Origin: Bacteroidia bacterium
GTDB taxonomy: Bacteria; Bacteroidota; Bacteroidia; 2-12-FULL-35-15
DNA length: 33,816 nucleotides
NCBI GenBank assembly: GCA_030654175.1
Contig: JAURXZ010000029.1
Span: forward strand, 1 to 33,816
Direction: 5' to 3'
Notes under the pieces: generated by a model
The model's input: the letters and a program-made list of their open reading frames with translations, nothing else
Told to the model about the DNA's origin: nothing
Database searches by the model: none
Position numbers and translations under genes: made by a program
Shown: piece after piece, positions 1 through 33,816 of the stretch
Layout of the letters: the number at the start of each line of letters is the position of its first letter
How positions within the stretch are numbered: the stretch's first letter is position 1

Positions 1-3000
1 GAGCAAGCATTACTTCACAAACTAATGTTTTTTGTAATGGAGGTAGTGCAGGGACAGCAACAGTAACAGCCACAGGTGGGAGTGGAGCTTATTTTTATTC
101 ATGGAATACAACACCGGTGCAAACAACAGCCACAGCTACTAATTTAACAGCCGGCAGCTATACTGTTACAGTAACAGACAATAATGGTTGCACAGTTCCT
201 GTTACAAGTATGGCAACCATTACACAGCCTTCATCGGTATTAGGAGCAAGCATTACTTCCCAAACTAATGTTTTTTGTAATGGAGGTAGCACAGGCAGTG
301 CAACAGTAGCAGGATCAGGTGGTAGTGGTTCCTATTCTTATTCATGGAATACCACTCCGGTTCAAACCACAGCAACCGCAATTAATTTAACAGCCGGCAA
401 TTATACTGTTACAGTAACAGATAATAATGGTTGCACAGTTCCGGTGTCGGCTGTAGCGACAATTACTGAACCTGTATCCGTTTTATCAGCAAGCATTAAT
501 CAGCAAACCAATGTGTTTTGCAATGGAGGTTTTACAGGTAGTGCAACAGTAAATGCTATAGGAGGAAGCGGCAGCTATAGTTATTTATGGAATTCAGCAC
601 CTTTACAAATTGGTGCAACGGCAATTAATCTGAGTGCAGGGAGTTATACAGTTACAGTTACAGATAACAATGGCTGTACAATTCCTGTAACCAGCGTTAC
701 AACAATTACTCAACCGGTATCAGTATTAAGTGCCAGCATCAGTCAACTGACGGATGTGTTTTGCAATGGTTGTAACACAGGGTCAGTGACAGTTACAGCT
801 ACAGGAGGCAGCGGATCTTATTCTTATTCGTGGAACACAAATCCTGTGCAAACAACTGCAACAGCGAACAATTTGGCAGCGGGCAGCTATACGGTAACAG
901 TAACGGACAATAATGGATGTACTATTCCTGTAACAGTGGTAGCAACAATTTCAGAACCCGGATCGGTTTTGGGTGCATTCATTAGTTCACAAACTAATGT
1001 ATTTTGTTTTGGAGATAATACCGGAGAAGCAACTGTAACAGCAACAGGTGGCAGTGGATCCTATTCTTATTCATGGAACACAATACCTGTGCAAACAACT
1101 GCAACAGCAACTAATTTAACAGCCGGCAGCTATACAGTAACTGTAATGGATAATAATGGATCAACAATTACTGTGACAGCTATTACTACTATCACTCAAC
1201 CATTATCGGCATTAACTGCAAATATTTCTTCTCAAACAAATGTATTCTGCAGAAGTGGTAATACTGGTAATGCAACAGTAACAGCCAGTGGCGGCAGCGG
1301 CAGCTATAGCTATTTATGGAATACAACTCCGCTGCAAATTGGCGCAACGGCAGTTAATTTATCTGCTGGAAGCTACACTGTAGCAGTAACAGATAATAAC
1401 GGATGTGCAGTTCCGGTATCAGCCGTGGCAACAATTACTCAACCTGTATCAGTATTAGGAGCAAGCATAAATCAGCAAACTAATGTGTTTTGCAATGGAG
1501 GTAATACAGGAGAGGCAACAGTGACAGCGACAGGTGGAAGTGGATCCTATTCTTATTCCTGGAATACAAGTCCGGTGCAAACAACCGCAACTGCAAATAA
1601 TTTAATAGCTGGCAGTTATACTGTTAAAGTAACAGATAATAATGGATGTATCGTTCCTGTAACAGCCGTTGCAACAATTACTCAGCCAGTATCGGTATTA
1701 GCCGCAAGCATTAATCAGCAAACTAATGTGTTCTGCAATGGAGGTAATACAGGAAGCGCAACAGTCCTGGCAACAGGTGGCAGTGGAAGCTATTCGTATT
1801 CATGGAATACAAGCCCAGCTCAAACAGCAGCAACAGCTGTGGGTTTAGAAATGGGAACTTATACAGTCACAATAACAGATAATAATGGATGTGCTGTCCC
1901 TGTGACAAAAACAGTAATTATTACACAACCTACATCAGTATTGGGTGGTGGTATCAGTTCACAAACCAATGTGTTCTGTAATGGAGGAAATACAGGTAGT
2001 GCAACTGTTACCGCAACTGGTGGCAGTGGAAGTTATTCTTATTCATGGAACACATCACCAACCCAAACAACAGCAACAGCAATTGGTTTAACAATGGGAA
2101 CTTATACAGTTTCCGTAACAGATAATAATGGATGTACTGTTCCTGTGACAAAAAACGTAACTATTACACAACCTACAGGAGTATTGGGTGCCGGTATCAG
2201 CTCACAAACCAACGTATTCTGTAATGGAGGAAATACAGGTAGTGCAACTGTTACGGCAACCGGAGGCAGCGGAAGTTATTCTTATTCATGGAATACGGTA
2301 CCTGCCCAAACAACGGCAACAGCTTCCGGTTTAACATCGGGATCTTATAACGTAACTGTCACAGATAATAACGGATGTACCATTCCGGTAATGAAAGTTG
2401 CGATCATAACTCAGCCGTCATCCATATTGGGTGCCAGCATCAGCTCACAAACGGATGTGTTTTGTAATGGTGGTAATACTGGAAATGCAACGGTAACAGC
2501 AATCGGAGGCAGCGGAAGTTATTCTTATTTCTGGAACACTACACCTGCTCAGACAAGCGTAACTGCAACCGGATTAGTATCGGGATCATATACTGTAACA
2601 GTAACGGATAATAACGGTTGTACTGTTCCTGTAACAAAAGTAGTAACCATCACCCAACCTTCATCAGTACTGGGAGCCACCATCAGTTCACAAACCAATG
2701 TGTTCTGTAATGGAGGAAGAACGGGAAGTGCAACAGTAACAGCAACAGGTGGCAGTGGAAGTTATTCTTATTCATGGAATACCACACCAATACAAACAAC
2801 AGCAACTGCAACTAATTTATCTGCTGGCAGCTATACTGTAATAGTAACAGATAATAACGGGTGTTCCATTCCTGTAACAAAAATTGCCGTTATCACACAA
2901 CCTTCATCTGCATTAGTTGCCAGCATCACTTCACAAACCAATGTGTATTGTAATGGTGGCAATACAGGCATTGCTACAGTAACAGCAACAGGAGGCAGCG

Positions 3001-6000
3001 GTAGCTATAGCTATCTATGGAATACATCACCAGCTCAAATTGGATCAACCGCGGTTAATTTATCTTCTGGCAGTTATACTGTAACGGTAACAGATAATAA
3101 TGGATGCGCTGTTCCTGTTTCAAAAGTAGTTACCATCACGCAACCCTCATCAGCATTTGTCGCGAGCATCTCCTCACAAACTAATGTGTTTTGTAATGGT
3201 GGTAGCACAGGCAATGCAACAGTAACAGCCACAGGAGGAAGCGGCAGTTATTCTTATTCTTGGAATACAACACCCGCCCAAACTACGGCAACAGCAACTA
3301 ATTTAACAGCAGGCAGCTACACTGTAACAGTTACAGACAATAACGGATGTACCATTCCTGTAATAAAAACAGCCATCATCACTCAACCTTTATTAATATT
3401 GGGCGCAAGTATCAGTTCACAAACTAATGTATTTTGCAATGGTGGAAGTACAGGTTCCGCAACAGTAACAGCAACCGGAGGAAGCGGCAGTTATTCTTAT
3501 TCATGGAATACAACACCATCCCAAACAACTGCGACCGCAAGTGGTTTACCTGTAGGTTCTTATACCGTAACTGTTACCGATATCAATGGATGCACTATTC
3601 CTGTGACAAAAATTGCAACCATCACACAACCTTCATCAGTACTTGGTGCCAGTATCAGCTCACAAACCAATGTGTTTTGTAATGGTGGTAATACAGGTAG
3701 TTCAACTGTTACCGCAACCGGAGGCAGCGGGAACTATTCTTACTCATGGAATACGATACCTGTGCAAACAACAGCAACCGCAAGCAGTTTACAAGCGGGA
3801 TCTTATACTGTAACTGTTACCGATAATAATGGATGTGCAATTCCAGTGACAAAAGTAGTAACCATCACTCAACCTGCGTTAGTTTTAACTGCCAATATCA
3901 GCTCACAAACCAATGTGTTTTGCAATGGTGGTAGTACAGGAAATGCAGCAGTAACAGCATCGGGTGGAAGTGGTAGTTATTCTTATTTATGGAATACCAC
4001 ACCATTACAAATTGGCGCAACAGCAATTAATTTAAATGCCGGTAGCTATACTGTAACAGTGACTGATAATAATGGTTGTACCGTGCCTGCAAGTGCAGTT
4101 GTGACTATTACACAACCGGTATTAGCCTTATCGGCAAACCTTAGCTCAAAAACTGACGTGTTTTGTTCCGGTGGAAATACTGGTGCTGCAACTGTAACAG
4201 CAACAGGTGGGAGTGGAGCCTATTCTTATTCATGGAATACAACACCTGATCAAACATCAGCAACAGCGGTTAATTTGAGTTCAGGCAGCTATACGGTAAC
4301 AATAACTGATAATAATGGATGTATACTACCTCTAATAATTGCTGTAACAATTACCGAACCTGCATCCATAATAAATGCGGGTATCACATCACAAACTAAT
4401 ATATTGTGTTTTGGTGATAGCACCGGTAGCTCAACAGTTACCGCCTCTGGAGGAAGCGGTAACTTCTCATATTCCTGGAATACCACTCCGGTGCAAACAA
4501 CAGCCACCGCTACTAATTTAACAGCAGGCAGTTATACTGTTTCAGTTACAGATAATAATGGCTGTACAATTCCGGTAACTGAAGCAGTAACTATTATTGA
4601 ACCTACATCGGCATTAAGTGTAAGTATTTCTTCACAAACCAATGTCCTTTGTTTTGAAGAAGTAACAGGTGCTGCGACAGCAACTGTTACAGGCGGCAGT
4701 GGAACTTATACCTATTTATGGAATACAGTCCCCGCACAAATTGGTGAAACAGCAATTAATTTAGGTGCTGGCAGCTATACGGTAACAGTAAATGATAATA
4801 ACGGATGTGCGGTTCCTGCCATAGCTTCACTTACAATTACACAGCCTGACTCTGTTTTAACAGTAGCAGCCACAAGTCCATTTTTTAATTTAAGTAATAT
4901 TTCATGTAATGGTGGAAGTGATGGCTCTATTAATTTAACATTAAGTGGAGGCACTATGCCTTATAGTTTTTCCTGGGAAGGGCCCGGAACCTTTGTATCT
5001 GCAGATCAAAACCTTAGTGGTCTTGAAGCAGGGCTATATTCGGTTAATGTAATTGATGCAAATGGGTGTTTAACAAGAACAACAATTACATTAATTGAAC
5101 CATCGTTAATGGCTTCAACTGTGGGTTCAACGCCTGCCGACTGCATCAAATCGAATGGTACAGCCGATCTGGATATTATTGGTGGAACTCAGCCATACAG
5201 TTGCATTTGGTCATGTGGTATTACTCAACAAAATTTAATGGGAGTTGCCGGAGGAGTTTATACAGTTAATGTGATTGACGCTAACGGCTGTTTAATTATT
5301 GATACTGTGGAAGTAGATGAAATCTCAAACCTCAGTTTAAGTTCAATTGTAAATGATGTATTGTGTTATGGTACTTCAGATGGCTCAATAAATCTAAATG
5401 TGAAAGGGACTGCGCCATTTACGTATTCCTGGTCGAATGGGAGCACCACAGAAGATCTAACCGGTGTTTCTGCCGGAGAATATATTGTAATAATAAATGA
5501 TGCGGCTGGTTGTACAATTCTTGATACGATCAGTATTACACAATCACCTCAAATTGTATTGAATTTAACGAGTCCTTTTTACTTTGATAATTTTAATGTT
5601 GCCTCATTTCAAGGTAATAATGGGGCCATTGATTTAAGTGTTAACGGAGGTCATCCTTTCTACACCTACAGCTGGTCAAATAATGCAACAACAGAAGATA
5701 TATCAAATCTTACAGAAGGAAACTACTTTGTGACGGTAACAGATTCTTTGGGTTGCCAAATTTCAGGAAGCATCATTTTAGCAGCACCATTGCCTTTGGA
5801 AATGCCAACCGGTTTTTCTCCAAATGGAGATGGCAAGAACGACAAATTTGTTATACGTGGTATTGAAGTTTACCCCAATAATCATATAACCATATTTAAT
5901 CGCTGGGGAAATATTGTTTATCAAAGTGATGGTTATCATAATCAATGGGATGGTTCTAACAACAAGGGTAATCCTTTGCCGGCCGGAACGTACTTCGTAA

Positions 6001-6062
6001 TAGTTGAAATAAATAATAAAGAAATAATATTAAAGGGATATGTGGATATAAGAAGAGAATAA
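1..6062 (+). CDS. Giant SprB-repeat adhesin with T9SS type B C-terminal domain, 5' partial
   Basis: The reading frame is open from base 3, so the N-terminus lies left of the window. Positions 3-4862 are 20 tandem 81-residue units, each exactly 243 bp. A typical unit runs TNVFCNGG, GGSGSYSYSWNT, AGSYTVTVTDNNGC, then ITQP, which matches SprB repeats. Four diverged units of the same fold follow (about 4863-5800). Positions 5805-6059 encode the gliding-motility-associated C-terminal (type B) sorting domain, recognised by PTGFSPNGDGKNDKF, FNRWGN and AGTYF. Most units keep two cysteines. In Flavobacterium, SprB-like proteins are exported by T9SS and act as mobile surface adhesins; type B cargo generally needs a PorP/SprF partner, and one lies 22 bp downstream. 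The role as an adhesin is inferred; the domain identities are clear. Confidence 0.93.
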   Translation, partial: ASITSQTNVFCNGGSAGTATVTATGGSGAYFYSWNTTPVQTTATATNLTAGSYTVTVTDNNGCTVPVTSMATITQPSSVLGASITSQTNVFCNGGSTGSATVAGSGGSGSYSYSWNTTPVQTTATAINLTAGNYTVTVTDNNGCTVPVSAVATITEPVSVLSASINQQTNVFCNGGFTGSATVNAIGGSGSYSYLWNSAPLQIGATAINLSAGSYTVTVTDNNGCTIPVTSVTTITQPVSVLSASISQLTDVFCNGCNTGSVTVTATGGSGSYSYSWNTNPVQTTATANNLAAGSYTVTVTDNNGCTIPVTVVATISEPGSVLGAFISSQTNVFCFGDNTGEATVTATGGSGSYSYSWNTIPVQTTATATNLTAGSYTVTVMDNNGSTITVTAITTITQPLSALTANISSQTNVFCRSGNTGNATVTASGGSGSYSYLWNTTPLQIGATAVNLSAGSYTVAVTDNNGCAVPVSAVATITQPVSVLGASINQQTNVFCNGGNTGEATVTATGGSGSYSYSWNTSPVQTTATANNLIAGSYTVKVTDNNGCIVPVTAVATITQPVSVLAASINQQTNVFCNGGNTGSATVLATGGSGSYSYSWNTSPAQTAATAVGLEMGTYTVTITDNNGCAVPVTKTVIITQPTSVLGGGISSQTNVFCNGGNTGSATVTATGGSGSYSYSWNTSPTQTTATAIGLTMGTYTVSVTDNNGCTVPVTKNVTITQPTGVLGAGISSQTNVFCNGGNTGSATVTATGGSGSYSYSWNTVPAQTTATASGLTSGSYNVTVTDNNGCTIPVMKVAIITQPSSILGASISSQTDVFCNGGNTGNATVTAIGGSGSYSYFWNTTPAQTSVTATGLVSGSYTVTVTDNNGCTVPVTKVVTITQPSSVLGATISSQTNVFCNGGRTGSATVTATGGSGSYSYSWNTTPIQTTATATNLSAGSYTVIVTDNNGCSIPVTKIAVITQPSSALVASITSQTNVYCNGGNTGIATVTATGGSGSYSYLWNTSPAQIGSTAVNLSSGSYTVTVTDNNGCAVPVSKVVTITQPSSAFVASISSQTNVFCNGGSTGNATVTATGGSGSYSYSWNTTPAQTTATATNLTAGSYTVTVTDNNGCTIPVIKTAIITQPLLILGASISSQTNVFCNGGSTGSATVTATGGSGSYSYSWNTTPSQTTATASGLPVGSYTVTVTDINGCTIPVTKIATITQPSSVLGASISSQTNVFCNGGNTGSSTVTATGGSGNYSYSWNTIPVQTTATASSLQAGSYTVTVTDNNGCAIPVTKVVTITQPALVLTANISSQTNVFCNGGSTGNAAVTASGGSGSYSYLWNTTPLQIGATAINLNAGSYTVTVTDNNGCTVPASAVVTITQPVLALSANLSSKTDVFCSGGNTGAATVTATGGSGAYSYSWNTTPDQTSATAVNLSSGSYTVTITDNNGCILPLIIAVTITEPASIINAGITSQTNILCFGDSTGSSTVTASGGSGNFSYSWNTTPVQTTATATNLTAGSYTVSVTDNNGCTIPVTEAVTIIEPTSALSVSISSQTNVLCFEEVTGAATATVTGGSGTYTYLWNTVPAQIGETAINLGAGSYTVTVNDNNGCAVPAIASLTITQPDSVLTVAATSPFFNLSNISCNGGSDGSINLTLSGGTMPYSFSWEGPGTFVSADQNLSGLEAGLYSVNVIDANGCLTRTTITLIEPSLMASTVGSTPADCIKSNGTADLDIIGGTQPYSCIWSCGITQQNLMGVAGGVYTVNVIDANGCLIIDTVEVDEISNLSLSSIVNDVLCYGTSDGSINLNVKGTAPFTYSWSNGSTTEDLTGVSAGEYIVIINDAAGCTILDTISITQSPQIVLNLTSPFYFDNFNVASFQGNNGAIDLSVNGGHPFYTYSWSNNATTEDISNLTEGNYFVTVTDSLGCQISGSIILAAPLPLEMPTGFSPNGDGKNDKFVIRGIEVYPNNHITIFNRWGNIVYQSDGYHNQWDGSNNKGNPLPAGTYFVIVEINNKEIILKGYVDIRRE
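3..4862 (+). repeat. 20 tandem 243-bp units coding SprB repeats
   Basis: Unit n starts at 3 + 243(n-1). The Ser codon after the first Ala is at 6-8 in unit 1 and at 4623-4625 in unit 20, exactly 19 x 243 bp apart, so the array has no net length change. Neighbouring units are highly similar at DNA level, for example units 9 and 10. Five units (3, 6, 13, 17, 20) carry a linked variant, Leu before Trp-Asn and Gln-Ile-Gly in place of Gln-Thr-Thr. Confidence 0.95.
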
Positions 6063-6084
6063 AAAGATTTTTTATAAAAGTATC

Positions 6085-7005
6085 ATGAAAAAAATTATTA
6101 CAGTTTTAGGAATTCTTGCAAGCATTATAAAGATGGATGCACAGCAAGATGTAATGGTAAGTCAGTATATGTTCAATGGGTTGTTTTTAAATCCTGCATA
6201 TGCCGGGAGCCATAAATATTTTAGTTCAACCTTGCTGCATCGGTCACAGTGGGCAGGTTTTGAGGGTGCTCCAAAAACAACTTTATTTGCGTTGGATGGG
6301 CCATTGTTTTTTCAAAAAATGGGAGTTGGATTACTATTATCACATGATAAAATTGGTGTAACAAGTCAGACTGATATGTACGCTAATTATTCCTATATGC
6401 TGAAACTTGGAGAAGGAAAACTAAGCTTTGGAATAAAAGCAGGTGCTTCAAATTATCAGGCTAAAGTGGAAGATCTGACTGTTTGGGATGAAAGCGATAA
6501 CTCTTTTTCGGGAACAAATAAAAGTGCCTGGCTTCCTAAATTCGGAGGAGGAGCTTTTTATTTCAACCATAGCTGGTACATCGGAGTTTCAATACCTGCT
6601 CTTATTGTATATGATCCGAACAAAAATTTTAACCTGTCAATGGAAAGTTCATCTTATATACGAAAGCATTATTATTTAACTTCAGGGTATGTGTTTAAAG
6701 TTAACGAAAGGGTAAAACTAAAACCATCTTTTCTTATCAAATACCAATCTGCGGCTCCTTTGCAGGCTGATATTAATTTCAGTGCTATGTATATGGATGT
6801 TGTTGCTTTAGGGATTGCATTAAGAACAAAAGATGCCGTTACAGTTATGGTTGAATATCAAGCAAATATGAGGTTTCGTATTGGCTACGCCTACGATATC
6901 ACAACTTCAAAGCTCCGGAACTATTCTTCCGGTTCGCACGAAATAATGATTGGATTCGATTTCGGAAAAGACATTATAAAAGTAAAAACACCACGTTTCT
7001 TTTAA
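6085..7005 (+). CDS. PorP/SprF family type IX secretion membrane protein
   Basis: A 306-residue protein with a signal peptide (cleavage likely after MDAQ, about residue 20) followed by the family's start of mature sequence: DVMVSQYMFNGLFLNPAYAGS, then SSTLLHRSQWAGFEGAP. The rest alternates short aromatic beta strands, as expected of an outer-membrane barrel. PorP/SprF proteins are the outer-membrane partners of type B sorted T9SS cargo. It begins 22 bp after the SprB-repeat gene and ends 18 bp before the PorE-like gene, so the three are almost certainly cotranscribed, and this copy is probably dedicated to the adjacent adhesin. Length fits the family (about 300 residues). Confidence 0.93.
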   Translation: MKKIITVLGILASIIKMDAQQDVMVSQYMFNGLFLNPAYAGSHKYFSSTLLHRSQWAGFEGAPKTTLFALDGPLFFQKMGVGLLLSHDKIGVTSQTDMYANYSYMLKLGEGKLSFGIKAGASNYQAKVEDLTVWDESDNSFSGTNKSAWLPKFGGGAFYFNHSWYIGVSIPALIVYDPNKNFNLSMESSSYIRKHYYLTSGYVFKVNERVKLKPSFLIKYQSAAPLQADINFSAMYMDVVALGIALRTKDAVTVMVEYQANMRFRIGYAYDITTSKLRNYSSGSHEIMIGFDFGKDIIKVKTPRFF

Positions 7006-7023
7006 TTTTAAAAAACAGAGATA

Positions 7024-9186
7024 ATGAAAAAATATTTTTTAAACTCAGTAGTTATTTTTAGCAGTATTTTTTTTACGGGCTGTACGAATTATTTTTATAA
7101 AAAAGCAAATACAGAATTTGCCAATTTACAATTTTCGGAGGCAATAAAAGATTATAATAAAGTTCTTTCAAAAGAAGATAATCACGATGCGAAAATTAAA
7201 CTCGCCAACAGTTACAGGTTAATAAATGAGTTAGAAAAGGCGAGACCATTATATGCTGAAATAGTGAACTATCCTGAAAGTAAGCCGATAAATATTTTTC
7301 ATTATGCGAAAGTATTAAAATGCTTAGGTGATTATACGAATGCAAAAATATGGTATAAAAATTATCTTGACCGTGTCCCCGATGATGCAATTGCACAAAT
7401 TTCATTTGCAACTTGTAATTTAGTTAATCCATTTATCAGGGATACAACTTTATTTTCGTTGAACTTAATAAACTTTCCTTGTCTTGAATCTGCATTTGCC
7501 CCGGTGCCATATAAAGGCGGGGTTATATTTACTGCAAATAAAAAAGCCTCTATTAATTCAAAAAAGGATCCATGGACAGGCAAGACATATTATGATCTGT
7601 ATTTTGCAGAAAAAGATAAAAATGGAAATTGGTTAAGTCCGCAAATAATTAAAGGAGAAATTAATGGACGTTACCATGAAGGACCGGCAACCTTTAATAA
7701 GAAAAGTAATGTAGCTTATTTTACCAGAAGCAATTATTTTAAAAACAGCCTTGGAAAAAGCAGTAAGAATGAAAATAATCTGAAATTATTTAAAGCTAAA
7801 TTGGTAAATAATAAATGGGAGCAATTAGAGGGAATGCCATTTAATAGTGACGAATATTCTGTAGGTCATCCTTGTTTATCGAAGGATGAAAAAACAATTT
7901 ATTTTATTTCTGATATGCCTGGTGGCTTAGGGGGTACTGATATTTACAAATCAGTTTATGAAGGTAAAAAATGGAAAAAACCAGAAAATTTAGGTAACGA
8001 AATTAATACATCAGGAAATGAAATGTTTCCATTTATCAGTGATGATGGTACATTATATTTTTCTTCTGATTCTCATGAAAATATGGGTGGATTGGATGTT
8101 TTTTCAACTTCGTATGATGAAAAAAATAAAAAATGGCATCCGATCGAAAACCTCAACTATCCTTTAAATTCTACCAAGGACGATTTTGCCTTTATATTAA
8201 ATAAAGATAATAAAACGGGTTTTATTTCTTCGAACAGGAGCAGCCCTGACGAAATTTATGAATTTGAAAAACATGATCCTACTTTCAATTTGTTTGGAAA
8301 GTTTACAATAAAGGGTAAGAATATGCCACTCGAAGATGCGACTGTAACAATAACAGATAGAACAAATAGTTCAATAATCACAACAATACAAACCGATAAA
8401 GATGGAATGTATAAAATAAAACTTAAAACTGAAACTGACTATGAAGTTTATGGATCGAAACAAAATAATGTTACTGAAAGTTCGGAAATATCAACAAAAG
8501 GGAAAAAATATTCTGAGAACATTGAAAAAAATTTTGAATTAGATCATAATGCGATTAATTTAAATGTATTTGGAATTGTCACTGTAAAAGGCGAAGGAAC
8601 TCCTTTCAAAGATGCTATTATAACAATTGAAGGAAATAACTCTAAAAAAATCATTATTCAAACTGATAAAAATGGTAAGTATAAATCAATAATCCAACCC
8701 GAAATTGATTATGAAGTTTATGGATCGAAAGATGACTATTTTACAGAGTGCTCAGAATTCACAACTAAGGGAATAAATAATTCGAAAGAATTTGAAAAGA
8801 ACTTTGAATTGGAAAAAATTGTGATTCTGAAACCAATTGTTTTGGAGCATGTATTTTATGACCTTGCAAAATGGGCAATTCGTCCGGACGCTGAAATTGA
8901 ATTAAATAAATTGGTGAAATTATTAAAGATCAACCCAACTATTTCAATTGAAATAGGTTCCCACACTGACTCTCGAGCAGGGGATAGCTATAATATGATC
9001 CTTTCAGATAAACGTGCCAAATCTGTGGTTGATTATTTAGTTTCAAAAGGGGTAAAATCAAGCCGATTAACCTGGAAAGGCTATGGTGAAACCCAATTAA
9101 TAAACAAATGCAAAAATGGTGTAGAATGTCCCGAATTGGTACATCAGCAAAATCGAAGGACTGAATTTAAGGTACTAAAAAAATAA
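7024..9186 (+). CDS. PorE-like lipoprotein: TPR, WD40-like propeller, two regulatory domains, OmpA C-terminal domain
   Basis: A 720-residue protein. The lipobox FTGC puts the lipidated cysteine at residue 20. In order: TPR-type helices (about 30-135); PD40/WD40-like blades (about 155-420, with IYFISDMPGGLGGTDIY and LYFSSDSHENMGGLDVF); two carboxypeptidase-regulatory-like domains (about 425-513 and 515-603); and an OmpA-type peptidoglycan-binding domain (about 610-720). The expected diaminopimelate-binding pair is present, D649 in GSHTDSR and R664 in LSDKRA. This is the architecture of T9SS PorE, except that the regulatory domain is doubled. It probably ties the upstream PorP/adhesin assembly to the cell wall. 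It could be a paralogue dedicated to this module and not the core PorE. Confidence 0.88.
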   Translation: MKKYFLNSVVIFSSIFFTGCTNYFYKKANTEFANLQFSEAIKDYNKVLSKEDNHDAKIKLANSYRLINELEKARPLYAEIVNYPESKPINIFHYAKVLKCLGDYTNAKIWYKNYLDRVPDDAIAQISFATCNLVNPFIRDTTLFSLNLINFPCLESAFAPVPYKGGVIFTANKKASINSKKDPWTGKTYYDLYFAEKDKNGNWLSPQIIKGEINGRYHEGPATFNKKSNVAYFTRSNYFKNSLGKSSKNENNLKLFKAKLVNNKWEQLEGMPFNSDEYSVGHPCLSKDEKTIYFISDMPGGLGGTDIYKSVYEGKKWKKPENLGNEINTSGNEMFPFISDDGTLYFSSDSHENMGGLDVFSTSYDEKNKKWHPIENLNYPLNSTKDDFAFILNKDNKTGFISSNRSSPDEIYEFEKHDPTFNLFGKFTIKGKNMPLEDATVTITDRTNSSIITTIQTDKDGMYKIKLKTETDYEVYGSKQNNVTESSEISTKGKKYSENIEKNFELDHNAINLNVFGIVTVKGEGTPFKDAIITIEGNNSKKIIIQTDKNGKYKSIIQPEIDYEVYGSKDDYFTECSEFTTKGINNSKEFEKNFELEKIVILKPIVLEHVFYDLAKWAIRPDAEIELNKLVKLLKINPTISIEIGSHTDSRAGDSYNMILSDKRAKSVVDYLVSKGVKSSRLTWKGYGETQLINKCKNGVECPELVHQQNRRTEFKVLKK
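8290..8830 (+). repeat. Tandem duplication of regulatory-like domain inside the PorE-like gene
   Basis: Two consecutive domains of about 90 residues share the pattern FGxxTxKGxxxPxxDAxxTI, DKxGxYK, DYEVYGSK, KNFEL. A 21-bp stretch is identical at 8440-8460 and 8710-8730, 270 bp (90 codons) apart, which indicates a fairly recent internal duplication. PorE of the known type has one such domain. Confidence 0.8.
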
Positions 9187-9296
9187 CAAATCCCATTTTT
9201 CAGGAAGGTCATAATTTTATTGAGGTTTAAAATGAAAAACCAAAACCATTATTTGAGACACAAAAAATAATTTTTAAGATTTAACGTAAACTGTTA

Positions 9297-9304
9297 TACC
9301 TTTG
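9297..9304 (+). promoter_or_regulatory. Bacteroidota -7 element TACCTTTG
   Basis: Exact match to TAnnTTTG, the primary sigma -7 consensus of this phylum. It ends only 9 bases before the ATG at 9314, so the transcript would be leaderless or nearly so. A convincing -33 element is not seen. Confidence 0.6.
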
Positions 9305-9313
9305 TAAAATACA

Positions 9314-9628
9314 ATGTGCAAAGGAATTAAAAAATATATCTCGTTTGTTTTACTTTTTCTCTTTCTATTCCCTCTGATTGAGAAAGAGTTTCATAGTTTT
9401 GAGTGCGATACAGATGTTCACTGTACTGCCAGCGAAATGCACTTTCATAACTTAGAGCACCATTGCGGCATTTGTGATTTTACTATTTCTGATTCCAATG
9501 CTCCTGCTAACGCGGATTATCCCCTAATTAATTCTGTTCACTTGTTTTTGTTTCAACATTTTAATGAAAGCGTTCACATTAACACTGCTTTCCAACACCT
9601 TCCTTCACGAGCCCCTCCATTAGTTTAG
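9314..9628 (+). CDS. Small exported His/Cys-rich protein, putative metal binding
   Basis: A 104-residue protein with an N-terminal hydrophobic segment (about residues 8-22), then a mature part dense in metal ligands: Cys31, Cys37, Cys51, Cys54 and His27, His36, His43, His45, His49, His50. The core reads HFHNLEHHCGICDF and the C-terminus ends LPSRAPPLV. Small proteins with an H-C-x-I-C-x-F core next to TonB-dependent receptors are familiar in Bacteroidota genomes, but I know of no proven function. It lies 92 bp upstream of a TonB receptor on the same strand. Periplasmic metal capture or sensing (copper or zinc) is an inference from ligand content and neighbour. The start is supported by the -7 element just upstream. 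Confidence 0.75.
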   Translation: MCKGIKKYISFVLLFLFLFPLIEKEFHSFECDTDVHCTASEMHFHNLEHHCGICDFTISDSNAPANADYPLINSVHLFLFQHFNESVHINTAFQHLPSRAPPLV

Positions 9629-9720
9629 TTTTTTCTTTTATTTTCTATGTCAAATAATGTTCTGAAAGCTAAAACTTTTATGGACTTTTTTGTAATTATT
9701 TAATCAAAAAAAACACTATC

Positions 9721-12195
9721 GTGGAAAAAAAGCAGTATTCGTTTTTTGCAATTATCATATTTTGTGCAAATATGGTTTTAGCATCTCCTTATCCGGAACA
9801 AAAAACATCTCTTACAGGCAATATCAAAGATAAACAAACAGGAGAGGCCCTGCCCGGGGTTACCATTTATATCCCTGATCTAAAAACAGGCGCTGTTTCA
9901 ACTATTGATGGAACGTATAAGATCGAAAATTTGCCGTCAACAAAAATACTTGTTCAGGTAAGTTTTTTAGGATACAAAACTATTATTGAAATGATTGATC
10001 TGTCATCAACAGCATCAAAAGATTTTGTGATGGAAATTTCAATAAAAGAAATAAATGAAGTTGTAGTTACAGGTACATCAAAAGCAACAGAAATAAGGAA
10101 AAGTCCGATCCCAATAGTCGCAATTGATAAAAATCACATCGATCAAAATTTGAATACAAATGTAATTGATGTAATTGCACAACTACCCGGTGTCAGTACT
10201 GTTACTACAGGACCAAATGTGTCAAAACCCTTCATTCGCGGGTTGGGATATAACCGCGTGCTTACCTTGTTTGATGGAGTGCGGCAGGAAGGGCAGCAAT
10301 GGGGCGATGAGCATGGGGTTGAAGTGGATGAATTCTCTGTTGACAGGATAGAGGTGGTGAAAGGGCCTGCCAGTTTAATATATGGTTCAGATGCCTTGGC
10401 TGGAGTTGTTAATTTAATGCCTGCACCGCCAGTTCTTGATGGTATACTTAAAGGAAGCATTTTATCTAATTACCAAACTAATAATGGATTGATAGGTAAT
10501 TCTTTTGCATTGGCCGGAAACAATAACGGATTTGTTTGGGGCGGACGTATTTCGAATAAAATTGCCGGAAATTATCAAAATAAACAGGACGGCCGTGTAT
10601 ATGGTACTTCCTTCAAAGAAACAGATGGCAATGGGTACATTGGGTTAAACAAGCATTGGGGATATTCGCATCTTAAATTTTCTGTTTTCGATGATCTCCA
10701 AAGTATTCCCGATGGAAGCCGGGATTCAACCACACGGAGATTTACGAAACAAATAACAGAAGCAGATTCTGTTCGCCCAATTGTATCTGAAGAGGAATTA
10801 AATTCTTATACTATTCCATTGGTACATCAGCATATTCAGCATTATAAAATTATTTCAACAAGTAATTTTATTATAAATAATAGTAAATTAGGTTTGAATT
10901 TAGGATACCAACAAAATATCCGTAGGGAATTTACGCATCCGCAAAGAGCTGATATTGCAGGTTTGTATCTTATCCTTAATTCATATACCTATGATATAAA
11001 ATATCATTTACCCGAAAAAAATGGTTGGGAAGCAACCATAGGAATTAATGGCATGTACCAGGATAATTCAAATAAAGGGACGGAATTTATCATTCCTGAT
11101 TATACTCTTTTTGATATTGGCCCTTTTGCATTCATAAAAAAATCTTTCAGTAAATTGGATTTAAGTATTGGGCTTCGTTATGATAGTCGTTCTTTTAAGA
11201 ATGAAGAAATGTACATCACACAAAATTCAGAAACCGGTTTTGATATGCAAACCTATATACCTGATACTGTTGGTGCAAGCCATCCGTTTTTAGAATACAT
11301 TCATACTTTTTCAGGATACTCCGGAAGCATTGGAGCAACTTACAGTTTGTCGGATAATTTTTTTATAAAAGCAAATATTGCCAGGGGATATAGAGCACCA
11401 AACATATCCGAAATTTCGTCTAACGGAGTTCATCCCGGAATAAATATTTATCAAATAGGAAACCCGGATTTCAAATCAGAATTAAGTTTACAAGAAGACC
11501 TGGGCCTGTTTTTTTCATCACAACATTTAACGTGCGAATTGGATTTTTTTAATAACAACATTTCAAATTACATTTATAATGAAAAGGTACTAAATGATAA
11601 AGGGCAGGATTCTATTGTTGTTCCCGGAAATCAAACGTTTCAATATCAGGCCGCAATGGCCCAATTGTATGGAGCTGAAGCAAGTATCGACATTCATCCA
11701 CATCCCTTAGATTGGCTGCATTTCGAAAATTCAATCTCAATATTATCTTCGCTTAACAAAGGCGTAAAAGGAATTCCAATTACAGATAGTGCAAAATATT
11801 TACCTTTTATTCCTCCAATGCATACACATACTGAGTTACGTGCAGACATTAAGAAAAAATTCCGGCATTTTTCTTCAGTTTATGTTAAACTGGAAATGGA
11901 ATATTTTGCAAAACAAAACAAAGCTTATTTGGCTTTTAATACCGAAACTGTTACGCCAAGCTATACATTGTTTAATGCAGGTATTGGAGTTGATGTAACG
12001 AACAGATCGGGCAAAGTCCTTTTTAGTTTTCATATGTTAGGAAACAATATTGCCGATGTAACTTATCAAGCGCATTTGAGCAGGTTAAAATATTTTGAAA
12101 ATTATCCCAATAATGGAAGTGGAACTAGTGGAATTTATAATATGGGAAGGAATCTCAGTTTTAAATTGCTCGTACCGATGAATTTTAAAAAATAA
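9721..12195 (+). CDS. TonB-dependent outer-membrane receptor, probable metal uptake
   Basis: An 824-residue protein starting at GTG; the N-terminus is a signal peptide ending around VLASP. A carboxypeptidase-regulatory-like domain (about 29-115; TGEALPGVTIYI, TIDGTYKIENLP) precedes the plug (about 120-235) and the 22-stranded barrel. The plug carries LTLFDGVRQEGQQWGDEHG (181-199) and RIEVVKGPASLIYGSDALAG. A plug with Asp-Glu-His-Gly at this place resembles the zinc/copper receptor group (ZnuD-like) more than siderophore or SusC receptors; this is a judgement from sequence. Histidine clusters IHPHPLDWLHFE and MHTHTEL occur in the barrel part. The His/Cys-rich gene upstream supports metal as substrate. 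There is no SusD partner, so polysaccharide uptake is unlikely. Confidence 0.88.
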   Translation: MEKKQYSFFAIIIFCANMVLASPYPEQKTSLTGNIKDKQTGEALPGVTIYIPDLKTGAVSTIDGTYKIENLPSTKILVQVSFLGYKTIIEMIDLSSTASKDFVMEISIKEINEVVVTGTSKATEIRKSPIPIVAIDKNHIDQNLNTNVIDVIAQLPGVSTVTTGPNVSKPFIRGLGYNRVLTLFDGVRQEGQQWGDEHGVEVDEFSVDRIEVVKGPASLIYGSDALAGVVNLMPAPPVLDGILKGSILSNYQTNNGLIGNSFALAGNNNGFVWGGRISNKIAGNYQNKQDGRVYGTSFKETDGNGYIGLNKHWGYSHLKFSVFDDLQSIPDGSRDSTTRRFTKQITEADSVRPIVSEEELNSYTIPLVHQHIQHYKIISTSNFIINNSKLGLNLGYQQNIRREFTHPQRADIAGLYLILNSYTYDIKYHLPEKNGWEATIGINGMYQDNSNKGTEFIIPDYTLFDIGPFAFIKKSFSKLDLSIGLRYDSRSFKNEEMYITQNSETGFDMQTYIPDTVGASHPFLEYIHTFSGYSGSIGATYSLSDNFFIKANIARGYRAPNISEISSNGVHPGINIYQIGNPDFKSELSLQEDLGLFFSSQHLTCELDFFNNNISNYIYNEKVLNDKGQDSIVVPGNQTFQYQAAMAQLYGAEASIDIHPHPLDWLHFENSISILSSLNKGVKGIPITDSAKYLPFIPPMHTHTELRADIKKKFRHFSSVYVKLEMEYFAKQNKAYLAFNTETVTPSYTLFNAGIGVDVTNRSGKVLFSFHMLGNNIADVTYQAHLSRLKYFENYPNNGSGTSGIYNMGRNLSFKLLVPMNFKK

Positions 12196-12417
12196 TTATA
12201 ATTGTTCTTCATTCCGAAAGTTTAATCAAAGTTTTAGGATCAATTGCTTAATTTCTACAAGTCCGTTATATTCGCTAACTTTTAAATATAAAGGCTTGTT
12301 GATTTTTTTTTGCAGCATGGATACTTTATTGCTTGGCCAAAAGGAGTGGGGACTTGTTTAAAATCTCAACTCAATAAAACAAATATCAGTTTCTTTGATC
12401 TGTTCTTTTCCTTAATC

Positions 12418-13785
12418 TTAATTTTTTTTTCTTCCTCGCCTTGAGCGGTACATATACCGTGCTAATACAACAGCAAGTATAAAAACACAAGCTCCAAGGA
12501 TTAATTCAAGTTGTTTCTTTTTTTTATTGGCTTCTGCAATTATATCCTTCTTTTCCGCTTCAGCAGCTTCATTTTTCTCAAAGTCATAATTAATTAAATC
12601 TTGTGTCGATTTGCTTTGAATTGCTTCCCTGTCAATACTATCTCTATAAAGACCATAAAGTTTATGATGATGATAAGCCGCTTTCCAGTTGCCTTCAATA
12701 CTATCCAATTCTTCCAAAAGGCTATAACTTTCTTTGATCCATTCTTTACTGCCGAGATCAATACTTAAATTCAATGCTTTGTTTAAATAATCCTGTGCTT
12801 CTTTTAATTTCCTTAAATCCAATAGAACATGGCCCATACCTATAAAGGATTCTATTGTGCCTTGTTTATCTCCGGTCGCTTCTCTGATTTTTAATGCTTC
12901 GTGGTAATTATTAAATGACCTGTTCAATAAATCCTTTTGGTCAATAGGTTTTGCTTTATTCGCAGATTTCCCTGTTTGGTTAAGTTCAGGATAATATACT
13001 TGATTCCAATAAATATTTCCAAGGTTATTATATGAAAATGCGGTACCATATTGGTTTCCAATTTCTTTATTGATCATCAATGAAGCAGAATACATTTTTA
13101 GTGCCTCTGAATAATTTCCCTGGCTATTATAGATACGTCCAATATTATTGTAAGAGGCAGCAATACCTTTTTTGTCGTCAATTTTTGAAAATATTTTTAA
13201 GGCAGTGAAGTAGTTCTTTAATGCTTCAGGATAATTGTCAGGATCATCATAAACAAGTCCGATGTTGGTGTAAGAATTTGCTATACCTTCATTATCACCT
13301 ATTTGTTCTCTTAAATTTAAAGAAGCATAATAATTTTTTAATGCTTCTGTATAATTGTTTTGATAATAGTAAATAATACCAATGTTGAGATAGGAGCCTG
13401 CAATGTCTTTCTTGTTTTTCAGCACTTCATTGATCTTTAATGAAGCGATGTAATTTTTTAATGCAAGAGAATAATTACCATTACTGTAATAAATATTTCC
13501 AATATTATTGTAAGCGGAGGCTTTATATTTTTCTGTTACAATGGGGTTTGTCAGTGTCAATGCTTCATTTCCATATTTCAAGCCATTATTATAGTCTCCG
13601 ATATTTCTGTATTCCTCACACAAGGATATTAAATGATTAACCTTGCTGGTATCGGATCGGTCCGCTTTAATAAGCGTTAATAAAGAATCTATTTGTCGGT
13701 TTTGGGCAAATGAAGATAGTCCACTGTGATCAACAAAAGAGAGTAAAAAAAATAAGACAAGTTGTGAAAGATTTTTTATTTTCAT
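12418..13785 (-). CDS. Exported TPR protein with C-terminal membrane anchor, phosphatase-less paralogue
   Basis: A 455-residue protein. Signal peptide (about 1-27), TPR repeats with a regular 40-residue step (about 50-350), a short charged segment, and one membrane helix (about 427-445) followed by RSRRGRKKN and the stop. It is clearly related to the larger gene upstream: AQNRQIDSLLTLIKADRSD here against AQNRNIDSLLTLLKTDKPD there, and the shared EGNWKAAYxHHKL before the helix. It ends just after the helix, where the paralogue continues into coiled coil and SpoIIE phosphatase. One spacer, NQVYYPELNQTGKSANKAK, interrupts the TPR rhythm at about 261-279. It lies 85 bp downstream of the phosphatase gene. 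Function is unknown; competition for the same input or dimer partner is possible. Confidence 0.85.
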   Translation of the reverse strand: MKIKNLSQLVLFFLLSFVDHSGLSSFAQNRQIDSLLTLIKADRSDTSKVNHLISLCEEYRNIGDYNNGLKYGNEALTLTNPIVTEKYKASAYNNIGNIYYSNGNYSLALKNYIASLKINEVLKNKKDIAGSYLNIGIIYYYQNNYTEALKNYYASLNLREQIGDNEGIANSYTNIGLVYDDPDNYPEALKNYFTALKIFSKIDDKKGIAASYNNIGRIYNSQGNYSEALKMYSASLMINKEIGNQYGTAFSYNNLGNIYWNQVYYPELNQTGKSANKAKPIDQKDLLNRSFNNYHEALKIREATGDKQGTIESFIGMGHVLLDLRKLKEAQDYLNKALNLSIDLGSKEWIKESYSLLEELDSIEGNWKAAYHHHKLYGLYRDSIDREAIQSKSTQDLINYDFEKNEAAEAEKKDIIAEANKKKKQLELILGACVFILAVVLARYMYRSRRGRKKN

Positions 13786-13809
13786 TATAAATTCTTCATG
13801 AAGATTAAA

Positions 13810-13817
13810 TAAATATA
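13810..13817 (-). promoter_or_regulatory. Possible -7 element TATATTTA for the short TPR gene
   Basis: On the minus strand TATATTTA (seven of eight positions allowed by TAnnTTTG) lies 24 bases before the ATG at 13785. It would let the short paralogue be transcribed separately from the phosphatase gene. Such matches are frequent in AT-rich DNA. Confidence 0.3.
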
Positions 13818-13870
13818 GAAATTAAAATTCAGCTCTCCTTCAAAAAATTGATTTAATAAATTAAGAATAA

Positions 13871-16117
13871 CTATATCCTAATTCCAATAATTGTAACATC
13901 ATCCACCTGTTCTAAATTTCCTTTCCATAAGCTGAATTCATCAGAAAGTCTTTCTTTTTGCTCCTTCATTGGCAAATGGCTAATACTAATAAGCAATTCT
14001 TTTAATTGTTTCGACATAAACTTTTTACCTTTCGGACCTCCAAACTGGTCAGGCATACCATCCGTTATAACATAAACGATGTCGCCTTTTTCTAATTCTA
14101 TTGTGTGTTGAGTAAAAGGAATTGAATCTTGAGTATGTTTTCCAACAGGCATTTTATCTGGTTCCAGTTCAATGATTTGTTTTTTTCTAACGATCCAAAT
14201 AGGATTGTTTGCGGCTGAAAAAGTTAACTTTCCTCCAGGGGCTTCTCCAATTGAAGAGTTGATATTAAAATCAAAACTGATCAAGCTGCAATCCATTCCA
14301 TCTTTTCCGCCTTCAGCACTTCCGTCATTTGATAAATGTTCGATTATTTTACTGCGGGTATAATTTAATATTTCATTTGGCTCTGTTAATTGTTGCCCTT
14401 TTACAGCTTCGTTTAAACACGAAATATTGAGCATACTCATAATAGCCCCGGGCACTCCATGTCCTGTACTATCTGCGGTTACCAATGCAAAATTGCCATT
14501 TGCCAATGGAGCTGCCCAATAAAAATCTCCACTTACAATATCTTTAGGTTGAAAAAAAATAAAGTAATCTCTGTCGTGATGTATATCCCTTAACAACTTT
14601 TTAGATTCCGATACAAGCCCGGAGTTACCTTTAAATAGATATGCATCCAACATTTTATCGCTTGCCAACAAAGCGCGTTGTATCCTTTGAGCATAGTTGA
14701 TACTATCAGTAATCTCCTTATTTTTTTCTAAAACCATTTCCTTTTGGTGAGAAACTTCATTTTTTTGAAGTTCAATTATTCTCTTTTGTTTACGGGTTAT
14801 TCGAAGGGAGCGGACTACAAATCCTGCAAAAATAAAAACAAGGATCAAAACAATAGATACAAGGATCAAGATCAGTTCCTGCCTTTTTTTATTAGCTGAG
14901 GTTATCGTATCCTTTTTATCCTGTTCTGCTTTTGAGGCTGCTTCTTGTTTCTCAAACTTATTAGTTAATATGATCTCAGTGGTTTTTTTCTTCGTTTCTT
15001 TATTGTCAATACTATCTTTGTAAATAATAAATAGTTTGTGATGCTGATAGGCAGCTTTCCAGTTACCTTCAGTGCTGTCTAATTGAGACAAGCTGTAGTA
15101 GTTAGTTTTAATCCTTTCTATATTTCCAATTTCAGAATTTATTTGCAATGCATCGTTTAAACAATTTCGGGCTTCTTTTAATTTTTTTAATCTTTTGTAC
15201 ACATCGCTAATATTCATAAACGAGGTTGCTATACCACGCTTATCTCCAATATTTTGCCTTATTTTTAATGAAATGAAGTAATTTTTCAATGCCTCAGGAT
15301 ATTTACCTTGATTAAAATAAATAGCTCCGATATTATTGTGTGAAGTTGCAATTCCTTGTTTATGGTCAGTTTCTGTAAATATATTTAATGAGGCGAAGTA
15401 GTTTTTTAATGCTTCCAAAAAATTGCCTTGTGATTGATAAATAATTCCAATGTTGTTATAAGAAAAAGCAATGCCCTTTTTATCTCCAATTTCTTTTAAT
15501 ATCTTTAAGGAAGCGAAGTGGTTTTTTAATGCCTCAGGATTATTTGATTGTGTGTGATAAATAAACCCGATGTTGTTATAAGAATCAGCAATCCCTTGTT
15601 TATCCCCAATTTTTTCCTTTATTTTTAATGACTCAAAGTTGTTTTTTAATGCTTCTGCATAGTTGCCTTGATTAAAATATATAGCTCCGATGTTATTGTA
15701 TGAAGTTGCCACACTCTGTTTATCGCCAATGGCAATCCTTAACTTTAAGGAAGCAAGGTGATTTTCTAGAGCTCCATGATAATTTCCTTGGTCGGAATAA
15801 ATATTTCCAATATAGTTGTAAGCTAAAGCTATGCCTTTAGCCCATCCAATTTTATTGTCAACTGTAAGGCAGCGGGCTAATGCTAGAGCTTTATTTCCAT
15901 ATTTTATGCTATTAACATGTTCTCCAATATCGATATATTCCCGACATAATTTGTTTAAGTGATTTACTTTGTTGGTATCCGGTTTATCTGTTTTGAGTAG
16001 GGTTAGAAGAGAATCAATATTTCGATTTTGAGCAACGGAAACTCCGCTAAAACCTTTAAAGATGAGGACCGATAAAAATAAGGTAAAGGTTAAAAAATAT
16101 TTTATTTTCATTTTCAA
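13871..16117 (-). CDS. TPR sensor with membrane helix and SpoIIE-type PP2C serine phosphatase domain
   Basis: A 748-residue protein. Signal peptide to about residue 29; TPR repeats with a strict 40-residue period from about 95 to 340 (GDKQGIADSYNNIGxIY, EALKNxFxSLKI); membrane helix about 413-436; coiled coil about 437-480 ending DSINYAQRIQRALL; SpoIIE/PP2C domain about 505-748. Metal-binding aspartates are in place: D531 (SGDFYW), D549 (TADSTGHGVPGA), D609 (DGMDCS), D686 (ITDGMPDQ), D739/D740 (VDDVTIIG), so it should be active. The TPR part would be periplasmic and the phosphatase cytoplasmic. Such proteins dephosphorylate anti-anti-sigma-like partners in partner-switching systems; no kinase or STAS protein is seen here. 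A divergent promoter-like site lies at 16169-16176. Confidence 0.92.
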   Translation of the reverse strand: MKMKIKYFLTFTLFLSVLIFKGFSGVSVAQNRNIDSLLTLLKTDKPDTNKVNHLNKLCREYIDIGEHVNSIKYGNKALALARCLTVDNKIGWAKGIALAYNYIGNIYSDQGNYHGALENHLASLKLRIAIGDKQSVATSYNNIGAIYFNQGNYAEALKNNFESLKIKEKIGDKQGIADSYNNIGFIYHTQSNNPEALKNHFASLKILKEIGDKKGIAFSYNNIGIIYQSQGNFLEALKNYFASLNIFTETDHKQGIATSHNNIGAIYFNQGKYPEALKNYFISLKIRQNIGDKRGIATSFMNISDVYKRLKKLKEARNCLNDALQINSEIGNIERIKTNYYSLSQLDSTEGNWKAAYQHHKLFIIYKDSIDNKETKKKTTEIILTNKFEKQEAASKAEQDKKDTITSANKKRQELILILVSIVLILVFIFAGFVVRSLRITRKQKRIIELQKNEVSHQKEMVLEKNKEITDSINYAQRIQRALLASDKMLDAYLFKGNSGLVSESKKLLRDIHHDRDYFIFFQPKDIVSGDFYWAAPLANGNFALVTADSTGHGVPGAIMSMLNISCLNEAVKGQQLTEPNEILNYTRSKIIEHLSNDGSAEGGKDGMDCSLISFDFNINSSIGEAPGGKLTFSAANNPIWIVRKKQIIELEPDKMPVGKHTQDSIPFTQHTIELEKGDIVYVITDGMPDQFGGPKGKKFMSKQLKELLISISHLPMKEQKERLSDEFSLWKGNLEQVDDVTIIGIRI

Positions 16118-16168
16118 TTCTTCAAATAAGGAAAGCTTTTTGATATTAATTCTAAAAACTATTCATCT

Positions 16169-16176
16169 CAAATCTA
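16169..16176 (-). promoter_or_regulatory. -7 element TAGATTTG for the TPR-SpoIIE gene
   Basis: Exact TAnnTTTG match on the minus strand, 51 bases before the ATG at 16117. It sits back to back with a plus-strand element at 16222-16229, so this 128-bp gap is a divergent promoter region. Confidence 0.5.
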
Positions 16177-16221
16177 CCGAAATATATGGAACAAAATGAA
16201 TTCAATACAAACAAAAATTCG

Positions 16222-16229
16222 TACCTTTA
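16222..16229 (+). promoter_or_regulatory. -7-like element TACCTTTA for the lipoprotein pair
   Basis: Matches TAnnTTTG at all but the last base and ends 16 bases before the ATG at 16246, which would give a leader of roughly ten bases. Confidence 0.45.
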
Positions 16230-16245
16230 ATAAAAATAAAATACC

Positions 16246-16635
16246 ATGCGATTTTTTTTTAAATTTTATAAAATAACACTTATCAGTATTTCTGTTTTTT
16301 CAGTATTTGCTTTCAGTTCATGTTACAAGGAAGGCAGCGGAGGGAAGTCGGGCGTTAATGGAAATGTTTCTCACCACGGCCATTTGGTGGCTAATGCTAT
16401 TGTTTATATTAAATATGATGCTGTTGAATTTCCCGGGGCTGATGTATCAAAATACAATGCCTCTGTTACTGCTGATGCCAATGGGCATTATGAATTTAAG
16501 GATCTGCGAAAAGGTGTGTATTACCTATACGCGGTTGGATATGATAATTCAATTATGGAGACGGTAACCGGTGGTACCGGAATAAAACTTAAATACAATA
16601 AAGCAACAAGTTCGGATATTCCGGTATTGGAATAA
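16246..16635 (+). CDS. Small lipoprotein with carboxypeptidase-regulatory-like domain
   Basis: A 129-residue protein. The signal peptide ends in AFSSC, so Cys26 is the lipidated residue. The mature part is a single beta-sandwich of the carboxypeptidase-regulatory/SdrD-B type: GVNGNVSHHGHLVANAIVYI, then TADANGHYEFKDLRKGVYYL and a final strand. It stops 15 bp before the cytochrome/propeller lipoprotein, and the two are likely one operon under the -7-like element at 16222. A binding or scaffolding role next to the redox lipoprotein is a guess. The domain is common, so function cannot be named. Confidence 0.82.
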   Translation: MRFFFKFYKITLISISVFSVFAFSSCYKEGSGGKSGVNGNVSHHGHLVANAIVYIKYDAVEFPGADVSKYNASVTADANGHYEFKDLRKGVYYLYAVGYDNSIMETVTGGTGIKLKYNKATSSDIPVLE

Positions 16636-16650
16636 TAGAATATCATTTCT

Positions 16651-18105
16651 ATGAAAAAACGACTTTACAATTCCTTTGTTATTGGTTCATTTGTGATAAT
16701 TACCTTAAATAGTTGCACCAATGATAAAGGTATCCCCGATTACAATAATTACCCCGATGATATAGGAAAACTTTTTTTTACAAAATGCTCAACACCCGGT
16801 TGCCATACAGATGCCAGCAAGGATGCAGCTGCTGGCTTATCAATGGAAAGTTGGGATAAGTTATTTAATGGGGGGAAAGGAAGTGCCGCAGTTATACCCT
16901 TTCGACATGATTACAGTACCTTGTTTTCATTCACCAACACATTTTCTGATGTGGGTATATCAAATCTACCAACTATGCCCTTCAATAGGACTAATTTATC
17001 CCGTGAGGAGGTTCTGCTATTAAAAAACTGGATAAATGCAGGTGCTCCCAGCCGGGATGGATTTGTTAAATTTTCGGATGATCCAAACCGTAAAAAAATT
17101 TATATCAGCAATCAGGGCTGTGATGTGGTAACCGTCATGGATCAGGAAACTTTATTACCAATGCGCTATATTGATGTAGGAAATACCGGAGGTATCGAAT
17201 CCCCTCATATGATAAAAGTATCTGCTGACGGCCAGTATTGGTACATTGTTTCCATATCAGGAAATTCTTTGCAAAAGTACCGGACCACCGATGATAGTTT
17301 TGTTGGAGAAGCATTTTTAAGTATAAAGAACTGGAACACACTAACCATTAGCAATGACGGGCAAAAAGCTTATGTTATTGATTGGAGTAGCAATGGCGAT
17401 ATTGCTGAAGTGGATCTCACTACTTTTGCAGTAACACATAATATGGGTTATAATTTTCCTCATGGTTCTTGCCTTAATCCTGCCGGGGATACCTTATATG
17501 TAACCCAACAAAACAGCAGCAATAAGTTATATAAAATGCCGGCCAATGATTTATCAGCATTTACGGAAGTAAATTTGTTTACCATACAACCCACGGGTTT
17601 TCTAAATGCACATGAGGTGTTTTTTTCTCCTGATGGAACAAAATATTTTGTTACCTGCCAAGGGACTTCAGAGGTGAGGATTTTCCAACAAGGTACTGAT
17701 CAGTTGCTTGCTATAATTCCTGTTGGCGCATTACCATCTGAAATGAGTGCATCCATGCTTCACAATTATTTATTTGTTTCCTGTCCCGAGGATATCACTT
17801 CCTTCCCCGGTAAAAGAGGCGCCATATGGGTAATTGATATCAATACTAATTCTTTGATAAGCACTATTTACACAGGTCACCAACCGCATGGCTTGGCAGT
17901 TGACGATACTAAAAATCTGGTGTATGTTGCTAACCGAAATGCAACTACTGACGGTCCGGCACCCCATCATTCAGGAGCATGTGGTGGACGGAACGGATAT
18001 GTCTCATTTATTGATATGAGTACTTTAACTCTTTTAAGATCAGGAACAAGCGATAAAAAAGTGGAAGTATCGGTTGATCCTTATTCTGTGGCTGTAAGAC
18101 CGTAA
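16651..18105 (+). CDS. Lipoprotein with cytochrome c-like domain and YVTN beta-propeller
   Basis: A 484-residue protein. The lipobox LNSC puts the lipid on Cys22. Residues about 38-135 form a cytochrome c-like domain: C46-STPG-C51-H52 is a heme motif with four spacer residues (CX4CH) in place of the usual two; Met109 in LPTMPFN is a plausible distal ligand, and LSREEVLLLKNWINAGAP is the usual closing helix. Residues about 145-484 are propeller blades of YVTN type (IYISNQGCDVVTVMDQET, LAVDDTKNLVYVANRN, YVSFIDMSTLTLLRSG). Similar cytochrome-plus-propeller proteins occur in Bacteroidota and Planctomycetes. It may be an outer-surface or periplasmic electron-transfer or substrate-binding protein; the substrate is unknown. 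Cotranscription with the preceding small lipoprotein is likely. Confidence 0.85.
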   Translation: MKKRLYNSFVIGSFVIITLNSCTNDKGIPDYNNYPDDIGKLFFTKCSTPGCHTDASKDAAAGLSMESWDKLFNGGKGSAAVIPFRHDYSTLFSFTNTFSDVGISNLPTMPFNRTNLSREEVLLLKNWINAGAPSRDGFVKFSDDPNRKKIYISNQGCDVVTVMDQETLLPMRYIDVGNTGGIESPHMIKVSADGQYWYIVSISGNSLQKYRTTDDSFVGEAFLSIKNWNTLTISNDGQKAYVIDWSSNGDIAEVDLTTFAVTHNMGYNFPHGSCLNPAGDTLYVTQQNSSNKLYKMPANDLSAFTEVNLFTIQPTGFLNAHEVFFSPDGTKYFVTCQGTSEVRIFQQGTDQLLAIIPVGALPSEMSASMLHNYLFVSCPEDITSFPGKRGAIWVIDINTNSLISTIYTGHQPHGLAVDDTKNLVYVANRNATTDGPAPHHSGACGGRNGYVSFIDMSTLTLLRSGTSDKKVEVSVDPYSVAVRP

Positions 18106-18192
18106 TAAAAAAATAATATGCTGATTAATTGATGTGCTGATGTGAAAATGTGCCTATGTGGTGATTAAGATTTATACATTTTTCATTAGTTC

Positions 18193-18350
18193 ATCAGCAC
18201 ATTAATAAATCAGCACATCAGCACATCAATTTATATTTTTAAATTGGTTGATCAGCACATTAATAAATTAGCCCATCAGCACATCAATTTATATTCTTTA
18301 ATTGGTTGATCAGCACATTAATAAATCAGCACATCAGCACATCAATAAAT
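18193..18350. repeat. 58-bp tandem repeat, three copies (last partial)
   Basis: Copies start at 18193, 18251 and 18309, exactly 58 bp apart; the third is cut short at about 18350. The core is ATCAGCACATTAATAAATCA followed by CACATCAGCACATCAA. Within each copy the short word CAGCACAT recurs. The 16-mer TTGATGTGCTGATGTG at 18129-18144 is the perfect reverse complement of 18214-18229, so the spacer could form a large hairpin. Confidence 0.9.
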
Positions 18351-18359
18351 TTTATTTTC

Positions 18360-18367
18360 TATCTTTG
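18360..18367 (+). promoter_or_regulatory. -7 element TATCTTTG for bioB
   Basis: Exact TAnnTTTG match 24 bases before the ATG at 18392. It decides the bioB start, since the longer frame from 18302 would begin upstream of the promoter inside the tandem repeat. Confidence 0.65.
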
Positions 18368-18391
18368 TATTTCAATCGTAAAAAAACATTT

Positions 18392-19378
18392 ATGACAGCA
18401 ATCAGACACAATTGGACCGTAGAAGAAATTCTGGACGTATATAATACACCTTTGCTTGAATTAATTAATCAGGCTCAGCGAATTCACCGTGAGTTTAATA
18501 ATGCGGGAGAAGTACAGGTTAGTTCGCTTTTGTCAATTAAAACGGGCGGTTGTGCCGAGGATTGCAGTTATTGCCCACAAGCGGCTCGTTACAATACCGG
18601 AGTCGAAGTACATAAATTAATGACGGTAAATGAAGTAATGGAAGCAGCTGACAAAGCAAAAGAGGGCGGTGCATCTCGTTTGTGTATGGGTGCTGCGTGG
18701 CGCGAAGTGAGAGATAACCGTGATTTTGACCGTGTACTGGAGATGGTTAAGGGGGTGAATGAAAAGGGGATGGAAGTATGTTGTACGTTGGGAATGCTTA
18801 CCGAAACACAAGCGCAAAAACTTGCAGATGCTGGACTATACGCTTATAATCACAATTTAGATACTTCTGAAGAAAGCTATAAAAAAATTATTACCACCCG
18901 TACTTATGACGATCGATTAGATACAATTAAGAATGTTCGTAAAGCAAAAGTTTCTGTTTGTTCCGGTGGTATCATTGGTTTAGGCGAGACTATTGAAGAT
19001 CGCGTTAAGATGCTAAAAACATTATCCTCAATGGAGGTTCATCCCGAATCTGTTCCAATAAATGCTTTGGTTCCTGTTGCAGGTACTCCTTTGGAAAACC
19101 AACCTCTAGTACCTATCTGGGATATGGTTCGTATGATCGCCACTACCCGTATTTTAATACCAAAAACAGTGGTTCGTCTTTCTGCAGGCCGTACACAAAT
19201 GAGTTTGGAAGGACAAGCACTTTGTTTTCTGGCCGGTGCTAATTCTATTTTTGCCGGAGATAAATTATTAACCACTCCAAATCCTGATTTTAATGCTGAT
19301 ATGGAAATGTTTAAGATCTTTGGCTTAACTCCACGAAAAGCGTTCAAAGGAGTAAAACAACCTCAGGTAGCAATTTAG
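18392..19378 (+). CDS. bioB: Biotin synthase
   Basis: A 328-residue radical SAM enzyme that inserts sulfur into dethiobiotin, the last step of biotin synthesis. The [4Fe-4S] cysteines are C54, C58 and C61 in [12 protein letters not shown]. The cysteines of the second cluster ([28 protein letters not shown]) and the matching Arg in [11 protein letters not shown] are present. The frame is open further upstream to 18302, but those 30 codons are tandem-repeat DNA and lie before the TATCTTTG element; family length and the N-terminus [13 protein letters not shown] support 18392. The bioF gene follows 57 bp downstream and is probably cotranscribed. Confidence 0.97.
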
Positions 19379-19409
19379 TAATGGGCTTGTAATACCTGAG
19401 GCCATTACT
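19361..19409 (+). repeat. Two interleaved inverted repeats at the bioB end
   Basis: CCTCAGGTA (19361-19369) pairs with TACCTGAGG (19393-19401), and AGTAATGG (19377-19384) pairs with CCATTACT (19402-19409). The order is a, b, a', b' and the right arms are directly adjacent, so the stems cross. The bioB stop codon lies between the arms. There is no T-run, so it is not a standard terminator. Confidence 0.7.
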
Positions 19410-19435
19410 GATTCGTAATTTGATAAAATTAGTTT

Positions 19436-20578
19436 ATGACTTTTTCGGCTGATAACTTTTTATCCAATTCACTAAAAAAACGACTAGACCAAAATGCATT
19501 GCGCAAATTGGTTATCAATGATCAATTGATCGATTTTTGCAGTAATGATTATTTAGGTTTTGCAAGTAGTGAAAAATTATTTCAAGAAATTGAAACAGAA
19601 CTCTCCACTCTCCACTCTTCACACTCCACTCTTACAGGTTCCACCGGTTCTCGTTTATTAGCTGGTAACTCAGCTTATGTAGAGGAATTAGAAAAAAAAA
19701 TTGCAACTTTTCATAATTCGGAGGCCGGTTTAATTTATAATTCCGGATATGATGCCAATCTTGGTTTATTCTCTGCCTTAGGACAAAAAGGCGATACCAT
19801 CATTTATGATGAATTGATACATGCCTCTGTACATGATGGGATTAAACTGTCATCAGGATCAGCATATATGTTCCGTCACAATGATATTTCACATCTGGAA
19901 GAACGCTTGAAAATACCCGGTGGAATAGTTTACGTTGTTGTTGAAAGTATTTATTCCATGGACGGTGACACTGCTCCTTTGAAAGAAATAGTTGATCTCT
20001 GTAAAAAATATAACGCCAATTTAATTGTTGACGAAGCCCATGCAACAGGTGTTACAACCAATACCGGTAAAGGATTGTTACAACAATTACGTTTAGAACA
20101 AGATGTTTTTGCCCGTGTTCATACTTTTGGTAAAGCACTTGGATGTCATGGTGCTATTGTACTTGGAAGTGATCTGCTTCGTAATTTTCTGATCAATTTT
20201 TCACGATCCTTTATTTATACCACAGCATTGCCTGTAAAAAGCCTCATCGCTGTAAATCAAGCTTATCAATTGCTTCAAAAGAGTGATGAACTTATTCAAC
20301 AATTACACGAAAAAATAAATTATTTTAAAAGTCTTCTTTCCGAAAACATAAAAGCGCAGTTAATTCAAAGCGATAGCGCTATCCAATGTATTGTAGTCAG
20401 TGGAAACGACAAGGTGAAAAATCTTGCAACACTTTTGCAGCAGTGCGGATATGATGTTCGCGCTATTCTTAGCCCAACAGTCCCAAAAGGTAAAGAGCGA
20501 CTGCGTATTTGCATTCATACTTTAAATTCTAATTCTCAAATAGAAGGTCTGTGTAATTCGATAAATAAAAATTTTTGA
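19436..20578 (+). CDS. bioF: 8-amino-7-oxononanoate synthase
   Basis: A 380-residue PLP enzyme of the alpha-oxoamine synthase family that joins pimeloyl thioester and alanine in biotin synthesis. The Schiff-base lysine is K233 in HTFGKALGCHGA; D199 and H202 (VDEAHATG) contact the cofactor; H129 (ELIHASVHDG) is the stacking histidine; FCSNDYLGF and GSTGSRLLAGN are family signatures. It follows bioB by 57 bp. Residues about 57-66 (STLHSSHSTL), just before GSTGSR, are coded by a low-complexity TCCACTC heptamer repeat that looks like an insertion tolerated on the surface. A second family member, at 27494-28738, lacks the biotin context, so this copy is the better BioF. Confidence 0.92.
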   Translation: MTFSADNFLSNSLKKRLDQNALRKLVINDQLIDFCSNDYLGFASSEKLFQEIETELSTLHSSHSTLTGSTGSRLLAGNSAYVEELEKKIATFHNSEAGLIYNSGYDANLGLFSALGQKGDTIIYDELIHASVHDGIKLSSGSAYMFRHNDISHLEERLKIPGGIVYVVVESIYSMDGDTAPLKEIVDLCKKYNANLIVDEAHATGVTTNTGKGLLQQLRLEQDVFARVHTFGKALGCHGAIVLGSDLLRNFLINFSRSFIYTTALPVKSLIAVNQAYQLLQKSDELIQQLHEKINYFKSLLSENIKAQLIQSDSAIQCIVVSGNDKVKNLATLLQQCGYDVRAILSPTVPKGKERLRICIHTLNSNSQIEGLCNSINKNF

Positions 20579-20744
20579 TTTCGGATACGTCTTACTACTC
20601 TAAAATAGTTTAATTTCGATATACCCTTATAAAACAGGTACGATTTTTTATCGAAAATTTAATATCCCGCATTACAAAATTTTGCTCGGTAATATCAATG
20701 TATCAAGTGGTTGTGGTTTGTAAATATTAAAAAGCTATACAAAT

Positions 20745-21329
20745 ATGGAAGATAAAAGTTCTCCAAAAGACTTTCCTGTGGTTTGCGTTGGTGGTTCGGC
20801 CGGTGGTCTCGATGCATTTACCAGGTTACTACAGAATTTGCCTGCTGATATGGGTGTTGCTATTGTAATTGTTAATCACGCAAGAGAAATCGCCACACAA
20901 TTGCACAAGATCCTTCCTCGCTTTACGAAGATGCCTGTTGAATTGATCACAGAAAGACTTGACATTAAGCCTAACCATGTGTTTATCATTCCTGAACAGC
21001 GCGACTTGCATGTTCAAGATGACGAGTTTCGTCTAAAGCCGATATCAAAACCAAGGGGATGGCCCGATGTGATCACGGTTTTTCTGCGTTCTCTCACCGA
21101 AAACTGGGAGGGAAAACTAATCGCTGTCATTGTTTCCGGTTATGACGGTGATGGTGCAAATGCACTTTGCGAAATAAAAGAAGTGGGCGGCATTACTATT
21201 GCTCAGAAACCCGACACAGCAACCCAACCGGATATGCCAAAAACCGCAATAGCAAGTGGGTGTATCGATTTTATTCTTTCACCGGAAGAGATCGCCAAAG
21301 AAATTATACGAATTGCCGCTCGCGAGTGA
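20745..21329 (+). CDS. Stand-alone CheB-type methylesterase domain protein
   Basis: A 194-residue protein consisting only of the CheB catalytic domain. The triad can be read as S18 (VGGSAGG), H45 (VNHAR) and D136 (VSGYDGDGA). There is no receiver domain, so the usual phosphorylation control is missing, and no chemoreceptor, CheR or CheA gene is near. In CheB the reaction is hydrolysis of glutamyl methyl esters on receptors. Orphan copies in Bacteroidota often work with CheR/PAS multi-domain proteins elsewhere; the substrate here is unknown. It sits 166 bp after bioF and 51 bp before the VOC gene. The family assignment is firm; a chemotaxis role is doubtful. Confidence 0.9.
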   Translation: MEDKSSPKDFPVVCVGGSAGGLDAFTRLLQNLPADMGVAIVIVNHAREIATQLHKILPRFTKMPVELITERLDIKPNHVFIIPEQRDLHVQDDEFRLKPISKPRGWPDVITVFLRSLTENWEGKLIAVIVSGYDGDGANALCEIKEVGGITIAQKPDTATQPDMPKTAIASGCIDFILSPEEIAKEIIRIAARE

Positions 21330-21380
21330 CATTGGAACTTAGCATCGAATTTTAGTTTATTTTAAAGAACAACAGAATCC

Positions 21381-21764
21381 ATGTTAAATCGAATTCATCA
21401 TATTGCTATAATTTGTGCTGATTATAAAAGATCAAAGGATTTTTATGTTAATATTTTAGGACTTGAAATAATTAAAGAAACTTTCCGGCAAGAGCGCCAA
21501 TCTTACAAATTAGACCTTTCACTTAATGGTGAATATGTAGTTGAACTCTTCTCGTTTCCTGATCCCCCTCAACGATTGTCAAAGCCGGAAGCTACGGGGT
21601 TGAGACATCTTGCATTTGAGGTAGATAATTTAAAAAGTGTGATTGAAACCTTAAAGGAAAAAAATATTATTGCAGAGGAGATCCGAACGGACGAAATAAC
21701 TAATAAGCATTTTACATTTATTTTTGACCCCGATAACTTACCTATCGAATTATACGAGAAATAG
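21381..21764 (+). CDS. VOC-family metalloprotein, glyoxalase-like (YaeR/SMU1112c type)
   Basis: A 127-residue single-chain VOC protein with two beta-alpha-beta-beta-beta modules. The four metal ligands of the family are readable: H7 (RIHHIAI), E55 (YVVELFSF), H76 (LRHLAFEVD) and E123 (LPIELYE). DYKRSKDFYVNILGLEII is the first-module signature. Closest in style to the YaeR/SMU1112c subgroup, whose substrate is not settled; a lactoylglutathione-lyase label would overstate it. It lies between the CheB-type gene and a small lipoprotein in the same direction. Confidence 0.9.
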   Translation: MLNRIHHIAIICADYKRSKDFYVNILGLEIIKETFRQERQSYKLDLSLNGEYVVELFSFPDPPQRLSKPEATGLRHLAFEVDNLKSVIETLKEKNIIAEEIRTDEITNKHFTFIFDPDNLPIELYEK

Positions 21765-21849
21765 CAATTATAGTAATTTCACAAAAGAGCTTTAATTCCC
21801 CTGTAATTGCATCCATTGCTTGCCGAAAGCGAACCCCTACCTTGAGAAA

Positions 21850-21879
21850 TTGCCAGTCTGATAATTTATTATAAATTTG
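21850..21879 (+). promoter_or_regulatory. Promoter: TTG, 19-bp spacer, TAAATTTG
   Basis: TTG at 21850-21852 and TAAATTTG at 21872-21879 have the spacing typical of Bacteroidota -33/-7 promoters. It lies 40 bases before the lipoprotein start at 21920 and would also serve bioA. Confidence 0.5.
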
Positions 21880-21919
21880 TTATTAATCCACTCTGTATTC
21901 ACCTTAAAATATAATTAAA

Positions 21920-22309
21920 ATGAAAACAAAATTTTCAGGCATTTTATTTTTAGTGTTTCTGTTTGTTGCTTGTCAAACAAAAAATAAGGAATCGGTTGTT
22001 GGTAAATGGGAAATAACCGGTATTATTCCTATTGACACAACTGCTTCAAAGTCTGCCATTGAGATTGCCGCCATCGGATTGTTAAACAATATGACCCATG
22101 GTGCAATTATAGAGTACTTTGAAAGTGGTGATTATGAAATAAAAAGAGATACTACCTCATTGGAAAAAGGGAAGTATATAATTTCTGAAAATTCAATTAC
22201 ACATACTAAAACGGATGGTTCGATCGAAAAAAACAGTTTAAGTTTCAAAAATAATAATGAACTGGAAATAAAATCATCTACCATGACATTATCGCTTAAG
22301 AAAAATTAA
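21920..22309 (+). CDS. Small lipoprotein, lipocalin-like
   Basis: A 129-residue protein with lipobox FVAC (Cys18 lipidated). The mature start VVGKWEITGI and the later strands (GAIIEYFESGDYEIKRD, GKYIISENSITHT, NNELEIKSSTMTLSLKK) follow the GxW-plus-beta-strand pattern of lipocalin-like DUFs common in Bacteroidota. The ligand is unknown. The bioA start is 20 bp after its stop, so the two are probably cotranscribed, though no functional link to biotin is evident. Confidence 0.75.
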   Translation: MKTKFSGILFLVFLFVACQTKNKESVVGKWEITGIIPIDTTASKSAIEIAAIGLLNNMTHGAIIEYFESGDYEIKRDTTSLEKGKYIISENSITHTKTDGSIEKNSLSFKNNNELEIKSSTMTLSLKKN

Positions 22310-22329
22310 ATATTTTCAGGTTCTATTTT

Positions 22330-23601
22330 ATGACTTTACAGGAACGGGATAAAAATGTAGTGTGGCATCCTTTCACACAATTAAAAAATGCTCCATTGCC
22401 TATTGGTATTGTAAAAGGGGAGGGGGCTTATTTTTTTGATGAGGCAGGCAAACGATATATTGATGGCATTGCTTCCTGGTGGGTAAATGTACATGGACAT
22501 TGTCATCCCTATCTGACAAAAAAAATTTCAGAGCAATTACAAACTCTTGAACATACTCTGTTTTCAGGTTTTACACACGAGCCAGCAGTACAACTCGCAG
22601 AACGTTTATTGAAGCGGTTACCTTCAAATCAATCAAAAATATTTTATTCAGATAATGGTTCTACTGCTGTTGAAGTGGCCTTGAAAATGGCATTTCAGTA
22701 TTGGAGTAATCAATCCATTCATAAAACTAAAGTTATTGCTTTTGAGAACGGCTATCATGGCGATACGTTTGGAGGTATGTCGGTTGGAGCACGTAATGCT
22801 TTTAACCTTCCATTTTCAAAATTATTGTTTGATGTAATTCACATTCCTGTTCCTGTAAAAGGTAAGGAACAAGGGACGTTAGATGCTTTACAAACTGCTT
22901 TGCAGCGAGATGATATTTCCTCCTTTATTTTTGAACCTCTGGTGCAAGGAGCAGGAGGAATGGTGATGTACTCTCCACAGGTACTGGATGAACTGATCAA
23001 ATGCTGCAAGGATAAAAATGTAATTACTATTGCTGATGAGGTAATGACAGGTTTTGGACGGACAGGCAATTTTTTTGCAAGCGACTATTTGGAACAAAAG
23101 CCCGATATTATTTGTATGAGTAAAGGCTTGACCGGTGGTGTAATGCCGCTTGGTGCAACTGCTTGCGCCCAATTTATTTACGATGAATTTTTAAGTGATG
23201 ATAAAATGAAAACCTTTTATCATGGGCATTCTTATACTGCTAATCCTACCGCATGTTCTGCCGCTTTAGCCAGTATGGATCTTTTTGATAATCCCGAAGC
23301 GTTTGATAACATTAAGCGTATAGAGCAACAGCATCATTTATTTTTACAAAAAATAAGATCACATAAAGCACTAATTGATGTTCGGCAATTAGGAACTATT
23401 ATCGCATTTGAAATAAAAACGGGCGAACAAACCAATTACCTGAATTCTTTAGCTGAACATATTTCACAGTTTTTTATTTCCCGTGGAATTATTCTTCGTC
23501 CTCTTGGAAACATAATCTATATACTGCCTCCATATTGTATTAGTAATACTGATTTAGAATATATTTATAATGTAACGGAAGAGTTTTTGAATGGTTTATG
23601 A
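22330..23601 (+). CDS. bioA: Adenosylmethionine--8-amino-7-oxononanoate aminotransferase
   Basis: A 423-residue class III PLP aminotransferase that makes 7,8-diaminopelargonate with SAM as amino donor. The N-terminus VVWHPFTQLKNAPLP and GIASWWVNVHGHCHP are diagnostic of BioA. K265 in CMSKGLTGGVMPLG binds PLP; IADEVMTGFGRTG carries the cofactor Asp; YHGHSYTANPTACSAALAS and the C-terminal RPLGNIIYILPPYCI complete the family set. It belongs to the same pathway as bioB and bioF but is separated from bioF by three unrelated genes. The usual next enzyme, BioD, is not in the window. Confidence 0.96.
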   Translation: MTLQERDKNVVWHPFTQLKNAPLPIGIVKGEGAYFFDEAGKRYIDGIASWWVNVHGHCHPYLTKKISEQLQTLEHTLFSGFTHEPAVQLAERLLKRLPSNQSKIFYSDNGSTAVEVALKMAFQYWSNQSIHKTKVIAFENGYHGDTFGGMSVGARNAFNLPFSKLLFDVIHIPVPVKGKEQGTLDALQTALQRDDISSFIFEPLVQGAGGMVMYSPQVLDELIKCCKDKNVITIADEVMTGFGRTGNFFASDYLEQKPDIICMSKGLTGGVMPLGATACAQFIYDEFLSDDKMKTFYHGHSYTANPTACSAALASMDLFDNPEAFDNIKRIEQQHHLFLQKIRSHKALIDVRQLGTIIAFEIKTGEQTNYLNSLAEHISQFFISRGIILRPLGNIIYILPPYCISNTDLEYIYNVTEEFLNGL

Positions 23602-23640
23602 TCAAAATTCTGCACGTAACAAACAAAAAACAAAAAAAGA

Positions 23641-23859
23641 ATGAAAATATTTATAACACTTACAATTTTCTTAGCGACAGTTTTGACGCTTGTAACAATC
23701 TCCTGTAGCAAAGACAAAGGCTCCTGCTATGACGAACAACTTTATCAAAAGCACAAAAATGATTTTTGTACAGCAGATTGTCCTGGCGTGGAAGGTTGTG
23801 ACGGCAAGACTTATTGTAACGAGTGCGTAGCAAACAGACAAGGAATAAGAAAAAAATAA
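23641..23859 (+). CDS. Kazal-like mini-lipoprotein
   Basis: A 72-residue protein. The lipobox TISC puts the lipid on Cys22. The mature part of only about 50 residues has six further cysteines (29, 43, 47, 53, 59, 62), and CDGKTYCNECVANRQGI matches the Kazal core (C-G-x-D-G-x-T-Y-x-N-x-C-x-A) with a shortened front loop. Kazal domains inhibit serine proteases; bacterial lipoproteins of this kind may protect the cell from secreted proteases, but activity cannot be read from the sequence. It starts 39 bp after bioA. A weak hairpin plus T-run follows at 23899. Confidence 0.75.
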   Translation: MKIFITLTIFLATVLTLVTISCSKDKGSCYDEQLYQKHKNDFCTADCPGVEGCDGKTYCNECVANRQGIRKK

Positions 23860-23898
23860 TAGAAATAATCGACAATAATTTTTATTTTTTTTAAGTAG

Positions 23899-23920
23899 AC
23901 ATTTTTTTGAAAATGTTTTT
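23899..23920 (+). terminator. Short hairpin with T-run
   Basis: ACATTTT (23899-23905) pairs with AAAATGT (23910-23916) and is followed by TTTT. The stem is only seven pairs and AT-rich, so the call is weak. It lies between the Kazal-like gene and the queuosine transporter gene. Confidence 0.4.
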
Positions 23921-24028
23921 TATTACAACCGTTGCGAATTTGAACTGTAGTGTTTAAAATTTTGCGTTTTCTTAATCTTACAACCGTTAAACGTTCAGCA
24001 AATCCCAAATCTTCAATCGAAAATCAGA

Positions 24029-24736
24029 ATGTTTAAATCAAAGAAACAACTTGTTTTTATAATATTGGCCGGTATTTTTATTACCAATGCCATAGTTGCT
24101 GAATTGATTGGTGGAAAGCTGATACAAATAGGTCCATTTATCATGAGCATTGGTATTATTCCCTGGCCAATTGTATTTTTAACAACCGATCTAATTAATG
24201 AATATTATGGAAAAGCAGGAGTAAGAAAGCTATCATTAATTACAGCATCTTTGATTGCATACGCTTTTGTGATCTTATTTTTTGCGATTAAAATACCTGC
24301 TGCAATAGGCATTTCTACTGTTACCGATTCGGAATTTTATGCAGTGTTCGGCCAAAGTATGTGGATCATTGCAGGGAGTATTGTTGCATTTTTAACATCA
24401 CAATTTATTGATGTTTTTATTTTTTGGCTGTTGAGGGATAAAACAGGAGGAAAAATGCTATGGCTCAGAAGTACCGGTTCTACTGTTGTTTCTCAATTAG
24501 TAGATACATTTGTGGTATTGGGTATTGCTTTTTGGTTGCCCGGTAAAATGACCACAGCGGTATTTCTGAATGCTGCATTAACCGGATATACCTTTAAACT
24601 GATCATTGCTGTTGTTCTTACACCATTAATTTATTTCGGGCATAAGCTTATTGATAAATATATTGGTGATGAAGAGGCGGAGCATATCATAAAAAATGCT
24701 GCGGAAGAATCATTGCACCATAGATTGGGGGAGTAG
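24029..24736 (+). CDS. Queuosine precursor transporter (YhhQ/VUT family)
   Basis: A 235-residue membrane protein with about six helices. The signatures ITNAIVAELIGGKLI, FLTTDLINEYYGK, FLTSQFIDVFIFWLLRDKTGG and STGSTVVSQLVDTF are those of the family that imports queuine/preQ precursors (YhhQ) for tRNA modification. The C-terminal tail after the last helix is charged and cytoplasmic (DKYIGDEEAEHI). It ends 7 bp before the stop of the convergent DJ-1/PfpI gene. The intergenic region before it contains ACAACCGTT twice (about 23925 and 23982), with no function known to me. Confidence 0.93.
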   Translation: MFKSKKQLVFIILAGIFITNAIVAELIGGKLIQIGPFIMSIGIIPWPIVFLTTDLINEYYGKAGVRKLSLITASLIAYAFVILFFAIKIPAAIGISTVTDSEFYAVFGQSMWIIAGSIVAFLTSQFIDVFIFWLLRDKTGGKMLWLRSTGSTVVSQLVDTFVVLGIAFWLPGKMTTAVFLNAALTGYTFKLIIAVVLTPLIYFGHKLIDKYIGDEEAEHIIKNAAEESLHHRLGE

Positions 24737-24743
24737 GGAAGCA

Positions 24744-25514
24744 TTATTTTTTTTCTTCCAACATCTTAATAAATTCAAGAGAAAATGTATACGCATCACC
24801 AGGCCAGCGAGCCGACAAATAATTACCGTCCCTAACTGTAAAACCTCTTTCCAAATGTTTGAGATCATCTCTAAACAAAGGTGTTGGTCCTTTAAGGAAA
24901 TTGTTTTTGTCAGATAAAGTATCAGTAACCTCATCTTGTACTGTAATTTCAGGATAGGTCAAATAGTAATCTTTCAGCCATAACTTTGTCATGGTATATG
25001 CCGTTAATTCCTGGGTTTTTAATAAAGAGGTTGTTTTGTATGAATGAATAACCGATTTCCCCGCTTCATGATCTATACTTCGGGCAGCTAACACTACACC
25101 ATGGCAAATGGCTGCAACAGGCTTTTTAGCTTTAAAAAATGCAACAACAAGTTGCTGTAAAATGGATGATTCAAGATATTCCTTTACTCCCTTATCGTGA
25201 CCACCAGGCAAAAGAATCGCATCAAAATCTTTTTCTTTCAGTTCGGCATATTTTATGGGTTTGCAAAATGCCTCGCTCGTTTCCATTTCATAATAGGCTT
25301 CTACCGCATCTTTCCTGGCTTTTAAAACTCCTTTCCAAATGCCAAGATTTTCACCTGTAAGCATTTTAGTGTCGGCTTTTGCTTTTCTACCATCAGGCGT
25401 TGAGAATCGCACATCAAAATTTTTATCTGAAAGGATTTTCCAGGGGATAGCTACTTCTGTTGGGTCAAAGCCATAAGTAGGAACAGGTATAATTATTTTT
25501 ATTGAATTCATCAT
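24744..25514 (-). CDS. DJ-1/PfpI family protein (type 1 glutamine amidotransferase-like)
   Basis: A 256-residue protein from the ATG at 25514 (an ATG one codon later is equally possible). The nucleophile elbow is PVAAICHGV, Cys at about residue 137, with ILLPGGHDKGVKEYL before it. The length and DYYLTYPEITVQDEVTD match the larger DJ-1/PfpI-like group that includes Hsp31-type proteins and sugar/glyoxal-acting enzymes. Which reaction it performs cannot be told; protein or methylglyoxal deglycation is one possibility. The frame continues upstream to a TTG at 25538, but that lies inside the terminator hairpin of the neighbouring gene, so it was rejected as start. Confidence 0.9.
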   Translation of the reverse strand: MMNSIKIIIPVPTYGFDPTEVAIPWKILSDKNFDVRFSTPDGRKAKADTKMLTGENLGIWKGVLKARKDAVEAYYEMETSEAFCKPIKYAELKEKDFDAILLPGGHDKGVKEYLESSILQQLVVAFFKAKKPVAAICHGVVLAARSIDHEAGKSVIHSYKTTSLLKTQELTAYTMTKLWLKDYYLTYPEITVQDEVTDTLSDKNNFLKGPTPLFRDDLKHLERGFTVRDGNYLSARWPGDAYTFSLEFIKMLEEKK

Positions 25515-25536
25515 TTCGATAATAAAAGGGATAAAC

Positions 25537-25567
25537 AATAAAGTCCCGCTTAATGCGGGACTTTATT
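25537..25567 (-). terminator. Strong intrinsic terminator of the redoxin gene
   Basis: AATAAAGTCCCGC (25537-25549) pairs perfectly with GCGGGACTTTATT (25555-25567) around a five-base loop. It lies 38 bases past the redoxin stop on the minus strand and ends in a T-rich stretch. The DJ-1 gene downstream therefore probably has its own promoter. Confidence 0.85.
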
Positions 25568-25605
25568 ATATTTAATTAAAACACTTTTTCGTGTTATTTA
25601 TGTAG

Positions 25606-26220
25606 TTATTCGTCCACCCTTTTAATAGAACAACCTACTGATTTTGTAGAATTTGTTTTTACTGCTTTACCTGCTCCAAGAGCTATGATAGCATCTTTTA
25701 AAAAATGTTCTTTAGCATCATTGGCATCTTTTATATTATCATCAATGGCTCCGCGGTAAGCCAATCCTTTTTTATCAAACAAAAAAATATGAGGAGTGCG
25801 GGTAGCACCAAAAGCATTGGCCAATTGGGAATTTTTATCCACAACATAGCTAAAATTATAAAACTGTGCTTTTGCATATTTTTTCATTTCTTCAAAAGAA
25901 TCTTCAGCATCTCGCTGTGCTTCATTTGAGTTAACGATGATCACACCAATTTTGTTTGTTGTTGCAAGGGTTGCTACTTCTTTGATACGCACTTCAGTTA
26001 ATTTTACGTACGGACAGGTGTTGCAGGAAAAAATCACAAGCAAACCATTTTCTCCTTTTACATCAGCCAACGAAACTTCTTTTCCGGTAACATCCATCAT
26101 TTTGTGACCCGCTTTTGGTATTTCAGCACCAATTGCCAATTCCTGAATAGGGCCAATTTTAAAGGCCGTTGCGATTAAAAAAACTGCAATTACTGATACT
26201 AATTGTATAGATTTTTTCAT
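25606..26220 (-). CDS. Exported thioredoxin-fold redoxin
   Basis: A 204-residue protein with an uncleaved or cleaved N-terminal hydrophobic signal (about 5-21). The redox motif is C66-N-T-C69 in VIFSCNTCPYV, the cis-proline loop is ATRTPHIFLF, and the fold runs on to a conserved tail with a third cysteine, C197 in SVGCSIKR. This combination identifies the AhpC/TSA-like redoxin family widespread in Bacteroidota. It probably acts in the periplasm as a thiol oxidoreductase or peroxidase; the substrate is unknown. It ends with a strong terminator. The gene is divergent from the DUF2461 gene. Confidence 0.9.
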   Translation of the reverse strand: MKKSIQLVSVIAVFLIATAFKIGPIQELAIGAEIPKAGHKMMDVTGKEVSLADVKGENGLLVIFSCNTCPYVKLTEVRIKEVATLATTNKIGVIIVNSNEAQRDAEDSFEEMKKYAKAQFYNFSYVVDKNSQLANAFGATRTPHIFLFDKKGLAYRGAIDDNIKDANDAKEHFLKDAIIALGAGKAVKTNSTKSVGCSIKRVDE

Positions 26221-26355
26221 AGGAGCATATTTTTTGTATGGTGAATTTACAAAAAAAAATGATAATCCGGCAATTGCAAGTTGTTTCTTCGTTATCTAAT
26301 CCAAATTGATCTGTATTTTTTCTTTATTTTTACCATTATAAAACCAACAACCTTT

Positions 26356-27045
26356 ATGGCAAAAGCTAAAATATTACCATCTAATTTAGAGTTTTTAAAA
26401 CAGTTAAAGAAGAATAATAACCGTGATTGGTTTGCTGTTCATAAAGAAAGGTATTTGCTGGAGCTATCACAGATCGAAGGCTTTGTAGATGATCTGCTAT
26501 TGGAAATGAATAAGCATGATGTTATTGAAAATCCGTCCGGGAAAAAGAGTTTACACCGTATTTACCGTGATACACGGTTTTCGAAAGATAAAACACCATA
26601 TAAAAACAATTGGGGCGGAGGCTTTAAGCGTGCCACAAAGCACCGAAGAGGAGGATATTACTTTCACATTGAACCAGGTAATACATTTGCAGCAGGTGGT
26701 TTCTGGGATCCGGAGCCAAAAGATCTAAAGCGCATAAGAGATGAGTTTGCGCATGATGCTACCCCTGTACGCAAAATATTAAAAAACAAAGCTTTTATAA
26801 ATACCTTCGGCAGTTTAGAAGGCGAACAGGTGAAAACCACTCCTAAAGGCTTTGATGCTGATAATGCAGCTATTGACCTGATCCGTTACAAACAATTTTT
26901 ACTTGTCCATAAATTCAGCGATAAAGAAGTGTTATCTGATGATTTTTTGAAACAGGTAAATGATACCTTTAAAAAAATGCGTCCCTTTTTTGATTACATG
27001 ACGGAAGTATTAACTACTGATGTAAACGGGGTTTCAATTGACTAA
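26356..27045 (+). CDS. DUF2461 family protein (TIGR02453)
   Basis: A 229-residue protein without a signal peptide. Family signatures: LEFLKQLKKNNNRDWFAVHKERY at the start, HRIYRDTRFSKDKTPYKNN, GGYYFHIEPGNTFAAGGFW and the closing basic segment. The biochemical role of DUF2461 is unknown. The frame is open from 26281, but the extra 25 codons are AT-rich and unlike the family; MAKAKILPSNLEF at 26356 is the natural start. Confidence 0.9.
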   Translation: MAKAKILPSNLEFLKQLKKNNNRDWFAVHKERYLLELSQIEGFVDDLLLEMNKHDVIENPSGKKSLHRIYRDTRFSKDKTPYKNNWGGGFKRATKHRRGGYYFHIEPGNTFAAGGFWDPEPKDLKRIRDEFAHDATPVRKILKNKAFINTFGSLEGEQVKTTPKGFDADNAAIDLIRYKQFLLVHKFSDKEVLSDDFLKQVNDTFKKMRPFFDYMTEVLTTDVNGVSID

Positions 27046-27057
27046 TTTTACAATTTA

Positions 27058-27176
27058 AACCACATAGAAACATAGGCTAAGGGAGTTTTTATAGAAAACT
27101 GTTTTTTACCTAGTCTATGTTAAAAGCTTCGCCTCTGTTTTTTATACCATCTTAAAACTATGTTTCTATGTGGTTA
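27058..27176. repeat. Long inverted repeat, AACCACATAGAAACATAG arms
   Basis: The left arm 27058-27075 is the perfect reverse complement of 27159-27176 (18 bp). Inside, CATAGGCTAAGG (from 27071) and CCTAGTCTATG (about 27109-27120) form a second, imperfect pair, so the structure is nested. Confidence 0.9.
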
Positions 27177-27232
27177 AAAATCTTTTGGCCTAAGGCTAAA
27201 TTCCAAAAGTTCAATTTGCCAAAAAATAACAA

Positions 27233-27275
27233 CTCCGCTCAAACTGACACTGTGTGTTGGTCATTTCGAGCGGAG
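27233..27275. repeat. Imperfect hairpin with CTCCGCTC/GAGCGGAG ends
   Basis: Positions 27233-27248 pair with 27260-27275 at 14 of 16 places, around an 11-base loop. The right part, GTCATTTCGAGCGGAGTCGA, is a word I recognise from many Bacteroidota intergenic regions. Confidence 0.75.
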
Positions 27276-27393
27276 TCGAGAAAGTGTGTGGCTTTATGTT
27301 TTTTATTCTAATCGTTCTTCATTTCGAAATGCTGCGTTAGGGATTGCAACGTAAATCCTTTTCTGTTTAGAAAAGATTGAAGTGTAAAGCCCG

Positions 27394-27468
27394 CCCCTTT
27401 TTACCTCACCCCGTCCTTTGGACACCCCTCTCCATTTGGAGAGGGGAAGGGGGTGAGGTAGAAAGGGG
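27394..27468. repeat. GC-rich nested palindrome
   Basis: Outer arms: CCCCTTTTTACCTCACCCC (27394-27412) pairs with 27450-27468 at 18 of 19 positions. Inner arms: CCCCTCTCC (27425-27433) pairs perfectly with GGAGAGGGG (27438-27446). It may act as a bidirectional terminator or a REP-like element between the convergent genes. Confidence 0.85.
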
Positions 27469-27493
27469 AACGCCCAAATAAAATTCAACTAAC

Positions 27494-28738
27494 CTAAAAT
27501 GCTGCAATCTCATCCGAAACATACTGTCCGGATTTTAGTTTGCCAACAATTTTTGAAAATGCATCAATGGTATAATTCACATCATCAATTGTATGAACAG
27601 CAGTTGGGATCAAACGTAAAATGATCATTCCTTTTGGAACTACCGGATACACTACCATTGAACAGAAAATATTGAAATTTTCACGCAGATCCAGGATCAG
27701 ATTAGTTGCTTCAGGTATAGAACCATTCATATAAACAGGGGTTACCGGTGAATTTGTTTCTCCGATCTCAAATCCTGCTTTTTTCAAACCATTTTGTAAA
27801 GCACGTGTGATTTCCCAAAGTTTATTTTTCAATTCAGGATGTGTACGCATTAACTCCAAACGCTTTAATGCACCCACTACCAATGGAAGTGGCAATGCTT
27901 TTGCGAATATCTGTGAACGCATATTGTAACGTAAATATTCTACAATTTGCTCATCACTTGAAATAAATCCACCGATCAAGGCAAAGGATTTAGCGAATGT
28001 TCCGAAATAAATATCAATTCCATCCTGGCAACCTTGCTCTTGTCCTGTTCCACCGCCTGTAGCGCCCATAGTACCAATACCATGCGCATCATCAACAAAC
28101 AAACGGAAATTGAATTTTTTCTTTAATTCAACGATCTCTTTTAATTTCCCCTGATCGCCACGCATTCCAAAAACACCTTCGGTAATTAATAAAATAGAAC
28201 CATTTTGTGCTTCAGCCAGCTTAGTTGCACGTTCTAATTGTTTTACACAATCATCAATATCATTGTGTTTGAACACATAACGTTTCCCCATGTGTAAACG
28301 AACACCATCTAAGATACATGCATGTGATTCAGCATCATAAACAATAACATCATGACGGTCAACCAAACAATCAATAGCAGAAACCATTGCCTGGTAACCG
28401 AAATTACAAAGGATCGTACTTTCTTTTTTTACAAAAGCAGATAATTCACTTTCCAGTTGCTCATGAGCATCAGAGTTTCCACTCATCATACGAGCACCCA
28501 TTGGCATTGCAAACCCAAATTGAGCTGCTGCATCTGCATCCGCTTTACGCACTTCAGGATGGTTAGCCAAGCCTAAATAATTATTTAAACTCCAGTTCAA
28601 ACGTTCCTTACCGCGGAAGATCATACGGGGTGCAATATCACCTTCCAGTTTTGGAAATGTAAAATACCCGTGCGATGCCTTTGCGTGCATTCCTATCGGA
28701 CCACGATTTGCTTTGATTTTCTCAAATAGATCTTTCAT
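27494..28738 (-). CDS. Alpha-oxoamine synthase: serine palmitoyltransferase or cysteate acyltransferase-like
   Basis: A 414-residue PLP enzyme. The Schiff-base lysine is K250 in GTFAKSFALIGGF; D216 and H219 (FVDDAHGIG) and H139 (DAESHACILDG) are cofactor contacts; LNNYLGLANHPEVRKAD and GARMMSGNSDAHEQLE are the family signatures. These enzymes condense an amino acid with an acyl thioester and release CO2. The N-terminal extension (MKDLFEKIKANRGPIGMHA) and LNWSLNNYLG differ from BioF, and a separate bioF exists at 19436. Bacteroidota use such enzymes for sphingolipids (serine) or for sulfonolipid capnine (cysteate). Which one cannot be settled here. It has its own promoter and a long leader with palindromes. 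Confidence 0.85.
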   Translation of the reverse strand: MKDLFEKIKANRGPIGMHAKASHGYFTFPKLEGDIAPRMIFRGKERLNWSLNNYLGLANHPEVRKADADAAAQFGFAMPMGARMMSGNSDAHEQLESELSAFVKKESTILCNFGYQAMVSAIDCLVDRHDVIVYDAESHACILDGVRLHMGKRYVFKHNDIDDCVKQLERATKLAEAQNGSILLITEGVFGMRGDQGKLKEIVELKKKFNFRLFVDDAHGIGTMGATGGGTGQEQGCQDGIDIYFGTFAKSFALIGGFISSDEQIVEYLRYNMRSQIFAKALPLPLVVGALKRLELMRTHPELKNKLWEITRALQNGLKKAGFEIGETNSPVTPVYMNGSIPEATNLILDLRENFNIFCSMVVYPVVPKGMIILRLIPTAVHTIDDVNYTIDAFSKIVGKLKSGQYVSDEIAAF

Positions 28739-28763
28739 AATGTTGTTTATTGCTTTAATTTAC

Positions 28764-28834
28764 AACGAATAACGAATTTTATCGAATTACGAATAGTAGG
28801 TATTCGTAATTCGGCTTTTATTCGTAATTCGTAG
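28764..28834. repeat. Palindromic ACGAATTACGAAT cluster in the leader of the oxoamine synthase gene
   Basis: CGAATTACGAATA (28783-28795) is the exact reverse complement of TATTCGTAATTCG (28801-28813), with a five-base loop. Related words flank it (ACGAATAACGAATT from 28766, TTCGTAATTCGTAG to 28834), so alternative pairings exist. Confidence 0.85.
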
Positions 28835-28880
28835 GAGTTTTTATTTTGAGTTGCGAAATTAGTCTTTTACAGAGTATTTT

Positions 28881-28888
28881 CAAAGGTA
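28881..28888 (-). promoter_or_regulatory. -7 element TACCTTTG for the oxoamine synthase gene
   Basis: Exact TAnnTTTG match on the minus strand, 142 bases before the ATG at 28738. The resulting leader of about 135 nt would contain the 28764-28834 palindromes. Confidence 0.5.
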
Positions 28889-28956
28889 TTTTAATTAACA
28901 AAGAGGCTTTTTATCAATAAATAACTATAAATACAGATATTTCCACCAAAAAAATG

Positions 28957-28964
28957 TATATTTG
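28957..28964 (+). promoter_or_regulatory. -7 element TATATTTG for bamD
   Basis: Exact TAnnTTTG match ending 13 bases before the ATG at 28978. It overlaps the first codons of a longer frame starting at 28954, which therefore cannot be the true start. Confidence 0.6.
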
Positions 28965-28977
28965 CAATCCTTTTATG

Positions 28978-29850
28978 ATGAAAAAATATTTCAATATAAC
29001 ATTTGTTTTGTTTTTGCTTTTGGGCTTTGCTTCATGCAGTGAGAAAAAAGTGTATGAATCCACCAGCAAAGAGAAGAAGAAAAAGTCGGGTTTAACGATC
29101 GGTAAATTTAACAAACTTGTTAAGAGTACCGATATAGATGCTAAGTACGCAGCGGCTGTGAAGTACTTTAAAAAGGAGGATTATACCAAGGCGCTTACAC
29201 TTTTCGAAGAGTTGATGAGTGTGTTTCGTGGTACTGCCAAAGCAGAGGAAGTTCATTATTATTATGCATATTGTAATTATAATTTAGATGATTATATAGT
29301 TGCCGGATATCACTTTCGTAATTTTGTAAAAACATTTCCGAGCAGCATACATACCGAAGAATGTGCATATATGAATGCATATTGTTTTTATTTAAGTTCA
29401 CCAACATACAGCCTGGATCAGGTAGATACAAAGCTGGCAATTAAAGAATTTCAACGTTTCACCAATCAGTATCCGAAAAGTACACGGATTCCTGAATGCA
29501 ATACCATGTTGGATAAGCTGAGAGGGAAGTTGGAGCGTAAGTCATATGAAAATGCGATGTTGTATTACAATATGGTGGATTATAAAGCTGCTATTGTAGT
29601 TTTTGCTAACCATATTAAGGATTTTCCGGAATCAAAACATGTGGAGGAACTAAATTATTTAACCATTAAATCGTATTATTTACTGGCATTGAACAGTATT
29701 GAATCAAAAAAACAAGAACGTTTTAAGGCTGCCGTGGATACCTACCTTAAGTATGTGGATACTTTCCCCAAAGGTGGATATTTAAAAGAAGCTGAAATGA
29801 TCTATTCGAGTGCTTTGAAAAATTTAGAAAAATATAACAAACCAACATAA
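28978..29850 (+). CDS. bamD: Outer-membrane assembly lipoprotein BamD
   Basis: A 290-residue lipoprotein of the barrel-assembly machinery. From MKKYF, a signal peptide ends in GFASC, lipid on Cys20. TPR-like helices follow: AAVKYFKKEDYTKALTLFEEL, EEVHYYYAYCNYNLDDYIVAGYHFRNFVKTFP, AIKEFQRFTNQYPKS and later pairs, as in BamD/YfiO. BamD works with BamA to insert outer-membrane barrels, including the PorP and TonB proteins seen in this window. The start is placed at 28978 (an ATG at 28975 is also possible), since the -7 element lies at 28957-28964. rpoZ starts 7 bp after its stop. Confidence 0.92.
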   Translation: MKKYFNITFVLFLLLGFASCSEKKVYESTSKEKKKKSGLTIGKFNKLVKSTDIDAKYAAAVKYFKKEDYTKALTLFEELMSVFRGTAKAEEVHYYYAYCNYNLDDYIVAGYHFRNFVKTFPSSIHTEECAYMNAYCFYLSSPTYSLDQVDTKLAIKEFQRFTNQYPKSTRIPECNTMLDKLRGKLERKSYENAMLYYNMVDYKAAIVVFANHIKDFPESKHVEELNYLTIKSYYLLALNSIESKKQERFKAAVDTYLKYVDTFPKGGYLKEAEMIYSSALKNLEKYNKPT

Positions 29851-29857
29851 TAAAACA

Positions 29858-30187
29858 ATGGACTATAAAAAAACAACCGCTGATTTAACCACAACTACTC
29901 GCGATTTAAGAGATTTCGATGGTAAAACTGGTAATATGTATGAAAGTATTGCGATCATCTCTAAACGTGCTAATCAAATTAGCTCCGAAATTAAAGAAGA
30001 GTTGACCAATAAGTTGGCTGAGTTTGCTTCCACAACTGATAATTTGGAAGAAATTTTTGAAAACCGTGAACAAATTGAAATTTCAAGATTCTATGAGCGT
30101 TTGCCAAAACCTTCATTAATTGCTATTCAGGAATTTTTCGATGATAAGATCTATCACCGTAACCCAACTACTGAAACTGAAAAATAA
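29858..30187 (+). CDS. rpoZ: RNA polymerase omega subunit, Bacteroidota type
   Basis: A 109-residue cytoplasmic protein. GNMYESIAIISKRANQISSEIKEEL is the omega/Rpb6 signature of Bacteroidota, followed by an acidic helix and a C-terminal extension with FYERLPKPSLIAIQEFFDD. It helps assemble RNA polymerase. The order bamD-rpoZ-coaBC is conserved in this phylum and supports the call. A long hairpin separates it from coaBC. Confidence 0.93.
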   Translation: MDYKKTTADLTTTTRDLRDFDGKTGNMYESIAIISKRANQISSEIKEELTNKLAEFASTTDNLEEIFENREQIEISRFYERLPKPSLIAIQEFFDDKIYHRNPTTETEK

Positions 30188-30195
30188 GGATTTTT

Positions 30196-30257
30196 GGATT
30201 AAGGATTTAGGATTAAGGATTTGGGTAAAACCACTCCTAATCCTAAATCCTTAATCC
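30196..30257. repeat. 20-bp perfect inverted repeat between rpoZ and coaBC
   Basis: GGATTAAGGATTTAGGATTA (30196-30215) is the exact reverse complement of 30238-30257, with a 22-base loop. The arms are built from GGATTWA words. No T-run follows directly. Confidence 0.9.
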
Positions 30258-30278
30258 TTAATTTTTAAATACTATAAG

Positions 30279-31490
30279 ATGCTGCGCAATAAAAATATCA
30301 TTATTGGTGTAACAGCCAGCATTGCTGCTTATAAATCAGCGTTTTTAATTCGTTTGCTTGTAAAAGCAGGCGCCAATGTTAAGGTGATAATGACACCTTC
30401 TTCCAGTGAATTCATTACCCCGCTTACCCTTTCCACTCTTTCTAAAAACCCTGTATTAATTGATTTCGTAAAAGATAAGACCGGCCAGTGGAATAACCAT
30501 GTAGAACTTGGTTTATGGGCCGATGCCCTTGTTATTGCTCCTGCATCAGCTAATACCATTGCTAAAATGGCGAATGGCTTTTGTGATAATCTGTTGCTTG
30601 CCACTTATTTATCGGCACGCTGCAAGGTTTACATTGCTCCGGCAATGGATCTGGATATGTATAAACATCCGGCAACTACCGAAAATTTAAAACGATTAAG
30701 ATCATTTGGTAACAGTATCATTAATCCCGGCTTTGGTGAATTGGCAAGCGGTTTGAATGGTGAAGGCCGTATGGCTGAACCCGAAGAGATCGTTGATCAC
30801 CTTACTAAAGCGCTATCATTAAATTTACCTTTTACCGGAAAAAAAGTGCTGGTAACAGCCGGTCCTACTTATGAGGCGATAGACCCTGTTCGTTTTATCG
30901 GCAATCATTCATCAGCTAAAATGGGTTTTGCAATAGCTGAAGAATTTGCTGATCAAGGAGCGGAAGTTACCTTGGTTTGTGGGCCGAATGCTTTAAAAAC
31001 AGCTAATCCAAACATACATCGTATTGATATAACATCCGCTGAAGAATTATATACTGCTTCTGTAAAAGCCTTTAAATCGGTTAACATAGCCATTCTTTCT
31101 GCTGCTGTTGCCGATTATAAACCTGCGAAAACAGCAGATCAAAAAATTAAAAAAACAACCGCAACAAAAAGTATTGAGCTGGTTCCAACCAAAGATACTT
31201 TGCTGGAATTAGGAAAACTAAAAAGATCAGGTCAGCTTCTTATCGGTTTTGCGCTTGAAACAGAGAATGAAAAAGAAAATGCCAAAGCAAAAATAAAAAA
31301 GAAAAATCTTGATCTGATCGTCCTTAATTCATTGAATGATAAGGGAGCGGGTTTTAAAACGGATACAAACAAAATAACGATCTTTGATAAGTACAATAAA
31401 TCTATAAAATTCGAGTTAAAAACTAAGGCCGAAGTGGCTAAGGATATTGTGAGAGTGATAAAAAAATATAAATCAGGAATTAAGAATTAA
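30279..31490 (+). CDS. coaBC: Bifunctional phosphopantothenoylcysteine decarboxylase/phosphopantothenate-cysteine ligase
   Basis: A 403-residue coenzyme A synthesis enzyme. The N-terminal CoaC half (about 1-180) is an FMN flavoprotein: IIGVTASIAAYKS, the catalytic H74 in WNNHVELGLWAD, APASANTIAKMANG and IAPAMDLDMY, where D124 replaces the Asn of E. coli Dfp. The flap GELASGLNGEGRMAEP has Ser where E. coli has Cys; as I recall both changes are usual in Bacteroidota. The CoaB half (about 187-403) has VLVTAGPTYEAIDPVRFIGNHSSAKMG and AAVADYKPAKTADQKIKK. The next gene begins 4 bp after the stop. Confidence 0.96.
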   Translation: MLRNKNIIIGVTASIAAYKSAFLIRLLVKAGANVKVIMTPSSSEFITPLTLSTLSKNPVLIDFVKDKTGQWNNHVELGLWADALVIAPASANTIAKMANGFCDNLLLATYLSARCKVYIAPAMDLDMYKHPATTENLKRLRSFGNSIINPGFGELASGLNGEGRMAEPEEIVDHLTKALSLNLPFTGKKVLVTAGPTYEAIDPVRFIGNHSSAKMGFAIAEEFADQGAEVTLVCGPNALKTANPNIHRIDITSAEELYTASVKAFKSVNIAILSAAVADYKPAKTADQKIKKTTATKSIELVPTKDTLLELGKLKRSGQLLIGFALETENEKENAKAKIKKKNLDLIVLNSLNDKGAGFKTDTNKITIFDKYNKSIKFELKTKAEVAKDIVRVIKKYKSGIKN

Positions 31491-31494
31491 GATC

Positions 31495-32394
31495 GTGCGC
31501 AAACTCATAGGTGTATTTTTAATGCTTTTTGTTTTTAACACCTCCTTTTCACAGGAGTTGAACTGTAAGGTGCAGGTATTGTCGCAATCCATACAGGGAA
31601 CCGATAAAAGTGTATTTGAAACATTGCAAACTGCCATTTTTGAATTCATGAACAATAAAAAATGGACCACCGAAACGTTTAAGATCAATGAAAGGATAGA
31701 TTGCAGCATTTTAATTAATATCACCGAACGCCCTTCTACAGATGATTTTAAAGCCACCATTCAGGTTCAGGTGCGCAGGCCCGTTTTTAAAGCTTCTTAT
31801 AACTCGGTACTTTTAAATAATAACGATAATGATTTTGCATTTAAATATTTAGAAAATCAGTCGCTGGAGTTTACGGAAAACCTTCATTTATCAAATCTTA
31901 CCTCTGTATTGGCTTACTACGCCTACCTTATAATTGGTTTGGATTACGATTCGTTTTCTTTAAATGGTGGAACCCCTTATTTACAAAAGGCCTTAGCCAT
32001 TGTTAATAATGCCCAACCGGGAAGTGATATCGGCTGGAAAGCATTTGATGGCAACAAAAACAGGTATTGGTTAATCAATAATATGTTGGATGCTTCCTTT
32101 GTTCCTTTGCGCGAATGTATGTACAAATACCATCGTTTAGGGATGGATATGATGGTCGATAACAAAGAAGCCGGCCGTGTGGCAATTATGGAAGGTCTGG
32201 AGGAATTAAGAAAAATACACCAGATAAAACCGCTCTCCTATAGTCTTCAGGTTTTTTTCAATGCTAAATCGGATGAAATAATCAATATTTTTTCCGGTGC
32301 TTTCCCCGATGAAAAAGCAAAAATTGTGAATCTCATGAACGAGATAGATCCTACCAATAGTAACAAATATCAGAAGATAGCCACAAGTCAGTGA
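31495..32394 (+). CDS. DUF4835 family protein, PorD-like T9SS protein
   Basis: A 299-residue secreted protein starting at GTG, 4 bp after coaBC. The signal peptide ends TSFSQ (about residue 20), and the mature part begins ELNCKVQVLSQSIQG. Further conserved family stretches are VFETLQTAIFEFMNNKKWT, SLEFTENLHLSNLTSVLAYYAYLIIGLDYDSF and the RYWLINNMLD region. DUF4835 has been named PorD in T9SS annotation; I recall this as family naming and its mechanism is not known to me. It usually follows coaBC and precedes recN in Bacteroidota; here alkB-like follows instead. Confidence 0.85.
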   Translation: MRKLIGVFLMLFVFNTSFSQELNCKVQVLSQSIQGTDKSVFETLQTAIFEFMNNKKWTTETFKINERIDCSILINITERPSTDDFKATIQVQVRRPVFKASYNSVLLNNNDNDFAFKYLENQSLEFTENLHLSNLTSVLAYYAYLIIGLDYDSFSLNGGTPYLQKALAIVNNAQPGSDIGWKAFDGNKNRYWLINNMLDASFVPLRECMYKYHRLGMDMMVDNKEAGRVAIMEGLEELRKIHQIKPLSYSLQVFFNAKSDEIINIFSGAFPDEKAKIVNLMNEIDPTNSNKYQKIATSQ

Positions 32395-32472
32395 TTTTTG
32401 TGCCGTTTTGAAAAAAAGCACCATCTTTGCTTTTTATTTCCGGCAACCAATTTGTATTATCCCAAAAAAATC

Positions 32473-33516
32473 ATGAGAATTTCAGCGATCAAATATGTTA
32501 CCATATTAACAGCACCTCTTGTTGGAATAATATCTTTAACCATGCACGGTTGGTTCACATGGCTGCTCCCGATCTTTTCGTTTTTTATTTTACCATTTAC
32601 CGAACTTTTTTTTAATGGCAGTTCAAAAAACCTTTCCGATCTGGAAGAAAATGCTGCAAAAAACGACAAAACCTTTGATTACGTTTTATACCTCATGGTT
32701 CCTGTTCAGTATCTTTCGTTGGTTTACTTTTTATTCTCATTTAATGAACCCCTCCAGGGCTATGAAATTGCCGGAAGAATAGTTACAATGGGTATTCTGT
32801 GCGGAATATTGGGAATCAATGTAGCACATGAAATTGGCCACAGGGTAAAGCCTTTTGAGCAGTTTTTAGCTAAATCTCTGTTGCTTACATCGCTTTACAT
32901 GCATTTTATTATTGAGCATAACAGGGGCCATCACAGGCACGTTGGTACCGATCATGATCCTGCTTCATCAAAATACGGTGAGATCCTTTATGCGTTTTGG
33001 TTCCGTTCCATCATATATAGCTTTATTTCGGCCTGGAAAATTGAAACCGATATGCTAAAAAAGAAAGGAATACCTGTTCTTTCATGGAAAAATGAAATGA
33101 TCAGGTTTATTGTAATTCAACTGGGCTTTATTTTACTCATATCCCTGATCTTTGGCTACCTGGTGATGCTTTACTTTTTAGGAGCTGCATTTTTTGGAAT
33201 AGTTTTGCTCGAAACAATAAACTACGTTGAACATTATGGTTTACGTAGAAATAAAACCAACGAAACTACCTACGAACGTGTTATGCCTGTTCATTCCTGG
33301 AACTCCAACCATCCGTTGGGCCGCATTATGTTGTTTGAACTAAGCCGCCATTCCGACCATCATTATATGGCGAGCAGGAAATATCAGATCCTACGCAATT
33401 TTGAAAACTCACCTCAAATGCCTACCGGATATCCCGGGATGATACTACTGGCGCTTATCCCTCCATTATGGTTTAAGGTCATGCATAAGAGGATTAAGGC
33501 TATTCAAGGGCAGTAG
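32473..33516 (+). CDS. alkB: AlkB-type alkane 1-monooxygenase (integral-membrane di-iron)
   Basis: A 347-residue membrane enzyme of the fatty-acid-desaturase/hydroxylase superfamily with about six helices. All AlkB signatures are present: HEIGH (119-123), EHNRGHHRHVGTDHDPASS (148-166), NYVEHYGL (250-257) and SRHSDHH with the following YQILR (291-308). These histidines bind the di-iron centre; AlkB hydroxylates terminal carbons of alkanes with rubredoxin as electron donor. No rubredoxin gene is near, so the substrate could be another fatty chain. The frame is open from 32398, but 25 upstream codons are unlike the family; MRISAIKYV at 32473 is preferred. It starts 78 bp after the DUF4835 gene, in place of the expected recN. 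Confidence 0.9.
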   Translation: MRISAIKYVTILTAPLVGIISLTMHGWFTWLLPIFSFFILPFTELFFNGSSKNLSDLEENAAKNDKTFDYVLYLMVPVQYLSLVYFLFSFNEPLQGYEIAGRIVTMGILCGILGINVAHEIGHRVKPFEQFLAKSLLLTSLYMHFIIEHNRGHHRHVGTDHDPASSKYGEILYAFWFRSIIYSFISAWKIETDMLKKKGIPVLSWKNEMIRFIVIQLGFILLISLIFGYLVMLYFLGAAFFGIVLLETINYVEHYGLRRNKTNETTYERVMPVHSWNSNHPLGRIMLFELSRHSDHHYMASRKYQILRNFENSPQMPTGYPGMILLALIPPLWFKVMHKRIKAIQGQ

Positions 33517-33816
33517 TCGTATTATTTGGGCGTGTCCCTTCGCTGCGCTACGGGTCGGGCTTTACGTTCCAAGTCCTCGCTGCGCTCCGGGCTTTCCACT
33601 TCAATCCCTCACGCAAATACTGCCAGTCAATTACATGTATCCTGGAACTTAATTACCATTTTGCGCAGTAGCACCGTGCGGCTGACGTCCACGAAAAGAG
33701 CGAACTGCAATTTTTTCAAGCCAAATTTTGGGTAGGTTTTTGAGTGAAAGAAAAAATTGAAGTTGGTTTTCGTGGGCTCTTTTTCTTTGTTACTTTCTTT
33801 TGGAGAAGCAAAAGAA
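33517..33816. repeat. GC-richer intergenic repeat element, right-truncated by window edge
   Basis: No gene is supported. Positions 33530-33616 hold GGGCGTGTCCCTTCGC, two similar words CGCTGCGCTACGGG and CGCTGCGCTCCGGG, and CAATCCCTCACGC. I recognise this block as a very common dispersed element in Bacteroidota genomes. The end of the window is a hairpin: TTCTTTTG (33795-33802) pairs with CAAAAGAA (33809-33816), so the element continues beyond the window. Confidence 0.65.

Follow-up and report, generated by a model that had tools for sequence, protein, structure and literature searches.

A candidate co-translational metal sensor, possibly for zinc, encoded ahead of TonB receptors in Bacteroidota

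What does a small His/Cys-rich protein of exported type do when its gene lies directly ahead of a TonB receptor? The question is raised by a locus in the window, the whole 33,816-nucleotide stretch of Bacteroidia DNA that was analysed, for which an earlier note had proposed a small periplasmic metallochaperone or sensor. We suggest from the sequence that the 104-aa gene is probably a cis-acting upstream ORF (uORF) of the CruR/CutF type, whose nascent product would sense a metal, most likely zinc, and turn the receptor on under scarcity.

The small upstream gene and its family

The gene is real, and homologues occur in 41 of the 99 genomes searched as relatives (its own genome included). Its features, and the receptor, are as follows.

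9297 to 9304, + strand: TACCTTTG, which matches the Bacteroidota -7 box TAnnTTTG (sequence), 9 nt to the ATG of the uORF
9314 to 9628, + strand: the uORF, 104 aa, a His/Cys-rich, exported-type arrest-peptide candidate (ORF reading and homologue comparison)
9317 to 9406, + strand: predicted N-terminal hydrophobic export/anchor helix, residues 2–31 (AlphaFold2, conserved consensus)
9419 to 9475, + strand: putative metal-sensing motif H36-C37...H43-F-H45...E48-H49-H50-C51-G-I-C54 (family alignment)
9608 to 9619, + strand: candidate arrest motif R99-A100-P101-P102, two residues ahead of the stop codon (9626–9628)
9721 to 12195, + strand: TonB-dependent receptor, 824 aa, ZnuD-like, with a GTG start at 9721 (Pfam and PDB profile match)

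The uORF translation (9314–9628) reads MCKGIKKYISFVLLFLFLFPLIEKEFHSFECDTDVHCTASEMHFHNLEHHCGICDFTIS...LPSRAPPLV. Four Cys had been counted in it; C31, C37, C51, and C54 are present, and C2 in the export segment brings the number to five. C31 is replaced by His in at least 90% of 23 aligned members, so the conserved set comprises three Cys and about six His: H27, C37, H43, C51, and C54 are invariant in this alignment, H31, H36, H45, E48, and H49 are kept in at least 90%, and a 28-member set has H36, C37, H43, H45, E48, H49, C51, and C54 invariant. AlphaFold2 predicted helix 2–31 as the sole structural element of the window uORF (mean pLDDT 63.1, low confidence). This predicted helix is hydrophobic and preceded by Lys residues, and the N-terminal consensus of the aligned uORFs is LKKYxSxFxLFLFLFPxVEK.

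Pfam DUF2946 matched residues 37–102 of the window uORF weakly (16.9 bits against a cut-off of 23.7). The profile matched 12 of 23 members at E ≤ 1 (best E 0.0017), none of 59 relatives matched the family at E ≤ 0.001, and neither tblastn in plasmids nor DUF2946 in pMOL30 gave a match. A PDB search with the small protein returned one chance-level match only. A Pfam Nodulin_late match (E 0.00058, 20.6 bits against a cut-off of 30.4) was taken as a Cys/signal-peptide artefact.

Homologues were made distinct on their last 80 residues, which reduced 118 ORFs to 89 (loci L180–L207 were not added). Because no more than 12 candidates were scored in each genome of the phylum search, its count is a lower bound; within the genus, 30 of 36 genomes have a homologue. 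The C-terminal motif is RAPP in 61 of the 89, RGPP in 25, and KAPP in one, and two have none. Of the 87 homologues that bear it, 84 have it 1–5 residues from the stop, and R[AG]PP is absent from all 496 other ORFs (≥200 aa) of the same loci. RAPP and RGPP are described as the variants that give robust arrest most readily (PMC12992588). CxxC is absent in six of the 87; in all 81 homologues with both motifs it precedes the R by 42–45 residues (44 in 55, including the window uORF, and 42 in three), taking the CxxC closest to a spacing of 45 where there were several.

The next gene (≥90 aa, smaller genes being ignored) is on the same strand within 460 nt in all 87 loci with enough downstream sequence, two loci with a contig end within 350 nt being left out. 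In the HHCGICDF core, which the earlier note had singled out, H49, C51, and C54 are conserved. Linkage to metal-type TonB receptors is strong: a TonB receptor is the immediate next gene in 63 of the 87 loci, and in 70 one is found among the next four genes for as long as these stay on the same strand. Eleven related receptors had no profile-detected uORF, and R[AG]PP still closes the ORF directly upstream of six of them; with two weak profile matches added (L106 and L113), the count is eight of 13 related receptors examined. Six of these additional ORFs were measured, and the four with a CxxC keep a 43-residue spacing. No such ORF lies upstream of the seven other TBDTs examined, out of 26 others, in the window's own genome.

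The -7 element had been correctly placed 9 bases from the ATG, and the spacing recurs in the family: 43 of 53 core homologues have TAnnTTTG 0–12 nt ahead of the start, compared with 13 of 538 other genes at the first ATG, or 19 of 538 when any of the first three ATGs is allowed. Judged by sequence, the near-leaderless promoter box is family-specific. In a published Bacteroidota promoter map the -7 box spans -12 to -5 (PMC9723704), which predicts a +1 at about 9309; with a leader of some 5 nt, the mRNA would be near-leaderless and not leaderless in the strict sense. A further TAnnTTTG occurs in only three of 85 gaps between uORF and next gene, so one promoter probably serves both; operon structure at these loci was deduced from strand, gap, and promoter box. 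A sigma-70 consensus scan gave chance numbers (three sites, 2.8 in shuffles), and the only terminator-like site found is on the opposite strand.

RNA around the stop and start codons

Two pairings are predicted between the 3′ end of the uORF and the RNA leading to the receptor start.

9606 to 9633, + strand: 5′ arms of predicted stems (RNA fold), namely the Arg codon region at 9606–9610 and the stop-codon region at 9616–9633
9664 to 9723, + strand: 3′ arms (RNA fold), with 9664–9684 pairing with the stop-codon region and 9719–9723, including the GTG start, pairing with the Arg codon region

The fold of 9605–9724 has an energy of -19.4 kcal/mol (z -2.50), which 2 of 200 shuffles equalled. The stop-region arm of the window pairs 37–57 nt ahead of the start, whereas in many relatives its partner lies directly ahead of it; here the start codon is taken up by the Arg codon region, which gives the window a score of 0 by the MFE stem criterion. 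By this criterion, 36 of 67 family gaps have a stop/start stem compared with 40 of 142 control gaps, so the stem is enriched and not universal. In L059, the closest relative by receptor, the fold is no better than shuffles (z -0.78).

RNAalifold predicted no pairs on a MAFFT alignment of 20 gap regions. MAFFT probably does not align the arms, and we therefore relied on an alignment-free test in which the uORF stop region is paired with its own or with a swapped 32-nt segment ahead of the next start. Across the core set (n = 50), own pairs average -7.47 kcal/mol and swapped pairs -4.91 kcal/mol (z -8.07); control gene pairs also favour their own partner slightly (z -2.48). With the arm shifted to 0..24 no signal remains (z 0.60), and at -30..-6 almost none does (z -1.70). 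The stem was first noticed by eye in up to 40 top-scoring members, and the eight single RNA folds were hand-picked, mostly for good stems, so that the swap test on a distant set (n = 23, z -4.28) is the less biased one. Near-duplicates were removed for the stem tests (85 to 83), and gaps of at least 56 nt entered the swap test and gaps of 56–200 nt the MFE count. Given this covariation between the uORF stop region and the pre-start RNA, a ribosome stalled there could open the receptor start site.

Partner genes and the putative sensed metal

Pfam identified TonB_dep_Rec_b-barrel, Plug, and CarbopepD_reg_2 in the window receptor. The Asp-Glu-His-Gly that had been noticed in its plug is D196-E197-H198-G199 (10306–10317). 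In the PDB, both receptor classes match ZnuD best, the structure matched by the 16-member receptor profile being 4rdr (E 6.2e-32). E197-H198 (10309–10314) and H571 (11431–11433) align with D/H100 and H499 of ZnuD, whose ligand residues are taken from PMC4557270 with a numbering offset of 14 by our own count. The family scores of the window receptor, all below cut-off, are 84 bits for ZnuD (NCBIfam NF038289, cut-off 950), 40 for TonB-copper, and 164 for a haem receptor family.

Other partners also follow the uORF; they were named by Pfam on representatives of recurrent clusters and, for other members, by BLAST cluster. A 380-aa protein follows it in six loci, and then a ZnuA-type gene in five and an ABC-3 permease in four, the contigs of the remaining loci ending before these genes. 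Three uORFs head a ZigA-like GTPase gene, one of which (L093) scores 539 bits against an NCBIfam NF038288 cut-off of 600, while BLAST clustering alone assigns L125 and L127 to this group; ZnuA-like and ZigA-like partners both score under the NCBIfam equivalog cut-offs. The window's own genome has no ZnuA-family protein. A tree was built from the 48 core uORFs that are followed by a receptor gene, the 380-aa protein, or CobW. In it, the uORFs of other partners are interspersed among the receptor-heading ones, and well-supported branches force at least three partner changes; receptors and these other partners therefore probably respond to one signal. Two loci carry a copper signature, in which MbnP and (by cluster) a di-haem peroxidase follow the receptor: Pfam matched MbnP in L072 and CCP_MauG in L064, and both clusters are present in both loci. 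Their uORFs are close kin of the ZnuA-heading ones in L069 and L071 (64–65% identity). Because of the ZnuA-type and ZigA-like partners and the best PDB match of the receptor to ZnuD, zinc appears likelier than copper as the sensed metal.

Proposed mechanism, alternatives, and known systems

The motif, fixed spacing, operon position, near-leaderless promoter box, and stop/start complementarity are all legible in the sequence, and they suggest the following course, for which we infer the arrest itself, the identity of the metal, and the direction of the response. Transcription would start a few bases ahead of the uORF ATG, so that the ribosome would trail RNA polymerase closely. The nascent chain would expose HC...HFH..EHxCxxC, and the ribosome would tend to arrest on reaching RAPP at the C-terminus, two codons ahead of the stop. 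When metal is scarce, the stalled ribosome would cover the RNA around the uORF stop codon, which would otherwise pair with the region ahead of the receptor start; the start would stay open and the importer would be made. Metal, most likely zinc, would bind the nascent motif, and folding or membrane pull would relieve the arrest, as folding of a zinc finger by Zn is reported to relieve SecM arrest in vitro (PMC4571824). The ribosome would then leave, the stem would close the start site, and receptor synthesis would stop; Rho termination may add to this shut-off.

The metallochaperone that the earlier note offered, a small periplasmic protein (or a soluble sensor) passing metal to or from the receptor, accords with an exported-type, His/Cys-rich product encoded directly ahead of TonB receptors in most loci, and of that proposal the word sensor is apt. 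A folded metallochaperone is an improbable main reading, and we set it aside in favour of a cis-acting arrest peptide, because it leaves unexplained the C-terminal R[A/G]PP, the 42–45-residue CxxC spacing across otherwise variable sequence, the first-gene position before varied, unrelated partners, and the stop/start covariation, and because no fold is predicted past the N-terminal helix, albeit at low confidence. Ordinary translational coupling, in which the stem ties receptor translation to the upstream gene with neither arrest nor metal sensing, could account for a complementarity that co-varies and can enclose the gap; it leaves RAPP/RGPP and the fixed CxxC spacing unexplained, and is very improbable.

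Two further alternatives keep the arrest peptide. The stalled ribosome might act as in CruR (PMC9426467), blocking Rho-dependent termination in the gap, with a minor part for the stem. A candidate region for this is present.

9464 to 9661, + strand: C-rich, G-poor stretch, a possible Rho-loading region (78-nt windows with C 22–29% and G 9–15%)

The C>G bubble covers the 3′ half of the uORF: C-G is +0.121 over the last 165 nt of the window uORF, a value reached by 0.2% of 577 other genes, and the family mean is +0.089 compared with -0.029. The bubble is weak evidence because the amino-acid sequence largely explains the excess (against synonymous codons, mean z 0.70, above 0 in 72% of 87), and Rho would not need a pairing that co-varies; we consider this version unlikely. 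That the metal is copper or another rather than zinc is doubtful. Copper is the signal for both CruR and CutF (PMC9426467, PMC9973294), and the MbnP and CCP_MauG clusters of L064 and L072 point the same way. Against this, ZnuA-type operons are headed by related uORFs (64–67% identity to receptor-heading ones, two cases), three uORFs head a ZigA-like gene, and the receptor profiles match ZnuD best in the PDB, with the ZnuD score of the window receptor above its TonB-copper score, though below its haem-family score. The full zinc-responsive reading is put forward tentatively, as quite possible and short of probable: a near-leaderless arrest uORF in Bacteroidota would bind zinc co-translationally, the stalled ribosome would be released, a stop/start stem would shut the start of a ZnuD-like, ZnuA-type, or ZigA gene, and the same sensor cassette would have been swapped repeatedly between zinc-uptake routes. 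If true, this zinc-responsive peptide would sense zinc in bacteria at the post-transcriptional level, would provide Bacteroidota, described as lacking Shine-Dalgarno sites (PMC9723704, PMC7366714), with a translational switch whose RNA stem can be put to the test, and would explain an uncharacterised gene family ahead of metal receptors.

The earlier note had called the protein uncharacterised, which holds for the gene family here; the class is known in other phyla from CruR, CutF, and RAPP arrest peptides. CruR of Bordetella pertussis is a DUF2946 uORF ahead of the TBDT bfrG/crtA (PMC9426467), and the window uORF resembles it as a small protein with a predicted export-type N-terminus, a CxxC, and the first position in a probable operon with a TonB receptor. 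CxxC-to-RAPP spacing, which in DUF2946 uORFs is about 45 residues give or take one or two, is 44 in the window uORF and 45 in CruR, and RAPP lies two residues from the C-terminus compared with three; the gap to the receptor is 92 nt compared with 162 nt. Unlike CruR, the window uORF is below the DUF2946 cut-off, has a Bacteroidota host, is predicted to be near-leaderless, and belongs to a family with covarying stop/start complementarity and some partners pointing to zinc. The conserved HC...HFH..EHxCxxC motif of this family may be a further difference from CruR.

CutF of Rhodobacter capsulatus (PMC9973294) is, as our candidate would be, an exported nascent metal sensor; it too has a Pro-rich C-terminus, and a stem-loop hides the start of the next gene, as the predicted stem may do here. 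CutF-like proteins from Bacteroidota, and neighbours that are TonB-like, are reported in the same paper. CutF has CxxxC where the window uORF has CxxC, and copper raises expression there, whereas metal repression is expected here. The RAPP/RGPP arrest peptides (PMC12992588) are small secretory proteins, as the window uORF product is predicted to be, with a C-terminal RAPP/RGPP upstream of TonB receptors, and include a TonB-related class treated there in general terms; the word zinc does not occur in the main text of either paper. The receptor, finally, differs from ZnuD of Neisseria (4rdr; PMC4557270) in bearing a CarbopepD_reg_2 domain, and resembles it in keeping the acidic-His plug pair and the H499 position.

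Sequence and spread of the uORF family

Both the small ORF and the promoter-like box that the earlier note had read from the DNA are borne out in the window:

9297-9304, TACCTTTG: promoter-like box, nine bases to the uORF ATG
9314-9628, plus strand: uORF, 104-aa His/Cys-rich protein
9721-12195, plus strand: TonB-dependent receptor, 824 aa

The protein had been credited with four Cys and has five once C2 is counted; its C31 stands where His is nearly invariant in a 23-member alignment. The consensus of these members starts with LKKYxSxFxLFLFLFPxVEK, H27, H31, D34, and H36-C37, continues with K-H43-F-H45 and E48-H49-x-C51-x-x-C54-D-F, and, after a variable stretch, ends in (L/S)-R-A/G-P-P. With the single protein as query, homologues turned up in 41 of 99 genomes, and a profile search found the family in 30 of the 36 genomes of the genus and in at least 27 of 395 genomes drawn across the phylum (own genome counted). 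All 34 loci from a scan of named genomes are in records labelled as Bacteroidota MAGs.

Among 89 distinct homologous uORFs, 61 carry a C-terminal RAPP, 25 RGPP, and one KAPP; the two without the motif are a sequence truncated by a contig end and a weak match (L136; L numbers denote collected loci). In 84 of the 87 motif-bearing homologues, one to five residues separate the end of the motif from the stop. The CxxC-to-Arg spacing is 42-45 residues in all 81 homologues with both motifs and exactly 44 in 55, as in the window uORF; six homologues with the C-terminal motif lack CxxC. None of the 496 other distinct ORFs (200 aa or longer) in the collected loci has R[AG]PP anywhere. In CruR of Bordetella pertussis, CxxC is described as followed by 45 residues, RAPP, and three further residues, one more in the spacing than the 44 of the window uORF, and over 2000 DUF2946 proteins are said to deviate from this spacing by no more than one or two residues; in the same study, the downstream TonB receptor gene was no longer expressed once RAPP was altered, and copper control suffered strongly when CxxC was altered (PMC9426467). 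A later study demonstrated in vitro that CruR arrests at RAPP, RAPP and RGPP being reported as the RAPP-like sequences that most readily give robust arrest and RAPP-like arrest motifs as excluded from proteomes (PMC12992588). Judged by sequence, assignment of the uORF as a metal-responsive arrest peptide is well supported.

Thirteen loci with related receptors were inspected, 11 of them without a uORF by profile. Six of these 11 (L103, L104, L107, L109, L110, and L111) have a RAPP/RGPP-ending ORF directly upstream of the receptor, as do L106 and L113, which are weak profile matches; five of the 13 have no such ORF upstream. CxxC is present in four of the six measured ORFs, each time 43 residues from the Arg. 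Seven of the 26 further TonB receptors in the window's genome were examined, and none of the seven is preceded by a RAPP/RGPP-ending ORF. Two RAPP/RGPP small proteins flank a single receptor in L068 (7462-10892), L080 (7239-11517), and L084 (4183-8127); the second overlaps the 3' end of the receptor gene in L080 and L084, that of L084 having its RAPP 41 residues ahead of the stop. Other small Cys-rich proteins end in or near HPPR/HAPP (L063:4802-5215, L065:3025-3480, and L071:11441-11680) and are possibly further arrest-type metal sensors.

Promoter and partner genes

A TAnnTTTG box whose end is 0-12 nt upstream of the start codon is present in 43 of the 53 core homologues (those scoring 75 or more) and in 53 of all 88, versus 13 of 538 other genes by the first ATG, or 19 of 538 by any of the first three. 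The -7 box of Flavobacterium psychrophilum is reported to span -12 to -5, with 5.5% of mapped mRNAs leaderless (PMC9723704), and about 3.7% of B. thetaiotaomicron 5' UTRs are given as shorter than 10 nt (PMC7366714). Because nine bases separate box and ATG, the published -7 position predicts a uORF leader of about 5 nt. With the ORF at the mRNA 5' end, the lead ribosome would stay close behind the polymerase. TAnnTTTG lies inside the gap to the next gene in only 3 of 85 loci, so transcription of this gene probably starts at the uORF promoter.

Next genes (90 aa or more) were counted for the 87 homologues followed by 350 nt or more of sequence. Every one of these has a gene on the same strand within 460 nt, the median distance to the first ATG of this gene being 91 nt. 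It is a TonB receptor in 63 loci; in 70, a receptor is among the next four genes as far as these keep to the same strand. The next gene encodes a 380-aa protein in six loci, then followed in five (L069, L071, L087, L092, and L102) by a ZnuA-like gene and in four by an ABC-3 permease, the remaining contigs ending; it encodes a CobW-type GTPase in three loci and a lipoprotein or other protein in 15. Pfam confirmed ZnuA in L071, ABC-3 in L071 and L102, and cobW in L093; the others were named by BLAST cluster. In a tree of 48 core uORFs, many of whose deep forks are weak, the ZnuA-heading uORFs are scattered and do not form one group. Those of L069 and L071 adjoin the receptor-heading L064, L072, L075, and L076 (64-65% identity to L064 and L072), L087 adjoins L091 (67%), and L102 adjoins L095 (51%). 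Starred branches force no fewer than three partner changes, and the tree as a whole needs at least five. The same kind of sensor has thus been exchanged between partner genes.

A lipoprotein of about 200 aa and an OMP barrel repeatedly follow the divergent receptor class (L170, L171, L177, L179, and others). The two lipoproteins inspected have an HHQPNVKNGSC tail; no Pfam family matched a representative, and the matches of the barrel were weak. In the window, two genes at 16246-18105, one small and lipoprotein-like, the other coding for a beta-propeller that weakly matches PSCyt1, resemble those directly after the receptor in L085 (10526-12515). They are separated from the window receptor by two TPR genes on the minus strand, of which one has SpoIIE (12418-16117); this suggests a split ancestral cluster. 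The window also holds a type IX secretion adhesin cluster (117-9186: a 1981-aa protein that has SprB repeats and a T9SS sorting domain, together with PorP/SprF and an OmpA/TPR protein), and BioB, a BioF-like protein, and a class-III aminotransferase (18302-23601), among which a CheB methylesterase and a glyoxalase-type gene are interspersed.

Stop/start RNA complementarity

The uORF stop-codon region is complementary to the 32 nt preceding the next start. Own and exchanged partners were compared among loci in an alignment-free swap test (arm -12 to +12). Own duplexes of the core set (n = 50) average -7.47 versus -4.91 kcal/mol for swapped ones (z -8.07; p at the lower limit that 5000 permutations allow), and a distant set (n = 23) gave z -4.28. 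Moving the arm gave z -4.29 (-24..0), -5.51 (-6..18), -1.70 (-30..-6), and 0.60 (0..24). Control gene pairs (n = 115) gave z -2.48, perhaps due to base composition. Unbroken helices of at least nine pairs occur in 15 of 73 loci versus 4.9% of 123 control pairs, and MFE folding places a stop/start stem in 36 of 67 family gaps versus 40 of 142 control gaps (Fisher p 0.0006). RNAalifold, run on a MAFFT alignment, gave no pairing. Among eight hand-picked single folds, the stem closes the gap in L069, L076, L094, L042, L075, and L092 (z -2.5 to -4.9); L059 has z -0.78, and in the window (z -2.50) it is the Arg codon region of RAPP that pairs with the start codon. The stop-region bases would be covered by a ribosome whose P/A sites are occupied by Pro101/Pro102. 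The stem mechanism is likely, as is zinc as the metal.

Metal identity and known sensors

Two receptor classes have ZnuD as their best PDB match: that of the window receptor (16 sequences, E 6.2e-32) and the divergent one that likewise follows these uORFs (six sequences, E 2.5e-29). Plug residues E197-H198 of the window receptor align with ZnuD D99/H100, and H571 with H499 (numbering offset 14, own count); H100, E340, and H499 are listed among the ligands of one ZnuD site (PMC4557270). This match by itself is no proof of zinc, because ZnuD is described as having motifs in common with haem receptors (PMC4557270) and the window receptor matches haem-receptor families with a higher score, yet below cut-off. 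The L093 GTPase scores 539 bits against ZigA (cut-off 600), and the L071 binding protein is nearest AztC and ZnuA, with scores far below cut-offs. The 5.1-Mb assembly of the window genome has no ZnuA-family (PF01297) match at E<=0.001, whereas 11 of 14 control genomes do. The metal sensed may instead be copper: MbnP and a di-haem peroxidase downstream of the receptor in L064 and L072 are a copper sign. Given the arrest-peptide class, we lean towards zinc.

Among the matches listed, there was no report pairing zinc with arrest peptides, RAPP, or uORFs, and neither PMC9973294 nor PMC12992588 mentions zinc in its main text. Folding of a zinc finger with Zn2+ is reported to relieve SecM arrest in vitro, with a tether of 20-30 residues (PMC4571824); this is shorter than the 44 residues of the uORF. 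CruR functions with 45, and CutF of Rhodobacter capsulatus is described as a stem-loop version of such a switch (PMC9973294).
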